Assembly (NCBI GenBank): GCA_030684775.1
Contig: JAUXXW010000055.1
Coordinates: 1 to 45,192, forward strand
Length of the DNA: 45,192 nt
DNA from: Pseudomonadota bacterium
Lineage (GTDB): Bacteria; Pseudomonadota; Gammaproteobacteria; Burkholderiales; Thiobacillaceae
Direction of reading: 5' to 3'
Shown here: positions 1-45,192 of the stretch, in pieces
Position numbering within the stretch: the stretch's first letter is position 1
Layout: the number at the start of each line of letters is the position of its first letter
The notes under the pieces: model-generated
What the model saw: only the letters and a program-made list of their open reading frames with translations
What the model was told of the DNA's origin: nothing
Database searches by the model: none
Made by a program: the position numbers and the translations under genes

Positions 1-68
1 GGGCAAAGCGAAGCGTGCCCAACATCGCGACGGTTTTGTTGGGCACGCCGTGCTTTGCCCAACCTACG
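1..68. repeat. Interspersed palindromic repeat, copy A (cut by window edge)
   Basis: An imperfect inverted repeat built from a GGGCAAAGCG-AGCGTGCCCAAC arm and a GTTGGGCACGC...GCTTTGCCCAACCTAC arm. The same unit recurs at 5430-5499 and at 45131-45192, so it is a dispersed genomic repeat rather than a local hairpin. The left end is lost at the window boundary. It overlaps the most distal in-frame ATG upstream of the malQ-treY gene, which argues against that upstream start. Confidence 0.8.
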
Positions 69-163
69 CTATGCGCGCCATTCGGTTCCGGCTTGTCCGA
101 CTTGGGATCAAGCGACGAAAAACTGAGCGAACCGCATCCAACGGCTCAAACAAGGAAACACTC

Positions 164-3100
164 ATGACCACGACCCAGGAAGCCCTGGCGAAACTCGCCG
201 CCCATTGCGGCATCGCCGCCGAATACGACGACATCTGGGGCACGCGCCACGCGACCTCGGAGCCAACCCTGCGCGCCCTGCTCGCCGCCATGCACTTCCC
301 CGCCGAGGCGGACCCCGCGCTGCTGTTGCGCGACATCGAGGAACAGGACTGGCGCCGGCCGCTGCCGCCGGTCATGGTGCTGGCCGCCGGTTCGCCCCTG
401 GCCGTGCCGGTCACGCTGCCGGCGGCGCGGGCGGGCAAGCCGCACCGCTGGCTCCTGACGACCGAGGACGGCGCCACGCGCGGCGGCGACTTCATTCCCG
501 CCGAACTGCCGCGACTGGGCGAACAAGAGCTGGATGGCGTCCTGTTCCCGCGCGGCGAACTCAGCCTGCCGCCCCTGGACAGCCCCGGCTACCACCGTCT
601 CGAAATCGAGCAGGTAGGCCGCGAGGGCCAGGCCCAGGCGGCGATGACCCTGATCGCGACGCCGGCGAGTTGTTACCAGCCCGAGGCGGTGCAAGGCGAA
701 GGCCGCGTCTGGGGCCCGACGGTGCAGCTCTACGGCCTGCGCTCGCGGCGCAACTGGGGCATCGGCGACTTCAGCGATCTGCGCGCCGTGGTCGATCTGT
801 CGGCCACGGCCGGCGGCGGCGTGGTCGGGGTCAACCCCCTGCACGCCCTGTTCCCGGACGATCCCACCCGGGTCAGCCCCTACAGCCCGTCCAGCCGCTG
901 TTTCGTCAACATCCTCTACCTCGACGTCGAGGCGGTTCCGGAATATGCCGAGTGCGCCGTGGCGCGCAATCTCGTCGCCTCCGAGCGCTTCCAGGGCCGG
1001 TTGCGGCGGCTGCGCGCCAGCGAGCAGGTCGCCTATGAGGAAGTCTCCACCGCCAAGCTCGAAGTGCTGGCCCTGCTCTACCACCACTTCCGCGAGCAGC
1101 ACCTCGGCAACGACAGCGAACGGGCGCGCGCCTTCCGCCGCTTCCGCGCGGAGATGGGCGAGGCGCTGGAACAGCACGCCCGCTTCGAGGCCCTGCAGGA
1201 ACACTTCCGCCGCGAGAGCCCCGCCGCCTGGGGCTGGCCGGCCTGGCCGGAGGCCTACCGCGACCCCGCGTCGGCAACGGTGGCGACGTTCGCGGCGGAA
1301 CACGCCGAGCGCGTCGAATTCTTCGCCTGGCTGCAATGGCTGGCCGATGAACAGCTCGATGCCCTGGGCGAGCAATCCTGGCGCCGTGGTCTCGGCGTCG
1401 GTATCTACCAGGATCTGGCGGTGGGGGTGAATCCGGGCGGCTCGGAAGCCTGGGCCTGGCAGGACGCCTACGCCATCGGCGCCCACGTCGGCGCGCCGCC
1501 CGATGAATTCAACCATTTCGGCCAGGAATGGGGACTGCCGCCGCTGGTGCCGCATCGCCTGCGGGAAGCGGCCTACGCGCCGTTCATCGCCGTGTTGCGC
1601 GCCAACATGCGCCACTGCGGCGCGCTGCGCATCGACCATGTGATGGGGCTGACGCGCCTGTTCTGGGTGCCCGGCGGCCTGTCGCCGACGGAAGGCGCCT
1701 ACGTTTCCTACCCACTCGACGACCTGCTCGGCATCGTCGCCCTGGAAAGCCAGCGCAACCGCTGCATGGTGATCGGCGAGGACCTGGGCACCGTGCCCGA
1801 GGGCTTGCGGCCGCTGCTCGCCACCGCCGGCATGCTGTCCTACCGGCCCTTCCTGTTCGAGCGCGACGCGACCGGCGGCTTCTCGCCGCCGCCCGCGTAC
1901 CCGCGCCAGGCGCTGGTGGCGGTGAGCACCCACGACCTGCCGACGCTCGCCGGCTTCTGGAAGGGCAGCGACCTCGACACCCGCGCGGCGCTGCGCCTGT
2001 TCTCCGACCCGGACCAGTACGGCCCGCTGGTGGTGGACCGCGCCCAGGATCGCGCCCGTTTTCTGCTGGCGCTGGAGCGCGAGGGCCTGTTGCCGGAAGG
2101 CGCCAGCATCCACCCGAATACCGCGCCGGACATGACGCCGGCCTTGATGGTCGCCATCCACGCCTATCTGGCGCGGACACCGGCGCAAATCCTGGTGGTG
2201 CAACCCGAGGACATCCTCGGCCTCGTCGAGCAGGTCAACCTGCCGGGCAGCCTTGACGCGCAGCACCCCAACTGGCGCCGCCGCCTGCCGCTGGATCTGG
2301 AGGACTGGCTGGACGACGGCCGCTTCAGCGAACTCGGCGAAACGCTGCGCCAGGCGCGCGGCAGCGCGGTATCGCCGCGCGACGCGGCGCCGCCGGTCAA
2401 CCGCGTGGCGGTCATTCCGCGCGCCACCTACCGGCTCCAGTTCAACCGCGACTTCACCTTCGCCCAGGCCACGGCCATCGCGCCCTATCTCGCCGAACTG
2501 GGGGTCAGCCACTGCTACGCCTCGTCCTACCTGACGGCGCGGCCGGGCAGCGGCCATGGCTACGACATCGTCGACCACGCCAGGCTCAATCCGGAAATCG
2601 GCGACACACAAGATTACGAGGCATTCGACGCCGCGTTGAAGGCGAACGGCCTCGGCCAGATCCTCGACGTGGTGCCCAATCACATGGGCGTCATGGGCGC
2701 CGACAACGCCTGGTGGCTGGACGTGCTGGAGAACGGCCCGGCCTCGGCCTGGGGCGCCTTCTTCGACATCGACTGGGAACCGCAAAACCCGGACCTCACC
2801 GGCAAGGTGCTGCTGCCGCTGCTGGGCGACCACTACGGCACCGTCCTCAACCGGGGCGAACTGCGCCTGGACTACGACGCGGCGCGCGGCGAATTCAGCA
2901 TCTATTACTACCAGCACCGGCTGCCGGTGGACCCGGCGAGCTATCCGCGCATCGTCGGCCATCGCAGTGAACGCCTGGCGACGGCGCTCGGCGAGCACAG
3001 CGAGCAATACGGCGAACTGCAAGCCCTGCTCACCGCCTTCGGCCACCTGCCGGCGCGCACCGACAGTGACCCGGCGCGGATGGCCGAGCGGCAGCGCGAC

Positions 3101-5290
3101 AAGGAAGTGCACAAGCGCCACCTCGCCGCCCTCAGCGAAGCCCAGACCGACATCGCGCATCACATCGCCGACAACCTGGCCGAACTCAACGGCATCCCCG
3201 GCCAGCCCGCCAGCTTCGACCTGTTGCATGAACTGATCCGCGAGCAGGGCTACCGCCTCGCCTACTGGCGCGTCGCCGCCGACGAGATCAACTACCGGCG
3301 CTTCTTCGACATCAACGACCTCGCCGCGCTGCGCATGGAAGACCCGGCGGTGTTCGACGCCACCCACCATTTCATCCTCGACCTGGTCGCCCAAGGCAAG
3401 GTCGAGGGGCTGCGCATCGACCATCCCGATGGTCTCTACGCCCCCGGCGAGTACTTCCGCCACCTGCAACAGACGGTCGCCGGCAAGCCCCTGGCGGCGG
3501 GCGAACCGCTGCCGATGTATCTGGTGATCGAGAAGATCCTCGCCGACCACGAACGCCTGCCGGACGACTGGCCGATCCACGGCGCCACCGGCTACCGCTT
3601 CGCCAACCTGGTCAACAACCTGTTCGTCGACACCGCCTCCGAACGCCGCATGACCCGCATCTATCGCGACTTCAGCGGCGTCGATAGCGACTTCGAGGAA
3701 CTCGCCTACGAGGCCAAGAAGGTGATCATGGACACCGCGCTGTCGAGCGAATTCACGGTGCTGGCCACCCGCCTCTCGCGCATCGCCGCCGCCAGCCGCG
3801 ACACCTGCGACTTCACCCTCAACGGCCTGCGCGACGCGCTGGAGGAAGTGGTGGCCTGTTTCCCGGTCTATCGCAGCTATGTCGCCCACGGCGAGCTGTC
3901 CGCCGACGACCGCCGCCACATCGCCTGGGCCATCGCCGTGGCCAAGAAACGCAGCCCGCTGGCCGACACCGGCATCTATGACTTCGTCGAGGGCGTGCTC
4001 ACCTGCGACATCGCCCGTGGCCGCGGCGCCTCATTCCGCGAGCGGGTACATGCCTTCGCCATGAAGTTCCAGCAGGTTTCATCGCCGGTGATGGCCAAGG
4101 GTGTCGAGGACACCGCCTTCTACCGCTACCACCGCCTCACCTCGCTCAACGACGTCGGCGGCGAACCGCGCCGCTTCGGCATATCCGTGGCCGCCTTCCA
4201 CGGCGCCACCCGCGCCCGCGCCCTCAGCTGGCCGCACAACATGCTGGCCACCTCCACCCACGACAGCAAGCGCTCCGAGGACATGCGCGCCCGCCTCAAC
4301 GTGCTCTCCGAAATCCCGGCGGCGTGGAAGCTGATGCTGCGCCGCTGGCGCCGGCTCAATCGCGGCCGCAAACGCCTGATCGACGGCGTCGAGGCGCCCT
4401 CGCGCAACGACGAGTACCTGCTCTACCAGACCCTGATCGGCACCTGGCCGCTGACCCCGCCCGACGACGCCGCCCTGGCCGAGTACCGCGCGCGGATCGA
4501 CGCCTACATGATCAAGGCCCTGCGCGAAGCCAAGGAACACAGCAGTTGGGTGCAGGTGAACGGCGAATACGAAGGCGCGGTGAGCGGCTTCATCCAGGCC
4601 CTGCTGGCGCCGGGCGAGAAAAACCTGTTCCTCGCCGATTTCAAGGCGATGGTCCAGACCATCACCCACCACGGCCTCCTCAACGCCCTCGCCCAGACCC
4701 TGATCAAAGCCACCTCGCCCGGCGTGCCCGACCTCTACCAGGGCTGCGAACTGTGGCAGTTCAACCTGGTCGACCCGGACAACCGCCGCCCGGTGGACTT
4801 CGAGCAACGTCGTCACCTGCTCGCCGAAACGAAGGCATTGGTGGAAGCGCCGCCGGAACAATGGCCGGACCGCCTGCGCCCCCTGCTCGACGACATGACG
4901 GATGGCCGGATCAAGCTCTACACCCTCTGGCAAACCCTCGCCCTGCGCCAGCAATGGCCCGAAGTTTTCCGCGACGGCGACTACCTGCCGCTCAGCGTCA
5001 GCGGCGAACGTTCAACCCACGCCTGCGCCTACGCCCGCCGGCACGGGAAAAACACCCTGATCGCCCTCGTCCCCCGCCTCCCCGCCGGCCTCCTCGGCGA
5101 CAACCCGATCCAGCCCCTGGGACCCGAAGTGTGGGGCGACACCGCGCTCGAACTCCCCGCGGAACTGGCCGGCGTAAATTGGCGCAACGTCCTCACCGGC
5201 GAACGCCACCCCGCCTCCGGGCAACTGGCGCTGGCGCAACTCCTCGCCAGCTTCCCGGTGGTGTTGCTGGCTTCGGAAGGGGGTGAATGA
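164..5290 (+). CDS. Fused 4-alpha-glucanotransferase / malto-oligosyltrehalose synthase (MalQ-TreY)
   Basis: A cytoplasmic 1708-residue protein with two complete GH families in one chain. Residues ~1-720 are MalQ-like (GH77, amylomaltase): nucleophile D491 in RIDHVMGL, acid/base E539 in GEDLGTVP, and D591 in THDLPT. Residues ~750-1700 are TreY-like (GH13), which converts the reducing end of maltodextrin to a trehalosyl end: D1086 in RIDHPDG, E1123 in VIEKIL, D1367 in THDSKRSED. The start at 164 has AAGGAA six bases upstream; the reading frame runs further up but into a dispersed repeat. MalQ and TreY genes are neighbours in Pseudomonas-type glycogen/trehalose clusters, so fusion is functionally sensible: MalQ would feed maltodextrins to TreY. 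The partner TreZ, which releases trehalose, is not in the window. The domain calls are secure; the benefit of fusion is inference. Confidence 0.95.
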   Translation: MTTTQEALAKLAAHCGIAAEYDDIWGTRHATSEPTLRALLAAMHFPAEADPALLLRDIEEQDWRRPLPPVMVLAAGSPLAVPVTLPAARAGKPHRWLLTTEDGATRGGDFIPAELPRLGEQELDGVLFPRGELSLPPLDSPGYHRLEIEQVGREGQAQAAMTLIATPASCYQPEAVQGEGRVWGPTVQLYGLRSRRNWGIGDFSDLRAVVDLSATAGGGVVGVNPLHALFPDDPTRVSPYSPSSRCFVNILYLDVEAVPEYAECAVARNLVASERFQGRLRRLRASEQVAYEEVSTAKLEVLALLYHHFREQHLGNDSERARAFRRFRAEMGEALEQHARFEALQEHFRRESPAAWGWPAWPEAYRDPASATVATFAAEHAERVEFFAWLQWLADEQLDALGEQSWRRGLGVGIYQDLAVGVNPGGSEAWAWQDAYAIGAHVGAPPDEFNHFGQEWGLPPLVPHRLREAAYAPFIAVLRANMRHCGALRIDHVMGLTRLFWVPGGLSPTEGAYVSYPLDDLLGIVALESQRNRCMVIGEDLGTVPEGLRPLLATAGMLSYRPFLFERDATGGFSPPPAYPRQALVAVSTHDLPTLAGFWKGSDLDTRAALRLFSDPDQYGPLVVDRAQDRARFLLALEREGLLPEGASIHPNTAPDMTPALMVAIHAYLARTPAQILVVQPEDILGLVEQVNLPGSLDAQHPNWRRRLPLDLEDWLDDGRFSELGETLRQARGSAVSPRDAAPPVNRVAVIPRATYRLQFNRDFTFAQATAIAPYLAELGVSHCYASSYLTARPGSGHGYDIVDHARLNPEIGDTQDYEAFDAALKANGLGQILDVVPNHMGVMGADNAWWLDVLENGPASAWGAFFDIDWEPQNPDLTGKVLLPLLGDHYGTVLNRGELRLDYDAARGEFSIYYYQHRLPVDPASYPRIVGHRSERLATALGEHSEQYGELQALLTAFGHLPARTDSDPARMAERQRDKEVHKRHLAALSEAQTDIAHHIADNLAELNGIPGQPASFDLLHELIREQGYRLAYWRVAADEINYRRFFDINDLAALRMEDPAVFDATHHFILDLVAQGKVEGLRIDHPDGLYAPGEYFRHLQQTVAGKPLAAGEPLPMYLVIEKILADHERLPDDWPIHGATGYRFANLVNNLFVDTASERRMTRIYRDFSGVDSDFEELAYEAKKVIMDTALSSEFTVLATRLSRIAAASRDTCDFTLNGLRDALEEVVACFPVYRSYVAHGELSADDRRHIAWAIAVAKKRSPLADTGIYDFVEGVLTCDIARGRGASFRERVHAFAMKFQQVSSPVMAKGVEDTAFYRYHRLTSLNDVGGEPRRFGISVAAFHGATRARALSWPHNMLATSTHDSKRSEDMRARLNVLSEIPAAWKLMLRRWRRLNRGRKRLIDGVEAPSRNDEYLLYQTLIGTWPLTPPDDAALAEYRARIDAYMIKALREAKEHSSWVQVNGEYEGAVSGFIQALLAPGEKNLFLADFKAMVQTITHHGLLNALAQTLIKATSPGVPDLYQGCELWQFNLVDPDNRRPVDFEQRRHLLAETKALVEAPPEQWPDRLRPLLDDMTDGRIKLYTLWQTLALRQQWPEVFRDGDYLPLSVSGERSTHACAYARRHGKNTLIALVPRLPAGLLGDNPIQPLGPEVWGDTALELPAELAGVNWRNVLTGERHPASGQLALAQLLASFPVVLLASEGGE

Positions 5291-5336
5291 CGGCGGTATA
5301 AGCGGTCATCGCCCGATGCGGTTGGCGCGGCGGCCT

Positions 5337-5355
5337 CCCCCTTTTCCAAAGGGGG
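5337..5355. repeat. CCCCCTTT/AAAGGGGG hairpin downstream of malQ-treY
   Basis: A perfect 8-bp stem (5337-5344 with 5348-5355) and a 3-nt loop, followed by AATGAGGGGGATT. No T-run follows on either strand, so a classical intrinsic terminator is not supported. The form resembles a common dispersed GC-rich repeat. It could still stabilise the malQ-treY mRNA 3' end. Confidence 0.55.
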
Positions 5356-5429
5356 AATGAGGGGGATTTCCGAGACGGCGGCGCAGGCAACCCCACCCAC
5401 AAGCGCCTTCCGTCAAATCACCAGTAGAC

Positions 5430-5499
5430 GTAGGTTGGGCAAAGCGCAGCGTGCCCAACATGGCGACAGGTCGTTGGGCACGCGCAGCGACGCCCAACG
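5430..5499. repeat. Interspersed palindromic repeat, copy B
   Basis: Contains GTAGGTTGGGCAAAGCGCAG CGTGCCCAAC followed by a second arm GTTGGGCACGCGCAGCGACG CCCAAC. It is the same family as the copies at both window ends. It lies in the non-coding stretch after malQ-treY and carries no gene. Confidence 0.8.
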
Positions 5500-5514
5500 C
5501 CTCAACGGCTGGAT

Positions 5515-5720
5515 TCAGGAACAAATCATCACGAAATACCCCGCCGCCAGCCCGGTTGGGGAGACCCGTTCCAACTGGATCGTGTCGTCCACCGAATTGA
5601 AGTCGAGGATGGTGCCCAGGTTTTCATTGGCATCAAGCAGATCGGCGAAGCGGAAGATGCCCTTCCCGGCGTTGCCCGCCGGGTAATCGGCCAAAGCATT
5701 ACCGATCTGTTCATCACTCC
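5515..5720 (-). pseudogene. Remnant of an RTX/calcium-binding-repeat protein C-terminus
   Basis: Minus-strand translation gives a segment reading GIFRFADLL, then GTILDFNSVDDTIQLE, then a short tail and stop. This matches the style of the region that follows RTX nonapeptide repeats in secreted calcium-binding proteins (FxF..L.....D.I.DF...DDTI.L). The open frame continues upstream to about 6012, but that part shows no RTX repeats and looks like random translation. I read it as a decayed 3' end of a former large secreted protein. It could instead be a chance similarity; a profile search against RTX/M10 C-terminal domains would decide. Confidence 0.4.
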
Positions 5721-6099
5721 GAGGCGCCGGCACCCGGGCTGGGTAGGGCACCCGCATCCTTGCCGGCGTCTTACTGTGTCTTAACGGGTTTTCTACCCGA
5801 TATTTGATAAAAATGCGCAACACGGCACCTTTATCAGAACAGAGACAGTGTCGGCATTTTTTACATATCAAAACGCCCGTCGCCAAACATACCAGCCATC
5901 TCGTTGATTTTATTAGAACGAATAATGTGGCCCGGTTATTGCTGATGCCCCATCGACGACCTTGGCCGGATGGCGCGATATGTGTACTCGCATTGACACC
6001 CGGCTGACTCAACGCTGAAACCCAGCCCTCGCGGGACGACCAGTCCAGAGATTCGGGGGGGGTGTCTTATCGCTTATTTGATGCAAGAGGATGCAAACC
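5721..6099. other. AT-richer non-coding stretch upstream of the PEP-CTERM gene
   Basis: Roughly 380 bases with lower GC than the surroundings (around 5790-5945) and no credible gene on either strand. It presumably holds the promoter of the exported protein that follows, but I could not pick a well-spaced -35/-10 pair with confidence. The Shine-Dalgarno AAGAGG at 6085-6090 belongs to the downstream gene. Confidence 0.5.
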
Positions 6100-6990
6100 A
6101 TGTACTCACGCCTACTGTTTCTGATCGCCGCAGCCACGGTTGCCTCCAGTGCCCTTGCCGAACCCATGGTCTGCGTAGAGGGCATATTGGTGGATGGCTG
6201 CGCCAACGGCTCCGGAATCACACCCGCCGGCACTACCCCAATCGGCAACTGGGGGATCAAGAGCGAGGAGAGCGGCACCTACCACTTCTCTCCCTTCGGC
6301 CCTTACGATTCCTATCTGGAAGCCGACCTCGCCACCGGCGTGTTGCGCCAGCGACTCAACTTCTCGGGCGGCAACGATACTTACGCACTCAACTCGTACC
6401 TCTACCTGTCCGAGGACGTGACCTTCCACGGCAGCGGCTCGGCGCAGTTGAACATCGACCTCACCGGACTCTTCAGCGGCAACGCCCACCCAACTTATTA
6501 CAACTTCTACACCTTTACGGTGTCCGCCTTTGAGATGGCCCCTAACGGGGTTGACTACACCGGCAAACAAATTACCGGCAGCTTCGACCTGCGCAACCAA
6601 TTCTCCGGCGACGTAAACCTCGGGGAGAACTGCGGCTCCACATGGGATCTCGGCAGCGTCGGCTGTGTGCTCACCAGCAAGGCCAGCAACGACATCAATC
6701 TCACGCTCTCGCTCATTTTTCCCGACATCTACGACGGTGAAAAACTCAACATCGTGATCAATACGCAGGCCTTTGCCTATGACCTGAACCAAGGCGGCGT
6801 GGACTTCGGACATACCGCTCGCCTCGGTCTGACCACCAGCGGCGGCGTCACCTGGGACTCGGCTTCCGGCCTCTTCCTCACGGTAAGCGACACGCCGGCC
6901 TCGACAGTCCCGGAACCGGCTTCGGTCGCGCTCCTTTCCGCCGGGCTTGGTTTGCTTGCCATGGTTAGGCGGCGCCGCAAGACCGCGTAG
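6100..6990 (+). CDS. PEP-CTERM sorting domain protein of unknown function
   Basis: A 296-residue exported protein. The N-terminus (MYSRLLFLIAAATVASSALA) is a signal peptide with an ALA-type cleavage site. The C-terminus has the full PEP-CTERM signal: VPEPASVAL, a hydrophobic helix, then RRRRKTA. Such proteins are recognised by exosortase (EpsH/XrtA), processed at the PEP motif and sent to the envelope or the exopolysaccharide matrix. The middle is a secreted, Asn/Ser/Gly-rich, probably beta-rich domain with no recognised family. The start at 6100 was chosen over 6091 because AAGAGG at 6085-6090 lies nine bases from 6100 but abuts 6091. No exosortase gene is in the window. The transcript probably ends at the inverted repeat at 7073-7162. 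Confidence 0.9.
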   Translation: MYSRLLFLIAAATVASSALAEPMVCVEGILVDGCANGSGITPAGTTPIGNWGIKSEESGTYHFSPFGPYDSYLEADLATGVLRQRLNFSGGNDTYALNSYLYLSEDVTFHGSGSAQLNIDLTGLFSGNAHPTYYNFYTFTVSAFEMAPNGVDYTGKQITGSFDLRNQFSGDVNLGENCGSTWDLGSVGCVLTSKASNDINLTLSLIFPDIYDGEKLNIVINTQAFAYDLNQGGVDFGHTARLGLTTSGGVTWDSASGLFLTVSDTPASTVPEPASVALLSAGLGLLAMVRRRRKTA

Positions 6991-7072
6991 CGGGAGGCAC
7001 TTGCAATCTCGCGGTCTTCAAGCCCAAGCCTGACGAGCCGGAACCAGACAAGTAGCCCGGATGCGGCACTGG

Positions 7073-7162
7073 CGACTAGTAGCCAGTCATCATGAATCGA
7101 ATGGATCGTAGGATGTGGGCACGCTCGCGTCCTTGTGTTTCAACATGACCGACTACTAGACG
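7073..7162. repeat. 90-bp element with imperfect 22-bp terminal inverted repeats
   Basis: The left arm CGACTAGTAGCCAGTCATCATG (7073 on, shown in two parts: CGACTAGTAG, CCAGTCATCATG) pairs with the complement of 7141-7162 at about 17 of 22 positions, including a run CTAGTAG and a run GTCAT. It sits between two convergent genes (6990 and 7172). It may be a bidirectional hairpin terminator or a small MITE-like relic. Confidence 0.5.
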
Positions 7163-7171
7163 ACCCGGGGA

Positions 7172-7573
7172 CTACGCGGCGCTATTCGCCCTACCCGCCC
7201 GATAAGCCGCCAACAAGGCCGCCTTGAGGTCTGAGCGGCCATCCAGATCGCGCACGCCCAGCGTCCGCTCCGCTATCTCTCTGACGACCCGCAAGTCCTG
7301 TTCCTCGCGCCAGTCCCGCTCGAACCGAGACCAGTCGAAGCCACCATCCTGGCAACTTTGCAGCGCGACCCCGGTGGCTTCGGAGAACACGACCTCGTGC
7401 GACTCCATGACTTCATAAAGGTAGGAATACGGATCGATGCCGCCGGTCCTGGCCAGGAGCAGATGGAAATTCGGCTCCTCCCCGACGTGGCGATCAAGAT
7501 CGATGGTGGCATCGAGTTCGTAAGCCTCGGCCTTGAACGAAAAGGCCAGGCGAGCGCGGACAGTGTTGTTCAT
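7172..7573 (-). CDS. Hypothetical protein, 133 residues
   Basis: A soluble acidic protein with no signal peptide or membrane segment. It begins MNNTVRARLAFSFKAEAYEL and has recognisable blocks GIDPYSYLYEVMESHEV, GGFDWSRFERDW and LGVRDLDGRSDLKAALLAAY. The composition (balanced charged residues, coherent helices, third-position GC like the neighbours) supports a real gene, but I do not recognise the family. The frame is open much further upstream, through the divergent polymerase gene, so the internal ATG at 7573 is taken as the start; no strong Shine-Dalgarno precedes it. It is divergent from the polymerase gene at 7850, with a 276-bp gap between them. Confidence 0.7.
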   Translation of the reverse strand: MNNTVRARLAFSFKAEAYELDATIDLDRHVGEEPNFHLLLARTGGIDPYSYLYEVMESHEVVFSEATGVALQSCQDGGFDWSRFERDWREEQDLRVVREIAERTLGVRDLDGRSDLKAALLAAYRAGRANSAA

Positions 7574-7793
7574 ACGAGATCGATAAACGAGAAGAAGCGC
7601 GATTATCCCGAATTGCCCATTAGCCGAGTTGGCGAAGTAATCGGCCCGCAGCCGAATATCCTGCCGAAGAAACACCACAGGTGTGCGCCGTGCGCACCAT
7701 TTCGAGTAAATCGGTGCACACGGAAAACCATATGTATCAATGGGTTGGACGGAATTTATCAAGAAGCATGTAGCGCCGACGCCCCCGCCGGCA

Positions 7794-7822
7794 TTGCCCA
7801 AAAAGAACGATCGTTCTATCCT
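7794..7822 (+). promoter_or_regulatory. Predicted sigma-70 promoter for the Y-family polymerase gene
   Basis: TTGCCC (7794-7799), a 17-bp spacer, then TATCCT (7817-7822). Transcription would begin near 7829-7831, leaving a leader of about 20 nt before the ATG at 7850. The first AGAACGATCGTTCT palindrome fills the spacer, so a bound repressor would directly block RNA polymerase. This is inferred from matches to consensus only. Confidence 0.5.
7804..7817. promoter_or_regulatory. Operator-like palindrome 1 (GAAC-N4-GTTC)
   Basis: A perfect 14-bp palindrome, AGAACGATCGTTCT, located between the predicted -35 and -10. An identical copy lies 27 bp downstream. GAAC-N4-GTTC is the form of the Gram-positive LexA/DinR SOS box, not the CTGT-N8-ACAG box usual for beta- and gammaproteobacteria. 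Confidence 0.7.
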
Positions 7823-7830
7823 GCAAAGCC

Positions 7831-7844
7831 AGAACGATCGTTCT
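7831..7844. promoter_or_regulatory. Operator-like palindrome 2 (GAAC-N4-GTTC)
   Basis: The second identical AGAACGATCGTTCT. It covers the expected transcription start and ends five bases before the ATG at 7850. There is therefore no room for a normal Shine-Dalgarno, and the message may use a very short or SD-less leader. Confidence 0.7.
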
Positions 7845-7849
7845 TTTCC

Positions 7850-9109
7850 ATGTCCCTGCGCGCCCTCCTCCTCGACTTCAATTCCTACTTCGCCTCGGTG
7901 GAGCAACACCTGCGCCCGGAGTTGCGCGGGCGGCCTGTGGGTATCCTGCCGGTGATGGCGGAAACCAGTTGCTGCATCGCCGCCAGTTATCAGGCCAAGC
8001 GCTTCGGGGTGAAGACCGGCACCGGCGTCATGGATGCCCGCCGCCTCTGCCCGGACATCGTTTTTGTGCAGGCGCGGCCGCGTATCTATGTGGAAATGCA
8101 CCACCGCCTGATGGACATCGTCGATACGGTCATCGCCGTCAGCGAGGTGCTTTCCATCGACGAGGTGGCCTGCGATCTGACCGGTTCCTGGCAACAGGAA
8201 AGCGTGGTGCGGGAGTTGGCCGGCGAGGTCAAGGCGAAGCTGCGCGATCACGTCGGCGAAGTGCTCACCTGTTCCATCGGCGTCGGCCCCAACCGCTTTC
8301 TGGCCAAGACCGCATCCAACATGCAGAAGCCGGATGGGCTCGTCGTCATCAAGCTGGAAGACCTGCCGGATTGTCTGTTCCGCCTGAAATTGCAGGATCT
8401 CAACGGTATTGCCGGGGCCATGCTGGAGCGCTTGGAGCGACACGGCATCACCACGGTGGAAGCGCTGTGCCGGGCCGACCGCGAACACTTGCGCCGGGTC
8501 TGGGGCGGGGTCGGGGGCGAACGCATGTACGACCGCCTGCGCGGTGAAAACGTGGTGTTGCCGCCGTCGAAGCGTTCCAGCCTGGGCCACTCCCACGTCC
8601 TGCCGCCGCACCTGAGACACGACGCGGGCGCCTTCTCTGTGCTTTCCAAGCTGACCCAGAAAGCCGCGCTGCGACTGCGCGCCGAGGGCTATATGGCCGG
8701 GCGTCTGGGGGTGCGCGTGAGCTATCGCAAACATGCGGAATGGGGCGTGGATACCCGCTTCGCGCCGATGCGGGACACCCTCGCCTGTCTCAGATTGCTC
8801 GCCGCCCTCTGGGCGGAACGGCCACGCCGACGCGAGCCGCTCAAGGTCGGCATGGTGTTCGGCGACCTCGTCCCCAACGACAAGGTGAGCCTGCCGCTAT
8901 TCCCCGATGGCAGCCGCGGCCCCGGCCTGGACACCGCGCTGGACCGCGTGCGCCTGAAATTCGGCGCGGAAGCGCTCTACTTCGGCGGCGCTTTCCTGGC
9001 CCAGGAAGAAGCCCCCATGCGCATCTCCTTCACCCACATCCCGGATCTGAAGCTGGAAGCGGATGGCAAGACCGGAGGATTGGGCGAGCGGGTGTTGCTG
9101 GAGGTGTGA
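7850..9109 (+). CDS. Y-family (DinB/UmuC-like) translesion DNA polymerase
   Basis: A 419-residue cytoplasmic polymerase. It shows the family motifs in order: D9 in LDFNSYFASVEQ (metal ligand and steric-gate area), D104/E105 in LSIDEVACDLTG (catalytic acidic pair), then SIGVGPNRFLAKTASNMQKP for the fingers/palm junction, a helix-hairpin-helix region (~175-230), and a little-finger domain to the end. It copies past damaged template bases. The frame is open far upstream, but similarity starts at this ATG, and the promoter and operators lie immediately before it. The operator pair implies damage-inducible or repressor-controlled expression. No umuD, imuA or lexA is visible nearby. The exact subfamily (DinB versus UmuC/DnaE2-partner type) is not settled. 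Confidence 0.9.
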   Translation: MSLRALLLDFNSYFASVEQHLRPELRGRPVGILPVMAETSCCIAASYQAKRFGVKTGTGVMDARRLCPDIVFVQARPRIYVEMHHRLMDIVDTVIAVSEVLSIDEVACDLTGSWQQESVVRELAGEVKAKLRDHVGEVLTCSIGVGPNRFLAKTASNMQKPDGLVVIKLEDLPDCLFRLKLQDLNGIAGAMLERLERHGITTVEALCRADREHLRRVWGGVGGERMYDRLRGENVVLPPSKRSSLGHSHVLPPHLRHDAGAFSVLSKLTQKAALRLRAEGYMAGRLGVRVSYRKHAEWGVDTRFAPMRDTLACLRLLAALWAERPRRREPLKVGMVFGDLVPNDKVSLPLFPDGSRGPGLDTALDRVRLKFGAEALYFGGAFLAQEEAPMRISFTHIPDLKLEADGKTGGLGERVLLEV

Positions 9110-9248
9110 GGCGTGAGCCCAACCCGTGAGCCGGCACTCTCCCGCCCTGGCCGGGGAATTCGGGCCTATTCTCGGCTTGCCGCGCCGTTCGCGAACCGAA
9201 GCCCCCCGCCACCGGTCAACGCACCACCCCACCCACAAGGAGAACACC

Positions 9249-9719
9249 ATGCGCTGGTTGCCGCTACTGCTGATTGCCCTGCTCATCAACCCAGCCTCGG
9301 CCGCCGACCCGGAGGCGCCGTGGGGACGCGGCAAGGCGGGCGCGCAAGCCTATGCCAAACAGAAGGTGGTGTATGACGTCACGACGAGTTCCGAAGCCGC
9401 CATGCGTTCGGTCATCAGCCGCGCCCAACTGTTGGTCGATCTGAACGGTAGCGATCCGTTCGACAACAAGGTGGTCATCGTCCTGCACGGCAAGGAGATT
9501 CCCTTCTTTGCCGTGAAAAACCTGAGCAAACATCATGAACTGATGCAGCGCGCCCAAAGCGCGACGCTCGCCGGACTGATCGAATTCCGCATGTGCAAGC
9601 TGGCGGCGGAAGGCCACGGTTTCCAGCCGGAAGACTTCCACGGCTTCGTCAACCTGGTGCCGATGGCCGACGCGGAAATCGCCCGCCTGCAACAGGAGGG
9701 TTATGCCTACATGCGTTGA
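9249..9719 (+). CDS. Periplasmic DsrE/DsrF-like protein
   Basis: A 156-residue protein with a cleavable signal peptide (MRWLPLLLIALLINPASA, then ADPEAPWG). The mature part has the DsrE-like fold signature: KVVYDVTTSS at the first strand, VVIVLHGKEIPFF in the centre, and FRMCKLAAEGHGF carrying the conserved cysteine followed by DFHGFVNLVPMADAEIARLQQEGY. Members of this family handle sulfur or are linked to sulfur relay; exported versions are common in betaproteobacteria, but their substrate is unclear. The start at 9249 is fixed by AAGGAG at 9238-9243 and the signal peptide; the longer frame from 9126 has no leader character. It stands alone and has no dsr genes nearby. Confidence 0.85.
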   Translation: MRWLPLLLIALLINPASAADPEAPWGRGKAGAQAYAKQKVVYDVTTSSEAAMRSVISRAQLLVDLNGSDPFDNKVVIVLHGKEIPFFAVKNLSKHHELMQRAQSATLAGLIEFRMCKLAAEGHGFQPEDFHGFVNLVPMADAEIARLQQEGYAYMR

Positions 9720-9753
9720 CGGTGCGCGCACCTTCGCCGGCAAACATTGCCCG

Positions 9754-9801
9754 ACCCCGGCCAACGACCCGAAGATCGCCATTGGGGTCGTTGGCCGGGG
9801 T
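9754..9801. terminator. Strong hairpin between dsrE-like and modA-like genes
   Basis: A perfect 17-bp inverted repeat: ACCCCGGCCAACGACCC (9754-9770) pairs with 9785-9801, with a 14-nt loop. There is no U-run after the stem, so it may act as a Rho-assisted terminator, an mRNA-stabilising hairpin or a repeat element. Confidence 0.6.
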
Positions 9802-9811
9802 GGAGGTGTAA

Positions 9812-10600
<789 letters not shown>

Positions 10601-10742
10601 AATTGACCCGGCGGGGAATCGCGTGCCCCACCTGGAAACATTGCGACACGTTGTCCAGAAGACGTATTCCCGACCTTGTGCCTAGCAGCGGGTGGGGTGG
10701 GCGCATAGCCGAGGTGCGGCCACCGCGTGGCAGACTGACACC

Positions 10743-11390
10743 ATGAACCCAATCGATCTCGCCATGCCCGCGTCCATCCGCCGCATCAACCTGTTCGGCT
10801 GCCGGCGTAGCGGCACCAATTACCTGGGCGCGCTCCTGGTCCGCAACCTGGACGTCCGCCTGACGCCGGAAGCCTTTTCCTTCAAGCACGACCCGCCCAC
10901 GCCCCGCCTCCTGGCGCAACTGGCGGGCGACAAGGGCCGCGATCTGCTGTGTCTGATCTGCGTGCGGCATCCGGCGACCTGGATGGTCAGCCGCCTGATC
11001 TGGGCGCGCGAGAACCCCGCTTCCGGGCCGGCGGATGCGGGTTTTCTCTGTCGCCGTTACAACGACCGCTACCGCACCTGGTTCGATCTGGTGGCGCGCC
11101 ATCCCGAGCACGCGGCCTGGGTTCGTTACGAAGACCTCCTGGACGACCCCGCCGCCTGCCTGGCGGGTCTGCGCCGGTGTTTTCCGCTGCCGGCGCGCGG
11201 GCCGGATTTCGTGGCCGTTGAGACCCGGGTGGAGACCGGGAGGCGGGTGACCAGGGCGCCGTTCGACCGCGCCGCGCACGCGCTCGACCGCTATCTGGCG
11301 CGGCTGGCGCCGGCGGACATTCAGCGGATACGCGCGGACATCGACTGGAAAAGGCTCGCCTCCCTGGGTTATCGGGCGGAAGACATGTAG
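10743..11390 (+). CDS. Sulfotransferase-like P-loop protein
   Basis: A 215-residue cytoplasmic protein resembling the sulfotransferase superfamily. It has an N-terminal P-loop-like NLFGCRRSGTNYLGALL for the PAPS 5'-phosphosulfate, and CVRHPATWMVSRLIW, which matches the RxP....S loop that holds the 3'-phosphate. It also has WVRYEDLLDDPAACLAGL, a helix typical of bacterial sulfotransferases. Such enzymes move sulfate from PAPS to sugars or small molecules. It ends 37 bases before the convergent glycan cluster, so a role in decorating that glycan is conceivable but not shown. The start at 10743 lacks a clear Shine-Dalgarno. It is short for the family, so it may be a minimal version. Confidence 0.65.
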   Translation: MNPIDLAMPASIRRINLFGCRRSGTNYLGALLVRNLDVRLTPEAFSFKHDPPTPRLLAQLAGDKGRDLLCLICVRHPATWMVSRLIWARENPASGPADAGFLCRRYNDRYRTWFDLVARHPEHAAWVRYEDLLDDPAACLAGLRRCFPLPARGPDFVAVETRVETGRRVTRAPFDRAAHALDRYLARLAPADIQRIRADIDWKRLASLGYRAEDM

Positions 11391-11407
11391 CGCGGGCGCT
11401 ACATGTC
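11382..11407. terminator. Bidirectional hairpin between convergent genes
   Basis: A perfect 12-bp stem, GACATGTAGCGC with GCGCTACATGTC, separated by GG. It overlaps the stop codon (TAG) of the sulfotransferase-like gene and lies 20 bp from the end of the convergent GH13-like gene. Placement suggests it ends transcription from both sides; there is no strong U-run. Confidence 0.6.
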
Positions 11408-11426
11408 CAGCCGATAGCCCCTGACC

Positions 11427-14012
11427 CTACGCATCTATTCCATCTGATCGGATGCGGTATTCATACACGGCCGGTTCTCCCCGCGCGGCGGTGACCAGAC
11501 GCAGGTCGAGATCGGTTCCGCCGCCGGGCCGGGGGTTCAGTTCCAGTCTTTCCAGGCCCGCGGACAGGATGAGCGCGACACCGCCTTCGCTGTCTAAATA
11601 CAGGGTCGCCGGCCCGGGTCGGGAGAGGTGTCCGGGACCGGTTACCCGCTCGCCGTCCACATCCAGCACCCAGGCCATGCCGGCGGGGATGCGCAGGCGG
11701 TGGACGAAATAACCGGACTCATCGCAATACGACAGCAGACCGATACGGACCCGGACGCATTCGGGATCGGTCAGGTCGTAAATACAGCGGAACAGGCTGG
11801 GTGGGGCGCCGCGGGCGTGTTCGAAGCCGGTGTCGCCGACGCCGGCTAGGCGCCCTTCGGCGATGACGCCGGGGCCGGGGCCGATGCGCAGCTCCGCCGC
11901 CAGGTCGGCGCCCTGGCTGGTCGCGTCAGGATAGAGAACCGGCGCGGCGATCAGGTCGCAGGCTTCCAGGTGGCGGCGACCGCGCCGGTTCAGCCCCAGC
12001 AGCGCGCCACCCCGCTGCCTGGCCCAGACCCATTCCGTCACGCCGTGGCGATAGACGATGCGCCCGGCCGCCTCGATCAGGCTCTCGCCCGCCCGCGCGG
12101 CGGCGCCCTGGCTGTGCCGCTCGCCGTCCGTACCCCGCAGCAGCCAGCCGAAACCCGGCACCACGCCGCCGGGCAAGGTTTGCGGCTCGGCCAGGAAGTT
12201 GATGGCGACCCACACCCGTTCCCGGCCCTCTCCGCGAATCAGGGACAGCACGCCGGGCACGGGCGGTTCCGTGATCGTCTGGCCGCCGTGGCGCAGGGCC
12301 GGGTAGCGCCGGCGCAGTTGCAAAGGCCGTTCCAGTTCCGCTTCCAGGCGCTCGGCCTGGCCGCGGTGGAACAGGGGGACGCAGCGGCCGAACAGCAACA
12401 GGGCGGCGAGCGGGGTGAGTAGGCGCGCGCCGAAGCGGGCGCGCGCCGGGGTGGTGTCGGGGTTTTCCAGGAAGCGCGCCGGCCAGGCCGCGTCGTCCTG
12501 GAGGCGCAGCCAGGCGGCCAGGTCCGCCACCCAGTCGGCGGGGTCGGGGTAACCCGGCAGGGCGCACAGCAGCCGATAGAAGGGCTGATCGAGCAACCAG
12601 TCGCCATTCGCCAGGAAACGCGGGTCGCCGTCCGTCTCGGGGAACAACACGGCATCCGGGCGCTGCCGTCGCAGCGCGGTGGCGAGGTCCGCGAGCAGGG
12701 CCAGGCCGCCGCCCAGGCCGGAGGCGCTGGCCCGGTAGGGCAGGCCGGGCGCCCAGTTGGGCGGGCCGCCCTCGGCGCAATCGACGCGCAGGCCGTCGAG
12801 GTCCAGCCGCGCCATCCAGTCGCGCGCGAGTTCGCATAGCCAGGCGCGATAGCCGGGGTGAGCGTAGTCGAGGGCGAGGCAGCCCCAGCGGGTCTGGGGC
12901 GCGCCATCGGGGTCGAGGGCGACGAATTCCGGATGCTCGCGCGCCAAGTCCGCCCCCGGCATGGGGCCATGTGGGACGAAGTCGAGCAAGACGCGCATGT
13001 CGAGGGCGTGGGCGGCATCCACCATGGCGCGGCAATCGGCTTCGCCGCCGAGACCGGGCTCCACCTGGCGGTAGTCCCAGATGCGGTACGGCCAGGGCAT
13101 CTCGCACTCGTAGAGGGGGAGCAGCCAGAGTGCGTCGAAACCACGGTCATGCAGCGCCGGCAGGCGGCGGGCGAAATCGGCGCAGGAACGCGCCAGATCG
13201 TGGCGTATCTCTTCCAGGCTGCCCGCCGGATGGGCGGCATACAACACCGGCCCGCGCGCCCAGGGCGGCGGCTGACGGATGCCACCGGCCAGTTCCGCGT
13301 AGTGCGCGCGCAGGGCGGCCAGGGCGGCTTCCAGGCCGCCTTGCACCGGAATCAGCCACTGGCCGCCGACCCGTTGTTCCACGCCCGGCTCCAGTCGGCC
13401 CTGCGTGGAAAAGACGCTGGACAGGACAACCGCGCCGTCGCGTTCATGCACCCAGGTAACCGAGGTTTCCACCGGGTCGTGGCTGTGCACCACGAGGGAA
13501 AAGTGCCGGCCCGGATGGTGCAGAATCACCCCGTGCCGTGCCCGCTGGCTGCGCTGGCCGTCGGGCGTGTGGCGACGCGGCGGAAACGCGTCGGGGATGA
13601 GATAGAACCACTCCCCGGGGGCGCCGAGGGTGAGCGGCGGCAGGCGCAGGGCCAAGTCACCGAGGCGTTGCGCGGGGCCGGCGGTGTTCAAGGTGAGTTC
13701 ACGCTTCAGCACCTCGCCCTGGAGCCAGGTTTCCTCGACGCTGACCAGGGACTTGTCACGTCGATTCGGCGCGGCGGGTCGATCCGTCGTTGCTCCCTCT
13801 CCCCCGGCCCCTCCCCCACCGGGGGAGGGGAGACAAGCTTCGCGCCGCGGGGTCTTGCCGGAGCCGGCCAGAACGCGCCAAACATCGGGGCAAATCGAGC
13901 CGCCGTCGAGTTGCAGTTCCACCAGGCTGGCTTCCGCCGGACGATCCAGGCGCTCGCCGTCGAGAAAGAGGCCGATCTCATCCGGCCCGAGAAAGCGGCA
14001 TTCCAGGTTCAT
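11427..14012 (-). CDS. GH13-like (alpha-amylase superfamily) protein, last gene of the glycan cluster
   Basis: An 861-residue protein without a signal peptide. Residues ~1-250 form a beta-rich accessory region; ~260-620 form a (beta/alpha)8 GH13-type barrel with LPALHDRGFDALWLLPLYE, the nucleophile site D411 in LDGLRVDCAEGG, the acid/base site E459 in LFPETDGD, and D519 in FLENPDTTPAR. The last block is normally ENHD; here the histidine is proline, as in some maltosyl-transferring relatives. The C-terminal ~240 residues are beta-sandwich. It probably cleaves or transfers alpha-glucosyl units on the product of the upstream glycosyltransferases; the exact activity cannot be read. A palindromic repeat is translated in frame at residues ~60-75. 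The start ATG (14012) lies exactly at the edge of the element 14013-14154. Confidence 0.8.
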   Translation of the reverse strand: MNLECRFLGPDEIGLFLDGERLDRPAEASLVELQLDGGSICPDVWRVLAGSGKTPRREACLPSPGGGGAGGEGATTDRPAAPNRRDKSLVSVEETWLQGEVLKRELTLNTAGPAQRLGDLALRLPPLTLGAPGEWFYLIPDAFPPRRHTPDGQRSQRARHGVILHHPGRHFSLVVHSHDPVETSVTWVHERDGAVVLSSVFSTQGRLEPGVEQRVGGQWLIPVQGGLEAALAALRAHYAELAGGIRQPPPWARGPVLYAAHPAGSLEEIRHDLARSCADFARRLPALHDRGFDALWLLPLYECEMPWPYRIWDYRQVEPGLGGEADCRAMVDAAHALDMRVLLDFVPHGPMPGADLAREHPEFVALDPDGAPQTRWGCLALDYAHPGYRAWLCELARDWMARLDLDGLRVDCAEGGPPNWAPGLPYRASASGLGGGLALLADLATALRRQRPDAVLFPETDGDPRFLANGDWLLDQPFYRLLCALPGYPDPADWVADLAAWLRLQDDAAWPARFLENPDTTPARARFGARLLTPLAALLLFGRCVPLFHRGQAERLEAELERPLQLRRRYPALRHGGQTITEPPVPGVLSLIRGEGRERVWVAINFLAEPQTLPGGVVPGFGWLLRGTDGERHSQGAAARAGESLIEAAGRIVYRHGVTEWVWARQRGGALLGLNRRGRRHLEACDLIAAPVLYPDATSQGADLAAELRIGPGPGVIAEGRLAGVGDTGFEHARGAPPSLFRCIYDLTDPECVRVRIGLLSYCDESGYFVHRLRIPAGMAWVLDVDGERVTGPGHLSRPGPATLYLDSEGGVALILSAGLERLELNPRPGGGTDLDLRLVTAARGEPAVYEYRIRSDGIDA
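13787..13832. repeat. GC-rich palindromic repeat inside the GH13-like coding sequence
   Basis: CTCCCTCTCCCCCGGCCCCT followed by CCCCACCGGGGGAGGGGAGA. The palindrome CCCCTCCCC/GGGGAGGGG recurs at 19131-19172 (again inside a gene) and, inverted, at 30094-30150 (intergenic). Here it is read without breaking the frame as the low-complexity stretch SPGGGGAGGEGATT. Confidence 0.8.
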
Positions 14013-14154
14013 ACTAAAAACCGCAGTTGGCACTGGTGTGGGTGCGAATTTATTCGCACATTCAAGGACTTCGGTGCGAATAAATTCGCATCTACAACAC
14101 TCGCGCAACTTGTTGAATTGGAATGACTTCCTCTTGCAACTGAGGTTTTTAGGT
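14013..14154. repeat. Palindromic junction element 1 (between pentapeptide and GH13-like genes)
   Basis: The ends are inverted copies of CTAAAAACC(T/G)CAGTTG. The interior has an 18-bp palindrome arm GTGCGAATTTATTCGCAC at 14042-14059, a 14-nt loop, the complementary arm at 14074-14090, then a ~45-bp unique tail. It fills exactly the space between the stop of one gene (TGA inside ATGA at 14155-14158) and the start of the next (14012). GGTTCAT flanks both sides as a probable target duplication. A near-identical element, with its tail inverted, is at 17728-17869. Confidence 0.85.
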
Positions 14155-15201
14155 TCATGCCTTACCTGTAGCGCCGGCGGCTCGCCGGCGAGCCGCCGGC
14201 ACTACGGGCCACAGGGTGCGGCCGGGGGTCTCGATGCGCAGCAGCGCCGGGCCGGAGCCGGCGGCGAGGCGTTCGCCCAGGGTTTCCAGGGCGGCGGGGT
14301 CGGGGCCGACCAGGACCGCCGCTGCTTCCACAAAGTCGATGCTTTCCAGCACCACTCCGGCCTGCCGCGTCCAGGCCAGGAGTTCGGCCAGTTCCCACTC
14401 GCCCAGGGGGGCGGCGTAGACCAAGCGCAGCTCGCCGCTTTCAGCCGGCAGCAGGTTCAGATTCGCGTCGCGCGCCGGCGCGTGTTCGCGGTCTTCGCCG
14501 AGAAAGGCGGCTTCCGCCATCAGGCTGCGCATCCCCCGGGTGCGGGCGCCGTCCAGTTTGGCGCCACTGAGCAGGGCATGGGAGAGGTCGGCGTCGCGCA
14601 GGTCGGCCGTTTCCAGGTCGCAGCCTTCCAGGTCGACGCCGACCAGGCTGGCGCCCTGGAGACAGGCGCCGCGCAGGTCGGACTCCGCCAGACAGGCTTG
14701 ATCCAGCCGGGCGCCGCGCAGGTTGGCTTGCGCCAGGCGGCTGCGGCGCAAGTCGGCATCGATCAGGTTCGCGCCGCGCAGGTCGGCCCGCTCCAGGCGG
14801 GCGCCGCGCAGCCGCGCCTGGCCGCCCAGGTTGGCGCGGTGCAGGCAGACCGCCGCGCCGCGCGCCTTTTCCAGGACCGCGCCGTAGAGGTTGGCATCGA
14901 CCAGGTCGCAGCCGGCCAGGAGGGCGCCGGAGAGGTCGGCGCCGCCCAGGCCGGCGCCGCGCAATCGGGCTTGACGCAGATCGGCCCGCTCCAGGCGGGC
15001 CTCGTTGAGGAATACCCCGGAAATATCCGCGCCGCGCAGGTCGGCGCGGCGCAGATCGACCTCGGCTAGGTTCCAGTCGCGGCCCAGGCGATAGCCGCGC
15101 AGCACCAGCCGCTCGCCGGCCGCGCCGCCGGTTTTTCCACTCAACCAGGCCCGGTGCCGCGACAGCGCGAGCCAGAAACGGTCTTCGTCGAGGTCGATCA
15201 T
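14155..15201 (-). CDS. Pentapeptide-repeat protein with a unique C-terminal domain
   Basis: A 348-residue protein. Residues ~35-230 are about 35 tandem A(D/N)Lxx-type pentapeptides (RADLRGADISGVFLNEARL and onward), which fold as a right-handed quadrilateral beta-helix. Residues ~250-348 are a separate non-repeat domain (NLLPAESGELRLVYAAPLGE..., then LLRIETPGRTLWPVVPAARR) that I do not recognise. There is no signal peptide or membrane helix, so it is probably cytosolic, perhaps a scaffold for the enzymes of the cluster. The ATG at 15201 overlaps the stop of the preceding glycosyltransferase by four bases (ATGA), showing translational coupling; the frame extends eight codons further but without a better start. 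Fluoroquinolone-resistance-type function is possible for this fold but not suggested by context. Confidence 0.85.
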   Translation of the reverse strand: MIDLDEDRFWLALSRHRAWLSGKTGGAAGERLVLRGYRLGRDWNLAEVDLRRADLRGADISGVFLNEARLERADLRQARLRGAGLGGADLSGALLAGCDLVDANLYGAVLEKARGAAVCLHRANLGGQARLRGARLERADLRGANLIDADLRRSRLAQANLRGARLDQACLAESDLRGACLQGASLVGVDLEGCDLETADLRDADLSHALLSGAKLDGARTRGMRSLMAEAAFLGEDREHAPARDANLNLLPAESGELRLVYAAPLGEWELAELLAWTRQAGVVLESIDFVEAAAVLVGPDPAALETLGERLAAGSGPALLRIETPGRTLWPVVPAARRRAAGATGKA

Positions 15202-16133
15202 GGTCGTCGCCGCGCCAGGCAGCATTCCACCACCTCGGCGAGGCGGTCTTCGTGGCGGTATTCGCGGCGCACCCAGGCGGACTGTTCGCTATGGCGCCGC
15301 TCGGCGTAGCCCGCCGGGCCGGCGAGGATGGCCGCCTTTTCCCGTTCCAGCATCGCGCGCAGGCGGCCGCGATCCCAGTCCCAGGAGAAGAAGCCGGGGC
15401 TGTCGGCGAGATGGCGTTCCCGCAGCCAGGTTCGGCTGGGAGCGACGATCCAGTTGCCGGCGGCGAGGTTCTCCAGCAGGGGCAGGCCGAAGCACTCGTA
15501 GAAGGTGAGGAAGAAGAAATGACAACGCCGGTACAGGTCGAATATCTGCTCCGGGCCGTAATCCTGGTTGTGCCGGCCGAGTTCGACGATGGGGATGTGC
15601 AGGTCCGCCAGCACCCGGCGCGCCACCTCGTAATTGGCTCGGGTGTGGCTGGGAGAACACTCCAAGTTGCCGCCGTGGTCCTCCGGGTGGCCCTGGCGCC
15701 AGTGGTCGATCAGCGCCAGCGGCAGCGCGGGCTTGGCCGGTTGCAGGCATTCCTCGGGCAGGAGGTAGCCGATCTGCGCCTGGCGCGGGTCGGCGTCCGC
15801 GCCGAGGCGGCCGACGATGAGCTGATAGTCCACGGCGGTATGCGGGATGGGACCGTTCTCCAGTTCGTAGGGGACGATGCTGCCGACCAGAACCGGGCCG
15901 CGCAGGCGTTGCCGCAATTCCCGGCCCTGGTGGAAGAACAGGTGCGACATGTCGAACACGAAGTTGAGGTCGGCGTTCTCGGGCGGCTCGAAGCGGGGCT
16001 GCCGGGGAACGCCGAGAAAGTCCCATTCCAGCACCTGTGCCTCGGGGTAGTGGGCTCGGAACCAGCGCAACACCCCGCGCGCCTGGTTGGCGGGGGAGTT
16101 GTTGGTGAAGGGGTAGAAGAAGTTGGCGATCAC
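15198..16133 (-). CDS. Glycosyltransferase with EX7E motif (GT-B fold)
   Basis: A 311-residue protein starting at GTG 16133, which overlaps the stop of the PIG-L gene by four bases (GTGA). Its first residues, VIANFFYPFTNNSPANQARG, replace the usual glycine-rich GT-B opening. The C-terminal half has FFFLTFYECFGLPLLENLAAG, the E-x7-E motif that binds the nucleotide-sugar phosphate in GT4-type retaining enzymes. The frame continues upstream through the PIG-L gene, but that part is a shadow. Acceptor and donor are unknown; the N-terminal half is unusual enough that the family assignment is only to the GT-B superfamily. It probably adds one sugar in the pathway encoded by this cluster. Confidence 0.75.
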   Translation of the reverse strand: MIANFFYPFTNNSPANQARGVLRWFRAHYPEAQVLEWDFLGVPRQPRFEPPENADLNFVFDMSHLFFHQGRELRQRLRGPVLVGSIVPYELENGPIPHTAVDYQLIVGRLGADADPRQAQIGYLLPEECLQPAKPALPLALIDHWRQGHPEDHGGNLECSPSHTRANYEVARRVLADLHIPIVELGRHNQDYGPEQIFDLYRRCHFFFLTFYECFGLPLLENLAAGNWIVAPSRTWLRERHLADSPGFFSWDWDRGRLRAMLEREKAAILAGPAGYAERRHSEQSAWVRREYRHEDRLAEVVECCLARRRP

Positions 16134-16720
16134 GGCCTTTCCTCCGGCAACGGCCAGGCCCGCCAATAACGCTCCGGCTCGCCGCGAAAATGCCGGGTGA
16201 CGTGGCGCTGCGTGCGGTAGTCGAGGAGGGCGGCGTCCTTGCGCGCCTGTTCCTCGGCGCCGGCTTGCAGTACACGGTCCGGCGGGCGCAGCGGGTACAG
16301 CGGCGCGACCGGGTATTGCCACAGTTCCACGCCCCATTCCTGCGCCAGAATCAGGGCCAGGGCGCCGACCTTGGCGTGGTCCGGATGCTCGTCCTCGATG
16401 GCGTGGGCGTAGAGCCGCCGCGGCGGCAGCGGGAACAGGGCGCGCAGGCGGGACAGCACCGCCAGCGGCGAGAAGACCCATTCCGGCTCGCCCAGAAAAT
16501 GGACGCGGGGGATGCCCAACCGCGCTAGCGCCGCCCGGCTTTCCGCCTCGCGCTCCACCACCAGATCAGCCTGGGGCAACTCGGGTCGGGCCGGATCGGC
16601 GCCGAGGCCGCCGTCGGTCACCACCACCACCACGGCGTCCGAGTCGCGTTGCAACAGGATGCCGCAGCCGATCACCTCGTCGTCCGGATGCGCCGCCAGG
16701 ACCAGGGTTTGCGGAGTCAC
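16130..16720 (-). CDS. PIG-L/LmbE-family N-acetylsugar deacetylase
   Basis: A 196-residue single-domain enzyme. It has the two zinc-binding motifs of the family: AAHPDDEVIGCG near the N-terminus and DEHPDHAKVGAL in the middle. These enzymes remove acetyl from N-acetylglucosaminyl groups (MshB, BshB, GlcNAc-PI deacetylase), and often follow a GT4 enzyme that installs the GlcNAc. The start is GTG 16720, overlapping the previous gene's TAG by one base (TAGTG). It lies between two glycosyltransferase genes and is the stand-alone counterpart of the PIG-L domain inside the fusion at 17870-20959. Substrate is inferred from family and context only. Confidence 0.9.
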   Translation of the reverse strand: MTPQTLVLAAHPDDEVIGCGILLQRDSDAVVVVVTDGGLGADPARPELPQADLVVEREAESRAALARLGIPRVHFLGEPEWVFSPLAVLSRLRALFPLPPRRLYAHAIEDEHPDHAKVGALALILAQEWGVELWQYPVAPLYPLRPPDRVLQAGAEEQARKDAALLDYRTQRHVTRHFRGEPERYWRAWPLPEERP

Positions 16721-17727
16721 TACAGCCCTCCCAGCCAGTCCAGCCAGGCGTCGATCACGCGGTCGCAGCGGAAACGCGCCTGGTAGTGGGCGCGGCCGGC
16801 CCGCGAATAACCCCGCCAGGACTCATGGTCGGCGGCCAGTTCGGCGATCTTTTCGGCCCACGGCGCCGGTTCCAGGGGCAAGCAGAGGCCGCCGGGCCCC
16901 ACGGTGTCGGGCAGGGCGCCGCGCGGGCTGGCCAGCACAACCGTGCCCACCGCCTGCGCCTCGATGGCGACCATCGAGCAGGATTCGTCCACGTCGGCCG
17001 GAATCAGCAGGAAATGGTGGCCGGCCAGGCGCCGCAGCAGATCGCGGTTGGCGACGTTGCCGTGGAATTCGACCGCGCTTCGCTCCACCTTCGCCAGGGC
17101 GGCCTCGACTCGGGGCAGGTAGTGCCGGTCGCAGTGCAGGCGCACGATGTCCGCCGGACTGCCCCACAGGGAATGCGAGCCGTAAAGGTGCAAGCGTGCG
17201 TCCGGCCGGATCGGCAACAGCTCGGCGAGCACTTCCAGGGCGAAATCGACGCCGCGCCCCTTGATGAACATGCCGGCGAAGCACAGGCTCAGGGGCTCCG
17301 TCTCCGTTCGCGGGATGTCCACTATTTCCAGCGGGTTGGTCGAGTTGAGCAGGGGGATGCCCGCCTCCGGGTAGAGGCTGCCGAGGAAGGGGGAGACGGT
17401 GATGGCGCCGTCGTAATGGTGGCGGTAACGGCGGAAGTCGGCCTGCTGGTCGATGTCGTGCAGCCAGAGGATGCGACGGTTCGCCGCCACGTCGAGATAG
17501 TCATTGATGAAGGACGGCTCGCGGCAGATCACCAGGACGTCGTAACGCGCCGGGACGGGTTGGTCGAGATCGACCCGGTGGCCGCGCCGGCGCAGTTCGT
17601 TCATCACCCGCAGCAGGGAAATGAGAGTACCGCCGATGTAACTGCCGTCGGGGTTGACCCGGTCCAGCTTGGCCGGATCGGGTTGTTTCCAGTCCTCGCC
17701 GGCAAGGTAGACGAACAGCCAGTTCAT
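16720..17727 (-). CDS. GT4-family glycosyltransferase
   Basis: A 335-residue GT-B enzyme. The N-terminal domain begins MNWLFVYLAGEDWKQPDP and contains GSYIGGTLISLLRVMNELRR, a variant of the glycine-rich acceptor-domain loop. The C-terminal domain has LCFAGMFIKGRGVDFALEVL and DESCSMVAIEAQAVG, the E-x7-E donor-binding motif. The family uses UDP- or GDP-sugars with retention of configuration. The ATG at 17727 sits at the edge of a palindromic element (17728-17869), whose terminal GAGG, eight bases before the ATG, may act as the Shine-Dalgarno. The stop overlaps the PIG-L start by one base, so the two are coupled and may act in sequence. Confidence 0.9.
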   Translation of the reverse strand: MNWLFVYLAGEDWKQPDPAKLDRVNPDGSYIGGTLISLLRVMNELRRRGHRVDLDQPVPARYDVLVICREPSFINDYLDVAANRRILWLHDIDQQADFRRYRHHYDGAITVSPFLGSLYPEAGIPLLNSTNPLEIVDIPRTETEPLSLCFAGMFIKGRGVDFALEVLAELLPIRPDARLHLYGSHSLWGSPADIVRLHCDRHYLPRVEAALAKVERSAVEFHGNVANRDLLRRLAGHHFLLIPADVDESCSMVAIEAQAVGTVVLASPRGALPDTVGPGGLCLPLEPAPWAEKIAELAADHESWRGYSRAGRAHYQARFRCDRVIDAWLDWLGGL

Positions 17728-17869
17728 ACTAATAACCTCAGTTGCATGAGGAAGTCATTCCAATTCAACAAGTTGCGCGAGTGTTGTAGGTGCGAATTTA
17801 TTCGCACATTCAAGGACTTCGGTGCGAATAAATTCGCACCTACGTCGGCGCCAACTGAGGAATTTAGGT
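17728..17869. repeat. Palindromic junction element 2 (between the tri-domain GT and the GT4 gene)
   Basis: Same family as 14013-14154: CTAA(A/T)AACCTCAGTTG-like inverted ends, arms GTGCGAATTTATTCGCAC at 17790-17807 and its complement at 17822-17839. The ~45-bp tail lies on the opposite side, as an inverted copy, while the 14-nt loop ATTCAAGGACTTCG keeps the same orientation in both. GTTCAT flanks both sides. It exactly separates the stop at 17870 from the start at 17727. Confidence 0.85.
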
Positions 17870-20800
17870 TCATGGTTCCAGGCTCCGCCCCAATATCCGC
17901 TCGAACAGTGCCCGCCACTGCGCCCGGATCGGCCCCCAGGTGAGGCCGCGCACATAGTCCAGGGCGGCCGCCACCCGTGGTGCCGGATCCAGTTCGCCGC
18001 GCGCCAGGGCGACGATGCTGTCAGCCATCGCGGTGACGCTGACCGGGGCGCGCGGCAGCGGTTCGGCGTAGGCGTGGTAGACCCAGGCATCCACTTCCTC
18101 GCGGCAGGGGACGAGGAAGCCGCGGCCGTCGCCGAGGAGGCCGCTGAACGAGGTGTTGTCCGGCGCCAGCACCGGGATGCCGCAGGCCATCGCCTCGGTG
18201 GTGGAAAAGCCGTGGCCCTCGCCGTGGCTGGTGGTAATCAGCAGGTCGGCGCAGTTGTACAGCCGCGCCATGTCGGCGTTGCTGGCCGCGTCCACGGCGT
18301 GGGGTTCGCTGTTGCGGCCGAACTGTTGTTGCGAGAAACCCAGGTCGCGCGCGGACAGCCCCAGGACGCGGGCGATTTCGATCAGTTCGTAGTCGCCTTC
18401 GCCGGGGTTGGTGTGCAGGTGCAGATAAACCCGGGGTTCGCGCCGCAGTACTTCCTTGAGAATCAGCAGACTGCGCGGCAAGTCCTTGCGCTGGTAGTTG
18501 CGGTTGATGTTGAGCAGGACGTAGCGCCCTTCTTCGGCGACGTGGCGCGGCAGCAGGGCGCGGCGCAGTTCGGCGCGGCGTGGCGCGGCCAGGGGGAAAT
18601 AGGTCCGGGTGTCGCAGCCGTGCGGTATGAGCGCGGCGCGCGCGGCCAGGGCGGGGTCGTGGCGCCGCACCTGTTCCAGGGAGTAGTCGTTGAACAGTAC
18701 CAGGTGCTCGAAGCCGCGCATCCCCTCCAGGTGGCGATGGCACAACTCACCCTCCACCGGGGTGTAGACGATGGAACGGAAGCGTTTGCCCTGTTCGCGC
18801 AGTTGCCGCGCGGCCTCGCCCACGGCGGCGTTGCCGTAGACGTCCTTGATCATCAGCAACAGTTCGAAATCCATGTGCCCGAGCAGTTCCAGCAGGTCGC
18901 GGCGGTCGTCGACGGGGTGGATGCGATACGGTTCTTCGAGGTCGCCGGGCCACAGATGCGGCACCAGCAGGATGACCTCGAACCAGGCGTGGAAGGCCCG
19001 CGCCAGGTTGCGCACCACCTGGCCGAAGCCGGTAGGGCCGTTGGGGGATTCGGAGACCAGTACTAGGCGCGGGTGGGTGGTGGCGACTGGCAGGGGGAGA
19101 TGGTGGCTGCCGGTACGTTGTTCAGCCGCGGCTCCCTTGCCCCCAGCCCCTCTCCCAGAAGGAAAGGGGAGTAAGGCCGTCAGGGCGAACGCCTCGGCGT
19201 ATTCGCCCCGGCCCAGAGCAAGGCCGCGGTGGCGGTTGAGGGCGAGGAGAGCGTGGCCGTAGTCGAAGTAAGCGAGTTGGCTATGGAACTCGGCGATGGC
19301 GGCGCGCTTGTTTTCCAGCACCGGGCCGATGTCCGCGACCAGATCGACCTTGGGCAAGGGCGTCCACACCTCGTACAGGCGTAGTTCGCGCCCCCCCACC
19401 GCAGCGAGTACCGCCCGCCCGGCGGCGGCGTGGTCGGGGTGCGATTCTTGTGGATGCGGGGCGTAGACCAGGTCGGCGTTCCAGTCCGCGATCTCGGCGC
19501 GCAGGCGTTCAGCGAGGTCGGCTACCTCCGCCAGGCCGCCGTCCGGCAAGCCCAGGAGCCGGAGTTCGCCGCCGCCGAGGTGGTCCAGGGCGCGTTCGCT
19601 TTCGCGCCGACGCAAGCGCATCAGGCGTTCGCGGCCGTAGCCCGGCGCGCCGCTGTTCGCGCCGTCGCTGAGATAGAGCACGCGAACCGCGTCACCCGCC
19701 GCGCGGTGCAGAGCCAGGGCACCGCCGCAACCGAGGACTTCGTCGTCGAAATGTGGCGCGACCACCAGCACCCGCTGCCCGCCCACCGCAAGCAAACGCG
19801 GGCAACGTGCCGGTGAGGGGGCCGGATGGCCGAGGCCGGCGGCCAAGGCCTGCTCATAAGCGGCGGCCAGTTGCCGCTCCACCCGGTCGGCGCCGAACAG
19901 GGCGTGGGCGTGTGCCAGGGCGCCTTCGCGGCAACGGCGCAGCCAGGCCGCGTCGCCGCCCAGGGCGAGCACAGCCCGCGCCAGCGCCGCCGCGTCGCCG
20001 GGCGGCAGCAGCACGCCGGTGTGGCCATCGATCATCCAGTCGACGATGGCGCCGGCGCGGCTGGCCAGCACCGGCAGGCCCCGGCTCATGGCCTCGACTC
20101 CGGCCATGCAATAGCTCTCCGGCACCAGGGAGGGGACCAGCAGCAGGTTGGCGCGGTCGTAGACCCGCCACAAGTCCGGCCCATTCAACTCGCCGAGGAA
20201 TTCGACGCGATCCGCCACGCCCTGGTCGCGGCAGACCTGGCGCAGCCAGTCCGCCTCGCGCCCGCTGCCCGCCAGAGCCAGGCGCCAGCTTCGCGGCAGC
20301 CGCGCGAGCATCTGGGGCAACAGGTAGATGCCCTTGTTGCGATCCAGGCGGCCGACGTAGAGCAGCAGGCCGGTTTCCGGCGCCGGCGCGGGTGTTTGCG
20401 CCAGGGGCGCGGCCAGTACCGGCAACACCTCCGCCAGACGGTCGTCTGGGAAGCCGTTGCGCCGGTATTGCTCGCGCATGTAGCGGCTGTGTACCAGCAT
20501 CGTGGCGCCGCGCAGGGCGTCGAGACGGTCTAGCTTGATCGCCAGATCGCGCTCGCCGGCCTCGATGCGCGCTTCCGGCATCCCCCAACTGGGCGCGGCG
20601 GGGCAGCCGCGGGCGCGGCAATGTTGGCCCAGGGGCAGGTCGCAGAAACCGCCGCCAGGCAATTCCTTGCGCCCGGTCAGGCACAAGGGGCTGACGTCGT
20701 AGGCCGTGCTCAGGCTGGGGAAGCGGGTGACGATGCCGCGCATCACGGCGGCGTCGAGGCGGTGTTCGAGGTGATGGAGATGCACCAGGTGCGGCCGCTC

Positions 20801-20959
20801 GCGGGCGATGGCGTCCAGCAGTTCCACTCCCGCCAGGCTCGCCACGTCCAGGTTGCGGACCTCGTGGCCGAGTTCGCGGCTCAAGCGGATGTAGTTGGCG
20901 GCGGCCACCGCCACGCCGCCCCGCAAGTCGCGCGGCGGGTAGAGGTGGAGGATTCTCAT
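17870..20959 (-). CDS. GT4 - PIG-L deacetylase - GT4 fusion protein
   Basis: A 1029-residue three-domain enzyme. Residues ~1-375 are a GT4 domain opening MRILHLYPPRDLRGGVAVAA, with a four-cysteine loop (C-x13-C-x7-C-x4-C) after YDVSPL and the E-x7-E motif ESYCMAGVEAMSRG. Residues ~395-600 are an apparently intact PIG-L deacetylase: H403-F-D405-D406-E and H507-P-D-H510. A repeat-derived linker (FPSGRGAGGKGAAA) follows. Residues ~630-1029 are a second GT with HGEGHGFSTTEAMACG (E-x7-E intact). The architecture suggests transfer of a HexNAc, deacetylation and addition of the next sugar on one chain. The start at 20959 overlaps the upstream stop by four bases (ATGA); the frame runs 14 codons further without support. 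It is the paralogue of the next gene upstream. Confidence 0.88.
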   Translation of the reverse strand: MRILHLYPPRDLRGGVAVAAANYIRLSRELGHEVRNLDVASLAGVELLDAIARERPHLVHLHHLEHRLDAAVMRGIVTRFPSLSTAYDVSPLCLTGRKELPGGGFCDLPLGQHCRARGCPAAPSWGMPEARIEAGERDLAIKLDRLDALRGATMLVHSRYMREQYRRNGFPDDRLAEVLPVLAAPLAQTPAPAPETGLLLYVGRLDRNKGIYLLPQMLARLPRSWRLALAGSGREADWLRQVCRDQGVADRVEFLGELNGPDLWRVYDRANLLLVPSLVPESYCMAGVEAMSRGLPVLASRAGAIVDWMIDGHTGVLLPPGDAAALARAVLALGGDAAWLRRCREGALAHAHALFGADRVERQLAAAYEQALAAGLGHPAPSPARCPRLLAVGGQRVLVVAPHFDDEVLGCGGALALHRAAGDAVRVLYLSDGANSGAPGYGRERLMRLRRRESERALDHLGGGELRLLGLPDGGLAEVADLAERLRAEIADWNADLVYAPHPQESHPDHAAAGRAVLAAVGGRELRLYEVWTPLPKVDLVADIGPVLENKRAAIAEFHSQLAYFDYGHALLALNRHRGLALGRGEYAEAFALTALLPFPSGRGAGGKGAAAEQRTGSHHLPLPVATTHPRLVLVSESPNGPTGFGQVVRNLARAFHAWFEVILLVPHLWPGDLEEPYRIHPVDDRRDLLELLGHMDFELLLMIKDVYGNAAVGEAARQLREQGKRFRSIVYTPVEGELCHRHLEGMRGFEHLVLFNDYSLEQVRRHDPALAARAALIPHGCDTRTYFPLAAPRRAELRRALLPRHVAEEGRYVLLNINRNYQRKDLPRSLLILKEVLRREPRVYLHLHTNPGEGDYELIEIARVLGLSARDLGFSQQQFGRNSEPHAVDAASNADMARLYNCADLLITTSHGEGHGFSTTEAMACGIPVLAPDNTSFSGLLGDGRGFLVPCREEVDAWVYHAYAEPLPRAPVSVTAMADSIVALARGELDPAPRVAAALDYVRGLTWGPIRAQWRALFERILGRSLEP
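19131..19172. repeat. GC-rich palindromic repeat inside the tri-domain GT coding sequence
   Basis: CTCCCTTGCCCCCAGCCCCT followed by CTCCCAGAAGGAAAGGGGAG, the same family as 13787-13832 and 30094-30150. It is translated in frame as a flexible Gly/Ser/Lys stretch precisely in the linker between the PIG-L and the second GT domain. Confidence 0.8.
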
Positions 20960-23772
20960 GGCCGTTCTCCCGCCGGCACCGCCCCCAGCATGACTTCCCA
21001 CCGCGAGATCATCTGTTCCCAGTCATGCGCCTTCAGCCAGGCGCGGGTTTGCGCGCCGAGTCGGCGCGGCGCGCGCGGCATCTCCGCCTGTTGCCGCATG
21101 GCGGCCAGCAGGGCGGCGCCGTCCAGCGGCCGGCGCGGGATGGCGGCGTCGAAGTGGATCGCGGCGGGGTCGTCCGACCTGGGCACAACGCTGCCGCGAC
21201 CGTCGCCCAGCAGCTCCCGCGCCAGAGGGGCGTCGCCGGCGATGACGGGCAGGCCGCAGGCGATGGCTTCCAGCACGGCCAGGCCGTGGTCGAGGCCGAA
21301 GCCGCAGGCCACAAAAACGTCGGCCGCGTTGTAGAGGTCGCACAGGTCGGCGTCAGCCAGGATGTCCTCGCGCCCGGCGGGGGCGTCGTCGCGGTCCAGC
21401 GCCTGCAGGGAAAAGCCGAGGTGGCGCGCGTCCAGGCCCAGGCCGCGCGCCAGTGCGACCAAGTCGTGATGGCCGGAGAAGGGATGGGTATGCAGGTGCA
21501 GATAGGCGCGCGGGGTGTGTTCCAGGAGCCGGGCGAAACTTAGCAACAGGGCCGGCAACTGCTTGCGCTCGCGATTGCGGCCGATGCCGAGGAACACCGT
21601 CCAGTCCTGTTCCACTACATGCGCCGGGAGCAGATCGGCGCGGGCTGCGCGGCGGTCGCCTTCCGAGTAGGGGAAATACTCGTCGCGATCCACCGCCGCC
21701 GTGGGGAACTCCACCGCCTCGCCGAGACGGCAACTCAGGATCGGCAATTCCGGACGTCGCGCCCGCAACTGTTCCAGCCAGACGCCGCGGGGATCGCCGG
21801 GCGAGCGCCGCGACAGGTCGATGGCCGCCGCCAGATCGAGGCCGGCGAGCAGGTCCACATCCGGGCCGAGGCGGGAACCGTCGATGTAGCGCACGGGCAG
21901 ATCCAGGTCGCGCAGCCACACACGGGGCGCCATCACCACGAGATCGAGCCGGTGGCGCCGTTGCAGCGGCAGGAACAAACGGCGCAGCAACTTGCCCTCC
22001 GCGCCGGGGGCGGAAGGCGATTCGGACAGGAGCAGCAGGCGCCGACCATGCGGTGGCGCCGTGGGACGCTCCCGTGAAACCCGGCGCAGAGCCTCGCCCC
22101 AGCGCCCCGCCAGCCCGCTCGCCAGGCCGCCGCGATAGGCGTCAAGGGCGAGCGCGGCCGCGGCGGCCGGGTAGGCGAAACGGGCGAGCAGGCGCCGCTT
22201 CGTCTCGATGCCGTCGCTCATTTCCACCACTTGGTCGGCCTGGATCGGGCTCAGTTCCTCGTACTCGTGGATCGCCACGCCCGGCTTCAGGCCGGGTGGC
22301 GGGGCGTGGCCCGGCGGCAGCAGCACGGCCTCGGGGTCCAGGTCAGCGAGGCGTACGCCCAGATCGGCGCGGGGCCAGAGTTCCACAGCGGTACCCAGGG
22401 TTTCGGCCAGCCAGGCCGCGTGTTCGGGTGGACTATCGGCATCCGGCGCAATCGCGACGCGGGTCGCCGTCCGCGCCGCCAGCCCCGCCAACAGGCCGCC
22501 GCAGCCGGCGACGATGTTTGCCACAGTTTCACCCAGTACCAGGCAACGCGACCAGACCGGGCAGGCGACCAGGGGCAAGGCGGCGTCGACCGGCGGCGCG
22601 GGCCGCGTCGTCTCGATCGGGTCCGCTTGCCTCGCCAGAGCCGCGGCGTAGAGGTCGGCGAGCACCTCGCCGTCGGCGTCCGCGGTGAAATGTTCACGCG
22701 CGTATTGCCAACCCCGTTCGCCGAGGCCGCCGCGCAGTTCAGGGTCGGCCAGTACCCGGTCCACGGCGGCGGCGAAGGCCAGGGGGTCGGCGCGCCGGAT
22801 CAGGAGGGCGGTCTCGCCGTCGCGCAGCCACTCCCCCAGCGCCCCGGCGGCCAGGGCCACCAGCGCCAGGCCGCGGCTCAGGGCTTCCGCCGCCACCTGG
22901 GAAAAGCTCTCCGCCACCAGGGAAGGGATCACCAGGCAGTCGGCTCGGTCGTAGAACGCCGGCAGTTCGGCCGGCGGCAAAAAACCGTGGAAGCGCGCCC
23001 GGCCGGCCAGGCCAAGGCGGTGGAAATGTTGCTCGACCTCGTCGCGCGAATCGGCGTCGCCCACCAGGTCCAGCGACCAGTCCACAGATTGCAGGTGGCG
23101 CAACACTTCGGCCAAAAAAAAGATGCCCTTGTCCGCTTCCACCCGGCCCACGAACAAAAGCCGCCGCCCCACCCCGAGCGTGCGCCTGGGCGCGGGGCTC
23201 GGCGGCGCGTGGACCGGCGGCGGCAGAATCCGAACGTCCTCGGCGAGGAAGCCGTTGCGCAGCAATTCGTCGCGCAGATAGCCGCCGGGCGCGGTGAGCA
23301 TCGCGTGGCGCAAGGGGGCGAGCCGGGCCAGCATGGCCTCGACGCGAGCGCCATCGATGCTAGTGAAATCGCTCAATCCCCAGGCGCTGAAGGCGGGGCA
23401 ACGGGCGGCGACGCAGCTGCGGCCCATCGCCTGCCGGCAGGGTTCGCCGTCGGCGAGAATCTTGCGTTGGCTGGGGCAGATCAGGCGCACGTCGTAGATG
23501 CTGAACAGGCAACGGTGGCGCCGCGCCAGTTCAGGGGCGAGGCCCTGGTCGAGCATCGCGAAGGCGTTGTGGACGTGGACCAGGTCGGGCGCCAGGCGGT
23601 CGATTTCTTCGAGCAACTGGAAGCCGTAACGGCCTTCCGTGTCGGCCAGGGTCAGGCTATGGACTTCGTGGCCCAGGGCCTGGCCCTGGCGGAGGTAGTG
23701 GGCGCAGGCGATTTCGGCGCCACCCTGGCGGGCGAGTGCTCCTATCCGGTCGCTCAGGTGGATAACTCGCAC
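20956..23772 (-). CDS. GT4 - degenerate PIG-L - GT protein (paralogue of the fusion at 17870-20959)
   Basis: A 938-residue protein. Residues ~1-385 are a GT4 domain with RQGGAEIACAHYLRQG near the start, the same four-cysteine loop as its paralogue (after YDVRLI) and ESFSQVAAEALSRG (E-x7-E). The middle ~405-590 aligns by eye with PIG-L: RCLVLGETVANIVAGCGG replaces VLVVAPHFDDEVLGCGG, and no HPDH block remains, so zinc binding is lost. The last ~330 residues are a second GT domain (ILSCRLGEAVEF, YLHLHTHPFSGHHDLV), but its motif reads LDHGLAVLEAIACG and lacks the first Glu. Start is GTG 23772, one base after the stop of the 66-residue ORF (TGATGTG); upstream frame to 24057 is a shadow of that ORF. 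Only the first GT domain looks fully active. Confidence 0.85.
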   Translation of the reverse strand: MRVIHLSDRIGALARQGGAEIACAHYLRQGQALGHEVHSLTLADTEGRYGFQLLEEIDRLAPDLVHVHNAFAMLDQGLAPELARRHRCLFSIYDVRLICPSQRKILADGEPCRQAMGRSCVAARCPAFSAWGLSDFTSIDGARVEAMLARLAPLRHAMLTAPGGYLRDELLRNGFLAEDVRILPPPVHAPPSPAPRRTLGVGRRLLFVGRVEADKGIFFLAEVLRHLQSVDWSLDLVGDADSRDEVEQHFHRLGLAGRARFHGFLPPAELPAFYDRADCLVIPSLVAESFSQVAAEALSRGLALVALAAGALGEWLRDGETALLIRRADPLAFAAAVDRVLADPELRGGLGERGWQYAREHFTADADGEVLADLYAAALARQADPIETTRPAPPVDAALPLVACPVWSRCLVLGETVANIVAGCGGLLAGLAARTATRVAIAPDADSPPEHAAWLAETLGTAVELWPRADLGVRLADLDPEAVLLPPGHAPPPGLKPGVAIHEYEELSPIQADQVVEMSDGIETKRRLLARFAYPAAAAALALDAYRGGLASGLAGRWGEALRRVSRERPTAPPHGRRLLLLSESPSAPGAEGKLLRRLFLPLQRRHRLDLVVMAPRVWLRDLDLPVRYIDGSRLGPDVDLLAGLDLAAAIDLSRRSPGDPRGVWLEQLRARRPELPILSCRLGEAVEFPTAAVDRDEYFPYSEGDRRAARADLLPAHVVEQDWTVFLGIGRNRERKQLPALLLSFARLLEHTPRAYLHLHTHPFSGHHDLVALARGLGLDARHLGFSLQALDRDDAPAGREDILADADLCDLYNAADVFVACGFGLDHGLAVLEAIACGLPVIAGDAPLARELLGDGRGSVVPRSDDPAAIHFDAAIPRRPLDGAALLAAMRQQAEMPRAPRRLGAQTRAWLKAHDWEQMISRWEVMLGAVPAGERP

Positions 23773-23773
23773 A

Positions 23774-23974
23774 TCAACTTCCGGATGGCGGGTTGTACAG
23801 GCTGGCACCGGTGATCGAGCCCTCCCGCTCGATGTCGCCCAGGCTGCGCTGGGCGGTCTCCCGCAGTGATTCCCAGTCCCGGATGCCGCGCAATTTGCCG
23901 GGTACCCGGCATTTCCGGGTTTCTTCTCCCCGGTCTTCGTCGTCCTGGCGGTTCTGTTCCACAGGTTCTCGCAT
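23774..23974 (-). CDS. Small unknown protein, 66 residues
   Basis: A short reading frame beginning MREPVEQNRQDDEDRGEETR and ending GSITGASLYNPPSGS. It is charged in the first half and has a helix-like middle (DWESLRETAQRSLGDIEREG). Codon third positions are GC-rich like real genes nearby, and its stop is separated by one base from the GTG start of the large GT gene, so it is probably translated. Alternative starts are further up (TTG at 24016). No signal peptide, membrane segment or recognised family. Because a radical SAM protein gene lies just upstream, a modified-peptide role was considered, but there is no cysteine-rich or leader/core signature. Function unknown. Confidence 0.5.
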   Translation of the reverse strand: MREPVEQNRQDDEDRGEETRKCRVPGKLRGIRDWESLRETAQRSLGDIEREGSITGASLYNPPSGS

Positions 23975-24208
23975 AGTTTTAGTCGTCTTTTCATGCTCGG
24001 GGACTCGGGCGGACAAGCGCTGATTGAACGTACACCCGTAAGGGCATTCTGGGTCACGGGGGGGAAGTGTTCAAGAACGCAGTTCCGGAAAAAACAGTAG
24101 CGGGGTAAATGGTGAGGTGTAAGAGCCCGACAAGCTGCCAGCCCCTCTTACGCAACCATTGCGGGCCGCCGCCCGCATCGCGGTCGGGAGGCCGCTCCCA
24201 CAACACAC
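23975..24208. other. Intergenic stretch with a REP-like palindrome
   Basis: No gene is apparent. Around 24155-24205 there is a REP-like sequence (GGGCCGCCGCCCGCATCGCG, then GTCGGGAGGCCGCTCCCAC) with several overlapping inverted repeats. It separates the radical SAM gene from the rest of the minus-strand cluster and could attenuate or stabilise the shared transcript. I cannot point to a promoter here. Confidence 0.5.
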
Positions 24209-25159
24209 CTACCGGATGGGCTGAAGCTCGTCCCTCGGCGCCAGGGCATAAGCGCGGCCGTCGCGCCCCGCCCATTCCCGCGCCAGTGCCTCCAGCCGGG
24301 CGAACTCTGCGACCGGCATCCGCTGGCGCTTTTCCTGACAGGGGTTGCACTGGCCGAAGCGCTCACAGGGTATCCAGTCCCGGTTGATTTCGGCGAAATT
24401 CGCGGCGCGGGCGCGAGTCAGCAAGTTGGCCCTGGCTTCGAGCCGCAGGTACATCTTGGAGAAGCAGTCGTACACGTCGCCGTTGGGGGCGATAACTATG
24501 TGGCCGGGGTCGCACAGCACCCGCCGTTGCAACAGGAAAGCGCTTTGCAAGTATTCCTCGGGTAGGTCAGTGCGTCCAAAATCGACTTCCAGCCCCAGGC
24601 CGGCCATGGCGGTGGCCACGGTCTCCTGCTCCGTGATCGCCGTCGCGCCGTTGTCGCGGGCCATGACGTTGACCACGATGCGCCGGCAAATCCCCGCCTC
24701 GCGCAGCTTCGCCACCCGCACCGCGTAGCTGTCCGGCGCGTGGTATTCGGGGTGGTAGGACAGGTAACACGACTCGATCCGCCGGCTGCCGCGACCTAGC
24801 GCGTCGGCGAAGACATCGACATCGAAGTCGAGATTGGAATTGACCTTGACGGCATAGCCTTCCAGACCCTTGAGGATGTCCGCGAAGCCGCGGTGCAGCG
24901 TCGGCTCGCCGCCGGTGAAAATGAGGTAGTCGGGACGATTGGCGACGCCGTTGAGGGCGCGTATCCACTCGTCCGGAGCCAGCATCGGGAAGCCTATCCG
25001 GCTGCGCTGGCCCCGCACCTGATACATGGTCCGGTCGAAGGTGCAGTAGGCGCAGTGAAAGTTGCAGGCCGTGGTCAGGGCTACATACCAAGTGCGCAGC
25101 TCCGGCAGGCGCAACGGCTCAGCAGGGTGAGGAGTATCGGGTGTGGATGCGGGTTTCAT
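24209..25159 (-). CDS. Radical SAM protein with SPASM/twitch-like C-terminal cysteines
   Basis: A 316-residue enzyme. The CX3CX2C cluster-binding motif is C32-NFH-C36-AY-C39 in LTTACNFHCAYCTFDRTMYQ, followed by the GGEP motif (LIFTGGEPTLHRGF) for S-adenosylmethionine. The C-terminal part has CDPGHIVIAPNGDVYDC and a C265/C271/C274 group (WIPCERFGQCNPC), as in SPASM or twitch auxiliary-cluster domains. Such enzymes carry out radical chemistry on peptides, sugars or nucleotides. It leads the minus-strand cluster of glycosyltransferases, so a sugar or lipid-linked intermediate is a plausible substrate; a peptide is the alternative. The ATG at 25159 was chosen because the preceding 50 codons lack family character. 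The binding-site residues are seen; the reaction is unknown. Confidence 0.88.
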   Translation of the reverse strand: MKPASTPDTPHPAEPLRLPELRTWYVALTTACNFHCAYCTFDRTMYQVRGQRSRIGFPMLAPDEWIRALNGVANRPDYLIFTGGEPTLHRGFADILKGLEGYAVKVNSNLDFDVDVFADALGRGSRRIESCYLSYHPEYHAPDSYAVRVAKLREAGICRRIVVNVMARDNGATAITEQETVATAMAGLGLEVDFGRTDLPEEYLQSAFLLQRRVLCDPGHIVIAPNGDVYDCFSKMYLRLEARANLLTRARAANFAEINRDWIPCERFGQCNPCQEKRQRMPVAEFARLEALAREWAGRDGRAYALAPRDELQPIR

Positions 25160-25510
25160 GCGGGAGTCTCCATGAGCGACGACGGATGGCCGTGCCGGGG
25201 AAATTGCCGAATGAGGCCGCCGTATGGGATTCAGTATCCATTCTTCGCCGCCAGATGAACAAGCTCCGGCCCATAGTGGGGGGCGCTCAACTTGCATGAG
25301 GGATTTCATCTTGGCCTACATGAATCGGGCCTGCCTTCCGCTGTAATTTCAGAGGGGCAGGTGTCTCGGGGGATATTGGCACGGGGGGGCAGCGCTCGAA
25401 ATAAGTTTGCTCGACAGGTGCGCCAGCGAACGGAGCAATGCTAAAAAGAGGAAGACAGTGAGTTCGAGTAATCCACCGTGAACACGGTACAACCCGCAAT
25501 GGAGAAAAGT
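25160..25510. other. Divergent intergenic region, glycan cluster versus yqjD operon
   Basis: About 350 bases with no gene. It must hold the divergent promoters of the radical SAM gene (minus) and the yqjD-like gene (plus). A weak minus-strand candidate is TTGTTC (25257-25262), 18 bp, GATACT (25233-25238); I do not consider it firm. No convincing plus-strand promoter was found. GGAG at 25501-25504 is the Shine-Dalgarno for 25511. Confidence 0.4.
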
Positions 25511-25825
25511 ATGGAAAAGCTCGCTAATGAAGTCACCAAAGAACAATTGCTCGCTGATTTCAGCGTTGTGGTAGCGGATGCGGAAGCGTTGCTCAAAGCG
25601 ACCGCCAATCAGGGCGGCGAGAAGCTGGCCGAGGTGCGCGCCAAGGCGGAAGAGTCCTTGCGGATCATGAAGGACAGGATGGTCGACGCGCAGGAGGCTC
25701 TGGTGGTCAAAACCAAAGCGGCGGCCAAGGCGACCGACGTTTATGTCCATGAGAATCCCTGGAATGCCGTCGGCGCCGCCGCCGCGCTTGGCTTGCTGAT
25801 CGGTTTTCTCATCGGCCGCCGCTAG
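25511..25825 (+). CDS. YqjD/ElaB-family (DUF883) ribosome/membrane-associated protein
   Basis: A 104-residue protein: a long amphipathic helical region rich in Ala, Glu and Lys (LADFSVVVADAEALLKATAN..., AEVRAKAEESLRIMKDRM), then the family signature VHENPWNAVGAAAALGLLIGFLIGRR, a single C-terminal membrane segment with a glycine zipper and an arginine end. E. coli YqjD and ElaB attach to the inner membrane and bind ribosomes in stationary phase. The start at 25511 was chosen over GTG 25478 and ATG 25499 because GGAG lies six bases before it and the length then matches the family (~100 residues). First gene of a three-gene unit. Confidence 0.9.
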   Translation: MEKLANEVTKEQLLADFSVVVADAEALLKATANQGGEKLAEVRAKAEESLRIMKDRMVDAQEALVVKTKAAAKATDVYVHENPWNAVGAAAALGLLIGFLIGRR

Positions 25826-25834
25826 GCACACGCC

Positions 25835-26227
25835 ATGCCTGAGAAAACACCCGGCGCGGGCAAGGGGTTGCTTGAGTCCCTGACCGCGCTGGCGGCAACA
25901 CTGGTTGCCATCGCCTATACGCGTCTCGATCTGTTGTCCTCGGACCTGGAGGAGGAGCGGGCGCATTTGTTCTCGCTGTTGCTGTTGGCGCTGGTCTCCC
26001 TGTTTTGCCTCGGGGTGGGGGTGTTGCTGGCAACACTGCTGCTGGTGGTTGCCTTCTGGGACACCCATCGCCTCCTGGTCCTGGCAACGCTTGCCGGATT
26101 GTTCCTGGCGTCTGGCGCTGCCGCGTGGGGATTCGCCGTCCACAAAGCGAGAACCAAGCCGAGGCTCTTCGCCGCGAGCATGTCGGAGTTATTGAAAGAC
26201 CGGCAGCAACTCGTTTCCCGTTCATGA
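25835..26227 (+). CDS. YqjE-like / phage holin superfamily III membrane protein
   Basis: A 130-residue inner-membrane protein. After a short polar start it has an amphipathic segment (LESLTALAATLVAIAYTRLDLLSSDLEEER) and two transmembrane helices (LLLALVSLFCLGVGVLLATLL and LLVLATLAGLFLASGAAAWG) joined by a tight turn, then a basic tail. This is the YqjE layout. It follows the yqjD-like gene by nine bases and its stop overlaps the next start (ATGA), so the three genes are co-translated. Function in E. coli is poorly defined; membrane stress or stationary-phase adaptation is the usual guess. Confidence 0.85.
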   Translation: MPEKTPGAGKGLLESLTALAATLVAIAYTRLDLLSSDLEEERAHLFSLLLLALVSLFCLGVGVLLATLLLVVAFWDTHRLLVLATLAGLFLASGAAAWGFAVHKARTKPRLFAASMSELLKDRQQLVSRS

Positions 26228-26502
26228 GAAAAAACCTGGCGCAGCTGGCCGAACGGCGTGAACACCTGGTTGCGCGGGCCGCGGCGCAACGAACCGTGCT
26301 GGCGGAAAGCATCGAGCCGTGGCGCGCGCCCCTGGCCTGGGCTGACCGAGGGCTTGCCATGCTGAGCGTGCTCAAGCGTCATCCCGTCTGGATAGTCGGC
26401 GGTGTCGCCGCGTTTGCGTCGTTGCGGATTGATCGCGCCGGGAAATGGCTGCGGCGTGGTTGGGTCACCTGGCAGGTCGTGCAAAAACTGCGCGGCAGGT
26501 AA
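26224..26502 (+). CDS. YqjK-like small protein
   Basis: A 92-residue basic protein. It opens MRKNLAQLAERREHLVARAA, a charged helix typical of YqjK-like proteins, and has a single hydrophobic segment HPVWIVGGVAAFASLRI followed by a basic end (KWLRRGWVTWQVVQKLRGR). The ATG at 26224 overlaps the yqjE-like stop by four bases, which fixes the start. Third and last gene of the yqjDEK-like unit. Assignment rests on size, charge pattern and the conserved gene order. Confidence 0.75.
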   Translation: MRKNLAQLAERREHLVARAAAQRTVLAESIEPWRAPLAWADRGLAMLSVLKRHPVWIVGGVAAFASLRIDRAGKWLRRGWVTWQVVQKLRGR

Positions 26503-26539
26503 CCGGAGACTTGAAAACCCGGGGTAGCGGCTCGCGGCC

Positions 26540-27090
26540 TATCGGACTTTGGTTCGTCGATAGCGAAAAGCAATCCCGGCGAGGCCGGAGTTTCAGCCGA
26601 CGACTGCAAAGGTGGAGTGTGCCGTCCAGGTTGTCGTCGTCCGTTTCCGGTGGCCATTTCCATCATCTTCTTCCACCGGGGCTTCCAGCCAAGTGCTTGA
26701 TGAGGCGCAACTCAGACCGATCAACTATCCGGCGGGCTATGCTCTTCATCCATTCAGCGTGCGGAATGCTGTCGAAATAGCCAGACAGGTACGCGCCGAT
26801 GAACCGCTCGTACCGCGTCTTGCGCCCCGTGCTCTGCCCGGTAGCCGTATTGCTACGGTTGCGGAACCGCTTCAAAAAGAGGTTCCGGTACGAGCATGGC
26901 GACAGTTTGCACAACCCGGTCGCTGATCGTCGGCATCCCCAGGGGACGCGGTCTGCCCTTCGGTTTCGGTATCCAGACCCATTTGACCGCTTCAGGTTGA
27001 TCGTCTTTCTTCCTCAGCCGTTCCGCCAGTTCCCCAAGGGCCGTTGCCCATTGGAACCACCGAAACGGGAAGCAAGCCGGAACCGCTTGC
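26540..27090 (-). pseudogene. Broken group II intron reverse transcriptase (LtrA-like) fragment
   Basis: Pieces of an intron-encoded reverse transcriptase appear in order, but in different minus-strand frames. KWVWIPKPKGRPRPLGMPTI then SDRVVQTVAMLVPEPLFEAV lies at ~26990-26870 in one frame. A stop follows, then YGYRAEHGAQDAV in that frame, then GYFDSIPHAEWMKSIARRIV and DRSELRLIKHLAG in another at ~26790-26690. A blurred continuation runs toward 26540. The catalytic YADD region, maturase and intron RNA domains are not visible. It is therefore a dead 5' portion. It abuts the 3' end of nuoN (27104), so insertion or deletion here may have reshaped the operon end. Confidence 0.8.
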
Positions 27091-27103
27091 CCCCCTATCT
27101 CCG

Positions 27104-28558
27104 CTATTGCATCGACATCTGCATCGCGTAGACGCAGAGGGCAATCAACCCTTGTGGCGCAAGACCCAACAGCAGAACCGCCAAGCCATTGATCGAGAGC
27201 AGCGCGCGGCTGTCCGCCTGGCCTGAAAGTATCGGTGCGTCGGCGTGCGGGGTATCGAAGTAGAGAATCTTCACCACGCGCAGGTAATAGTAGGCGCCGA
27301 TCAGCGAGAACAGCACCGCCACCAAGGCCAGCCACAACCAGCCGGCGCCGACCAGAGCTTGCAACACGGATAGTTTGGCGTAGAAGCCGACAAAGGGAGG
27401 CAGACCCGCCATGGAGAACATCAACATGGCCATCAGCGCGGCCAGCCAGGGTTGGCGCTGGTTGAGGCCCTTGAAATCGTCCAGGCTCTCCGCTTCGTAG
27501 CCGTTCTGCGACAGGTACACGACCAGCCCGAAGGTGCCCAGGCTCATCAACACATAGACGATGGCATAGAACATGGAGACCGAGTAACCGGCGAAGGTGC
27601 CGGACAGAATACCCAACAGCATGAAGCCCATGTGCGAGATGGTGGAGTAGGCCAGCATGCGCTTGATGTTGGTCTGCATGATGGCGGCCAGGTTGCCGAT
27701 CGCCAGACTGAGCACCGCCATCACCGCCAGCATGCCCTGCCATTCCGCGACGGCGGGTTGCAGGCCATCGACCAGGATGCGCATGGTGAAGGCGAAGGCG
27801 GCCAGTTTCGGCGCGGAACCGATGAACAGGGTCACGGCGCTTGGCGCACCCTGGTAGACGTCCGGCACCCACATGTGGAAAGGGGCGACGCCCAGCTTGA
27901 AGCCGAGACCGGCGACCAGGAAGACCAGGCCGAAACTGAGCAACATGGGGTTACCGACGCCCATGTAGACGGTGGCCGCCATCTTGTTCAACTCCAGCGT
28001 GCCGGTGAGGCCGTAGAGGATGGACATGCCGTAGAGCAGGAGACCGGAGGCCAGCGCCCCCAGCACGAAATACTTCATCGCCGCCTCGGTGGCCCGGGCG
28101 TTGTCCCGATGGAAAGCCACCAGCGCGTAGAGCGACAGCGAGAGCAGTTCCAGGCCGACGTAGAGCACCAGGAAATGATTGGCCGAAATCATGACCATCA
28201 TGCCCAGGGTGGCGAACAACAACAGCACGAAGAACTCGCCCTTGAACAAGCCGCGCTCGGTCAAATAAACGCGCGAGTAGACCAGCACGGCGAAGGACGC
28301 CAGATAGGTCATGAGTTTCAGCACATCGGCCATCATGTCGTCGACGAACTGCCCGCCGAAGGCGTATTGCGGCGCGCCGGAAGCCGAGAAGAAGGTGAGC
28401 GCGGCGGCGCCGACCAGGGTCAGCAGGGTCAGCGTGTAAGACAACGTGCGCTGCTTGCTTATGACGTCGAGCAGCAAAATGGCGCAAGCCATGACCAGCA
28501 CGAAAATCTCGGGCAGGGCGGGGACGAGGTCGGAGAAGGTGAAGGTCATCGCGTGCAT
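27104..28558 (-). CDS. nuoN: NADH-quinone oxidoreductase subunit N
   Basis: A 484-residue antiporter-like membrane subunit of complex I with about 14 transmembrane helices. Typical blocks are [20 protein letters not shown] at the start, [20 protein letters not shown] (conserved Lys/Glu helix), [39 protein letters not shown] and [12 protein letters not shown]-like [20 protein letters not shown]. It takes part in proton pumping. It is the last nuo gene; its end lies beside the reverse transcriptase remnant, but the C-terminus ([15 protein letters not shown]) looks complete. ATG 28558 is six bases after the nuoM stop; ATG 28549 is an alternative. Confidence 0.95.
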
Positions 28559-28564
28559 GATTGG

Positions 28565-30061
28565 TCAGGGCACCAGTTTGCTGTGCGACAGATGCGCCAG
28601 CAGATTGTCCACGGAGGCGTGCATGACCTCGGTCAGGGGCAACGGGTACAAGCCCATGGCCAGCACGCAGACGGCCAGTAGCGCCAATACGATGAATTCG
28701 CGGCCGTTGATGTCCCGCATCTCCTCGACGTGGGCGTTACCGACTGGACCGAATACCACGCGCTTGTACATCCACAAGGTATAGGCGGCACCGAAGATCA
28801 GGGTGGTGGTGGCGAGGAAGGCCCACCAGAAGTTCACCTTCACGGTGGCCAGGATCACCATGAACTCGCCGACGAAGCCCGAGGTGCCAGGCAAGCCGGC
28901 ATTGGCCATCGCGAACAGCATGAAAAACGCCGCAAACATCGGCATCTTGTTGGCGACGCCGCCGTAATCGGCGATCTGGCGCGAATGCACGCGGTCGTAC
29001 ATGACGCCGACGCAGAGGAACATGGCGGCGGAGATGAAGCCGTGCGAGATCATCTGGATCAGCCCGCCCTCGATGCCCATCTGCTCGAAGATGAAGAAGC
29101 CCAGCGTCACGAAGCCCATGTGGGCGATCGACGAATAGGCGATCAGCTTCTTCATGTCCGACTGCACCAGGGCGACCAGGCCGATATAGACCACCGCAAT
29201 CAGCGACAGGGTGACCATGAAGCCGGCCAGGTAATGGCTGGCGTCCGGCGCGATCGGCATCGCGAAACGCAGGAAGCCGTAGGCGCCCACCTTCAGGGTG
29301 ATGGCCGCCAGCACCACGGAACCGCCGGTCGGCGCTTCCACGTGGGCGTCCGGCAACCAGGTATGCACCGGCCACATGGGCACTTTCACAGCGAAGGCGA
29401 AGAAGAAGGCGACGAACAACAGTATCTGCGCGGTCATCGCCAGCGGCAGCCGGTGCCAGGTGAGGATCTCGAAGCTGCCGCCGCTCTGGAAGAACAGGTA
29501 GAGCAGCGAGACCAGCATCAGCAGGGAACCGAGCAGGGTGTAGAGGAAGAACTTGATCGCCGCATAGACGCGGTTCTGGCCGCCCCACATGCCGATGATC
29601 AGGTACAGCGGGATCAGCATGGCCTCGAAGTACACGTAGAACAGGATGCCGTCGAGCGCAGAGAAGACGCCGTTGATCAGGCCGGACTGGATCAGGAAGG
29701 CCGCCATGTACTGGCCGACGCGTTCCTTGATGACCTGCCACCCGGCCAACACCACCAGGATGGTGGTGAAACTGTTGAGCAGGATGAAGGGCATGGAAAT
29801 GCCGTCGACGCCGAGGTGGTAGTTGATCTTGAACATCGGCACCCAGCGTGCCAGTTCCTCGAACTGCATCGCCGCCGTGCCGGCGTCGAAATCGGTCCAC
29901 AGGGGGATGGCGACCGCAAAGCCCAGCAGGGAACCGAGCAGGGCCAGAGTGCGCTGCCCCTCGGCGTTCTTGTCGCCACCGGTGATGAGAATGAGCACAC
30001 CAACCAGGATGGGCACCCAGATGGCAAGGCTCAACACGCCGATTCCTAATCCTTCCGTCAT
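28565..30061 (-). CDS. nuoM: NADH-quinone oxidoreductase subunit M
   Basis: A 498-residue complex I antiporter-like subunit with about 14 transmembrane helices. It shows LGVDGISMPFILLNSFTTIL, FYVYFEAMLIPLYLIIGMWG (the conserved glutamate helix), AVKVPMWPVHTWLPDAHVEA, MKKLIAYSSIAHMGFVTLGF and AGLPGTSGFVGEFMVI. It lies between nuoL (133 bp upstream, with a palindromic repeat in the gap) and nuoN (6 bp). The role is proton translocation in the membrane arm. Confidence 0.96.
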   Translation of the reverse strand: MTEGLGIGVLSLAIWVPILVGVLILITGGDKNAEGQRTLALLGSLLGFAVAIPLWTDFDAGTAAMQFEELARWVPMFKINYHLGVDGISMPFILLNSFTTILVVLAGWQVIKERVGQYMAAFLIQSGLINGVFSALDGILFYVYFEAMLIPLYLIIGMWGGQNRVYAAIKFFLYTLLGSLLMLVSLLYLFFQSGGSFEILTWHRLPLAMTAQILLFVAFFFAFAVKVPMWPVHTWLPDAHVEAPTGGSVVLAAITLKVGAYGFLRFAMPIAPDASHYLAGFMVTLSLIAVVYIGLVALVQSDMKKLIAYSSIAHMGFVTLGFFIFEQMGIEGGLIQMISHGFISAAMFLCVGVMYDRVHSRQIADYGGVANKMPMFAAFFMLFAMANAGLPGTSGFVGEFMVILATVKVNFWWAFLATTTLIFGAAYTLWMYKRVVFGPVGNAHVEEMRDINGREFIVLALLAVCVLAMGLYPLPLTEVMHASVDNLLAHLSHSKLVP

Positions 30062-30093
30062 GTCGCTTTCTTCAATGTATCAGCCGCGCCAGC

Positions 30094-30150
30094 GGCTCTC
30101 GACGCTCCCCTCGCCCCCCGGGAGAGGGGTTGGGGGTGAGGGAGGGCATG
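30094..30150. repeat. GC-rich palindromic repeat between nuoL and nuoM
   Basis: GCTCCCCTCGCCCCCCGGGA then GAGGGGTTGGGGGTGAGGGA. It is the inverse orientation of the repeats found inside genes at 13787-13832 and 19131-19172. It occupies the only sizeable gap on this side of the nuo operon (30062-30194) and may form an mRNA hairpin between the two cistrons. Confidence 0.8.
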
Positions 30151-30194
30151 GCGCGAAGGTTGCAGGTTGCGTGGCAGGTTTGTTGCCATGCCCG

Positions 30195-32207
30195 TCAGGC
30201 CCGCGCGAACATGGTGGCTAGCAGCAGCACACCGATGATCATGGCGAAGGCGTAGTGGTAGATGTAACCGGATTGGAGATGGCGCACGATGCTGGCGATC
30301 TTGCCGACCAGACGGGCGGAGCCGTTCACCACCCAGCCGTCGATCGCTTTCACGTCACCCCAGCGCCACAGGCGGCCACCCAGCATGCGGGCGCCACCGG
30401 CGAAGAACCAGTCGTTGAAGCGGTCAAAGCCGTACTTGTTCTCCAGGATCAGGTAGATCACGCTGAAGCGCTTCTTGATCGCGGCGGGAATATCGGGCCG
30501 CTTCATGTAGAAGAACCAGGACAAGCCTACGCCCGCTGCCGCCAGCAGGAACGGCAAGGTGGTCAGCGCATGCAGGGCCATCGCGGCGGCGCCGTGGAAG
30601 TGGTGCTGCAACTCGGCCATGGCGCCATGGCGCTCTGCGACCTGAATGGCATGGCCGAACCAGTCGCCGAACAACATGGGTTCGATGGCGATATAGCCGA
30701 TGATCAGCGACGGAATCGCCAACAAGATCAACGGCAGGGTCACCACCCAGGGTGTTTCATGCGGAGCGCTATGACCACCATGATGATGGCCGTGAGCGTC
30801 GCCGTTCTTGTCAGCCTCATGGTCGTGGGTGTCGTGCGCCTGCTTGAATCGTTCCTTGCCGTGGAATACCAGGAAATACATGCGGAAGGAGTAGAAGGCG
30901 GTGACGAACACGCCCAGCACCACGGCGAAGTAGGCAAAGCCGGAGCCCGGCAGAGTTGAGAACTTCACCGCCTCGATGATCGAGTCCTTGGAATAGAACC
31001 CGGACAGGAAGGGCGTGCCGATCAGCGCCAGAGAACCGACCAGCGAGGTAATCCAGGTAATCGGCATGTATTTGCGCAAGCCACCCATGTTGCGGATGTC
31101 CTGCTCGTGGTGCATAGCCATGATCACGGAACCGGCTGCCAGGAACAGCAGGGCCTTGAAGAAGGCGTGGGTCATCAGGTGGAAGATCGCCACCGAGTAG
31201 GCGGATGCGCCCAGCGCCACGGTCATATAGCCCAGTTGCGACAGGGTGGAGTAGGCCACCACCCGCTTGATGTCGTTCTGGATGATGCCGAGGAAACCCA
31301 TGAACAGCGCGGTGATGGCACCGATCACCATGACGAAGGACAGCGCGATGTCGGACAACTCGAACAGCGGCGACATCCGCGCCACCATGAAGATGCCGGC
31401 GGTCACCATGGTCGCCGCGTGGATCAGCGCGGAAATAGGCGTCGGGCCTTCCATCGAGTCGGGCAGCCAGACATGCAGCGGGAATTGCGCCGACTTGCCC
31501 ATGGCGCCGACGAACAGCAGGATGCAGATCACCGCCATCAGCGGCCAGGAATGACCCTCGATCAGGCTGATCTCCTGATTGGCCAGGTGCGGCGCCATCT
31601 GGAACACCTGCTGGTAATCGAGGCTGCCGAAATAGGCGAACACCATGCCGATGCCGAGGAGGAAGCCGAAATCGCCGACGCGGTTGACCAGGAAGGCTTT
31701 CAGGTTGGCGTAGAGCGCCGTTTCACGGGTGTACCAGAAACCGATCAGCAGATATGACACCAGGCCCACCGCTTCCCAGCCGAAGAACAACTGCAGGAAG
31801 TTGTTGCTCATCACCAGCATCAGCATGGCGAAGGTGAACAAGGAGATGTAGCTGAAGAAGCGCTGATAGCCGGGGTCGTCCGCCATGTAACCGATGGTGT
31901 AGAGATGCACCATCAACGAGACGAAGGTCACCACCAGCATCATCACGGAAGTGAGTCGGTCGATCAGGAAGCCGATTTCCAGACTCAGGTCGCCCGAGGT
32001 CAGCCAGGTGTAGACGGTGCCGTTGAAGGTATTGCCGGCCTGTACGTCCTGGAAGACCGCCAGCGACGCCAGCAGGGAAATCGCGACGCCGAGAATGGTG
32101 ACCGTGTGGGCGCCGGCGCGACCGATCTGCTTGCCGAACAGGCCGGCGATGATGGCGCCGACCAGCGGGGCAAGAGGAACGATGAGGTAAAGGGTTTTCA
32201 TGTCCAT
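30195..32207 (-). CDS. nuoL: NADH-quinone oxidoreductase subunit L
   Basis: A 670-residue membrane subunit of complex I, the distal antiporter-like protein with about 15-16 transmembrane helices and the long lateral helix at the C-terminal side. Clear blocks are GFLIDRLTSVMMLVVTFVSL, FFGWEAVGLVSYLLIGFWYT, KSAQFPLHVWLPDSMEGPTP, HAATMVTAGIFMVARMSPLF and KRVVAYSTLSQLGYMTVALG. A histidine-rich loop (HDTHDHEADKNGDAHGHHHG) follows helix ~12. The ATG at 32207 has GGAGA nine to ten bases upstream; ATG 32201 is an alternative. It starts four bases after the HEPN gene stop. Confidence 0.97.
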   Translation of the reverse strand: MDMKTLYLIVPLAPLVGAIIAGLFGKQIGRAGAHTVTILGVAISLLASLAVFQDVQAGNTFNGTVYTWLTSGDLSLEIGFLIDRLTSVMMLVVTFVSLMVHLYTIGYMADDPGYQRFFSYISLFTFAMLMLVMSNNFLQLFFGWEAVGLVSYLLIGFWYTRETALYANLKAFLVNRVGDFGFLLGIGMVFAYFGSLDYQQVFQMAPHLANQEISLIEGHSWPLMAVICILLFVGAMGKSAQFPLHVWLPDSMEGPTPISALIHAATMVTAGIFMVARMSPLFELSDIALSFVMVIGAITALFMGFLGIIQNDIKRVVAYSTLSQLGYMTVALGASAYSVAIFHLMTHAFFKALLFLAAGSVIMAMHHEQDIRNMGGLRKYMPITWITSLVGSLALIGTPFLSGFYSKDSIIEAVKFSTLPGSGFAYFAVVLGVFVTAFYSFRMYFLVFHGKERFKQAHDTHDHEADKNGDAHGHHHGGHSAPHETPWVVTLPLILLAIPSLIIGYIAIEPMLFGDWFGHAIQVAERHGAMAELQHHFHGAAAMALHALTTLPFLLAAAGVGLSWFFYMKRPDIPAAIKKRFSVIYLILENKYGFDRFNDWFFAGGARMLGGRLWRWGDVKAIDGWVVNGSARLVGKIASIVRHLQSGYIYHYAFAMIIGVLLLATMFARA

Positions 32208-32211
32208 GCGG

Positions 32212-32613
32212 TCAAATCTCCACGCCCTTCAGCGCCAATGCCGCCCTGGCCCAGGTTCTGAATTCGGCTGTCTTGTCCATGAGCCAGTCGCGCCCGACGA
32301 TCTCGATTTCTTCGTCGCCGTAGCGCATGGCGACGGCACAAGGGTTGATGGTGGATAGCGCCATGTTGTCCAAGGGTTGTGTGCCCGCCAAGCCACCCAG
32401 CTTCTTGGCCAGCGCGGACAGGTTGTGTGTACGTTCAAATGACTGACCATGCGCGGTCAACAAGGCCTTGTAGTATTTCTCGATGCACTGTTGCACATGG
32501 AAACAAACTCCAGAAATGGCAATTGTCGGGGCATCCACGATCACGAGAATAATCTCCCAATCCCGTTCCGCCGCGCGCGCCATTTCAGCCGCCTCACTCA
32601 CCGCCGGCCTCAT
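32212..32613 (-). CDS. HEPN-domain protein, partner of the adjacent nucleotidyltransferase
   Basis: A 133-residue all-helical protein of the PF05168-like HEPN type: FHVQQCIEKYYKALLTAHGQ matches the hallmark helix (..QQ..EK..KALL), and SFERTHNLSALAKKLGGL the (k/r)THdL..L helix that carries the R/H region. HEPN proteins paired with MNT nucleotidyltransferases form toxin-antitoxin-like modules, in which the HEPN partner is an RNase or RNA binder controlled by the transferase. Whether the active-site RX4-6H is functional here is uncertain. The start at 32613 overlaps the MNT gene by 20 bases and has AAGGAA upstream; ATG 32583 (123 residues) also has a usable Shine-Dalgarno. It lies inside the nuo operon, four bases before nuoL. 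Confidence 0.85.
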   Translation of the reverse strand: MRPAVSEAAEMARAAERDWEIILVIVDAPTIAISGVCFHVQQCIEKYYKALLTAHGQSFERTHNLSALAKKLGGLAGTQPLDNMALSTINPCAVAMRYGDEEIEIVGRDWLMDKTAEFRTWARAALALKGVEI

Positions 32614-32917
32614 AGAGCATCTTTCCTTCGCGCATGGCCCAGTAAATCGCGCTCGAACACCAATCACGGCGCTCCGCCACATCGGCTTCGGAGTAGAGGA
32701 GGATATCCACGGGCAACCCCATGGGTGCAATCTCTTGATAAAGCTGCACGGCCTCCATGCCTCGGTTTTCCACTTTCGGCTTGATCACCAGAAAATCCGC
32801 ATCCGAGCCCTCGTCGGCCTCCCCGCGCGCATAGGAGCCGAACAGAATCACTTTCGCCGGTTTCGCGGCTTCGCCGAGAACCCGCGCGGCTTCCTGGAGG
32901 GTGGCTTGGCTCAACAT
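32594..32917 (-). CDS. Minimal nucleotidyltransferase (MNT) of an MNT/HEPN pair
   Basis: A 107-residue pol-beta-type nucleotidyltransferase. It has G27-S28 and D39-x-D41 in LFGSYARGEADEGSDADFLV plus D71 in LPVDILLYS, so the GSx10DxD motif and third carboxylate are all present and the enzyme should be active. In the characterised MntA-HepT systems the transferase adds AMP to the HEPN partner and so silences it; by analogy this is the antitoxin-like half. Gene overlap with the HEPN gene supports a functional pair. The position between nuoK and nuoL is foreign to the complex I operon and implies an insertion. Confidence 0.88.
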   Translation of the reverse strand: MLSQATLQEAARVLGEAAKPAKVILFGSYARGEADEGSDADFLVIKPKVENRGMEAVQLYQEIAPMGLPVDILLYSEADVAERRDWCSSAIYWAMREGKMLYEAGGE

Positions 32918-32918
32918 G

Positions 32919-32985
32919 TCAGTTCCGCCCGGCCGTTCCGAAGGAACTGACCTCCCCCTTGGGGGGAAACGAGCGTCGCGAGTCA
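32919..32985. repeat. Tandem hairpins upstream of the MNT/HEPN pair
   Basis: The first hairpin is TCAGTTCC (32919-32926) with GGAACTGA (32943-32950). The second is CCCCCTTGGGGGG at about 32953-32967, followed by AACGAGCGTCGCGAGTCAGG. It fills the gap between nuoK (stop 33001) and the MNT start (32917). It may be a relic of the insertion that placed the pair here, or a repeat separating the nuo segments on the mRNA. Confidence 0.6.
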
Positions 32986-33000
32986 GGGGGGCGTTTCATC

Positions 33001-33306
33001 TCAGCCCTTCAAGCGGTCGAGGTCATCGACGTTGATGGTGCGCAGATTACGGAACAGCACCACCAGGATGGCCAGGCCGATGGCGGATTCCGCCGCCGCC
33101 ACGGTGAGGATGAAGAACACGAACACCTGACCGGACATGTCGTTCAGGTAATGCGAGAAGGCGACGAAGTTCATGTTCACCGCCAGCAGCATCAGTTCGA
33201 TGGCCATGAGCAGGATGATCACGTTCTTGCGGTTCAGAAAGATGCCGACCACGCTGATGGCGAACAGTACGGCGCCGAGAATGAGGTAATGGTTCAGGCC
33301 GATCAT
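33001..33306 (-). CDS. nuoK: NADH-quinone oxidoreductase subunit K
   Basis: A 101-residue membrane subunit of complex I with three transmembrane helices: [40 protein letters not shown] (with the two conserved buried glutamates of the family in this and the next helix) and [20 protein letters not shown]. Length is standard. The ATG overlaps the nuoJ stop by one base (TAATG). It is separated from nuoL by the MNT/HEPN insertion. Confidence 0.97.
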
Positions 33307-33920
33307 TACTCGTCCTCCTTCGGCGCTTCCGGTTTTTGCGACTTGATGTTGACCATGTAGATGCGATCCGCCCGTTTCACCTTCACCTGTTCAGCCGGGT
33401 TGAGCCGCTTGGTGTCGCCGCGCTTGCGATGGGTCAGCGCGATGGCGGCGATCATCGCCACCAGCAGCACCACCGCCGCCAGTTCGAAGGGATAGACGTA
33501 GACCGTGTAGAGCAGGCGCCCGAGTTCCTTGGTATTGCTGTAATCGGCCGGCAGGGGCGCGGGTTCGGCCAGGCCGAGATCGGCCCCACCCAGCACCATG
33601 ACCATCTCCAGCACCATCAGGCCAGCGACCAGCAGGCCCGCCGGCAGGTAATTCCAGAAGCCCTTGCGCAATTCGGTCAGATTGATGTCCAGCATCATCA
33701 CCACGAACAGGAACAGCACCATCACCGCGCCGATGTAGACCAGCACCAGGGTGATGGCGAGGAATTCGGCTTCCAGCAGCAGCCAGATGCCCGCCGCCGT
33801 GAAGAACGCCAGCACCAACGCCAGCGCGGAGTGCACCGGGTTGCGCGCGGTGATCACGCGCAGGGACGCCAGCAGCAGGATGGCTGACAGGACGTAAAAA
33901 ACGAGAGTCTTGAATTCCAT
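33306..33920 (-). CDS. nuoJ: NADH-quinone oxidoreductase subunit J
   Basis: A 204-residue membrane subunit of complex I with about five transmembrane helices: [60 protein letters not shown] (the pi-bulge helix region) and [20 protein letters not shown]. The hydrophilic C-terminal tail ([20 protein letters not shown]) is characteristic of proteobacterial NuoJ. It follows nuoI by 11 bases and is coupled to nuoK. Confidence 0.96.
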
Positions 33921-33931
33921 GTGCGTATCCG

Positions 33932-34435
33932 TCAGCGGTACTTGGCATCGACCGCGCGGTCGCGCGCGATCTGGTCTTCGTACTGGTCACCCACCGCCAG
34001 GAGTTTTTCCTTGGTGTAGTAGAGATCGCCGCGCTGTTCCCCGTGGTATTCCAGGATGCGCGTCTCGACGATGGCGTCGACCGGGCAGGCTTCCTCGCAG
34101 AAGCCGCAGAAGATGCACTTGGTCAGGTCGATGTCGTAGACCGTGGTGCGGCGCGAAGTGGCCCCATTCCCGTCCTCGCGCTGCTCGGACTCGATCTTGA
34201 TCGCCATCGCCGGGCATACCGCCTCGCACAGCTTGCAGGCAATGCAGCGTTCCTCGCCGTTGGCGTAGCGGCGTTGCGCGTGGAGACCGCGAAAGCGCGG
34301 CGATTGCGGGGTCTTTTCTTCCGGGAACTGCACCGTGATCTTGTGCGCGAACAGGTTGCGGCCAGTCAGGGCCATGCCGCGCAGCAGCTCGGTAAGCAGG
34401 AAGGTATCGAGGAAGGACTTGATGCCGTTGAACAT
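33932..34435 (-). CDS. nuoI: NADH-quinone oxidoreductase subunit I
   Basis: A 167-residue ferredoxin-like subunit of the peripheral arm. It has two 4Fe-4S motifs, [12 protein letters not shown] and [12 protein letters not shown], holding clusters N6a and N6b that pass electrons to NuoB. The N-terminal amphipathic region ([20 protein letters not shown]) docks on the membrane arm. ATG 34435 is chosen over upstream starts because it matches the family N-terminus and is preceded by AAGGAGGA-type sequence. It lies 13 bases after nuoH. Confidence 0.97.
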
Positions 34436-34448
34436 GGTCGCGTCCTCC

Positions 34449-35477
34449 TTAGTGGAACAGGTAGCCATACGGCGTCTGCATGGCGGCACCGACCACGACG
34501 ATCCAGACCAGGGTCACCGGAATGAACACCTTCCAGCCCAGCCGCATGATCTGGTCATAGCGATAGCGCGGGAAGGTGGCGCGGAACCAGAGGAACAGGA
34601 ACAGCACGAAGCTCATCTTCGCGCCGATCCAGATGATGCTGTCCGGCAGGAACGGGAACGGCGACAGCCAGCCGCCCAGGAACAGGATGCTGGTGAGGCC
34701 CGCGATCAGAATCATGTTGGCGTATTCGGCCAGGAAGAACACGGCGAAGGCCATGCCGGAATATTCCACATGGAAACCGGCGACGATCTCGGATTCGCCT
34801 TCCGCCACGTCGAACGGCGCGCGGTTGAGTTCGGCCACGCCGGAGACCAGGTAGACGATAAACAACGGGAACAGGGGCAGCCAGTACCAGTGCCAGAAGC
34901 CGCCTTCCTGGCCTTTGACGATATCGATCAGGTTCAGGCTCTGCGCGGCCATCAGCACGCCCACCAGCGCGAAACCCATGGCGATCTCATAGGACACGAT
35001 CTGCGCCGAGGAACGCAGGGCGCCGAGGAAGGCGTACTTGGAGTTGGACGCCCAGCCGGCGATGACCACGCCATACACGCCCATCGAGGTGATGGCCATG
35101 ATGTAGAGCAGGCCGGCGTTGATGTTGGCCAACACCAGCGTCTCGGTGAACGGGAACACCGCCCAGGCCGCCAGTGCCGGCGCGAGCACCAGCACCGGGC
35201 CGAGGATGAACAGGCCCTTGTTGGCGCCGCTGGGGATGATGATTTCCTTCATCAACAACTTCAGGCCGTCGGCGATGGGTTGCAGCAGGCCGAGCGGGCC
35301 GACCCGGTTGGGGCCAATGCGCACCTGCATGTAGCCGATGATCTTGCGCTCGGCATAGGTCAGATAAGCCAGGGAGATCATCAGGGGCGCGACGATGGCG
35401 ATGATCTTGACCAGGGTCCAGATTGGCAGCCAGGCAGGGCCGAGAAGTTCGACCAGAGGAGCGAGCATTGTTTCCAT
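34449..35477 (-). CDS. nuoH: NADH-quinone oxidoreductase subunit H
   Basis: A 342-residue membrane subunit with about eight helices that forms much of the quinone chamber. Landmark blocks are [55 protein letters not shown] and [20 protein letters not shown] (acid-rich loop facing NuoB/NuoD), then [20 protein letters not shown]. Length is standard. ATG 35477 is one base after the nuoG stop; ATG 35468 is the alternative. Confidence 0.97.
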
Positions 35478-35478
35478 A

Positions 35479-37812
35479 TCAGGCTTTCTCCACGCTCACG
35501 GGGCCAAGACGGGCGCCCAGGGTGGCGGTCAGGGGGTGCGCGGCAGCCACCCGCACAGTATCGACCGCGAGACGGTCATCCCGGCGCACCGGCAGGATGG
35601 CTTCGGCGCCGCCCTGGCGCACGCGCACCATGCCGCCTTCGGCGATGCCCAGACCGGTCAGCAACTCACTGCCGATCCAGACCGCCGGCACGGCGGCGTC
35701 CACAGTCGCCTGCAAGGGACGCGAACGGCGCGCGATGGGGTCGAGTTGATGCTGCGGCGTTTCACCCACACGTTCGAGGCCGTCACCGGAATTCAGGGTA
35801 AGCAGATCAGCCGCAAGCGGAGTGTTGTTCAGTCCCGCCACGAAGTCCGTGGGTAGCGCATCGGCGCGTACCGCTTCGGCGTTGTCGTAATCGAACCCGC
35901 CCAGGCTCAGCAGATTGCCCAACACGCGCAGCACTTTCCAGGCCGGGCGTGCCTCGCCCAACGGTTTGACCACGCCGTGGAAGCTTTGCGGACGGCCTTC
36001 CATGTTGACGTAACTGCCGGCGGTTTCCGTGAATGGCGCGATGGGAAGCAACACATCGGCGTAATCCAGCGCGGCAGTCTTGAAGGCGCTCAGGGCCACG
36101 ACAAATTCGGCGCCGTGCAGGGTGGCATTCGCCGCCGCCGCATCATAGGCGTCCAGTTCCGGCTCGGCGCCGAGCAGGACGTAAGCCGAACGCGGCTCGG
36201 CCAGCATGGCATGGGCGCCAAGTCCCTCGGGGCCGGGCAGCACGCCTATCAGTTGCGCGCCGACGCTGTTGGCGGCGGGCGAGAGGAAACCGAGGGTCGC
36301 GCCGGCGGCGGTGGCGATGGCTTGCGCCAAAGCATGCAATTCGTTGGCGGCGGGGTGGTTCTGCGCCAGGGCACCGATCAACACCGCCTTGTTTTCGCCG
36401 CCGCTGTTGCCACTGAGCAAACTGGCGGCGATGGCGCGGGCGTTGTCGCCGGCGACGACCAGGGAAACCGCGCCGGCAACCGCGCCCAGATCAGCGCCGG
36501 CTTCCTGCATGGCGCGGGCGATCTGCGCCAGGCCATTCAGCCACGCACTCGGCTTGGCGATCAGGCGGGCATTCACCTTGCACAGCAGGTCATCGCCGGC
36601 CGCGTGCAACACGTTGAGTTGCGCGCCGTGTTTCACTGCCTGGCGTAGTCGTTGCGCAAGCAGAGGTTGTTCCTGGCGGATCGTGGAACCGACCAGCAGC
36701 ACACGATCCAGCGTATCTATTTCGGTGATCGGCATTCCCAGCCAGCGCGCGCCGACGCCAACCGTGGCGTCAGCCTGAGCCAGGCGGTGATCGATATTTT
36801 CCGTGCCGAGTCCGCGCATCAGTTTGGTGAAGAGATACAACTCCTCGACCGTCTGGTGTGGCGAGGCGAGCGCGCCGATGGCGGCCGCGCCCTGGCTCTC
36901 GCGAATCCGACCGAGGCGGTCGGCGACGTGTTCGAGTGCTTCCTGCCAGCTCGCTTCGCGCCAATGCCCATTTTCCTTGAGCAGCGGCGAGGTCAGGCGC
37001 TCATCCGAATTCAGCGCGTCATAGCCATAGCGGTCGCGGTCGGCGATCCAGCATTCGTTGATGGCTTCGTTTTCCCGGGGCACCACGCGCATGACGCGGT
37101 CGTTCTTCACATGCACCTGAATATTGGCGCCGAGGCCGTCGTGCGGGCTCACCGACTTGCGCCGGGAGAGTTCCCAGGAACGCGCTGAATAGCGGAACGG
37201 CTTCGAGGTCAGGGCGCCGACCGGGCAGAGTTCGATGACGTTGCCGGAGAGTTCGTGGCTGACCTGGGTTTCCAGGAACGGCATCACCTCGGTGTGCTCG
37301 CCGCGGCCGGGCATGCCCAACTCCATCAGGCCGGCGATTTCCTGGCCGAAGCGCACGCAGCGGCTGCAATGGATGCAGCGGGTCATGTCGGTGGCGATCA
37401 GGGGGCCGAGGTCTTTCTCCTTCACCACGCGCTTCGGCTCGCTGTAGCGCGAAGCCGAGCCGCCGTAGCCTACGGCGATGTCCTGCAACTGGCACTCGCC
37501 ACCCTGGTCGCAGATCGGGCAGTCGAGCGGATGGTTGATGAGCAGAAACTCCATCACGCCTTTCTGCGCGGTGATGGCCTTGATTGATCGGGTCATCACC
37601 TTCATGCCGTCGGTCACCGGCGTGGCGCAGGCGGGCAATGGCTTGGGCGCTTTCTCCACTTCCACCAGGCACATGCGGCAACTGGCGGCGATGGACAGTT
37701 TCTTGTGGTAGCAGAAATGCGGGATGACGATGCCGGCCTGATGCGCCGCGTCCATCACCGTCGCACCCGCCTCGATGTTGATCTGCTTGCCGTCAATTTC
37801 GATCAAGGGCAT
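35479..37812 (-). CDS. nuoG: NADH-quinone oxidoreductase subunit G
   Basis: A 777-residue iron-sulfur subunit. The N-terminal part carries a 2Fe-2S motif ([19 protein letters not shown]), the HxxxCxxCxxxxxC site [19 protein letters not shown], and 4Fe-4S sites CIHCSRC ... [10 protein letters not shown]. The rest is a molybdopterin-oxidoreductase-like domain without cofactor, as usual. The 37812 ATG lies one base after the nuoF stop; a GTG nine bases further up is possible. It takes electrons from NuoF toward NuoI. Confidence 0.97.
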
Positions 37813-37813
37813 G

Positions 37814-39100
37814 TCAAGCACCTACCAGGCATTTCTTGTGTTCGATGTGGTACTCGAACTCTTTGCGAAAGTGTTTCACGAAGCTGGCGACCGGCCCCAC
37901 CGCCGCTTCGCCGAGCGCGCAGATGGTGTTGCCGCCGATGTTCTTGCCGATACGCAGCAGTTCATCGAGGTCTTCCGGACGCCCCTGACCGTGTTCGATG
38001 CGGTGCACGATGCGATACAGCCAGCCGGTGCCCTCGCGGCAGGGCGTGCACTGGCCGCAGGATTCCTCGAAATAGAAATAGGACAGGCGTTCCAGGGCTT
38101 TCACCATGCAGACGCTGTCGTCCATCACGATCACCGCGCCGGAACCGAGCATGGAGCCGGCGCGGGCGATCGAGTCGAAGTCCATCGTGCAGGCCATCAT
38201 CGCCTCGGCGGTAAGCACCGGAGCGGAGGAACCGCCGGGAATCACGGCCTTGAGGGTGTGGCCGCTACGCACACCGCCGGCCATTTCCAGCAGGTCGGCG
38301 AACGGGGTGCCGAGCGGAATCTCGTAGTTGCCGGGCTTGTTGACGTGGCCGGAGATGGAAAAAATCTTGCTGCCGCCGTTGTTGGGCTTGCCCAGTTCCA
38401 GGAAGGCCTGGCCGCCGTGGCGCATGATCCAGGGAATCGAGGCCAGGGTCTCGGTATTGTTGATCGTGGTCGGTTTGCCGTAGAGGCCATAGCTGGCGGG
38501 GAACGGCGGCTTGAATCGCGGCTGTCCCTTCTTGCCTTCGATGGATTCCAGCAGCGCGGTTTCCTCGCCGCAGATATAGGCGCCGTAGCCGTGGTGCGCG
38601 TGCAGATCGAAATCCCAGCCGGAACCGAGGATGTTCTTGCCGAGCAAGCCGGCGACGCGCGCTTCTTCCAGGGCGCGTTCCCAGGACTCGTATTCCTCGA
38701 AGATTTCACCGTGGATGTAGTTGTAACCCGCCACCGCGCCCAGCGTGTAGCCGGCGATGATCATGCCCTCGATCAACTGGTGCGGATTGAAACGGATGAT
38801 GTCGCGATCCTTGAACGTCCCCGGCTCGCCTTCGTCGGTATTGCAGACCACGTACTTGTCGCCGGCGAAGTTGCGCGGCATGAAGCTCCACTTCAAGCCC
38901 GTCGGAAAACCGGCGCCGCCGCGGCCGCGCAGCGCGCTGGTCTTGACCTCGGCGATGATGGCCTCGGCCGGTGTCTTCTCGGCGAGGATCTTCTTCAGCG
39001 CTTCGTAGCCGCCATTGGCAGTGTAGGTGGCCAGGGAAGCGGGTTCGGCATGCTGGAGCGTCCAGAGACAGACCTGGGTGTCGGGGGTGTTCAAACTCAT
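37814..39100 (-). CDS. nuoF: NADH-quinone oxidoreductase subunit F
   Basis: A 428-residue subunit that oxidises NADH. It has the FMN/NADH-binding motif [36 protein letters not shown], and the 4Fe-4S (N3) motif [13 protein letters not shown] near the C-terminus. ATG 39100 begins [20 protein letters not shown]; the frame extends 16 codons upstream through a GC-rich palindrome and was not used. It pairs with NuoE in the electron-input module. Confidence 0.97.
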
Positions 39101-39179
39101 ACAGCACCCCCGCGCTTGCATGCGCAAGCCCGCCCCCCGAGGGGGCATTCGCCTGACTTGAGGCGGCTCGGCGTCAGTC
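39101..39179. repeat. Palindromic spacer between nuoE and nuoF
   Basis: An 80-base gap holding GCGCTTGCATGCGCAAGC and CCCCCCGAGGGGG, both able to form hairpins. It is one of three GC-rich hairpin spacers within the nuo operon (others at 30094-30150 and 32919-32985). No gene is present. Confidence 0.55.
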
Positions 39180-39653
39180 TCATTTCATTTCATCCAGGAG
39201 CTTGTCCACCGATTCCGGGGTCAGGTGGTCGTGCATCTTGTGGTTGTTGTGCAGACACAGGGGGCCATGACCGCAGGCGCCCATGCACTCGCCTTCCTTG
39301 AGGGTGTAGCGACCGTCCGCCGTGGTTTCATTGAAGCCGATGCCCAGCTTGCCTTGCAGGTGTTCCGCGATCTTGTCCGCGCCCTGCAACTGGCAGGGCA
39401 GGTTGGTGCACAGGGTGACCTTGTTGCGACCGACCGGCGCCAGGTCGTACATGTTGTAGAAGGTGGCGACCTCATAGGCGGCGATGGCCGGCATGCCGAG
39501 GTAATGGGCGACGAACTCGATGGTGTCGCGCGACAGCCAGCCCAGTTCGACCTGGGCGATGCGCAAGGCGGCCATCACCGCCGACTGCTTCTGCTCGGGC
39601 GGGTATTTGGTCAATTCGCGGTCGATCTGGGCGAGGGATTCTGCGGAAAGCAT
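39180..39653 (-). CDS. nuoE: NADH-quinone oxidoreductase subunit E
   Basis: A 157-residue thioredoxin-fold 2Fe-2S protein (cluster N1a). Ligands are seen as CTNLPC (CX4C) and CMGAC (CX3C). The N-terminus ([20 protein letters not shown]) and the [16 protein letters not shown] block are typical. Length is standard. It lies 18 bases after nuoD and 79 bases before nuoF, with hairpins in the gap. Confidence 0.97.
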
Positions 39654-39671
39654 ATTTATTACCTATCTACA

Positions 39672-40937
39672 TCATCTATCTATATCGCCGAACACGATAT
39701 CCAGGGTGCCGATGATGGCCACCACGTCGGCGATCATGTGGCCGCGCGACATTTCGTCGAGACCGGCCAGATGCGAGAAACCGGGCGCTCGCAGCTTCAG
39801 GCGGTAAGGCTTGTTGGCGCCGTCGGAGATCATGTAAACCCCGAACTCGCCCTTGGAGTGTTCCACCGCCGCGTAAACCTCACCTTCCGGCACGTGCATA
39901 CCTTCAGTGAACAGTTTGAAGTGGTGGATCAGCTCTTCCATGTTGGATTTCATGGCCTCGCGCGAAGGCGGCGCGACCTTGTGGTTGTCGCTGATGACCG
40001 GGCCAGGGTTGGCCTTCAGCCAGGCCACACACTGCTGGATGAGGCGGTTGGATTGGCGCATTTCTTCCATGCGCACCAGATAACGATCGTAGCTGTCGCC
40101 GGTGCGGCCGATGGGGATCTCGAAATCGAGTTTGTCGTAGACCGCGTAGGGCTGCATCTTGCGCATATCCCAGACGATGCCGGAGCCACGCAACATCGGA
40201 CCGGTGAAGCCCAGAGCCTTGGCGCGGTCGGCCTCGACCACACCGATGCCGACAGTGCGCTGTTTCCAGATGCGGTTGTCGGTGAGCAGGGTCTCGTACT
40301 CGTCGACGTAGCCGAAGAAGCGCTTCGAGAAATCCTCGATGAAGTCGAGCACGCTCCCCTGGCGGTTTTCGTTCAGGCGGCGCAGGTCGGATTCGTTCTT
40401 CTTTTTGCTGGCCTGGTATTGCGGCATCGCGTCGGGCAGGTCGCGGTAGACGCCGCCCGGCCGGTAGTAGGCCGCGTGCATGCGGGCGCCGGTCACCGCC
40501 TCGTAGACGTCCATCAGGTCTTCCCGCTCGCGGAAGGCGTAGAGGAAGACGGTCATGGCGCCGATGTCGAGCGCGTGGGTGCCGAGCCAGAGCAGGTGAT
40601 TCAGGACGCGGGTGATTTCATCGAACATCACCCGGATGTATTGCGCGCGTTCCGGCACCTCGATGCCCATCAGGCGTTCGATCGCCATGCAGTAGGCATG
40701 TTCGTTCTGCATCATGGACATGTAGTCCAGCCGGTCCATGTAGGGCACGGATTGCAGGAAGGTGCGGGTTTCCGCCAGTTTCTCGGTACCGCGATGGAGC
40801 AGGCCGACGTGCGGATCGGCGCGCACGATCACTTCGCCGTCCAGTTCCAGCACCAGGCGCAGCACGCCGTGCGCGGCCGGGTGTTGCGGGCCGAAATTGA
40901 TGGTGTAGTTGCGGATTTCTGCGGATGCGCTGGTCAT
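39672..40937 (-). CDS. nuoD: NADH-quinone oxidoreductase subunit D
   Basis: A 421-residue 49-kDa-type subunit of the quinone site. It has [20 protein letters not shown], the conserved HRGTEKLAE, and the C-terminal DIVFGDIDR ending. ATG 40937 overlaps the nuoC TGA by one base (TGATG), so the two are coupled but not fused, unlike the nuoCD fusion of enterobacteria. It binds quinone together with NuoB. Confidence 0.97.
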
Positions 40938-41533
40938 CAAGCTGCCCCGTAGTTGTCTTCGCGCACGATGCGCGGGGTCACGACACGTGGCTCGATGCTC
41001 ACCGGCTGATACACCACGCGCTTGAGCTCCGGGTCATAACGCATTTCCACGTGGCCGGAAATTGGGAAATCTTTGCGGAATGGATGGCCGATGAAACCGT
41101 AGTCGGTGAGGATGCGGCGCAAATCGGGATGGCCATCGAAAACGATGCCGAACAGATCGAAGGCTTCGCGCTCGAACCAGTTCACCGCCGGCCAGATTTC
41201 CATCAATGAAGGCAGGATAGGCAATTCGTCATCGGCGCAGAAAGTACGCACACGCAGACGGTGATTGCGCTTGATCGACAACAGATTCAGCACTACGGCA
41301 AAGCGTTGACCTTCCCAGGCGCCGTCTTTGTAAGCGGAATAATCGACGCCGCAGAGGTCGATCATCAGATCGAAGGCCAGCGCGTGGGTGTCGCGCAAGA
41401 TCGCGCAGACTTCCAGCCAATCGCCGACCGGCACCTCGATGGTGATCTGTTCCTGTGCGATCTTGCTGGTGAGCACCTTGTCACCCAACGCTTCATTGAC
41501 GCGATCAAGCAGGACTTCCGGAGTAAGCGGCAT
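40937..41533 (-). CDS. nuoC: NADH-quinone oxidoreductase subunit C
   Basis: A 198-residue 30-kDa-type peripheral subunit of complex I. It contains [38 protein letters not shown], the signature [23 protein letters not shown], and a C-terminal [20 protein letters not shown] region. It contains no cofactor and helps assemble NuoB and NuoD. Length is standard. It starts 15 bases after nuoB and overlaps nuoD by one base. Confidence 0.97.
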
Positions 41534-41548
41534 AGTTATTCGGTCCTG

Positions 41549-42025
41549 TCAGCGGGCGATGGTGCTGGTACGGCGGATTTTCTTCTGCAACTGGATCAAT
41601 CCGTACAACAGCGCTTCCGCCGTCGGCGGGCAACCCGGCACATAGATATCCACCGGCACGATACGGTCGCAACCGCGCACCACGGAATAGGAATAGTGGT
41701 AGTAACCGCCGCCATTGGCGCAGGAACCCATCGAAATCACCCAGCGCGGCTCGGCCATCTGGTCGTAGACCTTGCGCAGCGCCGGCGCCATCTTGTTGCA
41801 CAGGGTGCCGGCGACGATCATCAGATCGGACTGACGTGGACTGGGACGGAACACGATGCCGAAACGGTCCAGGTCATAACGGGAAGCCCCCGCCTGCATC
41901 ATCTCGATGGCGCAGCAGGCAAGGCCGAAAGTCATCGGCCAGAGGGAGCCGGTACGGGTGTAATTCACCACCGCGTCGACGCTGGTGGTGACAAAACCTT
42001 TTTCCAGGATGCCTTCGATGCTCAT
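41549..42025 (-). CDS. nuoB: NADH-quinone oxidoreductase subunit B
   Basis: A 158-residue PSST-type subunit with the terminal 4Fe-4S cluster N2. Ligands: the adjacent cysteines in [12 protein letters not shown], the one in [13 protein letters not shown] and the one in [11 protein letters not shown]. It passes electrons to quinone. Its ATG touches the hairpin element 42026-42175, and the likely Shine-Dalgarno AGAGG, seven bases upstream, is part of that element's arm. Confidence 0.97.
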
Positions 42026-42175
42026 ATGGGTACCTCTAAAAATTCAGAGTTCGCCCAAATGCAAGGCGCGGAAAAAATTTCGCAGCGCCGCATATGTTTG
42101 ATATGTAAGCAAGAAATTTTTTCCGCAACGCCGTAGTTGGGATGAAATCTGGTTTTTTTAGAGGTGCCCATATCG
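42026..42175. repeat. Long hairpin element exactly between nuoA and nuoB
   Basis: A near-full-length inverted repeat. The left half begins ATATGGGTACCTCTAAAAA and runs to GCGGAAAAAATTTC; the right half is its imperfect complement (GAAATTTTTTCCGC ... TTTTTTTAGAGGTGCCCATA). The loop is about 20 nt around GCATATGTTTGATATG. It starts right after the nuoA stop and ends at the nuoB ATG. The ends (ACCTCTAAAAA) resemble those of the elements at 14013 and 17728 (ACCTAAAAACC), suggesting a related family. Confidence 0.8.
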
Positions 42176-42532
42176 TCATTCCCAATCCAGGGCGCCCTGC
42201 TTCCATTCGTAGATGAATCCGACGACGAGGATGCCGAGGAAAATCATCATCGAGACAAAACCGAACATGCCGATCTCTTCCAGCACCACGGCCCAGGGGA
42301 AGAGAAAAGCGATTTCCAGATCGAACAGGATGAACAGGATGGCCACCAGGTAATAGCGCACGTCGAACTTCATGCGCGCGTCCTCGAAGGCCTCGAAACC
42401 GCACTCGTATGGGGAATTCTTTTCCGCGTCCGGCCGGTGCGGGGCGAACACGAAACCGGCGACCATGGGAGCGACCCCGATGAAAAGGCCCACCAGAATG
42501 AACATCAGAACCGGAAAATAATTTTCGAGCAT
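42176..42532 (-). CDS. nuoA: NADH-quinone oxidoreductase subunit A
   Basis: A 118-residue membrane subunit with three transmembrane helices. Signature blocks: [20 protein letters not shown] with the conserved cysteine loop, [20 protein letters not shown] and [13 protein letters not shown]. The ATG at 42532 follows GGGGGGAATC; the longer frame adds ten non-family residues. First gene of the complex I operon, with its own promoter at 42590-42618. Confidence 0.97.
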
Positions 42533-42589
42533 GATTCCCCCCGAACGGCGAGCTCGCGGCAATGAGCAAACTACGCCAAGAAGGCGCGG

Positions 42590-42618
42590 AGTCTAGGCTT
42601 TCAGGCACCTTACGTCAA
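42590..42618 (-). promoter_or_regulatory. Predicted sigma-70 promoter of the nuo operon
   Basis: On the minus strand: TTGACG (42613-42618), a 17-bp spacer, then TAGACT (42590-42595). Both hexamers match the consensus at four or five positions. The start point would fall near 42583, about 50 nt before the nuoA ATG. Its position just after a terminator supports separate transcription of nuo from tpiA-secG-tRNA. Confidence 0.7.
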
Positions 42619-42631
42619 GGCAACGGAAAAC

Positions 42632-42657
42632 AAAAAACCCATTGATATCAATGGGTT
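42632..42657 (-). terminator. Intrinsic terminator after tRNA-Leu
   Basis: A perfect palindrome, AACCCATTGAT with ATCAATGGGTT (42636-42657). On the minus strand it is directly followed by TTTTTTG, giving stem plus U-run. It would end the tpiA-secG-tRNA transcript about 35 bases past the tRNA and isolate it from nuoA. Confidence 0.85.
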
Positions 42658-42691
42658 ATTAAATGATTCGAGGGGATATAAACAAATTCGA

Positions 42692-42776
42692 TGGTGCCGA
42701 CGGCGAGACTCGAACTCGCACGACTTTCGTCACTGCCCCCTCAAGACAGCGTGTCTACCAATTTCACCACGTCGGC
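42692..42776 (-). tRNA. tRNA-Leu (anticodon GAG)
   Basis: An 85-nt tRNA on the minus strand, including encoded CCA. The acceptor GCCGACG pairs with CGTCGGC before ACCA. The D arm contains GGTGAAATTGGTAGACAC, the anticodon stem CTGTC/GGCAG has the loop TTGAGGG (anticodon GAG), there is a class II variable arm, and the T arm is GCGAGTTCGAGTCTCGC. A Leu(GAG) gene next to secG is also seen in E. coli (leuU), and between secG and nuoA in several betaproteobacteria. Confidence 0.95.
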
Positions 42777-42822
42777 GTTTACAACCACTTGCGCGGCATG
42801 TTCAAAGAACATGCCGAAGAAC

Positions 42823-43161
42823 TCATTTCGGGATTGCGCCCGATTTATCCAACTCGGCAGGCGCCTGCATCGGGCCCGACTGCGGCACTACCGGAGCAAC
42901 CGGTTGCATGACAGGTCTGGCCGCCTCGGTCTTCTGGCTGGAAAAATAGGTCAAACCCATGCTGGTCAGGAAAAACGCCGTCGCCAACACGGCGGTCGTG
43001 CGCGACATGAAGTTGGCCGATCCGGTCGCACCGAACAAACTACCGGAGGAGCCACCGCCAAACGCCGCGCCCATGTCGGCGCCCTTACCGTGCTGCATCA
43101 GCACCAAGCCGATCACGGCCAATGCCACCAGCACATGAAAGACCCAGAGGATAAATTCCAT
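42823..43161 (-). CDS. secG: Protein-export membrane protein SecG
   Basis: A 112-residue inner-membrane component of the SecYEG translocon. It has two transmembrane helices (FILWVFHVLVALAVIGLVLM and TAVLATAFFLTSMGLTYF) joined by the conserved loop QHGKGADMGAAFGGGSSGSL, then a Pro/Ala-rich tail. ATG 43161 begins MEFILWVFHVLV; the upstream part of the frame overlaps the tpiA end and is not used. It is ten bases after tpiA and 46 before the tRNA. Confidence 0.95.
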   Translation of the reverse strand: MEFILWVFHVLVALAVIGLVLMQHGKGADMGAAFGGGSSGSLFGATGSANFMSRTTAVLATAFFLTSMGLTYFSSQKTEAARPVMQPVAPVVPQSGPMQAPAELDKSGAIPK

Positions 43162-43171
43162 TTTTCTACCT

Positions 43172-43918
43172 TTAACCTGCCCGGCAAATTGCCAGGAATT
43201 CTTCCGCATTCAGAGCCGCGCCACCGATCAGGCCACCATCGATATCCGGCTGACCCAGCAACTCGACGGCGTTGTTGGCCTTCATGCTGCCGCCGTACTG
43301 AATAATCAGGCCTTCCGCCACGCCAGCGTCCAGTTTACGCACCATGGCGCGGATGTAGGCATGGACCGCCTGCGCCTGATCCGGACTTGCCGTCACACCC
43401 GTTCCAATCGCCCAGACCGGTTCATAAGCCACCACGGCCTTTGCCAGAGAGGCCACGCCGCACTTGGCGATCACCGCATCGATCTGGCGCGCCACCACGG
43501 CTTCGGTAACGCCACCCTCACGTTCGCTCAGGGTCTCGCCCACGCACAGGATGGGGGTCATCCCGGCCGCCTGCGCGGCGGCGAACTTCTCCGCCACCAA
43601 CTCGTCGCTTTCGCCGTAAATGGCGCGCCGCTCCGAGTGGCCGACAAGCACGTAGGTACAAGAAAAATCTTTCAGCATGTTGGCGGACACCTCACCGGTG
43701 AACGCACCCTTGGCCTGCTGGCTCATGTTCTGCGCACCCCAGCGAATCGCGCTGCCAGTCAACTTGGCTTGCGCCTGGGCGAGATAGGGAAACGGCACAC
43801 AAACCGCCACGTCCGCCTTCACGCTACCCATGCCGGCGAGAATGCCGGACAACAGAGCCTCGTTTTCAGCAAGACTGCCATGCATCTTCCAATTGCCGGC
43901 GACCAGTTTGCAACGCAT
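43172..43918 (-). CDS. tpiA: Triose-phosphate isomerase
   Basis: A 248-residue glycolytic enzyme that interconverts glyceraldehyde-3-phosphate and dihydroxyacetone phosphate. Catalytic residues are visible: N9 and K11 in LVAGNWKMHG, the histidine in YVLVGHSERR, and the glutamate in VVAYEPVWAIGTG; the phosphate loop is IQYGGSMKANNA. The full (beta/alpha)8 length is present. A GGAGGGGG Shine-Dalgarno precedes ATG 43918. It is the first gene of the tpiA-secG-tRNA unit; the 43919-44050 gap holds its leader. Confidence 0.98.
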   Translation of the reverse strand: MRCKLVAGNWKMHGSLAENEALLSGILAGMGSVKADVAVCVPFPYLAQAQAKLTGSAIRWGAQNMSQQAKGAFTGEVSANMLKDFSCTYVLVGHSERRAIYGESDELVAEKFAAAQAAGMTPILCVGETLSEREGGVTEAVVARQIDAVIAKCGVASLAKAVVAYEPVWAIGTGVTASPDQAQAVHAYIRAMVRKLDAGVAEGLIIQYGGSMKANNAVELLGQPDIDGGLIGGAALNAEEFLAICRAG

Positions 43919-44050
43919 CGGGTTTCCCCCTCCAAAAAAGGCCGCGAATGGTATGTTGGAACGCAGCGAAGGTCAATCAGCTTCAACGGGTCAATCAATG
44001 TGTTGAACACGATGAATCAGGTTCACTGGCGCCGCGCCTATCCCGCTGCA

Positions 44051-44281
44051 TCAGTCACCCCACAATTTCCGCGCCACGAAGGAGTCGATGCCGGCGTAGA
44101 TGAGGTCGAAGGCCAGGCGATCAGGCTTGCACATCTTGGTCTCCATCAGGGTGCGCACCCCCTCCATCATGATGTCGCGGACTTCCTCGAAACTTCGGTT
44201 GTCTTGATGTGCGTGGTGCTGAACGAACAGCCAGTCGTGGATCACGACCGCGCTTCCCGCAATTGCGCATTTACGACCCAT
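44051..44281 (-). pseudogene. Truncated DUF1353-like protein fragment
   Basis: A 76-residue reading frame: GSAVVIHDWLFVQHHAHQDN, then RSFEEVRDIMMEGVRTL, then LAFDLIYAGIDSFVARKLWG. The HDWL block, the charged helix and the ending fit DUF1353 (phage- and plasmid-linked small proteins of ~110-150 residues). The usual N-terminal half (TDxxSxP region) is missing; the ATG at 44281 lies in the middle of where the family begins. It is probably a remnant cut off by the arrangement with the divergent gene at 44346. A short expressed version cannot be ruled out. Confidence 0.45.
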
Positions 44282-44345
44282 CGCTTCGCAGCGGCCGACC
44301 TGCCTGTCACGAGACTTTCACACGCCGCTGTCACATTCGCTGGCC

Positions 44346-45107
44346 ATGCCAGCCGTCCGCTCCGTCTTCATTTCGGATGTCCATCTGGGCACCCGCGCCT
44401 GCCAGGCCGATAGCCTGCTCGCCTTCCTGCGTGAATACCCCGCTCGCCACCTCTATCTGGTGGGCGACATCATCGATTTCTGGAGCATGAGCCGGAACAT
44501 CCACTGGAGTCCGGCGCAGAACACAGTGATCCAGAAGGTGTTGCGGCGCGCGCGCCACGGTGAGCAGGTGGTGTTCGTGCCGGGCAACCATGACGAGGCG
44601 CTACGCGATTACTGCGAGACCGCGTTCGGCGATATTCGGGTGGCGCGTGAATTTGTGCATGAGACCGCCGATGGCCGCCGTCTCCTGCTCACCCACGGCG
44701 ATGATTTCGATCAGGTGACCCGGCATCATCGCTGGGTGGCGGTGCTCGGCGACGTCGCCTACGACCTGCTAGTCCGGCTCAACGGTTGGCTGTCACGGCT
44801 GCGTCGTCTGTTGGGAATCTCCGGCTACTGGTCGCTGGCGGGCTACGCCAAGCGGCGGGTCAAGACCGCCTTGCAGTTCATCTTCGATTTCGAGGATTCG
44901 GTGATCCACCATGTGCGTGAACGCGGCCTGGACGGCGTGATCTGCGGCCACATCCACTGGGCGGCGCTGAAGGAAGTGGACGGTCTGGTCTATGGCAACT
45001 GCGGCGACTGGGTCGACTCCTGCACCGCCATCGTCGAACACGAGGACGGGCGCCTGGAAATGGTGGCGTGGCACGGCCACATCACCGACGCGGCGCGGGG
45101 CGCGTGA
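44346..45107 (+). CDS. LpxH-like metallophosphatase (UDP-2,3-diacylglucosamine diphosphatase family)
   Basis: A 253-residue calcineurin-like phosphoesterase. All metal-binding motifs are present: FISDVHLG (D, H), LVGDIIDFW (GD), VPGNHDEALRDY (GNHD), LLLTHGDDFD (H) and VICGHIHWA (GHxH). The SRNIHW and Arg/Trp-rich middle (WLSRLRRLLGISGYWSLAGY) fit the LpxH/LpxH2 group, which cleaves UDP-2,3-diacylglucosamine to lipid X in lipid A synthesis. Some members of this larger size may act on other lipid-linked substrates, so the exact role is moderately certain. It is divergent from tpiA and its neighbour fragment. Confidence 0.85.
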   Translation: MPAVRSVFISDVHLGTRACQADSLLAFLREYPARHLYLVGDIIDFWSMSRNIHWSPAQNTVIQKVLRRARHGEQVVFVPGNHDEALRDYCETAFGDIRVAREFVHETADGRRLLLTHGDDFDQVTRHHRWVAVLGDVAYDLLVRLNGWLSRLRRLLGISGYWSLAGYAKRRVKTALQFIFDFEDSVIHHVRERGLDGVICGHIHWAALKEVDGLVYGNCGDWVDSCTAIVEHEDGRLEMVAWHGHITDAARGA

Positions 45108-45130
45108 TGGCGAACGCGAGCCGACAACGC

Positions 45131-45192
45131 GTAGGTTGGGCAAAGCGCAGCGTGCCCAACGAATCGCCGCGATGTTGGGCACGCTGTGCTTT
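45131..45192. repeat. Interspersed palindromic repeat, copy C (cut by window edge)
   Basis: GTAGGTTGGGCAAAGCGCAG CGTGCCCAAC, then GTTGGGCACGCTGTGCTTT at the window end. It is the same family as 1-68 and 5430-5499. It directly follows the LpxH-like gene and carries no gene. Confidence 0.8.

Follow-up and report, generated by a model that had tools for sequence, protein, structure and literature searches.

Two adjacent genes encode related proteins in which a PIG-L or PIG-L-like middle domain lies between two glycosyltransferase (GT) domains, GT-A and GT-B. The window spans an entire contig (45192 bases) of a genome of 3.85 Mb in 227 contigs. As anatomy, the reading of one protein, P0001, as a three-site enzyme and of the other, P0002, as its one-site twin is well supported by motif comparison, since the GT-A motifs are present in both and the PIG-L and GT-B motifs of P0002 are lost. 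We describe the features of the pair in Table 1, the fate of each domain, a mechanism that could join the two proteins, and its rivals. An earlier sequence-only reading of this DNA had given the coordinates, strand, lengths (1029 and 938 aa, minus strand) and shared domain order of the two genes correctly.

Table 1. Coordinates of the gene pair, its domains and motifs, and the neighboring genes
Feature	Position	Strand	Basis or remark
P0001	17870..20959	-	GT4 / PIG-L / GT4 fusion, 1029 aa; all three active-site motif sets present
P0001 GT-A, GT4 (aa 1-385)	19805..20959	-	GG loop, G-R..K-G, E-x7-E present
P0001 PIG-L deacetylase domain (aa 386-600)	19160..19804	-	Pfam PIG-L (PF02585) 96.7 bits vs cut-off 28.2
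P0001 APHFDDE motif (aa 401-407; H403)	19739..19759	-	motif position
P0001 HPDH motif (aa 507-510)	19430..19441	-	motif position
P0001 GT-B, GT4-like, phrog_2170 kind (aa 621-1029)	17873..19099	-	TGFG, HGCD, RNYQRK, E-x7-E present
P0002	20956..23772	-	layout as P0001, 938 aa; active-site motifs kept in GT-A only
P0002 GT-A (aa 1-385)	22618..23772	-	active-site motifs present
P0002 middle, pseudo-PIG-L (aa 386-572)	22057..22617	-	hhalign, AF2 model
GETVANIVAGCGG replacing APHFDDEVLGCGG, P0002 aa 414-426	22495..22533	-	alignment to P0001
P0002 GT-B, pseudo-GT (aa 573-938)	20959..22056	-	acceptor lobe eroded; keeps R/N/R/K on the nucleotide side and the last Glu
P0006, further GT4, next gene downstream of P0001	16720..17727	-	possible shared pathway, from position only
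P0003, GT4-like C-terminus (ECFGLPLLE, by eye)	15198..16481	-	no family match
P0005, radical SAM protein	24209..25309	-	upstream, 436 bases before P0002
Pentapeptide-repeat protein	14155-15225	-	downstream of P0003 in transcription order
Alpha-amylase-like protein	11427-14108	-	last in listed transcription order

The two reading frames lie on the minus strand and overlap by 4 bases. Pfam recognizes GT4, PIG-L and GT4 in P0001, and only GT domains in P0002. The proteins can be aligned end to end, and their similarity is far above chance level: BLASTP returns E 9e-43 for a first HSP (P0001 13-432) and E 1e-39 for a second (783-1019). From such comparison, their domain layout, the motifs that each has kept or lost, and their common descent are established.

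The first domain is intact in both proteins. Whole-protein Pfam scores for Glycos_transf_1 are 136.4 and 133.1 bits against a cut-off of 26.4, with GT-A as the best stretch, and both GT-A domains belong to GT4 by Pfam cut-off, GG loop, R..K and E-x7-E. In a comparison with 15 relatives (those of 34 tree relatives that fall in the pair's half of the tree), GT-A of both proteins carries the GG loop, H-x-H, the cysteines, G-R..K-G and E-x7-E. The proposal that P0002 acts through its first GT alone agrees with the aligned motifs, which are intact only in its GT-A.

The middle domain separates the two proteins. In PIG-L enzymes, (A)H-x-DDE and H-x-DH are the metal and base motifs. The P0001 middle scores above the curated cut-off and carries both, and H403-x-DDE and H507-PDH are located where they had been claimed. 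The P0002 middle lies below that cut-off, with no PIG-L row in Pfam at E <= 1. In hhalign it matches PIG-L at 93%, with shuffled and reversed controls at 0.5% or less, and AF2 gives it a PIG-L fold, from an input alignment that included PIG-L rows and could bias the model toward such a fold. (A whole-length AF2 run of P0002 from a 2-row alignment reached pLDDT 38.9 and was left unused.) The sequence-only reading had staked its case on this region having a PIG-L fold; the outcome favors it, from a model whose alignment held PIG-L rows. Judged by profile and model, the P0002 middle is a PIG-L relative that is not classed as a deacetylase.

The residues tell the same regions apart. At the four H-x-DDE positions P0002 has T, A, N and I, with a Glu (E415) close by; HPDH is absent and the corresponding stretch is shortened. 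This agrees with the claim that the segment had been replaced, by GETVANIVAGCGG (414-426), and that HPDH had gone. In all, 64 of 208 PIG-L positions of P0001 are gaps in P0002. The His of PPGHAP in P0002 stands opposite the last His of HPDH in hhalign but not in the MAFFT alignments, and at most one metal-ligand His may have a counterpart in P0002. Both motifs are kept in 29/29 PIG-L relatives, a set gathered by similarity to P0001 in which dead members may therefore be under-represented. A further 17 viral PIG-L rows (of 74 loci), retrieved with motif-containing patterns, were excluded from the conservation evidence.

The second GT domain shows the same division. GT-B of P0001 has the TGFG loop, HG, R..RK and E-x7-E that place it in GT4 and the phrog_2170 kind; GT-B of P0002 lacks the TGFG loop, HG, the first Glu and a full acceptor lobe. 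Our reference set consists of 39 full-length rows from 84 loci, after 45 that fell short of full length were dropped; it draws on 37 viral contigs, phage TJE1 and genome G098, and includes one pair of identical rows. Near-fixed in this set are TGF (37, 39 and 39), His-Gly (37 and 39) and the first Glu of E-x7-E (38), all present in P0001 GT-B and none in P0002 GT-B. The reported loss of that Glu is confirmed: Leu takes its place in P0002, and E-x7-E is intact elsewhere in the pair. The damage exceeds what had been noted, as the glycine loop, His-Gly and 44 acceptor-lobe residues are also gone. R, N, R, K and the last Glu, each found in 39/39 relatives, are retained by both proteins.

The loss is uneven between the lobes of P0002 GT-B. 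Relative to P0001, 44/152 acceptor-lobe positions are absent versus 4/245 nucleotide-lobe positions, and the 39 relatives occupy a mean of 151 of the 152. By the family alignment, P0002 and P0001 share 39% identity over the nucleotide lobe and 23% over the acceptor lobe; by the pairwise alignment, 37% and 31%. Among the relatives the ratio of lobe identities averages 1.17 and peaks at 1.73, above the 1.70 of P0002; these figures only hint that the nucleotide lobe was preferentially retained. We predict that P0002 GT-B transfers no sugar, and it may have kept NDP-sugar binding.

Both GT domains point to a common origin of the pair. P0001 and P0002 are sisters in the GT-A tree (36 rows, support 99/99) and in the GT-B tree (41 rows, support 99/98), so the whole three-domain fusion was probably duplicated, as had been proposed. 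The identity of GT-A between copies, only 38%, suggests that the duplication is old. In the GT-A tree the end branches measure 0.81 (P0001) and 1.37 (P0002); in the GT-B tree they measure 1.05 and 4.45, the branch of the dead copy being about four times as long. The tree program marks this P0002 branch as long and the composition of the two GT-B rows as odd.

We propose that one GT4-PIG-L-GT4 gene underwent tandem duplication and that its products divided the work. GT4 and PIG-L enzymes have an established chemistry, seen in BshA/BshB, MshA/MshB and the teicoplanin GT with Orf2, and the order of steps given here is the simplest reading from it. GT-A of P0001 would add an N-acetylated amino sugar, its PIG-L domain would take the acetyl group off that sugar, and GT-B would put the next sugar on the product: three consecutive steps on one chain, for which processive action is plausible. 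P0002 would perform one glycosyl transfer through GT-A, before or after the P0001 steps. Its PIG-L and GT-B regions would be catalytically dead but probably folded, and would most likely act as a structural or docking element that coordinates P0002 with P0001. The identity of the sugars, the order of steps and their union in a single pathway are what we infer. As a whole, the account of tandem duplication, three-step P0001, one-transfer P0002 and a dead half kept for docking strikes us as somewhat probable.

The docking role is the least certain part of this account. The frame of the dead half is open and coding-like over 553 codons, which favors a retained role of some sort, the simplest being docking to P0001; as for its nature, we infer a scaffold or a regulator. 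The main rival is decay: the C-terminal half of P0002 would be a dwindling remnant, only GT-A having been useful after the duplication, with the rest preserved by short time or by read-through to P0001. Fast evolution of P0002 GT-B (4.45 vs 1.05) is as expected of decay and counts against our account; the gaps at 64/208 PIG-L and 44/152 acceptor-lobe positions fit decay as well, and the 4-base overlap alone could hold the frame open. However, the 553 codons contain no stop or frameshift and have coding-like codon positions throughout, and the duplication looks old from the 38% identity in GT-A, yet the dead half persists. Also weighing against our account are the weak lobe retention, the possible counterpart of one HPDH His and the single instance of the pair. 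We regard decay as a possibility that falls well short of probable, and rate a retained structural role somewhat above plain decay.

A stronger form of the docking account would make P0001 and P0002 an obligate complex, in which the pseudo-domains of P0002 dock and sense NDP-sugar, bound by the dead GT-B through R/N/R/K and the last Glu, P0002 GT-A makes the primer, and the chain is passed to the three active sites of P0001. We hold this form to be unlikely; if true, it would mean that duplication of a trifunctional enzyme, with half of one copy inactivated, had given rise to a glycan assembly line of two genes. Another possibility is that the P0002 middle has gained a new ligand or chemistry instead of none. 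GalB, titled a hydratase, has a PIG-L-like fold and ranks among the matches of this region, but with T, A, N and I at the H-x-DDE positions, only E415 near and the HPDH stretch shortened, such a gain is improbable. Independent fusion of similar parts, which the frequent joining of GT and PIG-L (9 of 10 frames scanned) might invite, is very improbable given the identical three-domain order, the sister placement of both GT domains and the adjacency of the genes.

Dead domains are common in proteins. With live and dead forms of one multidomain enzyme side by side, the role of any dead domain is open to test by removing it or swapping it for its live twin, and the pair is a clean natural case for what dead enzyme domains still do. 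If the P0001 order of transfer, de-N-acetylation and next transfer is real, the protein would offer a compact means of forming amino-sugar linkages.

The genes around the pair are transcribed in the order radical SAM, P0002, P0001, GT4, P0003, pentapeptide-repeat and alpha-amylase-like, with complex I genes upstream of the cluster. The real start of P0003 is probably well within its ORF. The radical SAM protein P0005 has no equivalog match and shows weak similarity to the MoaA, NrdG2 and viperin models. Neither P0005 nor P0008 is matched at E <= 1e-15 in 60 relatives (own genome only, of 61), so gene context offers no conserved hint as to the glycan. A search for sigma-70-like promoters found none in 11300-27200, where 0.9 are expected by chance. 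Two 62-base copies of a palindromic GTGCGAATTTATTCGCAC repeat, 95% alike, occur at 14034-14095 and 17782-17843; they flank the GT4, GT4-like and pentapeptide block, which may for this reason be a separate unit. Inverted arms of 79 bases, 96% complementary, lie at 14074-14152 and 17729-17807.

Other observations concern the contig as a whole. GC is 67-73% across 12-24 kb. GC3 is 0.82-0.88 in the pair's domains and 0.675 in a 40-residue P0001 linker, close to the values of NuoL (0.86) and NuoG (0.80) for the pair, and a foreign island is not argued. An in-frame GC-rich REP-like sequence (CTCCCC..GGGGAGGGGC..GAGGGAG type) occupies 19064-19174, in the PIG-L/GT-B linker of P0001, and one similar by eye lies at 13773-13850 in the alpha-amylase-like gene. 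A GTTGGGCACGC..TTTGCCCAAC-type repeat at 1-69, 5429-5498 and 45129-45192, that is, both contig ends and 5.4 kb, probably broke the assembly. On the plus strand, a single frame at 50-5290 combines a MalQ-type 4-alpha-glucanotransferase with an alpha-amylase-family domain, and two small frames at 25478-26227 resemble, by eye, the membrane proteins YqjD/ElaB and YqjE. On the minus strand, 26663-27110 (..AYLSGYFDSIPHAEWMKSIARRI.., ..WIPKPKGRPRPLGMPTISDRVVQ..) resembles, by eye, a disrupted group II intron reverse transcriptase; a complex I gene lies next to it.

Searches of other genomes returned parts of the fusion. Counting the own genome, and with genome sets that overlap, P0001 had matches in 4/101 relatives, 20/369 genomes of the class, 23/399 of the order and 8/398 of the phylum; P0002 in 1/101 relatives, 10/299 of the phylum and 2/23 of the genus; and GT-B alone in 2/95 of the order. 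Searches of the 101 relatives scored 8 first-look candidates per genome at E <= 1e-30, and the P0001 class, order and phylum searches and the P0002 phylum search scored the two best at E <= 1e-20; with few candidates scored at strict E, a divergent fusion could be missed. Other genomes yielded single GTs, PIG-L alone, GT4-PIG-L, or PIG-L with something else after it. A GT both before and after PIG-L occurred in 0/31 distinct PIG-L frames elsewhere (one from a plasmid; frames run stop to stop and some are truncated at the distal end of the locus). In 28 of the 31, no GT match precedes PIG-L, which starts at residue 139 or earlier, and the GT4-PIG-L frames L017, L018 and L021 end 33 or fewer residues past PIG-L. 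Ten frames that were scanned comprise three GT4-PIG-L, six PIG-L-GT2 and one PIG-L alone.

Mobile elements gave a similar picture. Plasmids had no match to P0001 at 1e-20 and 34 records at 1e-6, none reaching 80% coverage among the matches listed (best 20 of 34); GT-B alone found 4 records at 1e-5. Phages at 1e-6 gave no match to P0002, and 6 records for P0001, none with 80% coverage. Viral contigs searched with P0001 and with a two-row alignment yielded no relative, and genome contigs searched with P0002 yielded one weak GT match, by a method that needs exact short peptides and finds close relatives only. The genome searches found no second homologous pair like P0001/P0002, and no such fusion pair was recognized in the open-access literature, judged from listings. 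GT/PIG-L fusions are already known and common; what neither source turned up is a three-domain fusion present in two copies of which one is half dead.

We compared the pair with systems of several kinds. A defense system, prompted by the Pfam GT4-conflict match, was rejected: no PADLOC family matched P0001 or P0002 at E <= 1e-3, and across 8 window proteins PADLOC matched the radical SAM protein weakly to pVip and the alpha-amylase-like protein to GlgB. The PIG-L/LmbE-like de-N-acetylases (BshB, MshB, diacetylchitobiose deacetylase and teicoplanin Orf2) share the cut-off score and both motifs with the P0001 middle; the P0002 middle is related and modeled with the same fold, but without H-x-DDE and HPDH. 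These enzymes differ from the pair, whose PIG-L sits between two GT4 domains. In thiol synthesis by BshA and BshB or MshA and MshB, a GT4 enzyme adds GlcNAc and a PIG-L enzyme deacetylates it. P0001 follows the same logic, but its chain carries a second GT after. Thiol synthesis itself was rejected on NCBIfam equivalog scores, which are too low for BshA (90.2 vs 273.7), MshA (90.5 vs 462.5) and BshB2 (64.5 vs 195.25).

The GT4-PIG-L and PIG-L-GT2 fusions in other genomes of the phylum likewise join a GT and PIG-L on one chain; unlike P0001, they have no GT on both sides of PIG-L (31 frames). In the Pseudomonas syringae LPS core cluster, as tabulated in PMC8005017, a separate PIG-L-family deacetylase gene adjoins a GT gene. 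Among 84 loci with phrog_2170-type GTs (80 viral and 4 others, with flanks of at most a few kb), neither PIG-L nor GT-A was found beside the GT at E 1e-4. P0001 634-966 aligns to positions 7-319 of 374 of the phrog_2170 glycosyltransferases in two stretches (whole-protein E 8.7e-29), and orf14 of Tetrasphaera phage TJE1, of the same kind, is 26% identical over P0001 628-1028. At least 508 of 600 candidate stretches from IMG/VR viral contigs encode GT-B relatives, and by these alignments GT-B resembles a large family of the phrog_2170 kind that occurs in phage contigs.
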